Below, in pieces: positions 1-51,831 of a stretch of 51,831 bases of DNA (its first letter is position 1; every line of letters begins with the position of its first letter). Source of the stretch: Spirochaetaceae bacterium. Lineage in GTDB: Bacteria > Spirochaetota > Spirochaetia > DSM-2461. The stretch spans positions 1-51,831 of the forward strand of contig JARGFR010000004.1 in the NCBI GenBank assembly GCA_029210985.1, given 5' to 3'. The notes beneath the pieces are model-generated. The model saw only the letters and a list, made by a program, of their open reading frames with translations, was not told where the DNA came from and searched no databases. Position numbers and translations under genes: made by a program.

Positions 1-18
1 GAAAAGGATAGATTACTC

Positions 19-102
19 ATGGAGTCGAACATGAGTGCAAAACTCACGAAGGAGTGGGAAGAGGCCAAAGACGCTGTCAGGGAGGAATGGGAAGAATCAT
101 AG
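19..102 (+). CDS. Small charged ORF or C-terminal end of a gene cut by the window edge
   Basis: This 27-residue reading frame is rich in Glu, Lys and Trp and looks like one amphipathic helix. The frame is open back to base 1, so it may be the tail of a longer gene. Alternatively, AAAAGGA at 2-8 could serve as a ribosome binding site for the ATG at 19, with a 10-nt gap. A hairpin at 132-155 lies just downstream. I do not recognise the family, and the call rests on length and composition only. Confidence 0.3.
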   Translation: MESNMSAKLTKEWEEAKDAVREEWEES

Positions 103-131
103 GTGATTCCATCATCGGAATCCTCCGGCAA

Positions 132-176
132 CAGCCCTCTCGCATGGGAGGGCTGATCGCTCGATTGCATCGAGCG
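132..176. repeat. Two adjacent hairpins upstream of a crp-type gene
   Basis: CAGCCCTC at 132-139 pairs with GAGGGCTG at 148-155 (8 bp, 8-nt loop). Two bases later, CGCTCGAT at 158-165 pairs with ATCGAGCG at 169-176 (8 bp, 3-nt loop). No T-run follows either stem on the plus strand, so neither is a classical intrinsic terminator. They may end or stabilise the transcript from the small upstream frame, or form a leader structure for the regulator gene at 252. Confidence 0.5.
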
Positions 177-185
177 TCCATTGAA

Positions 186-197
186 GTACCATGGTAC
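186..197. promoter_or_regulatory. Palindrome GTACCATGGTAC upstream of crp-type gene
   Basis: This is a perfect 12-nt palindrome 54 nt before the start of the Crp/Fnr-family gene. A closely related 14-nt palindrome, GTACCATATGGTAC, lies at 18976-18989 before another Crp/Fnr-family gene in this window. That makes a regulator operator plausible, but the two proteins belong to different subfamilies, so the link is only suggestive. Confidence 0.3.
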
Positions 198-251
198 CGT
201 AGTTTATATTTCTAATTATGGCGCCGGAGGTCGCTATCCGCTACGGTATCC

Positions 252-974
252 ATGCAATCTGGTCGTCCCGATGAACGACAAAATCACTTACTCGCGGTCC
301 TCCCTGAACCGGAACGTCTGCGGCTGTTCCCTCAGATGGACCTAGTCGACATGCCGTTGGGGCATGCTCTCTATGAGTCCGGAGATCAACTGGAGTACGT
401 CTATTTTCCCACCACCGCTATCGTGTCCCTGCTCTATATCCTGATGGACGGCGCCTCCGCAGAAATTGCTGTCGTCGGAAACGAAGGAATCGTGGGAGTC
501 GCGTTGTTCATGGGTGGCGAGACCATGCCGAATCGCGCGGTGGTTCAGAGCGAGGGCCAAGCCTATCGGCTGCCGGGCCGAGTTCTCAAACAGGAATTCA
601 ATCAAGGCGGGGCATTGCAGCATTTGCTGCTGCGCTACACCCTCGCCATGCTGACCCAGATGGCGCAGACCGCTGTCTGCAATCGTCATCATTCTGTGGA
701 TCAACAACTGTGCCGATGGCTGCTCCTGAGCCTCGATCGTCTGCCGGCAAACGAACTGAATATGACGCAGGAACTGATTGCGAATATGCTCGGTGTTCGA
801 CGCGAGGGGGTCACGGAGGCCGCGGGCAGACTCCAGAAAGCCGGATTGATCCACTATCACAGAGGTCGAATTACTGTCCTTGATCGTCCAGGTCTCGAAG
901 CACGAGTCTGTGAATGCTATGAAGTTGTCCGCCGGGAGTTTCGGCGCCTGCTCCCGGATATCGAAGCGGTATGA
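252..974 (+). CDS. Crp/Fnr-family transcriptional regulator, proteobacterial-type
   Basis: This is a cytoplasmic one-component regulator of 240 residues. An N-terminal cyclic-nucleotide-binding-like beta roll (about 30-130) is followed by a long dimer helix and a C-terminal winged helix-turn-helix (about 165-225) whose recognition helix reads VRREGVTEAAGRL. There is no N-terminal cysteine cluster, so an Fe-S sensor is unlikely. Stretches such as YFPTTAIVSLL, EIAVVGNEGIVG and QTAVCNRHHSVDQQLCRWLL are, from memory, typical of a Crp/Fnr subfamily widespread in Proteobacteria and Nitrospirae, and unlike the other Crp/Fnr proteins in this window. The ATG at 252 lacks a well-spaced Shine-Dalgarno (GGAGG at 226-230 is 21 nt away), and no better in-frame start is visible. 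The gene is convergent with the radical SAM gene. Effector and targets are unknown. Confidence 0.9.
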   Translation: MQSGRPDERQNHLLAVLPEPERLRLFPQMDLVDMPLGHALYESGDQLEYVYFPTTAIVSLLYILMDGASAEIAVVGNEGIVGVALFMGGETMPNRAVVQSEGQAYRLPGRVLKQEFNQGGALQHLLLRYTLAMLTQMAQTAVCNRHHSVDQQLCRWLLLSLDRLPANELNMTQELIANMLGVRREGVTEAAGRLQKAGLIHYHRGRITVLDRPGLEARVCECYEVVRREFRRLLPDIEAV

Positions 975-1111
975 ATGGTTCTGGAGTCCGAATGGGATCA
1001 GCTCCCTCCAATATTTGGCGACTAAGTGCGTTCCGATTCTTTGCCAATCCCTCGTCACTTTCCGACGAACTTACCCGGATTTCAACCGGCTTGAATGCCC
1101 GAAAGAGCTTC

Positions 1112-2620
1112 CTAGGGTTCTTCGACCACGTTGAGTTGTTCAACCACTTTCCTAAAATGGAATCCGTAAACCGACATCCGGAGAACATCGACGATCGCCC
1201 TGGGATGTCTCCTCAACACGAACATCAAGAGTTTCCAGAAGTATCGACGACTGTATCCGACGATGCCGATACGCCAGAATACTCTGAGAAGAGCACCGAG
1301 GTTCTTCCTGTCGGGGTTCTTCGGAACGCTTTTCGGAATACGATACTCCGCCAAGAACGTCCGAATGCGGTTGAAGTACTCTTTAGGTGAATATATGGTT
1401 CCGACAATCCGCTGATATCCTCTCCGGAGTACGTCCGGATCGAGTCGTGGTTTGAAGTTGAGTTCGCCGTCGGTATTGTTGCCGGATGTATCGTGCTCAA
1501 TGCGTCCTTCTCTCTCCAACCGATCATAGAGTTTCGTTCCGGTTTCGGCTGTAAGAAGGCCAACCATGGCGACGACGATTCCGCTCTCCTGGATGAAATC
1601 GATCTGTCTCTTAAACATTTGAGGGGTATCATTATCAAAGCCGACGATGAAACCGGCACTCACTTCCAGGCCTTTCCGCTGTAGGGATTTGACAGCCGAG
1701 ATGAGATCTCGATCCAAGTTCTGCTTTTTTCCGCATTCTTGGAGATTCGATTCTTCCGGTGTCTCAATACCGACAAAGACAGTGTGAAATCCAGCCTGTA
1801 CGATGGCATCAACCAGCACCTCGTCGTCCACCAGATTGATTGATACTTCGGTCGTAAAGGAAAATGGTATGCCGTGTTTGCTCTGCCATCGTGTCAGTGC
1901 CGGCAGGAGGTCATTCTTGAGCATTCTTCGGTTGCCGATGAAATTATCGTCCACGATGAACACCGGGCCCCGCCAACCGCAGTCATAGAGCGTATCCAGC
2001 TCTTCGATGAATTGGCTGGTTTTCTTGCATCGCGGTTTATGACCGAACATCATGGTAATACTGCAGAACTCACAGTCGAACGGGCAGCCTCTTGAGTATT
2101 GGACATCAATGGAGGCATAGGCTGAGAGGTCCAATAGCTTCCATTCGGGAATCGGAGTCATGGCGAGATCAGGGAAGCGATCCAGAGCGTTTGTCGAGGT
2201 ATAGACACGACGAGGATGGCCATTGACGACATCTTCGAGGAATTCCGGTAGGGTCACTTCTGCTTCATTCAGGACAAAATGGTTAACATTTTCGATGGTT
2301 TTATAATGCAGAGTGCAGTAGGGACCGCCCCCGACAACGCTAACCCCCAGACGCCTGCAGCGCAATGCGATTTCTTCGAACGATTTCCGGTGAAGATCCA
2401 TGCCGCTCAGGAACACGTAGTCGGCCCAGAGGATGTCATCATCCTCGAGTACAGTGACGTTCGTATCGATCAATTGCCGGTTCCATTCCTTAGGGAGCAT
2501 CGCCGCGACCGTGATGAGTCCGAGGGGCGGCTCGGCGGACCGTTTTCCGACGAAATCCAGAGCATACGTCATGCTCCAGAATGTGACCGGGGTTTTCGGA
2601 TAAACCAGGAGAATATTCAT
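1112..2620 (-). CDS. B12-binding radical SAM protein (DUF4070-type)
   Basis: This 502-residue enzyme has an N-terminal Rossmann-like cobalamin-binding domain (about 1-140, with VVGGGP near 95-100). The radical SAM core follows, with its [4Fe-4S] motif CPFDCEFC (Cys179, Cys183, Cys186), and then a C-terminal region of the DUF4070 type (about 350-500). Families of this architecture, such as the hopanoid methylases, carry out radical methylations or related modifications of unactivated carbons; the substrate here cannot be read from the sequence. The classical DxHxxG base-off cobalamin motif is not evident. I prefer ATG at 2620 over GTG at 2623 because AAGG (minus-strand complement of 2627-2630) lies 6 nt upstream of the ATG. 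It is a single gene, convergent with the upstream regulator, and lies in the segment bounded by the tRNA-like remnant near 2721, so horizontal acquisition is plausible. Confidence 0.88.
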   Translation of the reverse strand: MNILLVYPKTPVTFWSMTYALDFVGKRSAEPPLGLITVAAMLPKEWNRQLIDTNVTVLEDDDILWADYVFLSGMDLHRKSFEEIALRCRRLGVSVVGGGPYCTLHYKTIENVNHFVLNEAEVTLPEFLEDVVNGHPRRVYTSTNALDRFPDLAMTPIPEWKLLDLSAYASIDVQYSRGCPFDCEFCSITMMFGHKPRCKKTSQFIEELDTLYDCGWRGPVFIVDDNFIGNRRMLKNDLLPALTRWQSKHGIPFSFTTEVSINLVDDEVLVDAIVQAGFHTVFVGIETPEESNLQECGKKQNLDRDLISAVKSLQRKGLEVSAGFIVGFDNDTPQMFKRQIDFIQESGIVVAMVGLLTAETGTKLYDRLEREGRIEHDTSGNNTDGELNFKPRLDPDVLRRGYQRIVGTIYSPKEYFNRIRTFLAEYRIPKSVPKNPDRKNLGALLRVFWRIGIVGYSRRYFWKLLMFVLRRHPRAIVDVLRMSVYGFHFRKVVEQLNVVEEP

Positions 2621-2720
2621 CACTGACCTTAAGTTTAATCGAGATGAATGACGGTTTCCGTGCGGTATCCCACATAACAGGTAAAATTAGAAATGCGACA
2701 TTGTTTTTTCGCCTTTTCCT

Positions 2721-2763
2721 TCTGTGAAGCAGTAGGTCGGCAGTTCGAGTCTGTCCGGGGGAG
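2721..2763 (+). other. tRNA 3'-half-like remnant, possible att site
   Basis: A T-arm is recognisable: GGCAG (2739-2743), loop TTCGAGT (2744-2750), CTGTC (2751-2755, one G-U pair), followed by an acceptor-like CGGGGGA and a discriminator-like G. Upstream, TCTGTGAAGCAGTAGG resembles the 3' side of an anticodon arm and variable loop, broadly of the tRNA-Thr or Arg kind. No matching 5' acceptor strand or D-arm is present, so this is not an intact tRNA. 3'-tRNA fragments of this kind commonly mark integration sites of mobile elements. Confidence 0.5.
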
Positions 2764-2766
2764 TAC

Positions 2767-2797
2767 GGGTCGCTAAACAAGTAGCGGCCCTTTTTTT
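2767..2797 (+). terminator. Rho-independent terminator
   Basis: GGGTCGCTA (2767-2775) pairs with TAGCGGCCC (2782-2790) in a 9-bp stem with one T-G wobble and a 6-nt loop, followed directly by seven T residues (2791-2797). It is a textbook intrinsic terminator for plus-strand transcription, placed immediately after the tRNA-like remnant, as expected if a tRNA gene once ended here. Confidence 0.88.
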
Positions 2798-2828
2798 CGT
2801 TATAGGGCAGTCCCAGCGCCGACAATTG

Positions 2829-2898
2829 CTCGCAAAAAGCCTTCGGCTTTCTGCTGTCGTCGGCAGTGACTCGTAAAAAGCTTCCGCCTTTCTGCTGT
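2829..2898. repeat. Two imperfect 29-nt direct repeats
   Basis: CTCGCAAAAAGCCTTCGGCT... at 2829-2857 and CTCGTAAAAAGCTTCCGCCT... at 2870-2898 differ at only a few positions and share the ending TTTCTGCTGT. They repeat with a 41-nt period. The left copy contains a perfect 6-bp stem and the right copy a weaker version, as if a terminator-like unit had been duplicated and one copy had drifted. Confidence 0.65.
2834..2850 (-). terminator. Probable intrinsic terminator for the RIC/flavodiiron operon
   Basis: On the minus strand the sequence reads AAAGCC-GAA-GGCTTTTT: a 6-bp stem with a 3-nt loop running into five T residues. It lies about 113 nt beyond the stop of the RIC gene and in the right orientation. 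The stem is short and A/T-rich at its base, so efficiency is uncertain. Confidence 0.5.
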
Positions 2899-2962
2899 GT
2901 GGAGTCTGTCCGGTTTGGTTCTGAATCCTCACACCTGCTCCACCGCATTTAAGAAACACAAT

Positions 2963-3622
2963 CTATGAAACCCTTTCAGCAAGTACATAGTTCTCCAGGT
3001 GTACATGCCGATGAATATCGGCACTCAATGCCTTCAATTGTCGAAAGAGTTCCCGGTAACTTTCGCAGGCGTCGTCGGGTGGCGTAAAATCCTTGGTTTG
3101 ATCCTGGAGTTTGTGCAGGATCGATCCGGCATCCTCGTGTTCATATTCCATCTCACTCAAAAGACTCTTGGCAGACTCATCGCCTGAGAGGATTGCAGGG
3201 AACAGAAGCTTTTCCTCCTTCAGGAGGTGCAGCTCAAGTTCTGCTTTAAGGGTGTTGAACATATGGTGGATCGCCGCAAGACTCTCTCCGTGGTGTTGAA
3301 AGTGTGCCTGCATCACTTGCTGCAGCAACGGATCGACACTCCCGAGCGCTTTTCGAGTATACACATGGTGGGTCGCCAGGATGTATTCGATCAATTCCCC
3401 GGTGGATGCTCCTCGCCAGTCCCGGTCCTCTGGAACAACCACCTCATCGAGTTCAGCGGCCAACGCAGCGGCCTTATAGGGCGCATCGCCGAAGACTTCC
3501 AGCAAGCTGCGGTTCCCGCCGCAGCAGTAGTCAACGCCAAGCTCATCCAGGATTGTCGCCGTGGAGGGCTTCGCCGCTACAATGTCCGCCAGCCGTGAGG
3601 CTGTTGTGATCTGCCCCCTCAT
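2963..3622 (-). CDS. ric: Iron-sulfur cluster repair di-iron protein (RIC/YtfE/ScdA family)
   Basis: This 219-residue cytoplasmic protein restores Fe-S clusters damaged by NO or peroxide and may itself act on NO. The N-terminal ScdA_N domain (about 5-60) carries the hallmark DYCCGG (Cys33, Cys34). A hemerythrin-like four-helix bundle follows, with the expected His/Glu ligands in HH near 83, HFQHHGE, LLKEEKLLFP, YEHEDAG and HRHVHLEN. The length is normal for the family. The start codon overlaps the stop of the flavodiiron gene by 4 nt (3619-3622), so the two are translationally coupled. With the neighbouring FNR-type regulator, this forms a nitrosative-stress unit. Confidence 0.94.
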   Translation of the reverse strand: MRGQITTASRLADIVAAKPSTATILDELGVDYCCGGNRSLLEVFGDAPYKAAALAAELDEVVVPEDRDWRGASTGELIEYILATHHVYTRKALGSVDPLLQQVMQAHFQHHGESLAAIHHMFNTLKAELELHLLKEEKLLFPAILSGDESAKSLLSEMEYEHEDAGSILHKLQDQTKDFTPPDDACESYRELFRQLKALSADIHRHVHLENYVLAERVS

Positions 3623-4866
3623 GCCGCATCCTCCTTACGGTCGAGAAGAATCCCCGCTAAGAAGTTGGCGGTCCTGTCGATGATCCGATCCGCCTCATCT
3701 TCGGGCAGAAAACGCATCCTCAATGGAAATTGTACGTCGGTGACTCCGGTCGTCTTGATGATGGTTGAGCTCTCGAGCAACGTCATGTTGGTGGCTGCCA
3801 GAAAATCATGGAGGTGCTCGATACCCTCACCGCTCCATCCGTAGGATCCGAAAGCACCGGCGGTAATACCGGAGAGATCCAGATTTGCCAGCTTGCCTAC
3901 GACCTCTTCGGTGCGGCCGATAGCATCGGCGTATTTCGTCGCTGTGCCCACCAGGACCAGGTTGGACTCTTGAACGGCGGCGATGATGGATTCGTCATCA
4001 GCCTTATTCATATCGAAGATATCCACCTGGATACCATCCTTTTCCAGTCCATCGGCCAAGCCGCGGGCAATTTTACGGGTATTACCGGTCATGCTCGCGT
4101 AGAGAATTGCGGCCTTTTGCGGTTCCGGAGTTTCCCGGCTTGCCTTCTCGTACATATCAATGAAACGCCGCGGATCCTCTCGCAGGACAAATCCATGAGA
4201 AGGGGCGATGATTTGTATATCCAGGTCGGCTATCTTGGCCAGCATGTCCCTCACATGACGGCGGTGGGGATGCATGATGAGCTGGTAATAGACTTGAAAG
4301 TCCTCAGTTATGTCATATCCCGCTGAGTCTTCAAAAGTGGTTTTATTGGCCAGGTGAGTGGAAAAGATGTCGCATGGGAAGAGTACCCTATTCTCTTCCA
4401 GGTAGGTGACCATCGTTTCCTCGGTGTGAAGCCAGGGAGTCTCAAAGAATCGAAGGGTTTTGCCTCCGAGATCGAGGCTGTCGCCATCCTTCACGATAAG
4501 AAACTCCCGTGTATAGAGATTGTACATCCGCTGCAGTTCATAGCGGGCGTATTCCGTACAGACGATACGTGCATTCTTTGCCTTGGCCGCCAAGGCCGGC
4601 AGACCTCCGGAATGGTCGGGTTCCACATGGTTGATGACGATGTAGTCGATGCTTTCCAATACAATGTGTTCACCGAGAGCCTGCACGTATTCCCGGCCAA
4701 AGGAAATGTCTACGGTGTCGATCACCGCAAGTCTGTCCGCCTGAACCAGGTAAGAATTATAGGTTGTGCCCTTGGTCAGCATGAGCCGGTGGAATGGGAC
4801 GTCCCGGTCGTCGTTCTTGCCGACGAGGAACACTCCGTCGGTGATTTGGATCTTGTCTTGTATCAT
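3619..4866 (-). CDS. fprA: A-type flavodiiron protein (NO/O2 reductase)
   Basis: This 415-residue soluble enzyme reduces NO to N2O and/or O2 to water using electrons from rubredoxin or a similar carrier. The N-terminal metallo-beta-lactamase-like domain (about 1-250) has the di-iron ligand set HVEPDH (His80, Glu82, Asp84; His85 adjacent), His147, Asp166 and His224. The C-terminal flavodoxin domain (about 255-405) begins with the FMN-binding loop ASMTGNT. There is no rubredoxin or NAD(P)H-flavin domain, so an external donor is needed. I chose the ATG at 4866 because AAAGGAGT sits 6 nt upstream; an open frame extends further up to 4935 but has no such site. A perfect TGTGA-N6-TCACA box lies 60-75 nt before this start. 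The gene is followed by the overlapping RIC gene. Confidence 0.95.
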   Translation of the reverse strand: MIQDKIQITDGVFLVGKNDDRDVPFHRLMLTKGTTYNSYLVQADRLAVIDTVDISFGREYVQALGEHIVLESIDYIVINHVEPDHSGGLPALAAKAKNARIVCTEYARYELQRMYNLYTREFLIVKDGDSLDLGGKTLRFFETPWLHTEETMVTYLEENRVLFPCDIFSTHLANKTTFEDSAGYDITEDFQVYYQLIMHPHRRHVRDMLAKIADLDIQIIAPSHGFVLREDPRRFIDMYEKASRETPEPQKAAILYASMTGNTRKIARGLADGLEKDGIQVDIFDMNKADDESIIAAVQESNLVLVGTATKYADAIGRTEEVVGKLANLDLSGITAGAFGSYGWSGEGIEHLHDFLAATNMTLLESSTIIKTTGVTDVQFPLRMRFLPEDEADRIIDRTANFLAGILLDRKEDAA

Positions 4867-4925
4867 TGCATACTCCTTTATCGTATGTTTACGATGTGAG
4901 AATACAACTGAAAGAAAAATCAAAC

Positions 4926-4941
4926 TGTGATCCATATCACA
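4926..4941. promoter_or_regulatory. Crp/Fnr-type operator TGTGATCCATATCACA
   Basis: This perfect 16-nt inverted repeat matches the GTGA-N6-TCAC pattern bound by Crp and HcpR-type regulators. It lies in the 130-nt gap between the regulator gene (ending at 4997) and the flavodiiron start (4866), 59 nt before the start. The adjacent regulator carries the RE...R recognition residues expected for TGTGA half-sites, so it is the natural candidate to bind here and control the flavodiiron/RIC operon. Confidence 0.8.
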
Positions 4942-4996
4942 ACAAGTCAGTTTTTTTCTATCCGACCCATTATTCTTGAGACTGAAGGCCGAGGTT

Positions 4997-5710
4997 CTAC
5001 AATCGATCTACCAGACCTGCAGCATCCAATAGTAAAATCTGCTTTGTGCCGGGGAAACGGAGAAGCCCCTGTTGTTCGAACACCATCAGACGACGGGTTA
5101 AGGTTTCTCTGGTTAACCCCGCATAGGCTGCCAATTCCTCCCGGCTCAATGGCAGGTCGATTTGCAGCCCCTCTTTGGTCTCTTTACCATGATCCTCCGC
5201 CAACTCCAGAATCACGAACGCCGTCCGTGATTCAGCGTCCCCGGAGGAGAGGTTTTGGGCAAGATTCTCCGTCTCAGCAACCCGTTGACTCAGGGCTCCT
5301 ACCAGCTTCACGGCAATACCTGGATGTTCCCTCATCACCTGCGTCATCTGCTCTCTGGATAAAGAGCAAACCTTAACCCGGGTCACAGCGACAGCACCAT
5401 AATTAGTGTCACGCCCCTCACTGAAGACGTTGAGTTCACCGAAGAAGTCGCCGTCTCCGAGGATATGAAGAATCTGGACTTTACCCTGGGCGTTTGTCTT
5501 GAAGAGTTTGATTCTCCCTTCGTTTATCAGGTAGAGGGTCTCCGAAGTCATTCCTTCGTTTACGAGAGTTTCACCTTTGCCGTAGGTACGGTGTCCGGTC
5601 AGTGCGATAATCTTCCGCAGCTCATCGTCGTCCAGTCCATGAAAGATGGGAACTTTCGCGGCACAGAGGTTATGGGAGCAGTACTGACATGGACTTTTAT
5701 TGATAGTCAT
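4997..5710 (-). CDS. FNR-type Crp-family regulator, probable Fe-S sensor of the flavodiiron/RIC operon
   Basis: This 237-residue transcription factor has a cyclic-nucleotide-binding-like N-terminal domain (about 20-135) and a C-terminal helix-turn-helix (about 185-230). Cysteines at 8, 11 and 16 plus Cys115 in RVKVCSL mirror the four cluster ligands of E. coli FNR (20, 23, 29, 122), so an O2- or NO-sensitive [4Fe-4S] cluster is likely. The recognition helix LTRETLTRRL has Arg201, Glu202 and Arg206 in the places Crp uses to read TGTGA, and a matching palindrome lies at 4926-4941. By location and site type it resembles HcpR, the regulator of nitrosative-stress genes in anaerobes. The ATG at 5710 has only a weak Shine-Dalgarno. 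It is upstream of and co-oriented with the flavodiiron gene. Confidence 0.9.
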   Translation of the reverse strand: MTINKSPCQYCSHNLCAAKVPIFHGLDDDELRKIIALTGHRTYGKGETLVNEGMTSETLYLINEGRIKLFKTNAQGKVQILHILGDGDFFGELNVFSEGRDTNYGAVAVTRVKVCSLSREQMTQVMREHPGIAVKLVGALSQRVAETENLAQNLSSGDAESRTAFVILELAEDHGKETKEGLQIDLPLSREELAAYAGLTRETLTRRLMVFEQQGLLRFPGTKQILLLDAAGLVDRL

Positions 5711-5793
5711 CCACTAAGAAACTACGTCTTTCGTCATTGTTTTTGCAACATGCCTGCTCCAAAGTTCCTACAGTTCGGATTCTTAAAAAGATA

Positions 5794-5822
5794 TTGACAA
5801 ATAATTAGCTCTGCATTAAGTT
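5794..5822 (+). promoter_or_regulatory. Possible promoter of the tetR operon
   Basis: TTGACA at 5794-5799 is followed after 17 nt by TAAGTT at 5817-5822, a fair -35 and a weak -10. The region just downstream, GTTAGTTAACGATAAC, contains the palindrome GTTAAC and GTTA/TAAC ends, which could be the operator of the TetR protein encoded next. This is inference from motif fit only. Confidence 0.35.
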
Positions 5823-5854
5823 AGTTAACGATAACAACTCATTGGGTGAAAATC

Positions 5855-6448
5855 ATGAGAACTAAACGGCAGAGAGAGTTTATGGATGCGGCGATGAAGC
5901 TGGTGGCCGAGAAGGGCTTCAGCGGCTTCACCATCAGAAACGTCGCATCGGCTGTCGGTGTAACCGAACCGGCTGTCTACCGTCATTTCTCCAACAAGCT
6001 CGATTTGCTGACAGCGATGCTCGAAGATCTGCAGGCGGCAATCGTGCCGCATTTCCGCAAACTGTCTCAAGATGAAGGTGGAGCAAAGAGTATTCTTGGT
6101 GGTTTTATTCACGGAATTTTCGATGAACTGAAAATTCACCCCTCATTTGCCCCATTCATCTTCTCCGAGGAGCTGTTTCACGCCGAACCTCTCCTGAGAC
6201 CGATGATGTTCCGGGTGATGAAGGAGAATCTTTCGGTCCTTACAGATTCGCTGGAAATTCTGCAGAATCGTAAGGTCTGTCGGAAGGATACCGCCGCCGC
6301 AGAATTGTCGGTCGTCATCATGGGGAGCATTCGTATGGCCATAAGCCAATGGCATCTGAGCAATGGCACTTTAGATCTGAGCAAGCTCGAAGAAGGCCTC
6401 ACGGAAACCCTGTTTCGACTGTTACAACCCGCCTCAAGAGTGGAATAA
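5855..6448 (+). CDS. TetR/AcrR-family transcriptional regulator
   Basis: This 197-residue regulator has an N-terminal TetR helix-turn-helix (about 5-50), recognisable in AMKLVAEKGFSGFTIRNVA and VTEPAVYRHFSNK. An all-helical ligand-binding and dimerisation domain follows. It probably represses the downstream exporter genes until a hydrophobic ligand is bound. ATG at 5855 is preferred over an in-frame GTG at 5846 because GGGTGA lies 5 nt before the ATG. It is the first gene of a plus-strand cluster, 14 nt ahead of the MMPL exporter gene, so autoregulation is likely. Confidence 0.9.
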   Translation: MRTKRQREFMDAAMKLVAEKGFSGFTIRNVASAVGVTEPAVYRHFSNKLDLLTAMLEDLQAAIVPHFRKLSQDEGGAKSILGGFIHGIFDELKIHPSFAPFIFSEELFHAEPLLRPMMFRVMKENLSVLTDSLEILQNRKVCRKDTAAAELSVVIMGSIRMAISQWHLSNGTLDLSKLEEGLTETLFRLLQPASRVE

Positions 6449-6462
6449 AAAGAGGATTAACG

Positions 6463-8793
6463 ATGTTGAATGAAACCGAAGTTAGTGAACGTTCACAATA
6501 CACCGGAGCAATAAGGGGCTTTCTGATCCGACTGGCCCGGAAACCGTTTCTTGTGCTTATCTCCATTATTGCCTTGAGTTTCCTATTTGTCTTCGCGATG
6601 GGGAAAAACGCGGTTCTGGAAACAAACCTGGATGCCTACATGCCGTCGACTCATCCGGCTTTCGTTTTTAGTGATGAGGCAGAAGAGCTTTTCGGCATAG
6701 AAGACGCCGTACTGTTCGCGGTGGAACACCCCGTATCCATCTATAACACGGAGAGCCTGGAAAAAATCGCCATGATAACCGAGGCACTCTCCGAACGCTT
6801 CGAAGAAATCGATGACGGAGACATCACGTCGCTTTTCACTGCCGAGAACATCACATCAAGTGAGTGGGGGCTGGAGGTGGAATCCTTCTATACCGAAGCT
6901 CCCGATTCGTCCGAGAAGCTCGCAGCCATACGGCGCTCGGTGGAAGAGAATGAGATGATCTACGGAAGGATTGTGAGCCGGGATGGAACCTCGGCACTGA
7001 TCATCGCAGAAATCAGCGGCGACGCGTTCGACGGGAGCTTCTATGAGGAGCTGAAGTTGTTTGCTCAGGAGTGGGAAGGACCCGAAACCGTCCATGTGGC
7101 CGGCCGCCCTATCGTCGAGGGCGAGCTGGGAAAACTGGGCCCTCGGGATATGGCGAGAATGGCGCCTTTGGTCATAATCGTCATGTTCATACTCCTATTT
7201 CTGCTGCTCCGCAGCTTCCGAGACACCATCATCAACATCGTGATAGTCGCCTTCGGCACACTGGCCGCTTTCGGAGCCATGGCGCTCACCGGAGTTCCGG
7301 TCTATTCGGTTGACACCATGATCCCGGTGATGCTGATCGCCATCGGTGTCGCCTACGGAATCCACATGCACAACAGTATTCACCATCTGGTTAGGGAATA
7401 CCCGGGAATATCCAAAGAAGACCTTGTCGCCCGCAGCCTCAAAGCAATGGTACGTCCCGTTTCCATGGCCGCCATTACCACCGCGGTCGGATTCTCCTCC
7501 CTCATGACCAGCCAAGTGCTGCCGGTTCGCTATTTCGGTCTGTTCGCGTCCCTTGGTGTGATGACGGAAATGGCCCTTGCCCTGCTGCTCTTTCCCGTAT
7601 CAATTTACCTTTTCGGCCCGCCCAGGGTTCGAGAAAGTAAAAAGAAAAGCGGTGACAAAGAGAAAGCCGACCTTAGGACGCGCATGCTCAAACATCCCGG
7701 CAAGGTTGGCGCCGCGGCACTGATCGTTGTGGTATTGGCAGCCGTGGGTGCCGGCAGAGTTTGGATCGACACCAGCTTCCTCGCCAACTTTGAAAAAGAC
7801 AGCGACATCGTGCAGACCGACCGATTCATCAACGATCATTTCGGCGGCACCTCTACTCTCAATGTGATTTTCTCGTCAGAGAAGCCGGACACGTTCAAGA
7901 AGCCGGAAGTACTCCGACTCATGGACGAAGTTCAGGATCAGGCTGAACAGAATCCGCAGGTTGGTGAAAGCTTCTCCATCGCCGACTATATGAAACGGAT
8001 GAACAAGGTAATGAATGAAGACAATCCTGCCTTCGACATCATTCCTGAAACCAGTGATATGATCGCTCAGTATCTTCTGCTCTACGAAATGTCGGGAGAC
8101 CCGGACAATCTCAACAGAATAGTCGATTACGACTATATGTACGGCAACCTCACCTTCCAGCTCAAAAGCGACAGTTCGGCCCTCCTGGGAGAATTGATTC
8201 ACACCATCGACGGATACGGACCCGAGTTCGAAGAGCAAGGTGTCCGCATACAATACGCGGGAAGCGGCTACAAGGCACTCATTTTCGCCGACCTGCTTCT
8301 GGAGGGCCAGATAATCAGTCTTCTGCTTTCCTTCGGATTTGTCGCGCTGCTGCTCACGCTGCTTTTCAAAAGTATCCTCATCGGAATTGTGGGAACAATT
8401 CCGATCGCCATAACTGCCGTGGTCAACTTCGGAACCATGGGACTTCTCGGCATTCCTCTCAGTTCGGCAACCGCACTCATTTCAAGTATTGCCATTGGTA
8501 TCGGCGTCGACTACGCCATCCACCTGATTGAGCATTATCGAAACTGTCGAATGGAAGGAATGGACACGGGCAAAGCAGCATCGGAAACACTGCGAAATAC
8601 GGGAAGAGCCATCATCTATAACGCTGCAGCGGTTATGGGCGGCTTTTCTGTTCTGATGATCAGCGTCTTTCCGCCGAACCGTCAGGTTGGCGGCCTGATC
8701 GCTCTAAACATGGCAACCAGTGCTATTGGAACCCTTACCCTCCTGCTGGTTGTCATTGTTGCTCTCGATCGTAAGGGAAGGATTCTCAAATGA
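6463..8793 (+). CDS. MMPL/RND-family exporter
   Basis: This 776-residue inner-membrane protein has the duplicated layout of MMPL/RND proteins. One helix near residues 29-48 is followed by a periplasmic loop to about 205, a bundle of helices (about 205-420), a second large periplasmic loop, and a second bundle (about 600-765). Both halves contain the GIGVxYxIH-type helix (IAIGVAYGIHMHN; IAIGIGVDYAIHLIEHYR) with the acidic/aromatic residues linked to proton coupling. Such proteins move lipids or hydrophobic molecules rather than drugs in many bacteria. ATG at 6463 is chosen because AGAGGA lies 6 nt before it. The stop overlaps the start of the LolA-like gene (ATGA), and the set of exporter, LolA-like protein and barrel suggests lipid trafficking to the outer membrane. 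Confidence 0.92.
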   Translation: MLNETEVSERSQYTGAIRGFLIRLARKPFLVLISIIALSFLFVFAMGKNAVLETNLDAYMPSTHPAFVFSDEAEELFGIEDAVLFAVEHPVSIYNTESLEKIAMITEALSERFEEIDDGDITSLFTAENITSSEWGLEVESFYTEAPDSSEKLAAIRRSVEENEMIYGRIVSRDGTSALIIAEISGDAFDGSFYEELKLFAQEWEGPETVHVAGRPIVEGELGKLGPRDMARMAPLVIIVMFILLFLLLRSFRDTIINIVIVAFGTLAAFGAMALTGVPVYSVDTMIPVMLIAIGVAYGIHMHNSIHHLVREYPGISKEDLVARSLKAMVRPVSMAAITTAVGFSSLMTSQVLPVRYFGLFASLGVMTEMALALLLFPVSIYLFGPPRVRESKKKSGDKEKADLRTRMLKHPGKVGAAALIVVVLAAVGAGRVWIDTSFLANFEKDSDIVQTDRFINDHFGGTSTLNVIFSSEKPDTFKKPEVLRLMDEVQDQAEQNPQVGESFSIADYMKRMNKVMNEDNPAFDIIPETSDMIAQYLLLYEMSGDPDNLNRIVDYDYMYGNLTFQLKSDSSALLGELIHTIDGYGPEFEEQGVRIQYAGSGYKALIFADLLLEGQIISLLLSFGFVALLLTLLFKSILIGIVGTIPIAITAVVNFGTMGLLGIPLSSATALISSIAIGIGVDYAIHLIEHYRNCRMEGMDTGKAASETLRNTGRAIIYNAAAVMGGFSVLMISVFPPNRQVGGLIALNMATSAIGTLTLLLVVIVALDRKGRILK

Positions 8794-9578
8794 AAAAGAA
8801 TCAGAAAATGACGGCAATGGCTCTGATGATGGCATCGATCATCTCGGTGGCCGGACTATCCGCTCAAATCAGCGGAACGGAGGTGATGGAGAATGTGTAC
8901 AACCGTCCCGCCGGGGAGGAGATGAACGCCAATCTGGTCATGACCATCACAAACTCTCGAGGCTCGACACGGGAGAGAAGCATCATCCAGTACAGCATGG
9001 AAACTCAGGAAAAAGAGAGCAAAATCATGTTCTTCACCGCTCCGGCCGACGTCCGGGACACCAGTTTCATGACTTGGTCTTGGGAAGACGGCAGGAACGA
9101 TGATCAGTGGATCTACCTTCCCGCTCTGAGGCGGGTCAAACGGATCTCCTCCGACAGTAAGAACGACTCCTTCATGGGGTCGGATTTCACTTATGACGAT
9201 CTGGGAGAACGCCACCCATCGGAAGACCGCCACACCATTATCGGGGAGGAAATGATTGACGGAGAGGATTGCTACATCGTGGAGAGTGTTCCCGTAGGCG
9301 ACGATGATGCCTTCAGTCAAACCATCAGCTGGATCGTCAAGGACAAATGGATCGGACTGAAGCGGAACTACTACGACGAGAAGAATCAGGTCTACAAAAA
9401 CCTCAGCATCGATGCTTTTGACCGGATAGATGGTTTCTGGATTATCACCGATATGACCATGACCGATATGGACAGGAATAATTCCACCAGAATCGAAATG
9501 AGGGATGTCAGCTTCAATGTCGACTTGGAAGAATCCTTCTTTACAGAACGGCAGATGAAGATCGGTCCAAGGAGGTAG
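8790..9578 (+). CDS. Outer-membrane lipoprotein-sorting-like (LolA-like) periplasmic protein
   Basis: This 262-residue protein has a signal peptide (about 1-25, ending near GLSAQ) and the LolA-like fold family found beside MMPL exporters (about residues 70-255, with WIYLPALRRVKRI and GSDFTYDDL). Family members are thought to carry lipids or lipoproteins across the periplasm. The start overlaps the exporter stop by 4 nt, and the stop abuts the next start, so it is co-translated with exporter and barrel. It has no lipobox, so it should be soluble. Confidence 0.88.
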   Translation: MKKNQKMTAMALMMASIISVAGLSAQISGTEVMENVYNRPAGEEMNANLVMTITNSRGSTRERSIIQYSMETQEKESKIMFFTAPADVRDTSFMTWSWEDGRNDDQWIYLPALRRVKRISSDSKNDSFMGSDFTYDDLGERHPSEDRHTIIGEEMIDGEDCYIVESVPVGDDDAFSQTISWIVKDKWIGLKRNYYDEKNQVYKNLSIDAFDRIDGFWIITDMTMTDMDRNNSTRIEMRDVSFNVDLEESFFTERQMKIGPRR

Positions 9579-9581
9579 GTG

Positions 9582-10769
9582 ATGAAACGCGGAACAGCGA
9601 TACTGACGGCAATCATGCTCATTCTGCCTGGCCTCTTGTATGCCGGAGATATCAAACTGACCGGCATGCTCAGAAGCTACACCGGCATCCGTTTCAGCCG
9701 GGCGGATACACCCGTCGCCGAACAGTCCATCGACCTCAGCCTCGAAGGCTGGGGGAGCATGACTCAGATAATGATTAACCCCTACGGGTATGTCGACGCC
9801 AACGGAGATGTGGATGGAGGAGTCCGGGAAGCTTATATCGATATTTTCCTCCCCTCACTGGATATCCGGGTCGGGAAGCAGGCCGTTGTCTGGGGGGAAG
9901 CGGAAGGCGCGTTCATCACGGATATCGTCAGTCCACAGGATCTGCGCTCGTTTATCCTGGCCGATTTCCGGGAAGTCAGAATGGGAGTCGCGGCGATTAA
10001 AGCGGACTACTACACAGGACCCTTCACCTTCGAGACTGTCTGGCTTCCCCATTTCGTTCCCACCAGCCGGCCGGATACGGACTCCATTTGGCACACCGCT
10101 TCCATGCCCGATATGAGCGGAGCGAATATTCCCGGTTTCGAACTGGAGAACAGCGAGATATTCGGAAAAGTCAGCTATTTCGGTTCGGCTTTCAACGCGG
10201 AATTGATGGCGGGCTACACCTGGGACGATCTCCCGGTGATGACAGGATCCGCGCTGACTCCCGATATGGGATATGAACGGTTGACGGTGGTGGGAGGTAG
10301 TTTCAGCACCACTCTTGGCCCGGTGGTGTTGCGGAGTGAAGCGGCAGCCTATCTGGACAGAGCTTTCACCGGCATCGTAGCCCCGGCAACACTTGGAACG
10401 ACCGATCACCACCAGCTGCACGCACTCGGCGGGCTTGACTGGTCTATGGTGGGAATTGACTTTTCCTCCCAATATATCGTCCAGTACATTTATCAATGGG
10501 ATGATTCCCTTATGGCGGATGATTACGCCCAGACGATAACATTCAGGATGCGGGACAGCTTCCTGTCGGAAACACTCACCCTTCAACTGTTCGGTTACTT
10601 CGGTATCGACCCCGCGGACGCCCTCCTGCGTCCCTCAATAACCTGGAGCATTGAAGACGGAGTGGAAATCGAAAGCGGAGCGGAGCTCTTTATGGGAGAT
10701 GAGGAGGGAACCTTCGGCCGGTACGCCGACAACTCCCTGGCTTACCTTTCTCTGCGCTGGTACTTCTAG
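9582..10769 (+). CDS. DUF1302-like outer-membrane beta-barrel protein
   Basis: This 395-residue protein has a signal peptide (about 1-21, ending LLYAGD) followed by alternating aromatic/hydrophobic strands. It ends in LRWYF, the terminal phenylalanine expected for an outer-membrane barrel. The segment REAYIDIFLPSLDIRVGKQAVVWGEA (about 70-95) is characteristic of DUF1302-type proteins that accompany MMPL exporters and LolA-like proteins. It probably completes an envelope-spanning lipid or hydrophobic-compound system. ATG at 9582 is preferred over GTG at 9579 because GGAGG (9571-9575) has a 6-nt spacing to the ATG. Confidence 0.82.
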   Translation: MKRGTAILTAIMLILPGLLYAGDIKLTGMLRSYTGIRFSRADTPVAEQSIDLSLEGWGSMTQIMINPYGYVDANGDVDGGVREAYIDIFLPSLDIRVGKQAVVWGEAEGAFITDIVSPQDLRSFILADFREVRMGVAAIKADYYTGPFTFETVWLPHFVPTSRPDTDSIWHTASMPDMSGANIPGFELENSEIFGKVSYFGSAFNAELMAGYTWDDLPVMTGSALTPDMGYERLTVVGGSFSTTLGPVVLRSEAAAYLDRAFTGIVAPATLGTTDHHQLHALGGLDWSMVGIDFSSQYIVQYIYQWDDSLMADDYAQTITFRMRDSFLSETLTLQLFGYFGIDPADALLRPSITWSIEDGVEIESGAELFMGDEEGTFGRYADNSLAYLSLRWYF

Positions 10770-10803
10770 CCTGCCGACCGGACACCGAAGAATAGGAGAA
10801 AAG

Positions 10804-11124
10804 ATGAAAATTGTGACACCGAAAGAGGGGAAAGAAACCCTAAACGAGAACAGAGTTGTCGGGACGAAACTGCTTTCCAAAGACGAAGTGGATGTGGTTC
10901 ATCTGGAAATAGCCCCAGGGAGATCGCTGCCTGTGCACACCACCCCGACCGAAGTATTCTTCTACATTCTCGAGGGGACCGGAGAAGCGGAAGTCGGTGA
11001 GGAACGTCGGCCGGTCGGCAGGGATACACTTGTGGAAAGCCTCCGAGACATTCCTCACGGTCTGCACAATACCGGTACCGGACCCTTCCGGGTTCTCGTA
11101 GTAAAAACACCGAGACCCATATGA
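10804..11124 (+). CDS. Small cupin-domain protein
   Basis: This 106-residue protein is a single cupin barrel (about 30-105). Motif 1 reads GRSLPVHTTPTEVFFYILEG and motif 2 includes IPHGLHNTG, giving histidine and glutamate residues suited to binding one metal ion. Small cupins of this size may be dioxygenases, isomerases or sensors, and nothing here decides among them. ATG at 10804 follows AGGAG with a short spacing. The stop overlaps the start of the first permease half by 4 nt, which ties it to the transporter, perhaps as a metal- or anion-binding partner. Confidence 0.85.
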   Translation: MKIVTPKEGKETLNENRVVGTKLLSKDEVDVVHLEIAPGRSLPVHTTPTEVFFYILEGTGEAEVGEERRPVGRDTLVESLRDIPHGLHNTGTGPFRVLVVKTPRPI

Positions 11125-11603
11125 GCATTACCGTTCTGACGGTGAACGGCATCGCTCTCGCCGCCCTGGCAACGGCTCTCATTCGAGACCGGAAACGGGC
11201 GGCGGGGGCATTAAGGACGGCAGGAAAGATGTTCGTCTCCATCCTGCCGATGCTGATTATCATCATCCTGCTGATCAGCCTGCTCTTCGGATTTATACCC
11301 GAGGAAAGCCTGACGCGCTTTCTCGGGAATCAGTCCGGTCCTTTGGGAACGCTGGTGACGGCGATTGTCGGTTCGTTTCTGCATATACCGGCCATTCTGG
11401 CCTTCCCCCTGGCAGGTTCGCTCCTGGAGAAAGGAGCCTCGGTGACCGTGGTGGCCGCGTTTATCACCACTCTGACCATGATCGGGATAGTAACCCTGCC
11501 GCTGGAAATCAAGGAAATGGGCAGGCGTTTTGCTCTGATGAGGAACGGCTTCAGCTTTGCCGCCGCACTGGCCATCGCTTTTCTGATGGGAGTCCTGTTT
11601 TGA
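11121..11603 (+). CDS. Permease, N-terminal half (ArsP/YraQ, DUF318-like)
   Basis: This 160-residue membrane protein has about four to five helices. The segment FGFIPEESLTRFLGNQSGPLG and the following LHIPAILAFPLAGSLLEKG recall the first half of DUF318 (ArsP/YraQ) permeases, where one long chain holds two such repeats. Here the second repeat is encoded separately by the next gene, whose TTG start overlaps this stop. The cysteine pair used by arsenic-exporting ArsP is missing, so the substrate is unknown. Confidence 0.65.
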   Translation: MSITVLTVNGIALAALATALIRDRKRAAGALRTAGKMFVSILPMLIIIILLISLLFGFIPEESLTRFLGNQSGPLGTLVTAIVGSFLHIPAILAFPLAGSLLEKGASVTVVAAFITTLTMIGIVTLPLEIKEMGRRFALMRNGFSFAAALAIAFLMGVLF

Positions 11604-12133
11604 ACAAGAAAAAATCCAAAATAAATCAATGGATTCCGGCCATTCTTCTCACGGCCGTTTCTCTTCTGCTTCTGTGGATCTTTCCCGAAGCACGGGAGCC
11701 CTTCGGTGGAACGATAGCCTCATACACCGTAGAGATGATAAGTATTTTCCCTGCGGTTCTGGTGCTGATGGGGCTGATGTCTGTTTTTATCTCCAACCAG
11801 TTTATCGCCCGGCATCTCGGGGATACATCGGGAATACGGGGAATGGTACTCGCATTTCTGCTGGGTACCCTTCCCACCGGTCCCCTATATATGGCGTTTT
11901 CTCTCGCGGCCACTCTGAAGAAAAAAAGAGCCCGGACAGCCAATCTGGTTATATTTCTTTCAACCTGGGCTTGCATTAAACTGCCCCAGGAACTGGTGGA
12001 GATGCGTTTTCTCGGTGCCCGTTTTATGATGATACGGCTGCTTCTGACAATTGGTTTTGTCGGCCTGATGGCACTGACCATTGAACTGTTGGATATAAGG
12101 GCCGGCGCGGCGAGCAGGGCCTCCGGGACATGA
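11600..12133 (+). CDS. Permease, C-terminal half (ArsP/YraQ, DUF318-like)
   Basis: This 177-residue membrane protein has about five helices. It opens with a TTG codon inside the stop of the previous gene (TTGA overlap), with GGGAG about 8 nt upstream. The region RHLGDTSGIRGMVLAFLLG and GPLYMAFSLAATLKKK parallels the corresponding part of the first half, as expected for an inverted- or tandem-repeat transporter. Family assignment is by overall pattern only. The two proteins probably form a heterodimer. Confidence 0.62.
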   Translation: MNKKKSKINQWIPAILLTAVSLLLLWIFPEAREPFGGTIASYTVEMISIFPAVLVLMGLMSVFISNQFIARHLGDTSGIRGMVLAFLLGTLPTGPLYMAFSLAATLKKKRARTANLVIFLSTWACIKLPQELVEMRFLGARFMMIRLLLTIGFVGLMALTIELLDIRAGAASRASGT

Positions 12134-12263
12134 GCGCGACGCTGGAGAAGCCGCCGGGCCGCCGCTCGATTGGCCCTTCGCCGTATCCTCCATATTTGCT
12201 CTCACACCTGATGATGCCGCGAGATGTTCCTATTTGACCTTTGCCGCCAAACTGTAGAAACTG

Positions 12264-14171
12264 GTGACAGTGACCACCGAGACTCGTTTATTTCAGTACC
12301 TGGAAGGATTGCATCAGGGCAAGGTGACTCGGGACTGGTATAACAAGTTTGAATCCGATCTTGAAGAGGCGACACCGTTCGCGGTCAACTCAGCCATCGA
12401 TCGCCTGATGAGGTACGAAGATGACTATGATCAGCTGGAGCTCTCCGTTGCCCGTTTTATCCGGGCCGCATCAAAAGGTTTGGACCGATTCGCCGCCGTA
12501 TCCGTTCCGGATGGCCATTTCCTGGACGTGCTGATTCGGGAGAATCGCGAACTGGAAAACCTTCGAATCGAGCTGACTCAACAATTCAAAACATTTTCAA
12601 CGGAGAATGCACCTCCGTCGGCCGATTTTTCTTCCTCACTTCAAAAGCTGCAGGGAATCTCGTCACACTACCGCAAACTCCAATACGGCCTGTTCCCGGC
12701 GCTGGAAGAGTTCCAATCTCATTCCCATTGCGTCAAACTGATGTGGAAGATCCAGGACGATGTCACCGCAATGCTCCGGGGGCTCGTTTCGGATACCGAC
12801 GGCTTCAAGGATCGAAAGGCGTTAAACCGTGTTTTCGGATCTATGTATCTCAAAACGGGAACCTTGATTTACCGGGAGGAAAAAATTCTGTTTCCGGTTA
12901 CACTGGACGCGATTCCGGCAGATCGGTTCGAGGGAATGCAATCGGATCTCGAGGAATACGGTACCGCGTTTGGCGTGTCGATCAGTCGAAAAGGAGGAAC
13001 GGTGATGTCCGAAAACATCAGAAACAGAGAAGAACGGAAGGAACTGTTGCAGGGTATTCTGAAAGATCTGCACGAAGACGGGGATATTCCGGCCACGAAA
13101 AAACGTTTCGCCGAGCTGCTGCATGATCTGAGCCCGGAAGAACTTGCCGAGGCTGAACAGGCCTTAATCAGTGAAGGAGTTCCGGTAGAAGAGGTGCAGA
13201 AACTCTGTGAAGTCCATGTTGCCGCTTTCGAGGACGCTCTTAAACATTCGGCAAAGAAAGAGAAGTCGGAGAAGGTTCTCACCGGACATCCCGTCGACAC
13301 ATACAGGAAGGAAAACAAGGAACTGAAAAAACTGCTCCGACGATTCCGGAGGTCATTTTCCAATCCCGAAACCGCACGTTCTGTCCTGAAATCCATTTCG
13401 GAAGTCGAAAAACACTACGCCAGGAAGGAGAACCAGTTATTCCCCTATCTCGAAGAGGTGGATTTTACCGGGCCTTCCAAAGTGATGTGGGGAAAGCATG
13501 ATGAAATCAGAGAACTCTTGAAAAACGTCTCGGACGATTTCACCCGGCGTAAAGGCCGATCTCTCATTACGTCGATGAAGCGCATGATTTTCATGGAAGA
13601 GAAAATTTTGTTTCCGACGGCTTTGCGAAAGCTCCCGGATGCCACATGGAAAAAGGTACGTCGGGGAGAAAACGAGATAGGATACGCCTGGATTAAGCCC
13701 GGCAGCCTTTGGGATCCGGATGTGATTCCCACCGAACCAACACTCCGGCACCCGACTGACGACATCGAACTGTCCGTCGGGAGACTCCTTCCTGATCAGA
13801 TCGATCTGATGCTGAGAAATCTGCCGTTGGATGTCACCTACGTGGATGAGAATGACAGAGTCCGATATTACAGTCAGGGGAAAGAGAGGATATTCCCCCG
13901 GTCTCCGGGCATCATCGGGCGGGAAGTTCAGAACTGTCATCCGCCGAAGAGTGTTCATGTCGTCCAGAAAATTGTCGACGACTTCAAGAATCGGAGGAGG
14001 TCGGAAGCCGAGTTCTGGATTCAGATGGGCGGCAAATTTATCCACATTCGATACTTTCCCCTGTTTGATAAAGATGTGTACCGCGGTGTACTGGAGGTGA
14101 GCCAGGATCTGACGCCTTTGCGTGAATTGCAGGGAGAGAAGCGTCTGTTGGACGACGAGTCGTCAGAGTAG
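12264..14171 (+). CDS. DUF438 / hemerythrin / PAS protein with a degenerate duplicated N-terminal half
   Basis: This 635-residue protein has four parts. Residues 1-245 form a hemerythrin-like helical bundle, 248-320 a DUF438 domain, about 325-470 a second hemerythrin-like bundle, and about 505-620 a PAS domain. The second bundle keeps the usual ligand motifs (KHYARKENQLFPYLEE, MWGKHDEIRE, MEEKILFP), so it may bind di-iron or heme. The first copies the same pattern but has lost residues (HYRKLQYGLFPALEE, MWKIQDD), so it is probably structural. Canonical DUF438 proteins start where residue 248 is: an in-frame ATG at 13005 is preceded by AAGGAGG at 12991-12997 with 7-nt spacing. The 5' start is a GTG at 12264 with a poor ribosome site, so a second, 388-residue product is likely. 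Its place between the NO-defence and nitrate blocks suggests redox or NO/O2 sensing. Confidence 0.85.
   Translation: MTVTTETRLFQYLEGLHQGKVTRDWYNKFESDLEEATPFAVNSAIDRLMRYEDDYDQLELSVARFIRAASKGLDRFAAVSVPDGHFLDVLIRENRELENLRIELTQQFKTFSTENAPPSADFSSSLQKLQGISSHYRKLQYGLFPALEEFQSHSHCVKLMWKIQDDVTAMLRGLVSDTDGFKDRKALNRVFGSMYLKTGTLIYREEKILFPVTLDAIPADRFEGMQSDLEEYGTAFGVSISRKGGTVMSENIRNREERKELLQGILKDLHEDGDIPATKKRFAELLHDLSPEELAEAEQALISEGVPVEEVQKLCEVHVAAFEDALKHSAKKEKSEKVLTGHPVDTYRKENKELKKLLRRFRRSFSNPETARSVLKSISEVEKHYARKENQLFPYLEEVDFTGPSKVMWGKHDEIRELLKNVSDDFTRRKGRSLITSMKRMIFMEEKILFPTALRKLPDATWKKVRRGENEIGYAWIKPGSLWDPDVIPTEPTLRHPTDDIELSVGRLLPDQIDLMLRNLPLDVTYVDENDRVRYYSQGKERIFPRSPGIIGREVQNCHPPKSVHVVQKIVDDFKNRRRSEAEFWIQMGGKFIHIRYFPLFDKDVYRGVLEVSQDLTPLRELQGEKRLLDDESSE
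12991..13007 (+). promoter_or_regulatory. Internal Shine-Dalgarno and ATG inside the DUF438 gene
   Basis: AAGGAGG at 12991-12997 lies 7 nt before an in-frame ATG at 13005 in the middle of the 635-codon gene. Translation from here yields a protein starting MSENIRNREERKELL, which matches the normal beginning of DUF438 proteins. It is the best ribosome binding site anywhere in this gene. Confidence 0.7.
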
Positions 14172-14280
14172 GCATCGTCTGATTTGCAACGGGGCAATCG
14201 ACGACGACTTCACTCTGTTCGCTTTCTTAACTGCCGACGGTCACCTATCCCCCGGATATCCGATCCCTCCAATCCTCCAG

Positions 14281-14949
14281 TCAAAGAGCGGCGAAGAGAG
14301 CCTGTCCCCCCAGACCGGCCAGGACGGCCGCCAGGGCCGGCAAAGGTCTAGAGAAACCACTTCGCCACCCGTCGATCGATTCTCTCCCTCGGCGAACCGT
14401 CAGTGCCGTGAGGCCGACGGCCGCCGCGATGATAACGGCATCAATTCCGCCGTCCATGATGACGAAATTCCACTGCACGGCCGCCGGCTTGGAGGCGATG
14501 CCCGACAGTCCAAGCGATCGATTCAGCAACAGGAACGCTCCTCGCCAACCGAAACTCATGGCCATCGCCCTGAGAGGCAGAAAACGATCCGCTTTCAGAT
14601 CGGATATACCGATCACGATCCAAACCGCCACACCCTCAAGCAAGATGGCCATGACGGGGTTCCGGACGAAACGAAGGGAAACAAAGGGCAATAATATTGA
14701 CGCCGACTTAATGGCCGCCGCAACGAGCGCAACCAACGGTACCGCTTCGGTTTGGCCGGACGCTCGCATCGCTCGAACCATGAAAAATAGACCGACAGGA
14801 AATAGAATCGTTCCCGACAGCGAGGGTATCGGCAAGAAATCCCCAAGGAGATGCAGCAAGTAACCGAGAGAAGCCTCCACCAGACCCCAGATGCCTCCGT
14901 AAAAGAGTACGATATACCCAAATCCATTACGACGATCCGATTCAACCAT
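14281..14949 (-). CDS. Uncharacterised multi-pass membrane protein coupled to mobA
   Basis: This 222-residue protein is very hydrophobic, with about five to six predicted membrane helices (for example near 10-35, 38-60, 70-90, 100-120, 165-190 and 205-222). I do not recognise the family. ATG at 14949 is chosen because GGAGG lies about 7 nt upstream inside the end of mobA; the coding regions overlap by 8 nt, so it is translated with mobA as the last gene of the nitrate operon. A role in molybdate or nitrate/nitrite movement, or in anchoring the reductase, is possible, but no motif supports any of these. Confidence 0.8.
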   Translation of the reverse strand: MVESDRRNGFGYIVLFYGGIWGLVEASLGYLLHLLGDFLPIPSLSGTILFPVGLFFMVRAMRASGQTEAVPLVALVAAAIKSASILLPFVSLRFVRNPVMAILLEGVAVWIVIGISDLKADRFLPLRAMAMSFGWRGAFLLLNRSLGLSGIASKPAAVQWNFVIMDGGIDAVIIAAAVGLTALTVRRGRESIDGWRSGFSRPLPALAAVLAGLGGQALFAAL

Positions 14950-15523
14950 GAAGCACCTCCAGTGCATGTTCTTTTTCCCGACTTGTATTGATATTGGACA
15001 GGTGATCCGGATGGAGTGCCGGCAAGGCCTGTACTTCGGTGTACGCACCAAGTTCCAGTATGGCTCTGAGACCCGATCCCATTAGTTCCATCGCCGCATC
15101 GGTCAGATCGGCTTCATACACGGCAGGCAGCGGCAGGAATCCGCTCTTGCCCCCGTGATAAGCGACGATACCGTATCGATCTTCCCGGGCGTCCGTCAGG
15201 CGCTTCAGGTCGGCATGTTCCAAAAATGGCATATCGATGGGAACGAACAGCCAGCTGACTCCCGGGTATGAACGAAAGGCTGTCCAGAGAGCCCCCAGAG
15301 GGCCGCACCCCGATATCCGATCGATGATGCGGGATCTCGTATCGAAGAGCGGGCTCCGTGCCTGATCCGGTCGGATAGAATAGAAGGTTTTCTCGGTGAG
15401 TTTCTGCAGCATCTGAAAAATCCGATCGGTTTCCGGCCTGTCATGATAGGAGAAGGTTTCCTTCGGACGTCCCATCCTCCGACTCCGGCCTCCGGCCAGA
15501 ACCAGTCCGCAGAGCGGTTTCAT
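14942..15523 (-). CDS. mobA: Molybdenum cofactor guanylyltransferase (MobA-like)
   Basis: This 193-residue cytoplasmic enzyme attaches GMP to molybdopterin to make the bis-MGD cofactor needed by nitrate reductase. The nucleotide-binding loop LAGGRSRRMGRPK occupies residues 9-21, and VPIDMPFL (about 93-100) gives the metal-binding aspartate. Its start overlaps the stop of the reductase gene by 4 nt, and AGAGGG precedes the ATG. The operon position fits dedicated cofactor supply to the upstream reductase. Confidence 0.92.
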   Translation of the reverse strand: MKPLCGLVLAGGRSRRMGRPKETFSYHDRPETDRIFQMLQKLTEKTFYSIRPDQARSPLFDTRSRIIDRISGCGPLGALWTAFRSYPGVSWLFVPIDMPFLEHADLKRLTDAREDRYGIVAYHGGKSGFLPLPAVYEADLTDAAMELMGSGLRAILELGAYTEVQALPALHPDHLSNINTSREKEHALEVLHG

Positions 15524-17622
15524 GTTTCCCTCTTTAAGTGTGCGACGCTCAAACGCACGGCTGAATGCTTATAAGAAGGCTCGGCACTGTAGGGATCGAA
15601 TGCGGGATATGTCAGCCGGTTGGTTTCCTCGAAATGCATCGGCATGAACACCTGCCCTGGGACAAGGCCGTCTGATATGACAGCGGATACAATCACAGAA
15701 CCTCGGCGTGAGGCGACTTCCACATCGTCTCCGTCGGCCAGTCCCAGAGCTTCAGCATCATCCGGGTTGATTTCCACATAACACTTCTGCGGACTGATTT
15801 TATTGAGCATGGCGACTTTGCCGGTTCTCGTCTGGGTATGAAACTGAGCGACCGAGCCTCGTCCGGACAGCAGTTCCACCGGATATTCTTCATCGGCGGG
15901 TTCCGGCACGTCGTGGGACTGCTCGAAAAGGAATCTCGCCCGTCCGTCGGAAGTATAGAACCGCCCATCGGCAAAAAGCCGGCGTTCCGTCTTATCGTCC
16001 CGTCCGGTCTTCGGGTAGGGCCATTGAATCCCGCCGGCGGCGCGAAGCTGATCGTACCCGGCTATACCGGTGATATCGCAGGGTCGGCCTTCCGTCGAAT
16101 GCTGCAGGATATTGAACGCCGCTTCGGGATGCGTCCACCCGGAGAACATGTCCCCACAGCCCCAGGCATCGGCAATATGCCTGAATATGTCGAAATCGCT
16201 CATCGCTTCGCCGGGAGGATCGGTGATTTTATCGACAATCCCCAGGCGTCTCTCGGAATTGATGAAGGTACCGGTTTTTTCCCCGCTGCCTGCGGCGGGG
16301 AGAATCAGATCTGCGTGACGGGCGGTCTCTGTCGTGGTGTAGAGGTCCTGAACCACCAGGAAATCCAGTTTATCCAGCTTGCCGTAGAGCGAGTTCCGGT
16401 CTATCCAGGAGTGGGCGGGATTTGTTGCGATAACCCACAGCCCCTTAATGGAACCGGCATCGACGGCTTCCAGAATTTTATGGTAGGGCATGCCGTTACG
16501 GTCTGGGATGAAATCTGTGTCGATATTCAGAAGTTCGGCGATCGTTCTTCGGTGTTCGTCGTTGGTTGTGTCATAACCGGCGAACAGGCTGGTGGTGTTG
16601 CTGAAGAGCCGCGAACCCATCGCATTCGCCTGTCCGGTAATCGAGTTCGGGCCGGTACCCGGACGACCGATATTACCGGTCATCAGAGCGATGTTGATGA
16701 TAGCCTGAGCCGTCCTCACACCCTGGTGGCTCTGGTTCACTCCCATTGTCCACCACAGAGAAACAGCCGAGGATTCATGGATCATCCGAGCCAGTTCCTC
16801 CACGAGAGCGGGAGGGATACCTGTCCTGCTTTCAACCGACTTCGGTGAGAAATCTCGGAGATGGTTTGAAAAGTCGGCAAATCCCGAGGTATGCCGGTCG
16901 ATGAAATCCCGATCAATCCAGTTCCTCTCCAACAGGACATGGGCAACAGCATAGAGCAGGTCTAAGTCTCCTTTGGGTTTCACCGGCAGGTGCAGTGCGG
17001 CCTCCCCTGCCGTTTTGGTCTTACGTGGATCGATGACAATGATTCGAGGATTCTTCTTGTTCATTTTCACCCTGTTCCACATGACAGGGTGCGCGATCAC
17101 CGGGTTGGCGCCGACGAAGATCAGCAGATCCGATTCTTCGAAATCTTTATAGGAAAACGGCGGGGCATCAAAACCGAAGGCCTGTTTATAGGCCACCGCT
17201 GCCGTGGCCATGCACTGCCTGGTGTTGCCGTCGGCATGAAGAAACCCCATGCCGAATTTAAAGACTGCCCCAAGGAGCGCCATCTCCTCCATGGGCATCT
17301 GCCCGGTGCTGAGAAACGCGACGGATTCAGGTCCGTGTTCATCTCTGATTCCTTTGAATCGATCAACAAACACCTCCAGCGCCTTCTCCCAGCCGACAGG
17401 TTCGAGAGTCCCCGCGCCGGTACGCAGCATCGGTGTCAAGGCGCGTTCGTCCGACTCGAACGCTTTCATCAGATTGAAGCCTTTGGGACAGGATTTACCG
17501 AGATTTACCGGGTAGGTTTTGTTGGGAAGGAACGACAGGAGATGCCCGTCTTCGATTGTCGCATCGAAATTGCATCCGACGGAACAATAACTGCACGTGG
17601 TCCGTATAACTTCTTTCATCAT
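15520..17622 (-). CDS. nasA: Assimilatory-type nitrate reductase, molybdopterin catalytic subunit
   Basis: This 700-residue molybdopterin oxidoreductase reduces nitrate to nitrite. The N-terminal [4Fe-4S] motif has Cys10, Cys13, Cys17 and Cys45. The active-site loop GNTRQCMATA supplies the probable Mo ligand Cys137. The molybdopterin-binding domains follow, with a C-terminal dinucleotide-binding domain (about 580-700) ending near HSAVRLSVAHL. There is no Tat signal, so it is cytoplasmic, and its length matches ferredoxin- or flavodoxin-linked Nas/NarB enzymes. The open frame extends upstream to 18519 but runs through the transporter gene; ATG at 17622 (or 17619) has AAGGAGT just upstream and overlaps the transporter stop. 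No nitrite reductase or electron-transfer subunit is adjacent, so these must be elsewhere. A formate-dehydrogenase role is less likely because the Mo-ligand region reads Nas-like. Confidence 0.9.
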   Translation of the reverse strand: MMKEVIRTTCSYCSVGCNFDATIEDGHLLSFLPNKTYPVNLGKSCPKGFNLMKAFESDERALTPMLRTGAGTLEPVGWEKALEVFVDRFKGIRDEHGPESVAFLSTGQMPMEEMALLGAVFKFGMGFLHADGNTRQCMATAAVAYKQAFGFDAPPFSYKDFEESDLLIFVGANPVIAHPVMWNRVKMNKKNPRIIVIDPRKTKTAGEAALHLPVKPKGDLDLLYAVAHVLLERNWIDRDFIDRHTSGFADFSNHLRDFSPKSVESRTGIPPALVEELARMIHESSAVSLWWTMGVNQSHQGVRTAQAIINIALMTGNIGRPGTGPNSITGQANAMGSRLFSNTTSLFAGYDTTNDEHRRTIAELLNIDTDFIPDRNGMPYHKILEAVDAGSIKGLWVIATNPAHSWIDRNSLYGKLDKLDFLVVQDLYTTTETARHADLILPAAGSGEKTGTFINSERRLGIVDKITDPPGEAMSDFDIFRHIADAWGCGDMFSGWTHPEAAFNILQHSTEGRPCDITGIAGYDQLRAAGGIQWPYPKTGRDDKTERRLFADGRFYTSDGRARFLFEQSHDVPEPADEEYPVELLSGRGSVAQFHTQTRTGKVAMLNKISPQKCYVEINPDDAEALGLADGDDVEVASRRGSVIVSAVISDGLVPGQVFMPMHFEETNRLTYPAFDPYSAEPSYKHSAVRLSVAHLKRET

Positions 17623-18917
17623 GCACTCCTTAATTTTCTCGACATCGAACCCCGCATCATCACCAGAAGTATCATCAGAGCCGAAAACACCGGGAGGACG
17701 ATAAACACCGTGAACCCCCGGGCGTAGCCGATGTTGGAACCGGAACGGGTGACGAACCACGCCATGAGGTTCGGGATGACAAATCCTCCGAAAGCACCGA
17801 GACCACCCACCCAGCCGGCTGCGCCGCCGATGGCATCGGGAATCTCCTGAGGAACGAGTTTGAAGACGGCGGCGTTGCAGACACCCATGCCGACGGCCAT
17901 CAGAATGATGCCGGGAACCGCGAGAGACAGAGAGGTCGCCGCCACCACAAGTACGGCTCCAAGACCCGTCAAAACAAGAGAAAACAAGGCTGCCGCGGAT
18001 CCGCCGATGCGGTCCGCGATGGGACCTCCGGCGACTCGGAGCAGCGAAGCCGACAGCGAGTACATCGCCGTCAGTCCGCCGGCAAGTGCCAGAGAGGTAC
18101 CGTGGAAGGACATCCAGTACTTCGGAAGCCAGCCGGTCAGAGCCATGAACCCGCCGAAAGTGCAGAAATAGACGGCAACCAGGGCCCAGGTCTGCCAGGT
18201 TCCGGCCGAGTGACTCAGGCTTTCCGATATTCTGGCTTTGGGAAACAGTTCCTGACCAAATGAGTCCCTGGCTTCCCTTCTGGCATCTTCCGATGAACGT
18301 CCGGCTTTCAGGAGCTGAAAATACCAGGCGTTCTTTCCGAAGTAGGCATACCCGATAATTCCCAGCGCCAAAAGAATCATCCAGATGAAATAGGATCCGG
18401 CAAGTCCGACGAGCGGCAGTGTGACGGCGGAAAGCATCAGCGCGAACAGTCCGGGCGCCAGGTTTCCGACCCCGGCGTAGATTCCGAGGGCCGTCCCCTG
18501 CCTGGATTGAGGAAACCAATAAGAGGTCTGAGAGATTCCGACCGAGAACGTGGCGCTGCCGCAGCCGGCCAGAATCCCGAAGGCCAGCAGCCAGGGATAG
18601 AAGCGCCCGATATCCTCACCCGCCAATGAAATAAGAACCGCAAGGCCCAGAATACCGGAGAGGGAGATCAGCAGAAGTATCAGAAAAGGTTTACGCCCCC
18701 CTGTGGTATCGACCATCGCGGAAAAAGGTATCCGGAGGAGTGATCCGGATAGATTCGGTATAGAAATCAGCAGCCCCGCGAGAGCCGGTGTCACGCCGGC
18801 GCCTTCTTTTAGGAAACCGACGGTTGGACCGAATAGGGATACTGCCGCGAAGCCGATGAAGAAACCGAGAGTTGCCCCGATGAGCCCTTGAGTTGAGTTT
18901 CCTTTGATTTCCGCCAC
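17619..18917 (-). CDS. narK: Nitrate/nitrite transporter, MFS NarK type
   Basis: This 432-residue protein of the major facilitator superfamily has about twelve helices. NarK-like features include GVGNLAPGLFALM (about 145-160), GWVGGLGAFGGFV (about 367-380) and the IPNLSGSLLRIPFSAMVDTTGGRKP loop (about 50-75) with the conserved arginine. It imports nitrate or exchanges nitrate for nitrite at the inner membrane. GTG at 18917 is used, with GGAGG about 8 nt upstream. It is the first gene of the nitrate operon and overlaps the reductase start by 4 nt. The intergenic region shared with the divergent Crp/Fnr gene holds a 14-nt palindrome 59 nt upstream of this start. Confidence 0.92.
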   Translation of the reverse strand: MAEIKGNSTQGLIGATLGFFIGFAAVSLFGPTVGFLKEGAGVTPALAGLLISIPNLSGSLLRIPFSAMVDTTGGRKPFLILLLISLSGILGLAVLISLAGEDIGRFYPWLLAFGILAGCGSATFSVGISQTSYWFPQSRQGTALGIYAGVGNLAPGLFALMLSAVTLPLVGLAGSYFIWMILLALGIIGYAYFGKNAWYFQLLKAGRSSEDARREARDSFGQELFPKARISESLSHSAGTWQTWALVAVYFCTFGGFMALTGWLPKYWMSFHGTSLALAGGLTAMYSLSASLLRVAGGPIADRIGGSAAALFSLVLTGLGAVLVVAATSLSLAVPGIILMAVGMGVCNAAVFKLVPQEIPDAIGGAAGWVGGLGAFGGFVIPNLMAWFVTRSGSNIGYARGFTVFIVLPVFSALMILLVMMRGSMSRKLRSA

Positions 18918-18975
18918 AATTTACCTCCGGAAGTTCTCGATACCATGATTGTTGGAGAAATCCGGTCGGCGTGCG

Positions 18976-18989
18976 GTACCATATGGTAC
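18976..18989. promoter_or_regulatory. Palindrome GTACCATATGGTAC between narK and a crp-type gene
   Basis: This perfect 14-nt palindrome in the 86-nt divergent intergenic region lies 14 nt before the crp-type start and 58 nt before the narK start. That position suits an operator controlling both directions. It resembles the 12-nt palindrome at 186-197. The regulator encoded next to it has the recognition sequence NRPSLSR, whose target is not known to me. Confidence 0.5.
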
Positions 18990-19003
18990 AATTCCCATGA
19001 GAA

Positions 19004-19690
19004 ATGAACAGAAATGATCTGGCTGTGATACTGACATGCCCGCTATTCAAATCGGTTGACGATCCGGCACTGCCTCGTGATCTGGAGTCGCTGCCTTATC
19101 GGATGACCACACACAATATCGGGAACATCATTATGACGAGAAATGACCTCTACGACGATCTGATCATCATCCTATCCGGTGTCCTGGAAGCCATACAGGA
19201 AGACCGCGCCGGACACAATTTCATCGTCGAGACGCTAAAACCACCGGAAGCTGTGGCAACGGCGATTATGTTCTCCCCGGAGTCTCGGATACCGGTCACA
19301 CTGAAAGTGAGGGAAACCTGTCGAATCTATGCCATTTCGCGTAAATCGCTGCTCTGGCTTTGTTCTCGGTATCAGCCTGTTCTATCCAGTCTTCTACTCG
19401 ATATGGGAGCACGGGCCGCGTTTCTGGCAAACAAGCTTCGATTCCAGGCCTTTTCGTCTATTCGCCAAAAACTGGCGGTGTTTCTGTCTGAACAGCTGGC
19501 CCTGGGCAGGACGAGTATCACGGTCAACAAAGAACATCTGGCAGAAACATTCGGCGTCAACCGTCCTTCTTTATCCCGGGTATGCCGGGATTTGGCGGAT
19601 CAGGGCATTATTCGGCTTGAGAAGAGGTCACTGGTCATCCTCAAGCCGGAGACTGTGGCCATTTTGGCCGATTCGGTGGTTGATCAGTAG
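19004..19690 (+). CDS. Crp/Fnr-family regulator divergent from the nitrate operon
   Basis: This 228-residue regulator has an N-terminal beta-roll domain (about 15-125), a dimer helix (about 128-155) and a winged helix-turn-helix (about 165-215) with recognition helix GVNRPSLSRVCRDL. It lacks the cysteine cluster seen in the regulator at 4997-5710, so it should sense a different signal. Its divergent placement next to the narK-nasA-mobA operon and the shared palindromic intergenic region suggest that it controls nitrate uptake and reduction. ATG at 19004 has only a weak upstream purine run. The ligand could be nitrate, nitrite or NO, but no motif shows which. Confidence 0.87.
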   Translation: MNRNDLAVILTCPLFKSVDDPALPRDLESLPYRMTTHNIGNIIMTRNDLYDDLIIILSGVLEAIQEDRAGHNFIVETLKPPEAVATAIMFSPESRIPVTLKVRETCRIYAISRKSLLWLCSRYQPVLSSLLLDMGARAAFLANKLRFQAFSSIRQKLAVFLSEQLALGRTSITVNKEHLAETFGVNRPSLSRVCRDLADQGIIRLEKRSLVILKPETVAILADSVVDQ

Positions 19691-19758
19691 ACTCCGGAAT
19701 ATGATAGTGGCGTGATGAGGGCTTATGTACACATGCCTTTAGAATCACACTTAAGGAT

Positions 19759-20409
19759 ATGTGTTTGTTGATCAGGGTTGGTATTGCAGACGATGAAGAC
19801 CTCGTTCGAGACGGTATTGCGGCGCTGCTCGCAAGCCGAACCGGCTTAATTGTGGTATCGACCGTATCGACGGCGGCCGAAGCCATCGAGCTTGCCGGCT
19901 CGGGAGCGATTGACGTACTCCTGCTCGATGTTCAGCTCGGCGGCCGAGGCGGTATCGATGCGCTCGAAGAAATCGTCCGCCGGACTTCGAATCACGGAGA
20001 ATCCCCGGTACGGGTGATTATGGTGAGCAGCATGCCGGAAGAAGAGTACGGCATCCGCGCGATCCGCGCCGGCGCTTCAGGCTACATTCCCAAGGCCAGC
20101 GAACCGGGGCTTCTTGAGGAAGCGGTCCGGTCGGTCGCCTCAGGCAAACGCTTCATCACGCCCCGAATCGCCGAGCTGCTTGCCGAATTCGCCGAACACG
20201 GTTCGGATCTGCCGCATCAGCGGCTTTCACATCGCGAAACCATCGTATTCGAACGTCTGGCCGCGGGCCGGAGCGTCACCGAAATAGCCGATGAGCTCGC
20301 ACTCTCGGCGAGTACAGTCAGCACTTATCGCGGGAGGATTCTGGAAAAACTCAGACTCCAATCCACCGCGGAAATCATCCGGTACGCGGCACACCACGGG
20401 CTGGTTTAA
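19759..20409 (+). CDS. NarL/LuxR-family response regulator
   Basis: This protein of about 215 residues has an N-terminal receiver (about 5-125; acidic pair DDE, phosphoacceptor in LLLDVQL, lysine in PKAS) and a C-terminal LuxR-type helix-turn-helix (about 150-212; LSHRETIVFERLAAG, STVSTYRGRIL). It is a DNA-binding output protein for one of the kinases that follow. The ATG at 19759 lies only 1 nt after AAGGA, so TTG at 19765 (7-nt spacing) may be the real start. It opens the signalling cluster but is separated from the next gene by 95 nt containing a hairpin, so it may form its own transcript. Confidence 0.9.
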   Translation: MCLLIRVGIADDEDLVRDGIAALLASRTGLIVVSTVSTAAEAIELAGSGAIDVLLLDVQLGGRGGIDALEEIVRRTSNHGESPVRVIMVSSMPEEEYGIRAIRAGASGYIPKASEPGLLEEAVRSVASGKRFITPRIAELLAEFAEHGSDLPHQRLSHRETIVFERLAAGRSVTEIADELALSASTVSTYRGRILEKLRLQSTAEIIRYAAHHGLV

Positions 20410-20429
20410 AGGAAACCCACCACTCCTTC

Positions 20430-20448
20430 TGTCGTTGAAACAACGACA
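20430..20448 (+). terminator. Hairpin after the LuxR-type regulator, possible weak terminator
   Basis: TGTCGTTG (20430-20437) pairs perfectly with CAACGACA (20441-20448) around an AAA loop. The sequence after it is TGTCTTTC, with few T residues, so it would be a weak terminator or an attenuating or processing hairpin between the response-regulator gene and the large kinase operon. The stem covers a possible ATG at 20448, one reason I place the kinase start at 20505. Confidence 0.4.
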
Positions 20449-20504
20449 TGTCTTTCACGCATCCGCCGACATACGTTCCGACTCGGCGAAGTTATCCTTG
20501 TCTC

Positions 20505-22775
20505 ATGCAAGAGCACCATGCCACCACATCCGAATTGCTCGAATTTATGCTCAACCATGCCGACGCATGGCTCATCACGGTGAGTTCCGATCTGACGATA
20601 ACCGCATGGAACACCATCGCACGACGAGTCAGCGGTTACGATCAGTCGGATTTTTCGACTCTCCCGGAACTTGCCGGTCTGCTCATACCCGACCCGACGG
20701 AACGCACACATATGCTTTCCATTTTTACCGGGCTCGGTGAAGTCGGCGAGCGGGTCAGTCAAATCAGAACACCCGTTGTCACACGTGCGGGGGCTAATCG
20801 CATGATAGAGTGGTCCATCGATTTTCTTCCGGATCCCGGGGTAGCGGATCAGAAAATCGCCGTCGCCGTGGGCATCGATCTGACCGATCGTCTCGCCGGG
20901 GAAGCCGCGCTCTATCGGAATGAAACTATCCACCGTCTGCTCTTGGAAAACCTCCAGGAAGGTATCTGGTGGATAGATTCGAAAGGCCGGACTCTCTATG
21001 TGAACTCACACCTCCTAAAAACCCTTGCTGTTCCTTCGGCGAAACTGATTGGAAGACGGATCAGCGATTTTCTCCCGGTCGGTATCGACGCCTTAAACGC
21101 ACCTGTTTCTCTGGATACAACTCTCACCCGCGCCGATGGTTCGGCAGCTTACGTTCGAGTCACCGGCGGTCCCCTTGACTCCCATAATGATGGAGTGGGC
21201 GGTGCTCTGCTGAGTATTGTCGACCTCTCCGAAAAGCGGCGCTTGAACAGTGAGTATACATTTCTCATCAAAGCGGTCACCCAAGCCCATGAGAGTGTCG
21301 TCATCACCGATGCGGATTCGGCAATCCGATATATCAACCCGGCATTCACCCGTGTTACCGGTTACTCGGAGAAAGAGGTCATCGGACGGAATCCCCGCAT
21401 TCTACAGAGCGGCGAGCACAACCAAGATTTCTACGAAGCACTTTGGGCACAAATCTCGTCGGGCAGAGAATGGAAGGGCGTCTTACGAAACCGACGAAAG
21501 GATGGAACGCTTTACTCCGAAGAAGGGTCGATATCGCCGGTGTACGATGAGAACGGTATCATTACCGGTTACATCGGAGTGAAGAGGGATATCACACATG
21601 AGCTGGAGCTGCAGGAATATCTGCAGACCAGCCAGAAACTCCAGGCGGTGGGTACGCTCGCCGGTGGTATCGCCCACGACTTCAATAACATCCTTATGGC
21701 TATCATGGGCTATACCGAACTTGCTCGAACCGACGCTATGAACGATTCAACTCTCGCGCGACAGCTCGATTCCATTCGAACGGCAGCGAACCGGGCACGT
21801 GATCTGGCCGATCAGCTGCTCACCTTCAGCCGCGGCGGCAGCGGCGGCAGCGGCAGCGGCCCAACTGACTTAGCGGAAGCGGTATCCGAAGCCGTCGCGC
21901 TGCTCCGTGCGACGACACCCACCACGATAGCCATCTCAGTCGATCAGGAAATAACGCCTTACCGCGTCTGCGTCGGGCGGACGGGAATTGTCCAGATTGT
22001 CATGAATCTCGGTTTGAACGCGGTTGCAGCGATGCTCCCTGACTCGGGCGGACACATCACAATTACCAGTCGCACGGTACAGGCGCGGCATCCGGATCTG
22101 GTATTGACAGTCACTGATGACGGGATAGGCATGGACGATAAGACTCGTGCGCGGATATTCGAGCCGTTCTTCAGCACCCGGCCGGTGGGCAAAGGAACCG
22201 GTATGGGTCTCGCGGTGGTGCACGGGATGATGTCCGCCGCCGGCGGGACTATTCACGTCACCTCAACAGTAGGTGAGGGAACAAGTTTCGTGCTGACCCT
22301 GCCGGCCTTCATTGAACACCCGTCGAAGGAGGGTGGAAATTCCGAAAACAGAGATAAGCCGGACGGGATTGAAGCGTCCGAAGGTCAACTCTCTGCAAAC
22401 AATGAACTCATCATGATCGTGGACGATAAACCGGCACTGGTCGAGATGCTCAGTACGTTGCTCAAACGTCGCGGTTATCGCGTGGCGGGATTCACCGACC
22501 CGCTCGCCGCATACGATTACTTTGCCGAAGATCCGTCCCAATTCTCACTGGTCCTCACCGACATCACGATGCCGGCTTTGCGAGGCGATCGACTCGCAGA
22601 GCGAATCCACTCGGTCCGGCCGAGAATCCCAATTGTGGCTTACACAGACTATTCGGCAGAAGTGAATGAAACACAAGCGGCGGCGGCCGGCATTACCCGC
22701 CTGCTCCACAAGCCGCTCGAAACGGACAAGCTCGCGGATGTGCTTCGAAACGTCCTGCTTAAGGAGATAATATGA
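20505..22775 (+). CDS. Hybrid histidine kinase: three PAS domains, kinase core and C-terminal receiver
   Basis: This 756-residue cytoplasmic kinase has PAS domains at about 10-125, 138-245 and 253-370. A HisKA dimerisation domain follows with phospho-acceptor His391 in GGIAHDFNN, then a HATPase domain (about 485-605; N-box [11 protein letters not shown]-boxes DDGIGMD and GTGMGLAVV) and a receiver (about 635-750; VDDKP, LTDITMP, HKPL). No membrane helices are present. A pure Gly/Ser run, GGSGGSGSG, links HisKA to the ATPase domain, which is odd. ATG at 20505 is preferred to one at 20448 because the latter lies inside a hairpin; neither has a clear Shine-Dalgarno. It overlaps the next receiver gene by 4 nt, suggesting phosphotransfer to it. 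Confidence 0.9.
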
Positions 22776-23140
22776 GTACGATACTGATTGTCGATGACGA
22801 ACCGATGGTAGCGGATGTCCTGACAACTCTGCTCACCACATATGGCCATACGGTCACCACCCGGACGAACTCGGCCGAGGCGCTCGATCTTATCGAAAAC
22901 ACCTACGATCTCTACCTATTCGATCTGCGCATGCCCGACCCGAATGGAGCGGAACTGACCGAGGCGGTGATGCGTATACACCCTGAGGCCCGAGTCCTCA
23001 TCATGACGGCATTCCCCGGAGACCCGATTGCAGCCCAGGCGCTCCGCGCCGGCGCCGTCGCGCTGGTTAAAAAACCGTTTGAAATCGGGAAGATTCTCGC
23101 TCACCTCAACCAGGCAGTGAGCCAAAGGAGGGAGAAATGA
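22772..23140 (+). CDS. Single-domain response regulator (CheY-like)
   Basis: This 122-residue stand-alone receiver has acidic residues Asp8/Asp9, phosphoacceptor Asp51 in LFDLRMPDP, the conserved Thr79 and Lys101 (VKKPF). With no output domain it must act by protein contact or as a phosphorelay intermediate. It is flanked by a hybrid kinase and the DUF342 protein, with 4-nt start/stop overlaps on both sides. Confidence 0.92.
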   Translation: MSTILIVDDEPMVADVLTTLLTTYGHTVTTRTNSAEALDLIENTYDLYLFDLRMPDPNGAELTEAVMRIHPEARVLIMTAFPGDPIAAQALRAGAVALVKKPFEIGKILAHLNQAVSQRREK

Positions 23141-24651
23141 TGGTAGAACAGAGATTAATCAACGAATCCCGAGATCTGATCGACTCAATTCGTGTAGAGC
23201 GTTCCACAGTCACGGAAAAAAAATGGCTCCGCGACGCCCCGGGTATGGTCGATGAGGGGGAAATCCGCCGGCGTGCCATTGAGGATCATGTGGACGGCTG
23301 TGCCAGGGTTACCCTCTCGGACGACGAGATGATTGGATATATATCTCTCTATCCGCCGCAAGGCTTCGGCCAGCCCCTGAAAACCTCCGATGTCTATGCC
23401 CGGCTTTGCGAATCCGGTGTGTCCCATGGTGTCCGAAGCAAACTGGTGGAAACGGCGCTTTTTACATGTAATACCGAGCGAACACCGCTCCACTCCGTGG
23501 AAGTCGCATTCGGTACCACACCAATCCATAGTAAGCCGAAGCATTTGCGAATAGTCGAACACAACAAAGAGAGTGTCGAGACGTCCGACAAGGAAGCTGT
23601 GGACCACCGTGTCCGCAGCAGTCTTTCACTCGCGGAAGCGGGAGAGACGCTCGCGGTTGTCGAGCCGGAAGTTGTCGGCCGGGACGGAATCACCATAACC
23701 GGCAGGATTCTCGAACATCGGACACGCACGATTCCGCAACTCAAAACAGGCGATAATGTGACGTTGGTGGACAATAAGATTGTAGCGGAAATATCCGGCC
23801 TTCTCCACCTGAAAGAATCGGTTATCTCCGTTTCACCGACTCTCCCCCTCTCTAAGGGAGTTGGTTATCACACGGGCAACATCGATTTTCAAGGCGATGT
23901 GATAATCAGCGATCGGATCGCGGACGGGTTTACGGTCAGCTGCACAGGTACGCTCGCCTCGTCTGTGACCATCGATTCGTTCGGTATTTCCTGCAATACG
24001 CTGACCAGCTCGCAGGGACTCATCGGACACGTTGATGCGGCCGTTGATGTGGCCGCCGATGCGTCGCTGCGCTTTATTCAGAATGCGTCTATCAACGTCG
24101 GCGGCACCCTTCGGGTTGCACACAGTGCGCTGAAATCCCGTATTAAAGCACACAATTACGTCGAACTCGCCCACGGAAGCAGCGTGGTTGGCTCAACGAT
24201 CCGGGCCGGGCTCGGGGCGGAAGTTTTCAATGTCGGCAGCCCCGGCGCCGCAGCCTCGGAAATCTATCTCGGCATCGACTTCGGTGTGGATGAGCGGCTG
24301 GCGACAATCCGCGATCATACACTCGCACTGAGCGAGAAACTGCGCGATGTCCGCCTCGCTCTCTCCCGGGAAGAACAGACGCCTCAATTGGTTGGGCTGG
24401 AGCACGATCTCCAAGCCGCCATCGCCACCCTTGCGGAAGAAGCCGGAGAACTCGTGTCTCACCTCGACCGCAACGAAGAGGCATCACTCGTCGTTCACGG
24501 CACGATCCATGCGGGAACGTATGTCGAGATCTGCCACCGATCGCTGCTTATTGAGCGAACGGTGAGCCAATGTGCGATCCGACTCGACCGGAAAACAGGC
24601 AGTATCGTCGTCAAACCGCTCGGTGCGTCCAAAAAAGGAGAACTGACATGA
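23137..24651 (+). CDS. DUF342 / FapA-family protein
   Basis: This 504-residue protein has an N-terminal FapA-like domain (about 1-235). A right-handed beta-helix region follows (about 240-385), with the family signature VGYHTGNIDFQGDVIISDRIADG near 246-268. A coiled-coil stretch (about 390-450) precedes a last beta segment. DUF342 proteins often accompany chemotaxis, flagellar or c-di-GMP genes, and FapA-like members localise polarly in vibrios, but no catalytic activity is established. ATG overlaps the receiver stop, with GGAGG upstream. It is sandwiched between a CheY-like protein and an HD-GYP phosphodiesterase, which argues for a structural or localisation role in that signalling set. Confidence 0.88.
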   Translation: MMVEQRLINESRDLIDSIRVERSTVTEKKWLRDAPGMVDEGEIRRRAIEDHVDGCARVTLSDDEMIGYISLYPPQGFGQPLKTSDVYARLCESGVSHGVRSKLVETALFTCNTERTPLHSVEVAFGTTPIHSKPKHLRIVEHNKESVETSDKEAVDHRVRSSLSLAEAGETLAVVEPEVVGRDGITITGRILEHRTRTIPQLKTGDNVTLVDNKIVAEISGLLHLKESVISVSPTLPLSKGVGYHTGNIDFQGDVIISDRIADGFTVSCTGTLASSVTIDSFGISCNTLTSSQGLIGHVDAAVDVAADASLRFIQNASINVGGTLRVAHSALKSRIKAHNYVELAHGSSVVGSTIRAGLGAEVFNVGSPGAAASEIYLGIDFGVDERLATIRDHTLALSEKLRDVRLALSREEQTPQLVGLEHDLQAAIATLAEEAGELVSHLDRNEEASLVVHGTIHAGTYVEICHRSLLIERTVSQCAIRLDRKTGSIVVKPLGASKKGELT

Positions 24652-25679
24652 CACGAGTACTCGTTGTTGATGATGAACCGATGATCGGCGCTCTGGTAAG
24701 CGGAGCTCTGGCAAACCGCCATTTCGAGACGACTGTGGTTAACGATATCAAATCGGCGGAAAAGGTGCTGGAACAGGCAAATACGGACGTTCTGGTTTGC
24801 GATATCAACCTGGATAGTGAATCGGGCATGGTTCTGATTGACCACGAACGCGTTCGGAACGATCGTGTCGCCGTCGTTGTGATGAGCGGTTCGGCCGACC
24901 TGCCTGTCGCAATGGACGTGATTCACCGTGGTGCATTTGATTTCGTCGCGAAGCCGTTTTCGTCGGAGGAGCTGTTAAGAGCGGTGAACGACGCGAAAAA
25001 CAGGCGCAATCGAGAACTCGCCGAACAGGAGCGTCGCCTGGAACTCGAATTCCTCGTCCGCGAACGGACCGAGGAGCTTTCCACCGCTTTTGGCGCGGTG
25101 GAGGAGGCCTACGACAGGACAATCGAGGCACTCGGGGCCGCGCTGGATCTGAGAGATACGGAAACCGAGCAGCACTGCCGGAACGTGGCGGAGATGTCGC
25201 TCCGGATTGCTTCGGCATATGGGATTAATGACCCGCTCACCCTGCGCGATCTGCGGTGGGGCGCTCTCCTGCACGATATCGGGAAGATCGGCATACCGGA
25301 TGCAATTCTCCGCAAGCCGGGTCCGCTCACGGCGGAAGAACGGAAAATCGTGAACACACATCCGGTACTCGGCGCCCGTCTGATCGGGGAGATCGACTTC
25401 CTCTCCGGGGCCATCACAATCGTGCGCCACCACCACGAACGGTATGACGGCACCGGGTATCCCGACGGACTGACAGGTGAAGAGATTCCCCTCCTCGCTC
25501 GGATATTCGCGGTAACAGACGCGGTGGATGTCCTGATCGGCGGACGGGTTTATCAGTCGGCGCTCACCCTCCAGGAGGTACGAGAGGAGGTAGCGCGGTC
25601 GGCGGGAACACACTTCGATCCAACCGTCGTTGGGTGCTTTCTCAGCCTCGAGCTGGGCACCCAGGGGTTTGTGGCATGA
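24648..25679 (+). CDS. Response regulator with HD-GYP c-di-GMP phosphodiesterase domain (RpfG-like)
   Basis: This 343-residue protein has an N-terminal receiver (about 1-120; Asp9, phosphoacceptor Asp52, Lys102 in AKPF), a coiled-coil linker (about 120-158) and an HD-GYP domain (about 158-338). Key residues are His176, His209-Asp210 (LLHDIGK), HHHER (261-265) and GTGYP (268-272), so it should be an active enzyme hydrolysing c-di-GMP when phosphorylated. ATG at 24648 is used, with AAAAAAGGAG 7 nt before and a 4-nt overlap with the DUF342 gene; the longer open frame upstream is inside that gene. It links the kinase cluster to second-messenger control of motility or attachment. Confidence 0.94.
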   Translation: MTRVLVVDDEPMIGALVSGALANRHFETTVVNDIKSAEKVLEQANTDVLVCDINLDSESGMVLIDHERVRNDRVAVVVMSGSADLPVAMDVIHRGAFDFVAKPFSSEELLRAVNDAKNRRNRELAEQERRLELEFLVRERTEELSTAFGAVEEAYDRTIEALGAALDLRDTETEQHCRNVAEMSLRIASAYGINDPLTLRDLRWGALLHDIGKIGIPDAILRKPGPLTAEERKIVNTHPVLGARLIGEIDFLSGAITIVRHHHERYDGTGYPDGLTGEEIPLLARIFAVTDAVDVLIGGRVYQSALTLQEVREEVARSAGTHFDPTVVGCFLSLELGTQGFVA

Positions 25680-26050
25680 ATACCGAACATGTTCTTGTGG
25701 TTGATGACGACCCCGGCGTATTGGCCGTCGTGGTGGAAATGTTGGCTTCCATCGGATACAAAACGACGGCGGCTTCCGGCGCACGAAGCGCCGTCGGCCT
25801 TCTGCCGCAGATAAAACCTGATATTATCATTACCGATATTGTGATGCCGGATGGGGAAGGAATGGAGCTCATCCTCCACCTCACCCGATGCAAAGAAAAA
25901 CCATCGGTGATTGCGATGTCCGGAAACCCCACCGGAGTTCTATTCCTGCATGCCACCGAGCTGCTCGGTGTCAATGCCGTTCTGCGAAAACCTTTCAGCC
26001 GAACCGAATTGGAAGAGGCGCTCGCGGTGGCGAGTGCAGGGGCTGCATGA
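25676..26050 (+). CDS. Single-domain response regulator
   Basis: This 124-residue receiver has VVDDDPG at the acidic pocket, a phosphoacceptor aspartate in IITDIVMPDG, Ser in AMSGN and Lys in RKPF. There is no output domain. It overlaps the HD-GYP gene by 4 nt and is 28 nt ahead of the next kinase. It may take part in a phosphorelay with either neighbour. Confidence 0.92.
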   Translation: MNTEHVLVVDDDPGVLAVVVEMLASIGYKTTAASGARSAVGLLPQIKPDIIITDIVMPDGEGMELILHLTRCKEKPSVIAMSGNPTGVLFLHATELLGVNAVLRKPFSRTELEEALAVASAGAA

Positions 26051-26078
26051 TAAACTGCCGGGAGGCGGGGGGCTATTG

Positions 26079-27428
26079 ATGAACAAGAGACCGGAATTAA
26101 TCGCGGCACTCATCTACATGACAGTCGGTGCCCTCTGGATCGTCTTTTCCGATTCGCTGGTTCACACAATCGCCTCCGGTTCTTCCACACTCACGGTGGA
26201 AAAACTGCAGCTCGCGAAGGGCTTCTTTTTCGTGGCGGCTTCCGGAATCCTGGTTTACCTTCTTGTCCGCTCCTCCACGCGGCGCACTCAGCGCCATAAC
26301 GCGGAACTCGAACAGCACATCGCCGCCCGCACGGCCGAGCTCTCGGATCTCTATCACCGCGCACCCTGCGGATATCACTCCCTCGATTCGGAAGGCCGAT
26401 TCGTCCGGGTGAACGACTGCGAAATCGAGTGGCTGGGGTATAGTCGGGAGGAGCTCCTGGGAACCCGCTTCTCCGATTATCTCGAACCCGAATCTTTGCG
26501 TATTTTTAAGCAAAACTTCCCTGGTTTCATGCTCACCGGCGAGGTTGAAAATCTGGAATTCATACTTCGGCGCCGGGACGGCAGCAAGCTGCCCATCCTC
26601 CTGAACGCCACCGCCATCCGTGATGAAGAGGGAAAGTACATTATGTCACGCTCCAATATGTTCGACATGACGGAGCTGCTTGAAGCGCGTGAGGATATCG
26701 AGTCACTCAACCGGGAGCTCACCGAACGCAACCGTGAGCTCGAAACAAGGAACAGCGACCTCGCCTCGTTCTCCTATTCGATTTCCCACGATCTGCGTGC
26801 ACCGGTTCGCGCCATCACCGGTTTCTCGGAGATTATTGCCCGCCGCCATGGAACCACTCTTCCGGATGAAGCACGGCACTACCTAAATAATATCACCGCG
26901 GCAGGAAACAGGATGAACCGGCTGATCGATGATCTTCTGCGGTATGCCCGACTCGGTTCGACATCGCTGGAGATTGTTCCTCTCGCTCTGGAACCGCTGC
27001 TGGAGGGGCTTTCTTCCGAATTTACGCCCACTCTGGAGCCGCTCTCCGGCTCCCTGCATTGCGCCGCCGGCCATCTTCATGTGCGGGCCGAACACTCGCT
27101 GTTGGAGCAAATCCTCTCAAACCTCCTGGAAAACGCCATTCGCTACCGCTCCCCCACGCGCCCGCCGGTCATATCGATAGAGGCAGCCCATACCGATGGC
27201 GGTGTGGAAATTGCCGTTGCGGACAATGGAATTGGAATACCGCCCGAACATCACGAGCGCATTTTTTCACTCTTTCAGCGCTTGCAGAACGACGATGAGG
27301 AGGGAACGGGCATCGGGCTCGCACTCGCCCGCCGAGCCGCCGAGCTCCTGGGCGGCTCACTATCCCTGACATCCATACCCGATGTGGGAACAACCTTTAT
27401 TCTCACCCTTCAGGAGGCCCCTCGATGA
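26079..27428 (+). CDS. Membrane histidine kinase with PAS domain
   Basis: This 449-residue protein has two membrane helices (about 9-25 and 46-65) enclosing a short periplasmic loop, a coiled-coil linker, a PAS domain (about 88-200), HisKA with His237 in SISHDLRAPVRAI, and a HATPase domain (about 335-447; NLLENAIRYR, DNGIGIP, GTGIGLALA). The DLRAP type of H-box is shared with phytochrome-like kinases, which typically phosphorylate Rcp1-like receivers, and exactly such a receiver is encoded next with a 4-nt overlap. ATG at 26079 has a G-rich but poorly spaced upstream site; the frame is open back into the preceding gene. Confidence 0.9.
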   Translation: MNKRPELIAALIYMTVGALWIVFSDSLVHTIASGSSTLTVEKLQLAKGFFFVAASGILVYLLVRSSTRRTQRHNAELEQHIAARTAELSDLYHRAPCGYHSLDSEGRFVRVNDCEIEWLGYSREELLGTRFSDYLEPESLRIFKQNFPGFMLTGEVENLEFILRRRDGSKLPILLNATAIRDEEGKYIMSRSNMFDMTELLEAREDIESLNRELTERNRELETRNSDLASFSYSISHDLRAPVRAITGFSEIIARRHGTTLPDEARHYLNNITAAGNRMNRLIDDLLRYARLGSTSLEIVPLALEPLLEGLSSEFTPTLEPLSGSLHCAAGHLHVRAEHSLLEQILSNLLENAIRYRSPTRPPVISIEAAHTDGGVEIAVADNGIGIPPEHHERIFSLFQRLQNDDEEGTGIGLALARRAAELLGGSLSLTSIPDVGTTFILTLQEAPR

Positions 27429-27862
27429 AGAGCCCTTTTATACTCATGGTGGAAGACGACCCAATGGATGCCGAACTGATGCTCGCCGCCCTTGACGACA
27501 CCGGTTCATGCACCCATGTGGAGCATGCGAAGTCGGCTGAGACGGCCTGGTCTTTCCTCGAAAGAGTACGCACTGATAGAAGAGTCTCGGAGCTGGCGGC
27601 GGTGCTGCTGGACTTGAATCTCCCCGGTATAAGTGGGATTGAGCTGCTAAAGCGGATTAAGGAAACACCGGAATTCCGACGCGTTCCGGTGGTTATCCTG
27701 ACCACATCGCTCGAGCCGCCGGATGTTGAAGCCTGTTACGACGCGGGAGCCAACAGCTATCTTGTCAAACCGGGAACCTTCGCCGAACTCTCAGAACTCG
27801 CCGAACGGATTCACCGCTACTGGGCCGGGGACAATCGCAGGCCTCCGGAGAGCGCCGCATGA
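27425..27862 (+). CDS. Rcp1-like single-domain response regulator
   Basis: This 145-residue receiver has the spacing of the Rcp1 group: VEDDPMDAEL at the acidic pocket, phosphoacceptor Asp63 in LLDLNLPG, ILTTS, and Lys in VKPGTF. It overlaps by 4 nt with both the upstream kinase, its likely phosphodonor, and the downstream hybrid kinase. Confidence 0.92.
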   Translation: MKSPFILMVEDDPMDAELMLAALDDTGSCTHVEHAKSAETAWSFLERVRTDRRVSELAAVLLDLNLPGISGIELLKRIKETPEFRRVPVVILTTSLEPPDVEACYDAGANSYLVKPGTFAELSELAERIHRYWAGDNRRPPESAA

Positions 27863-29820
27863 TCCGGGAAAAACCTCGAGTCCTATACGTGGATGACAAT
27901 CGTCTCGATCGTGAACTCATTAGGGACGCGCTCACCCACGCGGAACGGGATTACGAACTGATTGAGGCTTCCTCCGCACAGGAATTTGAAGCGGCACTGA
28001 ACGAGACCCGATTCGATGTGGTTCTCACCGACTTCGATATCTGCGGATTCAAAGGACTGCAAGTCCTCGCGCGTGTGCATGAACGCTATCCCAAGCTCCC
28101 GGTGATAATCGTCACGGGAACCGGCAGTGAGGAGATAGCGGTAGCGGCGATGAAAAGCGGCGCGGCCGACTATATCTTCAAGAGTCCGAAATCCATCTCC
28201 CGCCTTCCGGCTTCAATCGAGGCGATACTTCATTTTCATCATCTCGCCGAGGAAAAGGCACTCGCGGAAATTTCTCTGCGGGAGAGCGAGGCGAGATTCC
28301 GCCGTGCCGTCATCGCGGCTCCGGTTCCGGTGATGATTCATGCCGAGGACGGTGAAATCATGACTATCAGCGACATCTGGCTTCAGCTGACCGGCTACGA
28401 TCGGAGTGAACTCACTTCAACGCGCACATGGGCCGAGCACGCCTACGGCAGGAGCACACCGGATACGCAGGAGACAATTTCCCAAACCTATGAAGGAACC
28501 GACCCCCGGGACGAAGGGGAATTTACCATCACCTGCGCCGACGGTTCGATGCGGATTTGGGCGTTCCGGTCCACCCCCCTCGGCCAGCTGCCGGACGGAC
28601 GCCGTTGCGCCATCAGCATCGCTTCGGACATGACCGAACACCGGAGACTCGAGGCCCAGCTCCGCCAGTCCCAAAAACTCGAAGCCGTGGGGCGGCTCGC
28701 CGGGGGTGTGGCCCACGATTTCAACAACATGCTGCAGGTCATCCTGGGGTACGCGGCGCTGGCGATAGACGAAATTGGCCCCTCATTGGAAGTTCCGGGT
28801 TGGCTGTTGATGATTATGGAGGCCGCTAAACGCTCCGCCAATCTGACTCGCCAACTCCTTGCCTTCGCCCGAATCCAGCCTCTTGAACCCAAGCCGGTAA
28901 AGGTTGAGGAGGCGCTGCCCGGTATCGTCAAGCTTCTCACCCGGATTGTGGAAGAACAGGTGACGCTGACATGCGAGGTGGCTCCCGAGACATGGGACGT
29001 TGAAGTCGACCCGGCCCAGCTCGATTCCATCGTGGCCAACCTGGTCATCAATGCTCGGGATGCGATTGCCGGCTCCGGCCGAATCGATGTGCGGGCGATG
29101 AATCGTTCCATACAATCGGCGGACCACATCGATCTCTTACCCGGCGACTATGTCGCCATCACCGTACGGGATACGGGCACAGGTATCGACCCGGACGCCC
29201 TCGACCGGGTATTTGAACCATTCTTCTCCACCAAGGAACGCGGTATAGGAAGCGGACTGGGACTCGCCACTGTATTCGGAATCGTTCGTCAAAATCATGG
29301 ATGGGTTTCCGTCGAAAGCGAACTGAGGAAAGGTTCCATTTTTACCGTACTGCTTCGGCGGTATAATCCGTCACCTGGTATGAAACAGGAAAAGAGTCCA
29401 AGGGTTCAATCCGAAGAGGCCAGGCGTGTTCTGCTCGTGGAGGACGACGAAGCGGTACTCCGTATCACGGAGCGATTACTCACCGATCTTGGGCACCGTG
29501 TCACCGCCACCGGCGACCCGATCTACGCCCTTGAGCTCGTGCGGCAGGGCATCGGGCCCGTAGACCTCATTGTATCGGATGTTGTGATGCCGGGCCTGAA
29601 CGGTCCGGAACTTGTGGAAGAATTGCGAAAGGTGATGCCCGAAGTTCCCGTACTCTACACCTCCGGATATCCCGCCGGCACGGTAAGCGATCACGGAGTA
29701 CTCGATGACGATATCCACTACCTCCCGAAACCGTTTTCGCGGGAAGAGCTGGCACAAAAAATCTCGGAAACATTCCTGAGCGCCCCGGCCGCCGGCCCGA
29801 CATCTAACGGAGAGGACTGA
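27859..29820 (+). CDS. Hybrid histidine kinase: receiver, PAS, kinase core, receiver
   Basis: This 653-residue soluble kinase has an N-terminal receiver (about 5-125; phosphoacceptor Asp58 in LTDFD), a PAS domain (about 140-262), HisKA with His286 in GGVAHDFNN, HATPase (about 375-505; NLVINARDA, DTGTGID, GSGLGLATV) and a C-terminal receiver (about 525-640; VEDDE, VSDVVMPG, PKPF). Receivers at both ends suggest that it integrates input from another kinase and passes phosphate on. The start overlaps the Rcp1-like gene by 4 nt, and its stop shares a base with the DctP-like gene start (TGATG), so binding-protein expression is coupled to it. Confidence 0.92.
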   Translation: MIREKPRVLYVDDNRLDRELIRDALTHAERDYELIEASSAQEFEAALNETRFDVVLTDFDICGFKGLQVLARVHERYPKLPVIIVTGTGSEEIAVAAMKSGAADYIFKSPKSISRLPASIEAILHFHHLAEEKALAEISLRESEARFRRAVIAAPVPVMIHAEDGEIMTISDIWLQLTGYDRSELTSTRTWAEHAYGRSTPDTQETISQTYEGTDPRDEGEFTITCADGSMRIWAFRSTPLGQLPDGRRCAISIASDMTEHRRLEAQLRQSQKLEAVGRLAGGVAHDFNNMLQVILGYAALAIDEIGPSLEVPGWLLMIMEAAKRSANLTRQLLAFARIQPLEPKPVKVEEALPGIVKLLTRIVEEQVTLTCEVAPETWDVEVDPAQLDSIVANLVINARDAIAGSGRIDVRAMNRSIQSADHIDLLPGDYVAITVRDTGTGIDPDALDRVFEPFFSTKERGIGSGLGLATVFGIVRQNHGWVSVESELRKGSIFTVLLRRYNPSPGMKQEKSPRVQSEEARRVLLVEDDEAVLRITERLLTDLGHRVTATGDPIYALELVRQGIGPVDLIVSDVVMPGLNGPELVEELRKVMPEVPVLYTSGYPAGTVSDHGVLDDDIHYLPKPFSREELAQKISETFLSAPAAGPTSNGED

Positions 29821-30836
29821 TGACAAGAGCACACTTTAAAATCCGCACCGGCCGGAGGGTCTTCCTGTTTCTCTCATTCATCTGGGCGGCTGCCGGTCAT
29901 GCTGCGGCCCAGCCTCTATTCCGAATTTCACTGGAGAATGCGGAAAACCATGTCCAGGCCATCGCTGTTCAGCGCTTCGCCGACGCGCTGGCCGAACGAA
30001 CATCGGGAGAACTTCGTGTTGAGGTGTACACCGACGCTCGGCTATTCCGCGACCGTGACGTGGTGAGGGCGCTCTACGACGGAAAGGTGGAAATGGCGGT
30101 ACCCGGAACATGGCAGCTCGACCGCTTCGAACCATCCGTGGGAACACTGCTGCTCCCGGCCTTCTACGGCCGTCCGGCCCCGTTCTAGGACGAGAGGATC
30201 GACGGTGAATTCGGAAATGAAATCGGCCGACGTATCGAGGCGAGCACCGGGACTGTGGTTCTGGACGATTGGATCAACTTAGGACCAATTCATCTTTTCA
30301 CGGTAAACACCCCGATTCGGAATCATTCTGACATCGCCGGACTCCGAATCCGATACGCCGGCGGAGTTGTGAATGAGCTTCGTCTCGCCGCCCTGGGAGC
30401 CGATCCGCGTCTGATTGCCTGGCCCGATTTCCCCGAGCACCTGTGTTCCGGCACGGTGGACGGTGTACTCACCTCCTACGAATCCGTGGCGAGTGCGTCA
30501 CTGTGGGAAGAGGGAATCCGCTACGCGTTCGAAGACTCTCAGTACTTCGGCCGGTATGTCCCTCTGGTGAGCGCCGGGTTCTGGCGGCGAATCCCGGAGA
30601 GTCTGCGCCAAGTTATCTCAGACACATGGGACGAACACGTGGAACTCGCACGTGAAGATGCCGCACAGGCACAGGCACGCGCAAAGGAAACACTGCGGAG
30701 TCACGGCGTCACAATCGTCGTTCCCTCCCAGGACAATCTCACCGCGGCGCGCGGCCGGCTCGCCGAAAAACAGCCGGAGATGATTGAGCGCCTCGGACTC
30801 GATTCCGAGATAGTCTCCTTCATACCCTCGCCATGA
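29820..30836 (+). pseudogene. DctP-like periplasmic solute-binding protein, interrupted by an amber codon
   Basis: The reading frame encodes a signal peptide (about 1-32, ending GHAAAQ) and a TRAP-type DctP fold: FRISLENAENHVQAIAVQRFADAL early, then, after the interruption, NTPIRNHSDIAGLRIRYAGG, the substrate-binding arginine segment. A TAG at 30186-30188 splits it after 122 codons, yet the same frame continues without any shift through to 30836 with family-like sequence on both sides (VDG/DWINLG). A single substitution therefore explains the break. No TRAP permease is adjacent; the overlap with kinase genes on both sides suggests that the protein served as a ligand-sensing partner for the downstream membrane kinase, which is itself frameshifted. 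Confidence 0.85.
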
Positions 30837-32513
30837 GCGATGCACACCCGGTACAGCGCTGGTGGATCGGGTTAATGGCCCTGATCATCCTATTCATCTG
30901 GGCACTCACCGGCTGGTATCTCGTTCGAGACAGGCGGGAGCAGCTTGCGTTTGCCAAAGCATCCTCAAAGATGCAGGTGCAGATTCTCGCCGAACATACC
31001 GCAGCGCTTTTTCGGCAGATCGAACTCGGCCTTCGGGCCTACCCGTGGACCGGAATAGAGGATACGGCTCCGGCGAACCATGGCGGCGGCGGTTGCCCAA
31101 GTCTTCGCCGCACTATGCTCGATATTCCCGGCTTGGATAACGCGGTAATAATGACGGCGGACGGATCGATATACTGCTCACTGCACGGCCGTGTCGAGGC
31201 CGGCTTCCCCCGCGAGGCACTCCTGATGCGGCATCGTGATGAACTGCTTGGATTCTCGATTATCCCGTCGGCTGAAGAACGAAATTTCCTGACACTCGGG
31301 ATTCGTCTCGACGATGAGCAAGGGCTGTTCGCCGGTGTGCTCGCCGCGACCGTGCCCGTGGACTATTTCACATCCCGATTTCGCTCCTATGGAACGGTGA
31401 ACGCCGAGATGATCGCCCTCTACGACGAGGAACAGGAGGTTCTGGTGCGGTGGCCTGTTCTGGAAGCGACACAAGAAATTTGCGCCGAGCCGCTGCTGGC
31501 CGGCGTTCCTGAGTCAGAACTGATTTCGGGCGGATTACTGTCGCTGGAAACGGAAAACGCCGTTTTGGCGATGTTCCAGCTCCCCGGTTTCGCTTATCGG
31601 ATTGTAATAGCGACGTCGAAAGGGATGATACTCGAACCGTGGCGGGCACATTTGGTGATTATTCTGGGAAGCGCCTTGCTTCTCAGTGTTACCATTATAA
31701 GCGCAAGTACATGGATTCGTACGGCTGAAGAGCGTAAGCGACGCGCCGACACAGAACTGGCGGCAAGTCGTACACGCGAACAGGAGGCCAAGATCAATCG
31801 CCTTGAAGGGCTGCGTGCCCTTGCCGGCGGTCTGGCTCACGACATCAACAACAGGATGATGGTTGTCCTTGGGAATTCTCAGCTGCTTGAATCCTTACCC
31901 GCCGGCGATACCGACGTACTCAAGAGCATCCAACAGGCGGCGCGCCGTACCTCGAAACTTAGCGAACAGATGCTCTTCGCGGCGGGGCATACCCCGATGG
32001 CGGTATCAACCGTCGACGTGGTCGAGGCTATCGCCGCACACGAGCCGCGTCTCCGGAAACTGGTGGGCGAGGACGCAGAATTGGTCATCGATGCGGGTTC
32101 GGAGTCTCTTCCGGTGACCGGAGAGGTGCGTCTGATTATCAGTGCGATTCGAAAACTGGTGGAAAAATGCCGGCGAGGCAACCCACATCCCAGGCGGCCG
32201 CATTGTTCTGGCAATTCGAGAAGCCCGTATCAAGGATTCACCCGAAGGTTACTGGTCCGACGAGATTGCCGCCGGTACATACACGGCGATCAGTGTGAAG
32301 GACAACGGAGAAGGTATTCATCTTCCGCATAGGGAGCGCGTCTTCGATCCCTTTTATTCGGCTCGGTTTCTCGGACGCGGTTTAGGACTGTCCGCGGCGG
32401 CCGGGATTGCCCGGCAGCATGGCGGCGCCATCTCCATTGAGTCTGAAACGGGACACGGAACAGCCGTCACACTCTATCTGCCGGGTGTTAAGGAGATGAA
32501 AACTCATGAATAA
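30833..32513 (+). pseudogene. Membrane histidine kinase, frameshifted in an A-run
   Basis: The gene encodes a kinase of about 559 residues once one base is removed. It has a membrane helix (about 12-30), a periplasmic sensor region (about 45-265), a second helix (about 273-295), HisKA with His336 in GGLAHDINN, then a HATPase domain. At the N-box, five A residues at 32163-32167 turn VEN-AGEA into VEK-CRRG, and the first frame stops at 32332. The frame one base over supplies the rest of the ATPase domain (DNGEGIH, GRGLGLSAA) to 32513. The total length of 1681 nt is one more than a multiple of three, consistent with a single inserted A. This may be a real mutation or a homopolymer sequencing error. 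It overlaps the DctP-like gene by 4 nt. Confidence 0.85.
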
Positions 32514-33135
32514 ACAGAGACCAACCAAAGCGATTCGCGATCTCATAGCGGCGGTTCCGACAACCTCTCAGCTTCCCTGGTGGGAGTGGGACATTATGAA
32601 GAATCGCGTGATCGCCGGCCCGCAGAAGGTGTCGATGCTCGGGTACGACCCCGTGGACTTTGAAGGCGCCGGATACCAGGCCTACACGGATCTACTCCAT
32701 CCGGAAGACTATGTGCGGGCCATGGACGCCATGCGCCGGCATCTGAACGGGCGGGCAACGTTGTATGAGACAGATTACCGGATCAGACGGAAATCGGGTG
32801 AGTACACCTGGTATATGGACCGCGGAGCCGTACTCGAATGGGATTCGGCAGGCCGTCCTCTTTTCCTCCGCGGAATCGTACTCGACCTTGGGCCGGAGCT
32901 GCGCGAGAAGGCACATGATGATGCCGTGATTCGGGCGATTCGGCTGGTCCTGCCGAATGCCGGCGGCGTTCCTGTCAGTGTCTGCGCCGAATGCGGACGT
33001 CTTCGTCACGGGACGAACGATTGGGTGGAAGTCACTGCTGATTTTGTTGCAGGTTTGCCGGCGGAGGTGAGTCACGGCCTCTGCCCGGACTGCATCATGC
33101 TGCTCTACCCGGCCATCGCAGGAAGTATTCTATAA
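32506..33135 (+). CDS. PAS-domain protein with C-terminal CxxC...CxxC motif
   Basis: This 209-residue soluble protein has a PAS_3-type domain (about 20-130, with the WWEWD start and YTWYMDRGAV core). A short C-terminal module follows in which CAEC (about 159-162) and CPDC (about 193-196) frame HGTNDWVEV and SHGLCP. This tail is seen at the ends of many sensor proteins and could bind zinc or sense redox state. No kinase or cyclase domain is present. It overlaps the frameshifted kinase by 8 nt and closes the signalling operon. Confidence 0.85.
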   Translation: MNKQRPTKAIRDLIAAVPTTSQLPWWEWDIMKNRVIAGPQKVSMLGYDPVDFEGAGYQAYTDLLHPEDYVRAMDAMRRHLNGRATLYETDYRIRRKSGEYTWYMDRGAVLEWDSAGRPLFLRGIVLDLGPELREKAHDDAVIRAIRLVLPNAGGVPVSVCAECGRLRHGTNDWVEVTADFVAGLPAEVSHGLCPDCIMLLYPAIAGSIL

Positions 33136-33284
33136 TTATTATCATAGTGCCGCTAACCAAAGATATGGCGACACCCCCCTATTTCCTCCCTAGACCCGAT
33201 CATCACCACTAAGAGGTACGGCACGATATTTGCTGTTGGAGTGTAAAGAGTATCCGAAACCATTTATTAGGAGTCACACACAAA

Positions 33285-35429
33285 ATGACAATGCGAGCAA
33301 AAATTTCTCTGGGATTCGTGAGTATCATCGTCGTTTTCCTGATCGCGGTGGTGATGAGCATCATCTCCCTCAACAGCGCATCGGCGGGGTTTAACGAATA
33401 TCGGGGACTTGCCAGAGATACAAACCTGGCCGGACGCCTTCAAGCCAATATGCTGATGGTTCGTATGAATGCCAAAGATTTCATCATCACAGGCAGCGAT
33501 CAGGATCTCGATCAATTTAACGACTACTATGATTTGATGACTGAATTCATGGCCGAAGCGCAGCGGGATATCCAGAATCCGGAACGAGCGGCCCTCATTG
33601 ACGAAGCCGACGAACTGGTGAAAAAATATAGGGAGGCGTTTCAAGAAGTTCTCGCCGACATCCATGAGATATCCCGACTTCAAGCGGAAACCTTGGATGT
33701 TGTCGGCCCTGAAAATGAGCGTAAACTGACAGCAATCATCAGTTCGGCGGAAGCCGACGGAGACATGGCTGCGGCATACAATGCCTCCCATGCTCTCCGT
33801 TCCCTGCTGCTGGCCCGACTCTATTCGGCGAAATTTATCAGCACCAGCGATAAGGATGCAGCCAAAAGAGTGGGAGAGGAATTCCAACTGGTTGAGGGTT
33901 ATTACAGGACACTGAATGAACAGCTGCAGAACCAGAATCGACGGAACCTCCTGGGCGAGGCCCAGGAACTGACCGCCGCCTATCTGTCTACCTTCAATTA
34001 CGTTGAAAAAATTATACTGGAGCGTGATTCGGATATTACCGGTACGCTTGATGTTCTGGGTCCTGAAATTGCTCAAGATGTCGAGGATGTCAAGCTGTCG
34101 GTGATGGCCGATCAAGATGTTCTTGGCCCGCGTCTGCAGGCGGAGAACTCCCGTACCATCACCATGGTGACCGGATTAAGTATTGCTGCCGTTATTTTGG
34201 GTATCATCGTCGCACTGATTACCATCACCAGCATCCTGAAACAACTCGGTGCTGATCCGGCGATGCTGAAATCCATTATGGAAGATGTCGCAAAGGGTAA
34301 GCTCGATTTAGCCAATAACGACAGCAAGAATCCCAAGGGAGTTTACGCTTCGGTCATCCGCATGCTGAATGCTCTGAAAGAGAAAGTTGCTTCGGTAGAA
34401 CGAATGGCCGAACGCGACCTGACCGTGGATATCGTCGTGGCCAGTGATGAGGATGTCCTCGGTAATAGCCTGGTGACCATGAAAAGGAATCTGAACGATC
34501 TGCTGGGCCAGGTTGCCACAGCATCCGAACAGGTGAATGTCGGGAGCAATCAGATTTCCCAGACCAGTCAGCAGCTCAGTCAGGGGGCGGTTGAGCAGGC
34601 GGCCAGCGTCGAACAGATCAGCGCATCGGTCACCGAGGTGAACAGCCAGTCGGATGAGAATGCCAAGAGCGCAGCCGACGCCACGGATATCGCTTCAACA
34701 GCTGTCGCAAAGGCCAGAGAAGGCAATGATTTCATGCAGCAGCTGGTGTCGGCCATGGGAAGAATCAATACGTCGAGTGATGAGATTAATAAAATCGTCA
34801 AAGTGATCGACGACATTGCCTTCCAGATCAACCTCCTGGCACTCAATGCCAATGTCGAAGCGGCCCGGGCAGGCAAATACGGAAAGGGATTTGCAGTCGT
34901 GGCCGAGGAGGTCCGGACCCTCGCGACACGAAGTGCGGATGCCGTCAAAGAGACTGCCGCTATGGTGGAAGAAAGCAAATCCGCAATAACGACCGGAAAT
35001 GAAATGGCTGAGATTACCGCAAAGTCACTGAAGGAAATTGTTGACGGAGTGGACAGTGTCTCAAGCATGCTCGCGGAAATTTCAATGGCCAGCCGCCAGC
35101 AGTCAAAAGGAGTCGGTGAGATTTCCAGCGGATTGGAACAGATTGAGAAAGTGACCCAGGATAACTCGGCCAGTGCGGAAGAGAGTGCCGCGGCGTCTGA
35201 AGAACTGGCGTCCCAGGCGAATCAGCTGTCCGCGATGATCGGTCAGTTCCTTTTGGAGAGCCGGGTGACTCCCAAATCGTCGGCAGCGCCGACATCTCCG
35301 TTGGCCAGACCTGCCGTCACAGCTATGAATCGTCCGTCGACTCGGAGTCCTATCGGTATTGAAATGAAATCCAAATCGCCTGCATCCGCATCGATACATC
35401 TGGATGATGACGATTTCGGCAACTTCTGA
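33285..35429 (+). CDS. Methyl-accepting chemotaxis protein with HBM-type sensor
   Basis: This 714-residue chemoreceptor has a membrane helix at about 8-30 and a periplasmic helical bimodular (HBM-like) ligand domain of about 250 residues. A second helix lies at about 288-315, with a linker (HAMP-like) region to about 400 and a long methyl-accepting coiled coil. The conserved hairpin tip reads [21 protein letters not shown] (about 507-527). It ends in DDDDFGNF, an acidic tail with aromatic residues common in such receptors. It senses a small organic ligand and controls CheA. ATG at 33285 follows TTAGGAG. A 149-nt gap separates it from the signalling operon, so it likely has its own promoter. 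Confidence 0.94.
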
Positions 35430-35499
35430 AAAGAAACGGAGATTTAGGAGCCCATCAGATTTTATCATTCTTATCGATTGTCATAGGTAGTACAATCAA

Positions 35500-35534
35500 A
35501 TGTATGGCGTCGTTGTATCCACGACGCCATACAT
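35500..35534. repeat. Perfect 14-bp hairpin between the chemoreceptor and kinase genes
   Basis: ATGTATGGCGTCGT (35500-35513) pairs perfectly with ACGACGCCATACAT (35521-35534) around the loop TGTATCC. No T-run follows on either strand. It ends 15 nt before the kinase start and abuts that gene's ribosome binding region, so it could act as a transcript-processing element, an attenuator, or an operator palindrome. Confidence 0.75.
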
Positions 35535-35549
35535 AAGGATGAGGTCCCG

Positions 35550-37304
35550 ATGGTGGACAAGAGAAAGAACATCGTTTCAATCGCTGCGGTTCTGCTGATT
35601 ATCATTCTTCTTCTGTCGACAATTTCGTTCAACGAAACATCCCCAATATCACGGAATATAAGAATCGTGCTGGGACTGGGCTTTTTTGTGATTTCCACAG
35701 CACTCATCGTATTTGGCAGCCGATATATCATTCACCATTTCGACAGCCAAGAACGCAGCGGCCGAACCATGATTCGCCAGCTGGAAGAACGGATAACCTA
35801 CTATCAGGGAATTAACGATTCGAACCTGACCGGCTATCTTGTATTCGACAGATTTCACTTCCACATTATCGACGCCAATACGGTATCATCCATCATTCTC
35901 GGAATAGCCCGAGACGCCCTGATCGGTACCGACATTCGAGAGCTATTTCATGATATCCGATGGCCGGAGAACGAGCTGCCGTTCCATCAGTCCGAATTGC
36001 AATATTCCACCGAAAGCGGATCGGTTATCACCATACTCGCGTCCATGGCGCAGCTGGAATCACATAAACATCAGCTGGCCGTTCTCAGTTTCACCGACAT
36101 CAGCAATCGGGTCAAAATCGAACAGGCTCTTAAAGAATCCCGTACCCGCTACCACAACCTCTTCCACAGCATCCCCATAGGACTCTACCAGTCCACCAAA
36201 GAGGGCCTGCTCGTTGAAGCCAATAGCCGCCTTGCCGATATTCTCGGTTTCCCGGACGTATCGACACTGCTCACCACCCCGACCTTTAAACTCTTCGAAG
36301 ATGAACGAGACAGAGAAGAATTGATCGGTCTGCTGGAATCCGCCGACGGTATGGTCGTGAAAGAAACGAAACTCAGGCGTTATTCCGGATCATCGATTTG
36401 GGCACGCATCACCACTCATGCAGTATTGGAAACACAATCCGACACTCGGTATTTTGAAGGAGCGATCGAAGATATTACCGAAGAGAAAAACCGGGAAATC
36501 GAAGAGGAAATCATCGACAAGCTGGCCTCCCGATCTTTGCGTATGGATACAGTCGGAAAGCTCGCCGGCGGTTTGGCTCACGAATTCAACAACATCCTGG
36601 CAGCCATGAAACTCCGCATTAACGTTTGTCGAATCAATGACAAGGCCGGTTCGAACACCTCCGATCTGGACTATTTCGATGGAGCCATAGACCGGGCCAA
36701 TTCCTACGTCGAAGGCTTGCTGGCTGCCGCCGGAGATCCGCCGGAAGACCCGATCATCGCGGACATCAACACCATTGTCATGTCGGTACTGGACACCTTA
36801 CCCCATATCGAAGGAAAATCGATCGAACAGACAACATTCCTCTCGTCCGAACCTCTTTGCGTTCGGGTGAGTGCGGAGCAAATAACATTTGTTCTGACCG
36901 AACTCCTTCAAAACGCGGCTCAGGCCGTACACAGCAAGGGCAAAAGTACCGGCAAAATCACCATACTCACCGCCAGAAAAACCCCGGGTCGGGTGATGTC
37001 CGGTGTTATTCCCTTTTATAATGAACCGCATGCTTCCATCACCGTGCAGGACAACGGTTGCGGGATGCCGCCCGAGATTGTGGATAGAGTTTTTGAACCC
37101 TTCTTTACAACCCAGGAATTCGGACAAAATCGCGGTTTGGGCCTCACGAGAGTCTATGGTATCATCCGCCAGCACAAAGGCGGCATCACCATCCACAGCA
37201 AACCCGGCATTGGAACTACGGCTATGGTATTCCTGCCGCTCATCAGCGGAAACGAGCGGCCAGTCTATGCAGCTGCTCCACCTCAAGACGATGATATTTC
37301 ATGA
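35550..37304 (+). CDS. Membrane histidine kinase with two PAS-like domains
   Basis: This 584-residue kinase has two N-terminal helices (about 7-25 and 38-60) with a very short periplasmic loop and two PAS-like domains (about 85-190 and 200-312). HisKA carries His344 in GGLAHEFNN, and the HATPase domain (about 430-570) has LLQNAAQAV, DNGCGMP and NRGLGLTRV. There is no receiver. GAGG 5 nt before ATG 35550 sets the start. It follows the chemoreceptor in the same direction behind a strong hairpin. The C-terminus overlaps the convergent aldolase gene by 62 nt. Confidence 0.92.
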   Translation: MVDKRKNIVSIAAVLLIIILLLSTISFNETSPISRNIRIVLGLGFFVISTALIVFGSRYIIHHFDSQERSGRTMIRQLEERITYYQGINDSNLTGYLVFDRFHFHIIDANTVSSIILGIARDALIGTDIRELFHDIRWPENELPFHQSELQYSTESGSVITILASMAQLESHKHQLAVLSFTDISNRVKIEQALKESRTRYHNLFHSIPIGLYQSTKEGLLVEANSRLADILGFPDVSTLLTTPTFKLFEDERDREELIGLLESADGMVVKETKLRRYSGSSIWARITTHAVLETQSDTRYFEGAIEDITEEKNREIEEEIIDKLASRSLRMDTVGKLAGGLAHEFNNILAAMKLRINVCRINDKAGSNTSDLDYFDGAIDRANSYVEGLLAAAGDPPEDPIIADINTIVMSVLDTLPHIEGKSIEQTTFLSSEPLCVRVSAEQITFVLTELLQNAAQAVHSKGKSTGKITILTARKTPGRVMSGVIPFYNEPHASITVQDNGCGMPPEIVDRVFEPFFTTQEFGQNRGLGLTRVYGIIRQHKGGITIHSKPGIGTTAMVFLPLISGNERPVYAAAPPQDDDIS

Positions 37305-38154
37305 AACTTTCCGGGTTCCGGGATCGGGTTGTCAGACCGAATGGGACTCCCTCAAGATTTAAATGATATTTGGCATTGACCGGGTAACATTGCAGCTCGA
37401 TCACCGATGCAAGACCTAGAAAATCCATCAGTCTCTCGGCCCGCTCATCGTCGATGACCCAATCCCGGCAGAGGCTCACATACAGATGCGGATGGAAATT
37501 CGCCATAACTCCGCTGTAACCTGCCGCGCCGGCACGCAGTGAACCAAGCAGAGTCGGGGCATTGGCGTTGTACAGCTTTAATCTTGTCCCTTTGACGGCC
37601 GTCAGACGAGCGGTAATCTGATCCGGATCGCAGCAGGTATCCTTGAGGAAGCTGTAGCGTCCGGTTTGGGCGCAGCGTGCTAGGAGTTCCGGCGTAAAGA
37701 GTCGTTTATATGGATACGGACACTCATAGAATCCCAGAGGAATGTCGTCTGGAAGTTGAGAAACCAGTTTCTCCAGATTATCAAACCAGATATCGTCATC
37801 CTCGTCAGCGGCGGCGATGCGATTTGTCACCAGGACGACGGCTTTGGGGTTCAGATCGGCCATAGCCGTCAGTTCATCCACCTGATCGTCAAAACCATCG
37901 CTGACATGGCCGGAAAGAATTACCGGAATTTTCCCGTCAGCCGCTTCCATGGTGGCCTCGGCCAATTCATTCCGTTCTTGGCGGTTGAGATAAAACATCT
38001 CGCTGGATTGACATACGCCGAATACACCGGCGACCCCGGCTTGAGCATAGTAGTCAATCAGAGCTTTTAATGCTTGGATGTCGATCGTACCGTCATCACG
38101 GAATGGAGTGACAGCTGTGGGCCATACTCCGTTTGCCAAGGTGTTGCGGCTCAT
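37243..38154 (-). CDS. DHDPS/NAL-family (DapA-like) aldolase
   Basis: This 303-residue TIM-barrel enzyme of class I aldolase type has Schiff-base Lys171 in FLKDTC and catalytic Tyr143 in LGFYECPYP. The usual GTTGE substrate loop is replaced by VCQSSE (about 47-52), so it is unlikely to be the lysine-pathway DapA and more likely cleaves a keto acid from sugar-acid breakdown. It is the last gene of the sulfatase/TRAP operon, overlapping the URO-D-like gene by 4 nt, which supports a catabolic role producing pyruvate plus an aldehyde. Its 3' end overlaps the convergent kinase gene. Confidence 0.88.
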   Translation of the reverse strand: MSRNTLANGVWPTAVTPFRDDGTIDIQALKALIDYYAQAGVAGVFGVCQSSEMFYLNRQERNELAEATMEAADGKIPVILSGHVSDGFDDQVDELTAMADLNPKAVVLVTNRIAAADEDDDIWFDNLEKLVSQLPDDIPLGFYECPYPYKRLFTPELLARCAQTGRYSFLKDTCCDPDQITARLTAVKGTRLKLYNANAPTLLGSLRAGAAGYSGVMANFHPHLYVSLCRDWVIDDERAERLMDFLGLASVIELQCYPVNAKYHLNLEGVPFGLTTRSRNPESFMKYHRLEVEQLHRLAARFR

Positions 38155-39227
38155 CTATCACTCCTTCCAGACAAGACATTTTCATCGGCCAGGACGACAT
38201 CGCACGGGGCAAAATCTCTTGCGATGCGTTCCAAGTCGGCTGCAATTTCGTTTTCATTTTTTTCCACCAGCCATACCGGGCTGTAGAGGACGGCTCGACG
38301 GGTTTCGGGAAACAGTGATCGAATTCCGGCCAGATCGGCAGCAGGTCCTGTATCAAAGTATCCCATGTTCTCTATCCCCGTGAGATATTCCGCATAAGGT
38401 GAAGCATCCCAATTGCATGTATGAATACCAAACCGCTTGTACTCTCTGGAGAGAGCCTGATCCAGAGGAAGCAGGAATTCGGCATACTGCTCGGGCCTGA
38501 GCATGTTGATGACGCAATTGCTCATCGACAAAAGATTGATGTGAAAGCCGGATGAGCGCTGCCGCGCCTGGATTCGTTTAGAGACGGCACCGATCAGCCC
38601 GGCGATACGGCGAAAGAATATCCTGGTGAATTCCGGGTCGTCGTAGAGATCGAGAAAAATGTCCTGCCCTCCGAGCTTCATGGCCACATTTAATATGCCT
38701 TGATAGTTAAGATAACCGGGAATGATGCCGAACTTCTCTTCCAATCGATCCATCTGCTTCATCAGGTCTATATAGAGCTTGTGTTGATCGAGAAATACAT
38801 CGTAATCCCCGTTCGGCAGAGGAACCGGCGTTGCGGAGATTTCATCTTTGGAAAGCTTACGACCGCCGGCGGCATCCGGCCAATCGTCCACACGATAATC
38901 CAATTCCAATCCGAACAAACCTGAAATGAGCATTATCCCATACACACCGCTGATGGTGACGCAGGATGGATCAGGATCTCCGGAAGGCACAAAAAATGGA
39001 ACCTCGGGAAAGCATTCATGAAGGTGGGCCTTCATCGCCGTGAGAGAATGAAATCGCACATCGGCGTCCTGATGCCAGGATTCGGAAAAATCAATTCCAA
39101 GCCGGTCTCTAAACCATCGGGGTGTGAACCCGAGTGAGACCCGCATTGATGATTCGGATCCGTCACAGGGCTCCCGTGTTGCGGGAGCACCGAGCGGAAT
39201 ATGATTTCTCAGTCCCGGTATATTCAT
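38151..39227 (-). CDS. URO-D superfamily protein
   Basis: This 358-residue protein belongs to the uroporphyrinogen decarboxylase/cobalamin-dependent methyltransferase superfamily, with a barrel-like pattern and the HTC segment in GIHTCNWDASPY that in methyltransferase members helps bind zinc. Heme synthesis is unlikely given its operon with a sulfatase and TRAP transporter. It may transfer a methyl group from the substrate to a corrinoid carrier, although no corrinoid protein is encoded nearby. The start overlaps the sulfatase stop by 4 nt, with GGAGG upstream. Confidence 0.75.
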   Translation of the reverse strand: MNIPGLRNHIPLGAPATREPCDGSESSMRVSLGFTPRWFRDRLGIDFSESWHQDADVRFHSLTAMKAHLHECFPEVPFFVPSGDPDPSCVTISGVYGIMLISGLFGLELDYRVDDWPDAAGGRKLSKDEISATPVPLPNGDYDVFLDQHKLYIDLMKQMDRLEEKFGIIPGYLNYQGILNVAMKLGGQDIFLDLYDDPEFTRIFFRRIAGLIGAVSKRIQARQRSSGFHINLLSMSNCVINMLRPEQYAEFLLPLDQALSREYKRFGIHTCNWDASPYAEYLTGIENMGYFDTGPAADLAGIRSLFPETRRAVLYSPVWLVEKNENEIAADLERIARDFAPCDVVLADENVLSGRSDR

Positions 39228-40741
39228 TGGGTCGGCCTCCGGAAATTGTTGATTTTCTGACTTTCCAATGGCCGTGCATCGCCCCCGCGTGATCCGAGGT
39301 TCATTTCAGCGCGGGCGATCTCATCCAGTAATTCTTCCGTGAGCTTTCGCCTGATACCAGCCGCGGCGGCATCGTCTGCCAGGTTGCACAATTCATTCGG
39401 ATCATCGGCCAGATTGAAGAGCTGGATGCTAGGGAGCGATGCCGAATCGCCCTGCCGACGGTGATACCAGTTCAGCTTCCAATCCCCCCGACGAATCATC
39501 GTGGCATGAATGGGCGGGTCCCAGTATTCACCCCGGTCGTTGATTCCGGTGTTTCGATAGAGACAGGTGACCCTCTCCCGGGATGCCTGCCTCCCTTGAG
39601 CCAGGGCCGCCAGATCCCTGGAGTCCACGTCCTCCTCGTCGGTCAGGGAGTCGGCGCCTCCAGCCGCGTTCATGACGGTCATGGCCAGATCACGCAGCTG
39701 TACCGGTGCGTCAATTCGTTTTCCGGGATCCAAAAACCCCGGCCACCGGAGGATGAGGGGCACTCGGACGCTGGGTTCGTAGAAGAATGCCCCTTTCACA
39801 TAGAGTCCATGATCGCCCAGCATGTCACCGTGGTCGCTGGTGAAGATGACCAGGGTTTGGTCTGCCTGTCCTGATTCTTCAAGAACACTCAGAACTCTAC
39901 CAACTTCATCGTCCAGAAGCACAAGGCTGGCGGCATATCCCCTGCGCATGTCTTCAACATCTTGGTCTGTCAAATTGGCGGATGCACCCAGATAGGAATG
40001 CTCCAGTTCGGCTCGAATGCCCGGGATATTCGTGTCGAGCAGGCCAGGATCGGCAATGGGAACCGCCGGACTTCCTACTCTCTCCCGGAAGCCGGGAGGT
40101 GCATCGTCGTACGGATTGTGAGGATCGAATACACTCATTAGACAGAACCACGGCGATTCGTTCCGGCCCTGGCTGTCCAGAAAGGACATCGTCCTCTCGG
40201 CAGCCCAGCGGGTGAAGCTGTATTCCTGGGGCATAACCCCAATATCCCGCCCTTTTGTTTGCAGGCGGGCATAGAAATCCGGGGCTTTGTTCTTCAACCA
40301 TCGGCCGTAGCCGTTCAGAGGCGAGTCCAGGGAAACGGCGGCTTCCATACACCATTCATAGATGTCAAATCCATCCCTGGGATGTCGCCTCGTCTCTTCC
40401 TCGATTCGCCCCGACAGATGCCATTTGCCGAACAGCGCTGTCGAATAACCGGCCTCCCTCAGCAGGTAGGGAAAAGGAGTCTGATCCTCCGGAAGAAGAT
40501 CATGCAGACGATATACGCCGTGACCGGGCAATGCTTTACCGGTAAAAAGACTCGCCCGGGAAGGAGTACAGATAGGATTATCGCAGTAGCAGGTGTCGAA
40601 CAGAACCCCCTCGGCGGCCAGGCGATCCAGATTGGGCGTTTCATATCCCTGAGCACCGGTGACGCTGAGAGAATCCCAACGCTGCTGATCTGTCATTATC
40701 ATCAGGATGTTGGGGCGCTCTCCCCCTTTCGGCGCGTCCAT
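39224..40741 (-). CDS. Cytosolic sulfatase, Cys-type
   Basis: This 505-residue alkaline-phosphatase-superfamily sulfatase has metal-binding Asp18 in MTDQQ, the formylglycine motif CTPSRASLFTG starting at Cys58, HLS in FGKWHLSG, and DHGDMLGDHGLY (near 310). It hydrolyses an organic sulfate ester. There is no signal peptide, so it should work in the cytoplasm on an imported substrate. Cys58 must be converted to formylglycine by a maturation enzyme, and none is encoded in this window. It overlaps the transporter subunit upstream and the URO-D-like gene downstream, so import and desulfation are coupled. Confidence 0.93.
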   Translation of the reverse strand: MDAPKGGERPNILMIMTDQQRWDSLSVTGAQGYETPNLDRLAAEGVLFDTCYCDNPICTPSRASLFTGKALPGHGVYRLHDLLPEDQTPFPYLLREAGYSTALFGKWHLSGRIEEETRRHPRDGFDIYEWCMEAAVSLDSPLNGYGRWLKNKAPDFYARLQTKGRDIGVMPQEYSFTRWAAERTMSFLDSQGRNESPWFCLMSVFDPHNPYDDAPPGFRERVGSPAVPIADPGLLDTNIPGIRAELEHSYLGASANLTDQDVEDMRRGYAASLVLLDDEVGRVLSVLEESGQADQTLVIFTSDHGDMLGDHGLYVKGAFFYEPSVRVPLILRWPGFLDPGKRIDAPVQLRDLAMTVMNAAGGADSLTDEEDVDSRDLAALAQGRQASRERVTCLYRNTGINDRGEYWDPPIHATMIRRGDWKLNWYHRRQGDSASLPSIQLFNLADDPNELCNLADDAAAAGIRRKLTEELLDEIARAEMNLGSRGGDARPLESQKINNFRRPTQ

Positions 40742-42039
40742 CAGTATCGACCGATCAGCCGCGGCAGGATCAACACGATGTCGGGCACGAAGGTCACCAA
40801 AACCAAAACAATCAGCATCGCAATAAGCATGGGGAAGATTTCTTTTATAATCCCCCTGATGGGGGCGCCGGAAATTCCCGAGACAATGAAGAGCAGCATC
40901 CCGAAGGGCGGTGTCGATAAACCAATCATCATATTCAGAACCACGACGACACCGAAATGAATCAAATCAATACCCAGCCCCTGAACAAGAGGCAGTACCA
41001 TGGGGATGAATACAACGGTGATGGTGGAGGTGTCGATGAACATTCCCAGCAGCAGGAATACGATGTTGATGAGCAGAAGAAGAAGGGCCCTGCTGGAGGT
41101 GACCGACAGCAGAAAGTTGGCGGCTATCTGAGGTATGTGCTCTCTTGCAACGATGAAAGAGAACGTAAAGGCACATCCGACAATCAGAGAAAGGGTTCCG
41201 GTTGTCTTCACTGTATCTCGAACCGCCCGCCACAGAGATTTGGGCCCCAATGCCCTGTAAATGAAAGCGGCGACGATGATGGCGTAGAGGGACGCTAGTG
41301 CACCGGCTTCGGTGGGCGTGACGATACCCGAATAGATTCCTCCCAAAAGAACTATTACCGAGAAGAGTGCCGGAAATGCCTTGATGGTGACGGCGATCAT
41401 GTCCCTGAGGATGAGTTTCTCACCTTTGGGATAGTTGCGTTTATTGGCTACCCAAGCGATGTAGATCATCAGGGCTGCACCGATAAGCAATCCGGGAATC
41501 ATTCCACCCAGAAAAAGGTTTCCGATAGATGCTCCCGAGAGCATGGCGTAGAAAATCATGGGAATACTTGGAGGGAAAACGGGGCCTATAGTGGCGCTGG
41601 CCGCGGTGACCGCACAGCTGAAGTCTTCCTCGTAGCCGTGCTCCTTCATGGCTTTAATTTCCATCAAGCCCAAGCCGGACGCATCGGCCACCGCCGAACC
41701 GGTCATGCCGGAGAAGATGATGGATGCGACGACATTCACATGTCCCAGGCCGCCCTTCCTCCGACCCACCAGGACATTGGCGAATCGGAATATCATGTCG
41801 GTGATTTTTCCTGAATTCATCACCTGAGCCATAAAGACGAAGAGCGGAACCGCAATGATGATGTACTTCGCTTCCAGATTGGTCAGCACTTTTTCAGCGA
41901 ACATGGAAATATCAGCTCCGGCACCCGGTGCCGCCAAGAGGTAGAAAATGCTGGTCATCAACATTCCTGGGGCGATGGGGAGCCGAAGAACGAAGATGGC
42001 AATGAATCCGGCGAAGAAGACCAAGAGAGCCCAGTTCAT
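40741..42039 (-). CDS. dctM: TRAP transporter large permease subunit (DctM)
   Basis: This 432-residue inner-membrane protein has about twelve helices typical of DctM: GSAVADASGLG (about 115-125), SATIGPVFPPSIPMI (about 148-162) and the mirrored STPPFGMLLF (about 385-395). It forms the translocation channel with DctQ and uses a sodium gradient to import carboxylates or similar anions delivered by DctP. Its start overlaps the dctQ stop and its stop overlaps the sulfatase start. Confidence 0.95.
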   Translation of the reverse strand: MNWALLVFFAGFIAIFVLRLPIAPGMLMTSIFYLLAAPGAGADISMFAEKVLTNLEAKYIIIAVPLFVFMAQVMNSGKITDMIFRFANVLVGRRKGGLGHVNVVASIIFSGMTGSAVADASGLGLMEIKAMKEHGYEEDFSCAVTAASATIGPVFPPSIPMIFYAMLSGASIGNLFLGGMIPGLLIGAALMIYIAWVANKRNYPKGEKLILRDMIAVTIKAFPALFSVIVLLGGIYSGIVTPTEAGALASLYAIIVAAFIYRALGPKSLWRAVRDTVKTTGTLSLIVGCAFTFSFIVAREHIPQIAANFLLSVTSSRALLLLLINIVFLLLGMFIDTSTITVVFIPMVLPLVQGLGIDLIHFGVVVVLNMMIGLSTPPFGMLLFIVSGISGAPIRGIIKEIFPMLIAMLIVLVLVTFVPDIVLILPRLIGRY

Positions 42040-42539
42040 AAGTCCGCCTCGTCCCGATGGGTCAACAGTCGCATGTCTTTCCAGACATCCACGGCAAAAC
42101 GACCGATCATCACAGCTATGAAAATGATAAACGGAAAGAATGCAATGTCATATGAGATGCCGAGAATGGTGGATTTTTTAAAACCCATGAAGAGCACATA
42201 ATCCAAAGCCGGCCAGAAACCGATGATGAAGGCAATACAAATGAGTGAATTTCCCGCCACCCGAACCCATATTTGAGTTCTGGGCTTGTAGCTGTCATAC
42301 AGCAGGGTGAATTTCACATGGGACGAAAGCCGCTTGGCGTAGAGTGCTCCCAGCAGTGCCGTCCAGATGAAGCCGAAAATGGTGAGTTCATACGTCCATA
42401 CTTGAGGATCATTCAGAACATAGCGACTGAAAATCTGGATGATGAACGAAATGAACATCATAGCAAAACTGACGCTGGGGATATATATTTCTATTAAATC
42501 CAGCAGGAATCCACCGACTCTGCGGGGAATCGACGCCAT
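42036..42539 (-). CDS. dctQ: TRAP transporter small permease subunit (DctQ)
   Basis: This 167-residue membrane protein has four helices. The segment FSRYVLNDPQVWTYELTIFGFIW (about 37-59) matches the DctQ signature region. It pairs with DctM. A GC-rich hairpin between dctP and this gene may lower its expression relative to the binding protein. Confidence 0.92.
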   Translation of the reverse strand: MASIPRRVGGFLLDLIEIYIPSVSFAMMFISFIIQIFSRYVLNDPQVWTYELTIFGFIWTALLGALYAKRLSSHVKFTLLYDSYKPRTQIWVRVAGNSLICIAFIIGFWPALDYVLFMGFKKSTILGISYDIAFFPFIIFIAVMIGRFAVDVWKDMRLLTHRDEADL

Positions 42540-42566
42540 TCGACACCTCCGGGTTGTTGAAGTTGG

Positions 42567-42590
42567 GGACCCGGCCGCAAGACCGGGTCC
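42567..42590 (-). repeat. Intercistronic GC-rich hairpin between dctP and dctQ
   Basis: GGACCCGG and CCGGGTCC pair in a perfect 8-bp stem with an 8-nt loop, 38 nt after the dctP stop. On the transcribed (minus) strand no T-run follows. Hairpins here are common in binding-protein transporters, where they protect the upstream message from decay or cause partial termination, so that binding protein exceeds permease. Confidence 0.65.
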
Positions 42591-42628
42591 AATGTCTTAA
42601 TAGTACAGTCCGAAATGGTTCGGATAAC

Positions 42629-43657
42629 TTATTTGGCGGCCTGGATTCGGTCGTACAGGTCCCAGTCCCAGGATTCGGAGACATCGGGGCTTTCATTCTC
42701 GTAAGACCAACGTGCATATTCGGCGAATGCGTCCCGATCGGGATTCTCAATAACCGTGAGCCCCTCGCTTCGGAAGAATTCCACCAGTTCGGCCTCGGCA
42801 GCCAGGTTGGTTTCGTCGCAGACTTTGCGTGCCTCATCCAGAGCTTCCATCACCCACTGCTGCTGCTGTGCAGTGAGACTTTGCCATTTTTCCTCGTTGA
42901 TAGACGGCCAGATGGCTCCCACGACATGGTCGGTCAGGATGATGTACTTCGTGACTTCATAGAACTTGGCGTTCTTGTCGGTGGGAAGGGGATTGTCCTG
43001 ACCGTCAGCTGTACCGGTTTTCAAGGCCATGTAGACTTCCGTGAAGCTCATCGGAGTGGGATTTCCGCCCAGAGCCTTGCCCAATGCGATCCATGCTGGA
43101 CTGTTGGGAGTGCGGAGTTTGACGCCCTTCATGTCCTGAGGCGTTCGAACCTCACGGCCGATGTCCCTGAGATTGAGTTGTCTGGTTCCCAGGTAGAAGG
43201 CTCCGAGCGGGCGAATTCCGACACTCTCGACAACATCATCAAAGATTTCCTGGCCGATGGGCCCATTCATCACATTGGTCATATGGTCATAGCCTGTAAA
43301 GGTGTAGACGGCACCGAGCATGGAGACGTACGGAAGCTGCTGTGCTACCCATGCAGCATCGGAATACACCATATCCAAAGTGCCTCTCTGGACGGCGGCC
43401 TGGGCGCCCTCCTGGGTAAAAAGCTGCCCTGAGTGATACACCTCGACTTCCATTTCGCCGCCGGATATCCGCTCGAGTTCGAGTTTGAACACCTGCATGG
43501 CTTTGGTATGGGCGTCGTTGGGTACGCTGACAGAAGACCAGGTGAGTTTCACCGGTTTACGAACTTCAACAGTCGCCCCGGAGTCGGATCCGCCGTTGGC
43601 CATGAGAGTGCCCATCGCCAGGGAAAGGGTCAGCAGGATCATGAGAACCTTTTTCAT
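42629..43657 (-). CDS. dctP: TRAP transporter solute-binding protein (DctP)
   Basis: This 342-residue periplasmic protein has a signal peptide (about 1-20, ending LMANGG, a form I associate with spirochaete binding proteins). The DctP family arginine segment GVKLRTPNSPAW (about 178-189) normally salt-bridges the ligand carboxylate. The rest follows the usual two-lobe fold (FTEVYMALKTGTADGQDNPL near 205-224). AGGAGG precedes the ATG. A perfect 18-nt palindrome lies 33-51 nt upstream of the start and resembles one before the IclR gene. The likely ligand is a sulfated carboxylate such as a sugar acid, inferred from the operon. Confidence 0.94.
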   Translation of the reverse strand: MKKVLMILLTLSLAMGTLMANGGSDSGATVEVRKPVKLTWSSVSVPNDAHTKAMQVFKLELERISGGEMEVEVYHSGQLFTQEGAQAAVQRGTLDMVYSDAAWVAQQLPYVSMLGAVYTFTGYDHMTNVMNGPIGQEIFDDVVESVGIRPLGAFYLGTRQLNLRDIGREVRTPQDMKGVKLRTPNSPAWIALGKALGGNPTPMSFTEVYMALKTGTADGQDNPLPTDKNAKFYEVTKYIILTDHVVGAIWPSINEEKWQSLTAQQQQWVMEALDEARKVCDETNLAAEAELVEFFRSEGLTVIENPDRDAFAEYARWSYENESPDVSESWDWDLYDRIQAAK

Positions 43658-43690
43658 ACAAACCTCCTACGGTTCGCCATTTCTGGCTAT

Positions 43691-43708
43691 CGTTCCTATA
43701 TAGGAACG
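43691..43708. promoter_or_regulatory. IclR-type operator CGTTCCTATATAGGAACG upstream of dctP
   Basis: This perfect 18-nt palindrome lies in the 120-nt gap between iclR and dctP. The centre CCTATATA recurs at 44536-44551 upstream of the IclR gene itself. Size and symmetry fit an IclR-family operator controlling the transporter-catabolic operon. Confidence 0.8.
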
Positions 43709-43777
43709 TTGTTCTTGTTTGTGAATATGTTAAACTGCCGATTCAGCCGCGTCAAGGTTTTTTGCGGCGCGGGTTTG

Positions 43778-44527
43778 TTAATCCCTGAAACCGAGTTTGC
43801 GGGAGATATCGGCGGCGACGCCGATGACACGGGCGGAAAGCTCTTTCACCCGTTCGGGCGTCATGCGAACTTCGGGACCGGAAACACTCACCGATGCAAA
43901 CACTTCGCCCCGAGAGTTCCTGATCGGGGCGCCGATGCAGCGCAGATGGTCTTCGTGCTCCCTGTCGTCGATGGCATATCCCTGGGAGCGAATTTTCTCG
44001 ATTTCGATTCTCAGAGCCGCAGTATCGGTGATTGTCCGGCTGGTTTCCGGTTTAAAATCCGTTTCGGCCAGGTAGGCGGCGATATAGGTGTCGTCCTGCC
44101 ATGCAAGAAGCGCTTTTCCCACGGAAGTACAATACAACGGTGCCCTGACCCCGATAACTGAATATGTTCGGAGTCTCAACCGTGATTCAACACAGTCCAC
44201 ATATAGCACTTCCCGGTGGTCCAGTACCGTCAGATGAACAGTTTCGTCGGTGTCCCTGTTGAGCCCCTGAATGAATGGCCGGCCAACCCGCACCAATCCC
44301 AGTTCTCCCTGGGCTCGGTAGCCGAGTTCCACCAATTTGAGCCCCAGGTGATATCGGCCGGATCTCTCGTCCTTTTCCACCAGGCTATAATGTTCCAGAG
44401 TCGATAATATGGAATGCGTACTGCTCTTTGGCATCTCCAGAATTTTGGCGATATCGCTCACACCCTGATCGTCATGATCGGCGAGGTGCTCCAAAATAAG
44501 AACGGCTCTTGAAACGGTATTCACCAT
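43778..44527 (-). CDS. IclR-family transcriptional regulator
   Basis: This 249-residue regulator has an N-terminal winged helix-turn-helix (about 1-65; SDIAKILEMPKSSTHSILSTLE) and a C-terminal effector-binding domain (about 70-245; YCTSVGKALLAW, GAPIRNSRGEVFASVSVSGP). It probably senses a breakdown product of the imported substrate and controls dctPQM-sulfatase-URO-D-aldolase. Related palindromes sit upstream of both its own gene and dctP. It lies upstream of dctP in the same direction, with a 120-nt gap. Confidence 0.93.
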   Translation of the reverse strand: MVNTVSRAVLILEHLADHDDQGVSDIAKILEMPKSSTHSILSTLEHYSLVEKDERSGRYHLGLKLVELGYRAQGELGLVRVGRPFIQGLNRDTDETVHLTVLDHREVLYVDCVESRLRLRTYSVIGVRAPLYCTSVGKALLAWQDDTYIAAYLAETDFKPETSRTITDTAALRIEIEKIRSQGYAIDDREHEDHLRCIGAPIRNSRGEVFASVSVSGPEVRMTPERVKELSARVIGVAADISRKLGFRD

Positions 44528-44535
44528 GGCTGCAT

Positions 44536-44551
44536 ATCCCTATATAAGAAC
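44536..44551. promoter_or_regulatory. Second IclR-type operator, ATCCCTATATAAGAAC
   Basis: This imperfect palindrome matches GTTCCTATATAGGAAC (core of the site at 43691-43708) at 12 of 16 positions and has the same CCTATATA centre. It ends 9 nt before the IclR start codon, a suitable place for autorepression. Confidence 0.65.
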
Positions 44552-44617
44552 ATCGTTCATTATGATAGAGCCGAATACCGTCACCATGCAAGAGACAACG
44601 AACCGACCGGCGGCAAT

Positions 44618-45286
44618 TCACAAATATTCCAGAATTGTTTCGTCCACGACCCCGTTCCCGTAAATTCCCCGCTGATGTTCGGGCAGCAAAGCAGCCAATT
44701 CACCCATAACCGCCTGCAGCAAATCTTCCCGGACCGGTTTTTTCGGATGCCCCTCCCCCATCAGGCGAAACGGACGGCCGACGCGATAGTGAACCTTGGT
44801 TCGCCGCAGCCGTTTAAGGTTGTGATTTATCATTTCCGCGCCGGTGTGAGCCACCGGAAGAATGGTCGCTTGATGTTCCAGAGCCAGCAGAACCACACCG
44901 CACCGGGCATTCCGAAGCACACCGTCCTCGGAACGGGTTCCTTCGGGAGACACCAGAAGGATTCGTCCCTCATCCAGAAGGGCTCCGGCCTGTTTCAAGG
45001 CCCCCAGAGGATTCCCTCCGCGATCGACATTCACCGAGCCCCAACGATCGGCCATCCAGGCCCGCAGCGGTTTGTCCCATGTTTCTTTCTTGGCCAGATA
45101 GTGAACGGATCTGGGACGAAGCCGCAGGTAGAGCAAGGGCACTTCGAGAAAATTGACGTGATTGAAGACGATGATAAGGGGGCCGGTATCGGGTATGTTT
45201 CGAAACTCTCGTGTATCCGCCTTGGCGATGATGCGAATAGTAAGCCTTAAACACATCCCGATGATTCCGGCGATAAGAGCTCTCAA
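44618..45286 (-). CDS. 1-acyl-glycerol-3-phosphate acyltransferase-like protein (PlsC family)
   Basis: This 222-residue protein has an N-terminal hydrophobic helix (about 3-20) and the PlsC motifs: NHVNFLE (42-48) for the catalytic block and SPEGTRS (about 113-119) for glycerol-phosphate binding. The catalytic motif is H-x4-E in place of the usual H-x4-D. It likely acylates lysophosphatidate or a related lipid at the membrane. The TTG start at 45286 overlaps the stop of the lipid-kinase gene (TTGA), so it is translationally coupled to it and lacks a strong ribosome site of its own. Confidence 0.86.
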   Translation of the reverse strand: MRALIAGIIGMCLRLTIRIIAKADTREFRNIPDTGPLIIVFNHVNFLEVPLLYLRLRPRSVHYLAKKETWDKPLRAWMADRWGSVNVDRGGNPLGALKQAGALLDEGRILLVSPEGTRSEDGVLRNARCGVVLLALEHQATILPVAHTGAEMINHNLKRLRRTKVHYRVGRPFRLMGEGHPKKPVREDLLQAVMGELAALLPEHQRGIYGNGVVDETILEYL

Positions 45287-46224
45287 GCCTGGAGACTCCC
45301 GACAATTCTCAGAGCGGCCGGGCTGACGCTCACCGACAGATACCGCCCCCGCTCGCAGATGGTTTCACCGTCGGCATGCACCGCCAGGGTTCCTCTGATG
45401 GCTTCGACGGTAAAACTGGATGCTCTTCCCGTTTCCGTATCGGACCGTGAGGACTGCGAGCCTTTGGTGTAGGACATCATCGCCGCCAGAAGCTTCATCC
45501 GGGAACCCTGATCGGTTCGGCACCAGTTCAATAAACCGTCATTGGATTCGGCATCCGGAGCCATGAAGAAGGAACCGCCCATGCGTCTGCCGTTCATGAT
45601 GGATACCAGGGCCGGACGGATTCGGACTGTCGCATCATCTGTCCGAAACTCGATTTCCGGTGCCGCAGGGTATTTCACCAGGGTCTTCAACGCCCCGATG
45701 GTGTAGGCCGCCGATCCATGCAGACGTTTCATCCGATTCGCTTCGAAGCCGACGATGGCGTCAAAACCGATGCCGATGCCGTTGCCGAACCACCGACCGT
45801 CGGGGAAATTCCCGCCGGATACCCGCCCGATGTCCAAGGATCGTAATTTGCCTTCGAGAATCCCGGCGATTGCCAATTCCATATCATCGGGAACACCGAC
45901 GCCGAAAGCGAAATCGTTGCCCCGGCCGATGGGCAAGACACCGAAAAGCGGACGATGATGGTGATTGCCGTCCCGGGACACCATGGACATCAGTCCGTTG
46001 ATGACTTCATTGCAGGTACCGTCTCCCCCGGCGGCGATGACGACGGTTTCCGGATTCGCCGCAAGATCCTCGGCCAGTTGGACCGCGTGGCCCGGTTCAT
46101 CAGTAAGATGGATTCGGAACGGTCGGCCGTCGGAATCAAAGGCTCGCCGAATCGCGTGGATTCGTGCGGCTGCGGTCCCTTGACCGGCCGTGGGATTCAG
46201 GATGATGTCGAAGTATTCGGGCAA
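45283..46224 (-). CDS. Diacylglycerol/lipid kinase (YegS/DagK family)
   Basis: This protein of 313 residues has the DAGK catalytic pattern: NPTAGQG near the start (about 9-15), GGDGTCNEVINGL (about 63-75) and LPIGRGNDFA (about 95-104). It phosphorylates diacylglycerol or a related lipid, supplying phosphatidate to the acyltransferase encoded next. The open frame extends to 46329, but a TTG at 46224 is the better start: AAGGAG lies 6-7 nt upstream and the family begins right there. Divergent from the EamA transporter gene. Confidence 0.9.
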   Translation of the reverse strand: MPEYFDIILNPTAGQGTAAARIHAIRRAFDSDGRPFRIHLTDEPGHAVQLAEDLAANPETVVIAAGGDGTCNEVINGLMSMVSRDGNHHHRPLFGVLPIGRGNDFAFGVGVPDDMELAIAGILEGKLRSLDIGRVSGGNFPDGRWFGNGIGIGFDAIVGFEANRMKRLHGSAAYTIGALKTLVKYPAAPEIEFRTDDATVRIRPALVSIMNGRRMGGSFFMAPDAESNDGLLNWCRTDQGSRMKLLAAMMSYTKGSQSSRSDTETGRASSFTVEAIRGTLAVHADGETICERGRYLSVSVSPAALRIVGSLQA

Positions 46225-46338
46225 TGAACAGCTCCTTATTTTTGACGGTTTCCGTTCATACGTCAAAAACCAGTTCATACTATCACAGATATTCCCGGGG
46301 GATTTCCTTCTCGGGGTTATCTCGTCCATAATCTCATC

Positions 46339-47292
46339 ATGCGCTCAGCTCATGGAACACCAGAACGTACGGCACTGCCCTACATCGCCATCGTCGCCGC
46401 CGTATTTCTCTGGGGAGGATCCTTTGCCGCCATGCGCAGCGCCATCGGGGAAATCGGTGCTTTCGGACTGATGGGATTACGGTCTCTGGCGGCTCTGGCG
46501 GCCATCCTTCCCTTCATTCCTCGGTTCCTTAGACAGCTGAAAGCCACATTTCGTCCCGGCGACGGCCCCCTGCTCTTCCTGACCGTCCTCCTCCAGCCAT
46601 GTCTGTATTTTCTTTTTGAATCAAACGCCCTGAGATTCACAACCGCGTCCCAGGCCGGAGTCATTTCGGCCACCGTACCCATCCTCACCGCCCTGGGCGC
46701 CTGGATATTCCTCAAGGAAGCCTTCGGAGGCCGCATCGTCATCGGCACACTCATGGCGTTCTCGGGCATCGCCGTCATCACGTTCACGGGAGGATCCGAC
46801 GCATCGGCCGCCCGCCCTCTTCTCGGGAACGGTTTGGAGATGGGTGCCATGATCTGCGCGGCCGGAAATCTTGTCGCAGTTCGGGGTTTGAGCCACCGAT
46901 ACGGCACCTGGCTGATCACCGCGATGCAGATCGCCGCCGGGGCGGTCTTTTTCCTGCCGGGAATCGTCATCGTCGCCCGCTCCGGCATATCGCCGGGGGA
47001 AATACCATGGATTCCCGTGGTGTACCTCGGTGTAGGCGCCTCATTGGGAGCCTTCGGTCTCTACAACTGGGGAATGGGCAGAATCCCGGCGGCAAGGGCT
47101 TCGTCGTTCATCAATCTGATTCCGGTGGTGGCGGCATTCGGGGCATGGCTATTCCTCGGCGAGGTGTTGAATATCTATCAGGTCGCCGGCGGTGTCGTTG
47201 TGTTGTCGGGAGTCGTGCTCAGTCAGGAACGTCGGGTTCGCATTATTGAAGCAGACCTCCAGGGGCGTGAAGGGTCGCGTAAGCCAGTTTAA
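46339..47292 (+). CDS. EamA/DMT-family transporter
   Basis: This 317-residue membrane protein has ten predicted helices in two EamA repeats (about 15-145 and 160-295). Landmarks are LWGGSFAAMRSAIGEIGAF in the first and YLGVGASLGAFGLYNWGMGRIPA in the second. It probably exports an amino acid or other small metabolite. No Shine-Dalgarno is visible before ATG 46339. Its 3' end overlaps the convergent TPR gene by 50 nt. Confidence 0.9.
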   Translation: MRSAHGTPERTALPYIAIVAAVFLWGGSFAAMRSAIGEIGAFGLMGLRSLAALAAILPFIPRFLRQLKATFRPGDGPLLFLTVLLQPCLYFLFESNALRFTTASQAGVISATVPILTALGAWIFLKEAFGGRIVIGTLMAFSGIAVITFTGGSDASAARPLLGNGLEMGAMICAAGNLVAVRGLSHRYGTWLITAMQIAAGAVFFLPGIVIVARSGISPGEIPWIPVVYLGVGASLGAFGLYNWGMGRIPAARASSFINLIPVVAAFGAWLFLGEVLNIYQVAGGVVVLSGVVLSQERRVRIIEADLQGREGSRKPV

Positions 47293-50200
47293 GGTTTGCG
47301 GCAAATATATCGTTGGACGGTTCGGCGACACAAGCCGCCTGAAATGCGTCCAGGGCTTCGCCATGAGCGCCCGTGGCCAGCAGAACCAGCCCCAGTGCAT
47401 TCCGCCATTCTCCATTTCCTCCGCCGGTTTTTACGGCGCGGTACAGGAAGGTGAGCGCTTCATCGGCATCGCCTCCGCGATACAGGGCGATTCCGATGTT
47501 GGCGGCGAATGTTCCATTTTCCGGATCTCGTTCCAGGGCTTGCCGAAATGCATCACCGGCTGTTTTGAATTCGTCATTCAGAAACCGGGCATATCCTAAA
47601 TCGGCCCAGTAGGCGGCGTTAAGAGGCGATGAATCCGCCGCATCTTCCAAGCGGCGCAATGCTGAAGCCACGTCGCCCGAGGCAAGATGAAGTCGCCCCA
47701 GGCGATTTAATGTTTCAGAATCACCGACAGTGTGAATCAGAGACTTTTGGAGGAATTCCCGGGCTTTTTCGGGATATCCCAAGTCCATCCATACCGCACC
47801 GATTCGTGCATAGTACGCTTTATTGTCGGGATCGGTTTCAGATGCCCTCTCCCATGCTTTCAGGGCCAGATTTCGCCAATGATCTGATGTTCGGCTGCGT
47901 CCTCTCGATACCAGAAAGGTGAACTCCAGTGGAACATCGCCCTCCATGGGGAGAGTTGAGTGAATCTGCGGGCCTTCGGCTTCCTCGGCAAGTCTGTCTC
48001 GAAAAGACGCCAGACGCTCCCAGACCCATGTCTCTTCGCCGGTGGAACGCAGCAGCTCAGCATAGATGTGTTCCCCGTCACCCGGACTTCCGTCTTCCCC
48101 CAGCAAATCCGCCATTTCCGCCATGATATGCATATCCGACGGCTTGAGAGTCAAGGCCCGGCCCATCGCCGAGAGGGCTTGTTTGATTTCACCAAGCTCT
48201 CTCCAGCACATTGATTCGCCGTAGTGAATGGCCTCATCGGTGGGATCGATGACCGCTCCTCGACGATATTGCTCAATGGCCTCTTCAAGCCGTCTTTCCC
48301 GATAGAGCCACCACGCATAATCACGAATGTAATCGGTATTCCCTTTACCCCGCAACGCGGCTTTGTGATAGTAATCCCCGCAATCGACCCAGTCATCCGC
48401 CGCCGCATCGGTCCCCTCCGAGGCATAGGACCGTTCATCCAGCAGTCGAGCCATGGAGTTCAGTGCAAAAACTCCCTCATCACTCATATCGTTGTTTTGC
48501 AGCGCCCTGCCCAGCACTTCGTCGGCTTCGATCCATTTTCCGGCCTGTCGGAGAGCATCCCCGAGATTGCCCAGAAACACCGCGTTCTCCGGATCGATTT
48601 CCACCGCACGGCGATAGGCATCAAGTGCTTTCCGCAGCATTTCCTTTTCCGGAGAACCGCTGGTTTCATCCCATCCGATTTCCATATAGTGCACGCCAAG
48701 CTGATTCCAGAGATGAGAGTTATCAGGGTTTCTGCTCAATGCTCCTTTGAGCCATTTCTCCCCATAAGAGGGAAAACCAATGTCCCGAGAGAACCAGATC
48801 CCGTCCTCAAGTAGGCCGGTGCTCCCGGATTCGATGGAAGCGGCATTCTCGTAGACACCCAGGGCCTCTTCGAAATCACCTTCGGAGGTGTGGAGATCGG
48901 CCAGAGCCCGAACCATGTTCCGATTCGCCGGGCAGATATTCAGGCCCTTCAGCAGGATTCCTTTCGCTTCTTCACTCCGGTCTGTTCGCCTCAAGGCATC
49001 CGCCGCCCCAAGCAGACAGTCCACATAGGCGGGTTCGCAGGGCTCCCGGACTTCGGCGGCGCGTAAAAAAAGAGACACGGCGGCTTCCGGATTCTCATCC
49101 AATTCCAACACCGCCCGGGATGTCAGGTAACCCGGATGATCGGGTATAAAACCTTCGATCCGATCCAGAATTCGCGAAGCCTGGTCGTATAGTCCCTGCC
49201 GAAGAAAATCCTCGGTGAGTTCCAGCAGGTCCTCGGACATGTCCTCTGTGGAACCGGCAATGATTTCGGTCAATAAACTATCGATTTGAGGACGATGTTC
49301 ACCGGCCGAATCCGCCTCCCCGGCGCTTTCCAGTACGCGGGATCGCAGCAGTCCCAGAACATCGAAAAGATTCCTGCCCGATGCATCGATGAGCCGCTCC
49401 CATTCTTCCCTCGCCCGTCCTGCGGCGGCCGTTCGGGCATGAGAGGATAAGTCGTCGTAATAGGCCATATCGGTCCAGCTGAGTGCCAGCCATCGCCGGA
49501 TATCCGAATCATCCGACACCAGAGCCATAGCACCCTGCAGGGTCACCGCGGCCCGAGCGGGGCGACCGGCTTCCCTCTCGACGATTCCCAGCCGCAGACG
49601 GCAGTCGGGGTCCAGAGGATCGAGGCTCACGGCCTTGAGGTAGGAATCGCTCGCCGCCTCCAGCCAGGTATCCCGATGAGCTTCCTCTCCCCTGTCCCAG
49701 ACTTCCTTGTAGAGATCGCCTAAACGAAGCCACGCCTGAACACTTCGGTTGTCCATCACCAAGGCGCTTCTCCACGCCATCCGGGCCGTATCGGGATCCG
49801 TCGACACCATCAAATCCCCTTCGAAAAGGAAAGACCGAGGATCCGAGGGACGTTGTTTTCGGTATTCGGCCAGTTTCTCCAGTAGATTCGACGCCGGACC
49901 ATCTGAATTTTCTTCCACATCATGCCCAAGGAGAAGGCATTGCGCTTCTAGTGAACCTTGTCTGGAAAGCTGAACCAGGTGATGGAGAGCGGCCTTCCCG
50001 CGCCCCAGCCGTGTCTCCACTTCGGCCAGGATGAGAGTGAGTTCTTCTCTTTCATCCGAGTTTCCGGAGCGCGGGATAACAGATAGAGCCCCGAACAGCA
50101 TACGGCGGGCGTGCCTCAGGTGGCGTCGTTTTCCGGATTGAGACACACCGGGGAAATCGGCCAGGAACAGTCTGGCGCCTGCGGCATCCGGCAGACCGGC

Positions 50201-50668
50201 TCTTCTATACCTCGTCCAGGCGCTGATTTCCATTGGCTTCAACAACCTCTTCGCGGCCTTGATTCCCTCTTTGAGGCACATAATCCGAACCAGGCCGGCC
50301 TGAGCGTCAAAATACGATTCGTCGAAGCCCCGAGCAACGTCCAGATCCGCCGCCGCCTTGTCCAGGCTTGCCGAATCAGGTGATTCCGGGTTTTCCGCCA
50401 AGGCCCGGTAGTATCTCAGCCAGGCTCTGAAGAGCAGACCGGAGGGCTGACTATCCCAATCGTCATGGGACATCACATCGCTCAGCGAGTCCAACCGGCA
50501 GAAGATGAAAGCAAAAGACACCATGTTGTGAAGGGTGCGGCGTTCCCCGGGTTGGGTTCGGTATTCGGCGATCAGGGCCGAGAGGGCTCTATCCGGGTCT
50601 CGGACGTACGCCGCTTCCGGCGGTTTGGGGAGGGGGCCGAAAAACCGCCAGAAATCATACCGGTTCAA
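47243..50668 (-). CDS. Very large TPR-repeat protein
   Basis: This protein of about 1141 residues is built almost wholly of degenerate tetratricopeptide repeats. Clear copies include KAVSLDPLDPDCRLRLGIV, ALDAYRRAVEIDPENAVFL, AFRQALERDPENGTFAANIG and ALDAFQAACVAEPSNDIFA. There is no signal peptide or membrane helix, so it is probably a cytoplasmic scaffold; function unknown. Its start is unsettled: the frame is open to 50824 inside the ACT gene. I place the start at TTG 50668, which overlaps the end of that gene by 14 nt and precedes sequence of normal character (NRYDFWRFFGPLP). It is probably co-transcribed with the ACT gene. Confidence 0.85.
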   Translation of the reverse strand: MNRYDFWRFFGPLPKPPEAAYVRDPDRALSALIAEYRTQPGERRTLHNMVSFAFIFCRLDSLSDVMSHDDWDSQPSGLLFRAWLRYYRALAENPESPDSASLDKAAADLDVARGFDESYFDAQAGLVRIMCLKEGIKAAKRLLKPMEISAWTRYRRAGLPDAAGARLFLADFPGVSQSGKRRHLRHARRMLFGALSVIPRSGNSDEREELTLILAEVETRLGRGKAALHHLVQLSRQGSLEAQCLLLGHDVEENSDGPASNLLEKLAEYRKQRPSDPRSFLFEGDLMVSTDPDTARMAWRSALVMDNRSVQAWLRLGDLYKEVWDRGEEAHRDTWLEAASDSYLKAVSLDPLDPDCRLRLGIVEREAGRPARAAVTLQGAMALVSDDSDIRRWLALSWTDMAYYDDLSSHARTAAAGRAREEWERLIDASGRNLFDVLGLLRSRVLESAGEADSAGEHRPQIDSLLTEIIAGSTEDMSEDLLELTEDFLRQGLYDQASRILDRIEGFIPDHPGYLTSRAVLELDENPEAAVSLFLRAAEVREPCEPAYVDCLLGAADALRRTDRSEEAKGILLKGLNICPANRNMVRALADLHTSEGDFEEALGVYENAASIESGSTGLLEDGIWFSRDIGFPSYGEKWLKGALSRNPDNSHLWNQLGVHYMEIGWDETSGSPEKEMLRKALDAYRRAVEIDPENAVFLGNLGDALRQAGKWIEADEVLGRALQNNDMSDEGVFALNSMARLLDERSYASEGTDAAADDWVDCGDYYHKAALRGKGNTDYIRDYAWWLYRERRLEEAIEQYRRGAVIDPTDEAIHYGESMCWRELGEIKQALSAMGRALTLKPSDMHIMAEMADLLGEDGSPGDGEHIYAELLRSTGEETWVWERLASFRDRLAEEAEGPQIHSTLPMEGDVPLEFTFLVSRGRSRTSDHWRNLALKAWERASETDPDNKAYYARIGAVWMDLGYPEKAREFLQKSLIHTVGDSETLNRLGRLHLASGDVASALRRLEDAADSSPLNAAYWADLGYARFLNDEFKTAGDAFRQALERDPENGTFAANIGIALYRGGDADEALTFLYRAVKTGGGNGEWRNALGLVLLATGAHGEALDAFQAACVAEPSNDIFAANLKLAYATLHAPGGLLQ

Positions 50669-51182
50669 GCCGAATGTCCAGATCCCGTTCGTGAGCAAGC
50701 TTATCCATATGCTCCTTGAAATCCACGACGGGAAGATCCGCGGGCAGAATGACTCGAGCGTGCATTCGGAATAACGGTGCACCGGTCCACGGAGCCGCGG
50801 ATGAGGAGGTCTCCAGGTCTTCAATGCTGATTCCCATGGACCGGATTTCCCGCGTCACCGCATGAACGATGCCAGGGCTGTCCAGGGAAACAGACTCCAC
50901 CGAATACGGCCTGCCGCCGGCCGCCGCATGGGGTGCCGTCGTTTCGGCGGCGACAAGGCGAATCTTCAATTCTCTCCCGCAATCCTCGGCACCGGAGGTG
51001 AGAGACTCAACGGCGGCCGAATTGCCGCTGACGAGCATAATCACCGCGAATTCACCACCCAGCACGGCCATTTTACTCTCTTCGACGTTGCCCCCGGCAC
51101 TCTCGATCCAGGCGGCTATATCGTCGGCCAATCCGACTCGATCACGGCCCATAGCCGACACGGCAATGTAGCGTTGAGACAT
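50655..51182 (-). CDS. Double-ACT-domain protein (GcvR-like)
   Basis: This 175-residue protein has two ACT domains (about 3-78 and 88-170). The first starts YIAVSAMGRDRVGLADDIAAW, the usual GcvR-type opening, and the second centres on DSPGIVHAVTREIRSMGISIEDL. Such proteins bind amino acids and in enterobacteria repress glycine cleavage through protein contact. The frame is open to 51209, but ATG at 51182 with GGAG about 7 nt upstream is the better start. No glycine-cleavage genes are in this window. Confidence 0.88.
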   Translation of the reverse strand: MSQRYIAVSAMGRDRVGLADDIAAWIESAGGNVEESKMAVLGGEFAVIMLVSGNSAAVESLTSGAEDCGRELKIRLVAAETTAPHAAAGGRPYSVESVSLDSPGIVHAVTREIRSMGISIEDLETSSSAAPWTGAPLFRMHARVILPADLPVVDFKEHMDKLAHERDLDIRLEPV

Positions 51183-51192
51183 GGATTTCTCC

Positions 51193-51465
51193 TTAGTTGT
51201 CGGAATCACCGCTTCTATGAACCTCTATTTTCACATGAGCCAGAAAGGCGGCCGCCGCTCCGATGGCGGCAATCACCGGCGCCACCAGTGTGACGGCGCC
51301 TCCGGCCAGAACTCCGGCTGTCATGGGCAGTTCAAACAGAACATCACCGTTTTCTTTCTTCAAGACAATTTTTCTGATATTGCCTTCTTCCACCAGTTCT
51401 TTGATTCGTTCAACAGCTTCGGTTCCGCGAACTTTGATTTCTTCGATCCAATCTTTCTCAGCCAT
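51193..51465 (-). CDS. DUF4342 protein
   Basis: This 90-residue protein has an N-terminal amphipathic part (WIEEIKVRGTEAVERIKELVEEGN) that matches the DUF4342 pattern. A membrane segment of small residues follows (about 48-75), with a short C-terminal strand. Function unknown. It lies 10 nt upstream of the ACT-protein start in the same direction, so the two may be co-transcribed. Confidence 0.85.
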   Translation of the reverse strand: MAEKDWIEEIKVRGTEAVERIKELVEEGNIRKIVLKKENGDVLFELPMTAGVLAGGAVTLVAPVIAAIGAAAAFLAHVKIEVHRSGDSDN

Positions 51466-51525
51466 GAGTTCGGCTCCCCCTTACGCTGAGTGTAGGGCCG
51501 TCGAGGTGAATGACGCAATAGAAAC

Positions 51526-51831
51526 TCAGCCTTCCTCAGCCGTCACGATCCCGGCCGCAGCAGCCAGGACAAACCGCTCACCTTTATCATCCAGAGTGCT
51601 CCGTTTGACTTGAATATAGTTGGATCCGGCCACCGTCAGAATGAGATAGTTCCGCGTCACGGTGATATCGCTCAGGTGTTTCACCTTCTTTTCGGGATAA
51701 GAACCGATTCGCAGGATGATTTGACCGGATTTGAATTCAATCGATTGCCCGTTCATCAGTTCTTTTGTTGACCGGAACGCCTTACGGACCCGAATGAAGA
51801 ACATTATCCAGGGCAGCGCCAGCATATAAAG
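51526..51831 (-). CDS. Membrane protein with C-terminal YcxB-like domain, 5' end cut by the window
   Basis: This frame has no stop before the window edge. An ATG at 51825 would place the start inside a membrane helix, so the true start is probably further upstream. The visible part has one helix (ALPWIMFFIRVRKAFR), then a beta-rich region (IEFKSGQIILRIGSYPEKKVKHLSDITVTRNYLIL) typical of YcxB-like domains, and a short acidic tail. Function unknown. Confidence 0.7.
   Translation of the reverse strand, partial: LYMLALPWIMFFIRVRKAFRSTKELMNGQSIEFKSGQIILRIGSYPEKKVKHLSDITVTRNYLILTVAGSNYIQVKRSTLDDKGERFVLAAAAGIVTAEEG

Follow-up and report, generated by a model that had tools for sequence, protein, structure and literature searches.

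The stretch of DNA analysed here (the window) comprises 51,831 nt of contig JARGFR010000004.1 from the environmental spirochaete Spirochaetaceae bacterium GCA_029210985.1, whose own genome is labelled G000 below. Eleven genes, g1 to g11, occupy positions 20505-33135 on the + strand (Table 1). The successive junctions from g1 to g11 measure -4, -4, -4, -4, +28, -4, -4, -1, -4 and -8 nt, giving nine overlaps of 1-8 nt and a single gap, between g5 and g6, which is 28 nt long when g6 is read from the ATG at 26079 and 25 nt if the TTG at 26076 is used. All ten junctions are as the initial annotation of this DNA described them, and the domain names that it gave to the genes agree with Pfam. The cluster has a GC content of 0.56-0.60, against roughly 0.51-0.52 directly downstream. 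The acidic pair, the phospho-acceptor Asp, the Thr/Ser and the Lys are kept in each of the eight receivers examined, including the LuxR-type regulator and both receivers of g8, and the H, N and G1 boxes are present in kinases g1, g6 and g8. The protein families of the operon are all known.

Table 1. Features of the signalling cluster and their supporting evidence
Feature	Position	Strand	Evidence or remark
LuxR/NarL-FixJ-type response regulator (REC + HTH), cluster head	19759..20409	+	NCBIfam best matches UvrY/NarL type
19-bp palindrome TGTCGTTG-AAA-CAACGACA, candidate operator	20430..20448		between LuxR gene and g1
g1, PAS-repeat hybrid histidine kinase, C-terminal REC	20505..22775	+	Pfam PAS/HisKA/HATPase/REC; H, N, G1, G2 boxes intact
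g2, free-standing receiver paired with FapA	22772..23140	+	Pfam Response_reg 1.1e-23; DD/D/T/K intact
g3, FapA/DUF342 beta-solenoid protein, receiver-linked subfamily	23137..24651	+	Pfam FapA 3.1e-31, FapA_N 1.1e-25; AF2; tree
g4, REC-HD-GYP c-di-GMP phosphodiesterase (predicted)	24648..25679	+	Pfam HD_5 8.6e-38 plus REC
g5, free-standing receiver	25676..26050	+	Response_reg 1.8e-20; orthologs in G415, G416, G417
g6, PAS histidine kinase, N-terminal membrane segment	26079..27428	+	Pfam; H, N, G1 boxes; orthologs in G416, G417
g7, Rcp1-like receiver	27425..27862	+	Pfam REC; absent from G416 and G417
g8, REC-PAS-HK-REC kinase	27859..29820	+	Pfam; orthologs in G416, G417, 50-52% identical
g9, DctP-family solute-binding protein, TAG-interrupted	29820..30836	+	Pfam DctP 3e-19
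g10, membrane histidine kinase, double-Cache periplasmic sensor, frameshifted	30833..32513	+	HisKA 1.5e-06; sensor model
g11, PAS protein, CxxC...SHGLCPDC tail	32506..33135	+	PAS-type NCBIfam matches

Three other Spirochaetota genomes, G415 (locus L003), G416 (L004) and G417 (L005), and a genus mate of the window, G021, served for comparison. A LuxR-type regulator also lies just upstream of the cluster in G415 (72% identity) and G417 (63%). Judged from this layout, the unit begins earlier than g1, at the LuxR-type regulator; the initial annotation, which was correct on the eleven genes, overlooked this head and with it a transcriptional output. Between the two genes lies a palindrome of which G000 and G415 each have a single perfect copy, in both cases just 3' of luxR. 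The copy in G417 has two mismatches and is likewise situated just 3' of luxR, and the remaining two-mismatch matches across the genomes are near the control level. An intrinsic terminator at 20430 was considered and set aside, since the window has a weak T-run there and G415 and G417 have none. An operator is thus the likelier reading of the palindrome, although it may instead form an RNA hairpin. An Rfam search gave no match, and promoter and terminator scans returned matches no more numerous than in shuffled sequences. Beside the cluster, at 14942-19690, are genes for a CRP-family regulator, a NarK-like transporter, a molybdoenzyme of the formate dehydrogenase/nitrate-reductase type and a MobA-like protein, with a possible nitrate connection to the NarL-type regulator, and an MCP gene (33285-35429) follows the cluster.

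The initial annotation missed two lesions in the periplasmic-input branch. The DctP-family gene g9 contains an in-frame TAG at 30186-30188, and less than 2 kb away g10 is put out of frame by 1 nt at an A5 run (32163-32167) within the N box. Both reading frames are uninterrupted in G416 and G417, and a programmed frameshift in g10 was ruled out because the relatives have no shift at all. The two genes overlap by 4 nt as a binding-protein gene and a periplasmic-sensor kinase gene, an adjacency kept in G416 and G417, and the g10 sensor model (low depth, pLDDT 70) matches dCache domains with an E of 1.6e-09, LuxQ being among the matches. The DctQ/DctM membrane subunits of a TRAP transporter are absent from 19759-33135; a TRAP-like set read from the sequence at 40741-43657 forms a separate operon on the opposite strand. 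The lesions in g9 and g10 may be real decay or an assembly error. The whole system could be decaying in G000 after transfer, with the DctP-kinase input dead and the remainder on its way out, as two lesions so close together in genes that are open in relatives would suggest; but the other operon genes are open with their motifs intact, and a draft metagenome assembly can contain consensus errors or strain mixtures, such that we regard general decay as possible and somewhat improbable.

Conservation of gene order had been set as the test of the original proposal, and it is borne out in distant genomes. G416 and G417 keep the order g1-g2-g3-g4-g5-g6-g8-g9-g10; g7 was not found between g6 and g8, nor g11 after g10, in either locus, and the G416 contig starts inside g1 and so shows only its 3' part. 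The proposed tight coupling is also supported; many junctions in these two loci overlap too, by 1, 4 or 8 nt. G415 has a short form, LuxR-g2-g3-g5-g8 as far as the contig end, in which g1, g4 and g6 are missing from the cluster and no HD-GYP gene is found on its contig stretch. Because both order and tight junctions recur in other genomes, this arrangement is, on comparative grounds, not due to chance.

The cluster proteins are 45-60% identical in these distant genomes, with up to nine genes in order. RpoB of the window is 73-74% identical to that of G415-417, which share 83-87% among themselves, and 91% identical to that of G021. The g3 protein of the window is 59% identical to that of G415, while those of G415 and G416 share 48%, and g2 and the LuxR-type regulator show a like pattern. 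In the FapA tree, the window protein pairs with that of G415 within the G415-417 group, with full support, and no FapA more than 33% identical to g3 was found in the other genomes among the 26 family genomes compared. Because RpoB places the genomes far apart and yet the cluster proteins are close, the cluster has probably moved by horizontal transfer between distant spirochaete lineages, the simplest account. A viral origin was rejected, as the viral contigs held no relatives of g3, and a mis-binned, wholly foreign contig is unlikely, since parts of both flanks (11-14, 37-44 and 49-51 kb) best match the window's own genus; the contig may be a chimera. It is in any case mosaic: the left-flank segments at 352-956 and 7069-9217 have their better match in G415-417 DNA, whereas the window's own genus is matched at 11.4-14 kb and in parts of 37-51 kb. 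At 2722-2763, 42 bp are left of the 3' half of a tRNA-Asn gene, which is present in intact form at positions 15543-15625 of contig C298 in the same genome; the remnant may be the attachment-site scar of an integrated island.

To our knowledge, FapA/DUF342 proteins are common in bacteria and almost unstudied. The g3 protein passes the Pfam cut-offs for PF03961 and PF20250 with 109.4 and 90.5 bits against thresholds of 31 and 27. Its AF2 model (pLDDT 81) is rich in short strands, in keeping with a beta solenoid, and has a long helical hairpin; a PDB fold search with g3 returned nothing at E <= 0.001, the sole weak lead among the top matches being the MinC beta-helix. When scored with a profile of receiver-linked FapAs, the Spirochaetota FapAs fall into three classes, namely the receiver-linked proteins (587-743 bits), a short class of about 470 aa and a long class of about 650 aa, which G000 also possesses, encoded separately on contig C95. 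A tree was built from 80 FapAs, and the 19 that have a receiver directly upstream all sit in one 24-member clade, whose support is 85/74 and whose exact border is unsure, and the receiver-linkage label requires 3 changes against a mean of 17 when shuffled. Among the neighbourhoods read, no receiver stands beside the short paralogs; in several genomes of the family, judged by the translations, the short FapA gene is flanked on one side by arginine-biosynthesis-like genes and on the other by a groL-like gene, a conserved neighbourhood (L103:7229-8620, L101:8389-9834 and L102:8426-9781). The distribution argues that the old, general part of the system is a free-standing receiver whose gene immediately precedes that of a distinct FapA/DUF342 subfamily, and not the eleven-gene set. 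We consider this pair the best new point, above the eleven-gene set. A literature search, with most subscription papers outside its scope, returned no description of the receiver-FapA pairing or of the operon, and no paper that joins DUF342 with HD-GYP.

Hybrid kinases are common neighbours of the receiver-FapA loci, and the remaining neighbours vary. In the window, g4 has the HD, K, H, HH and D metal ligands and the GYP motif, all intact and conserved with G416 and G417, and an HD_5 score of 130 bits; its predicted activity is hydrolysis of c-di-GMP. A REC-HD-GYP gene lies within 5 kb of the receiver-FapA pair in G000, G416 and G417 and at the rearranged loci of G021, G463 and G064. When the window's own lineage is left aside, 3 of the 10 loci have such a gene where 0.22 would be expected, with a chance of about 0.001 in a post hoc test on loci that are not a random sample. 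The G021 locus reads REC-HD-GYP, REC, FapA, a 1467-aa kinase and then a receiver with a CxxC tail of the g11 type. This kinase has a fused phosphonate-type binding-protein domain, two receivers and an Hpt, and mirrors the DctP-kinase end of the window cluster. By their gene content, the two loci unite binding-protein input, REC-FapA and HD-GYP in two different ways. The periplasmic solute input proposed earlier is thus seen to recur, as a kinase-fused binding domain, but its two genes are broken in the window itself. Elsewhere, the G064 locus includes CheB, and at L009:11343-13998 and L095:7043-9746 a hybrid kinase-REC-FapA series is followed by RsbRD-STAS (RsbR-STAS) and HATPase/SpoIIE-type genes, which suggests a coupling to partner switching.

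The initial annotation had placed DUF342 between a single receiver and a receiver-HD-GYP gene and had proposed convergence of the operon on c-di-GMP, with DUF342 as its putative organiser. The adjacency of receiver and FapA is upheld at 19 loci, but an HD-GYP neighbour is missing from most receiver-FapA loci. Because it is also missing from the G415 cluster (LuxR-REC-FapA-REC-g8), convergence on c-di-GMP is not obligatory.

We favour, at about even confidence, a mobile multi-input phospho-signalling operon in which kinases act through a receiver on FapA, the HD-GYP protein degrades c-di-GMP and the LuxR-type regulator adjusts transcription. The old core would be a kinase and the free-standing receiver g2 beside the FapA-type g3, to which g4, further receivers and kinases were added. 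Kinases g1, g6 and g8 would phosphorylate the receivers, as would g10 where it is intact, upon stimulation by the DctP-like binding protein. Depending on its phosphorylation state, g2 would bind g3 and so control the assembly or cellular place of FapA; phosphorylated g4 would degrade c-di-GMP at the FapA site, such that active inputs would lower c-di-GMP, locally or globally. The LuxR-type regulator would adjust transcription of the operon via the palindrome between its gene and g1. The putative g2-FapA step draws on the analogy with FapA of Vibrio vulnificus, which binds EIIA-Glc only in the dephosphorylated state (PMC6877527). The step from g9 to g10 is suggested by gene adjacency and the dCache-like sensor, with BctC-BctDE as precedent, the binding protein BctC signalling via its two-component partner (PMC5812351). 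No fixed pathway is required, because G415, which has the closest FapA relative, is without g1, g4 and g6 in its cluster. Outputs vary because other receiver-FapA loci have CheB or RsbR/SpoIIE-type neighbours, and a broader proposal, which we put forward tentatively, is a hitherto undescribed spirochaete switch in which a free-standing receiver determines how a dedicated FapA scaffold assembles or where it is located, with swappable outputs (HD-GYP, CheB, RsbR/SpoIIE) docked to the scaffold, the window operon being its horizontally spread c-di-GMP version.

Alternatively, receiver-FapA may be a motility or cell-pole device, in which receiver phosphorylation gates FapA to control the periplasmic flagella, with c-di-GMP turnover as a secondary effect of a neighbour. 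FapA genes accompany flagellar genes in Borrelia, among others (PMC11607428), the Vibrio protein is a flagellar factor of the cell pole (PMC6877527), and the MCP gene after the window cluster and CheB in G064 point the same way. However, receiver-linked FapA differs from the long class, which is separately present in G000, and the receiver-FapA neighbourhoods that were read, with partial annotation, showed no recognisable flagellar genes; a role of this kind is conceivable and, in our estimate, rather doubtful. That independent two-component systems were loosely gathered in a transfer hot spot, their overlaps reflecting general compactness and no common pathway, is unlikely, for although neighbouring kinases are reshuffled between loci, g1, g4 and g6 are missing from G415 and the contig flanks are mosaic, the order and overlaps of up to nine genes are kept at 45-60% identity and REC-FapA adjacency is retained across most of one clade.

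A receiver fixed beside FapA in one clade offers a direct, testable handle on FapA function and switching. The pairing occurs in the Spirochaetota, a phylum in which motility and c-di-GMP control matter for ecology and medicine, and here a large signalling operon is apparently moving between distant spirochaetes.

The RpfC/RpfG system consists of a hybrid kinase with an Hpt, a REC-HD-GYP protein and the DSF synthase RpfF. The window operon resembles it in that a REC-HD-GYP phosphodiesterase shares an operon with hybrid kinases, but it has several kinases and receivers and a FapA protein, and neither an Hpt domain nor an RpfF-type DSF synthase gene was found in it. The g9-g10 pair recalls LuxP-LuxQ and BctC-BctDE, in which a binding-protein gene directly precedes that of a membrane kinase (PMC5812351 for BctC), and the predicted dCache-type sensor of g10 is structurally similar to that of LuxQ; the window binding protein, in contrast, is of the DctP family (TRAP type), in an operon without transporter genes, and both genes are broken. 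The idea of a scaffold that positions a c-di-GMP phosphodiesterase is shared with the polar HubP-PdeB system (PMC9061725), although the proteins differ and in the window it is gene linkage alone that points to scaffolding. A parallel in principle is Vibrio FapA-EIIA-Glc, where a FapA-family protein answers to the phosphorylation state of its partner (PMC6877527 and papers cited there). The window g3 likely belongs to a different FapA subfamily, and its putative partner would be, in place of a PTS protein, a CheY-like receiver encoded beside FapA itself.
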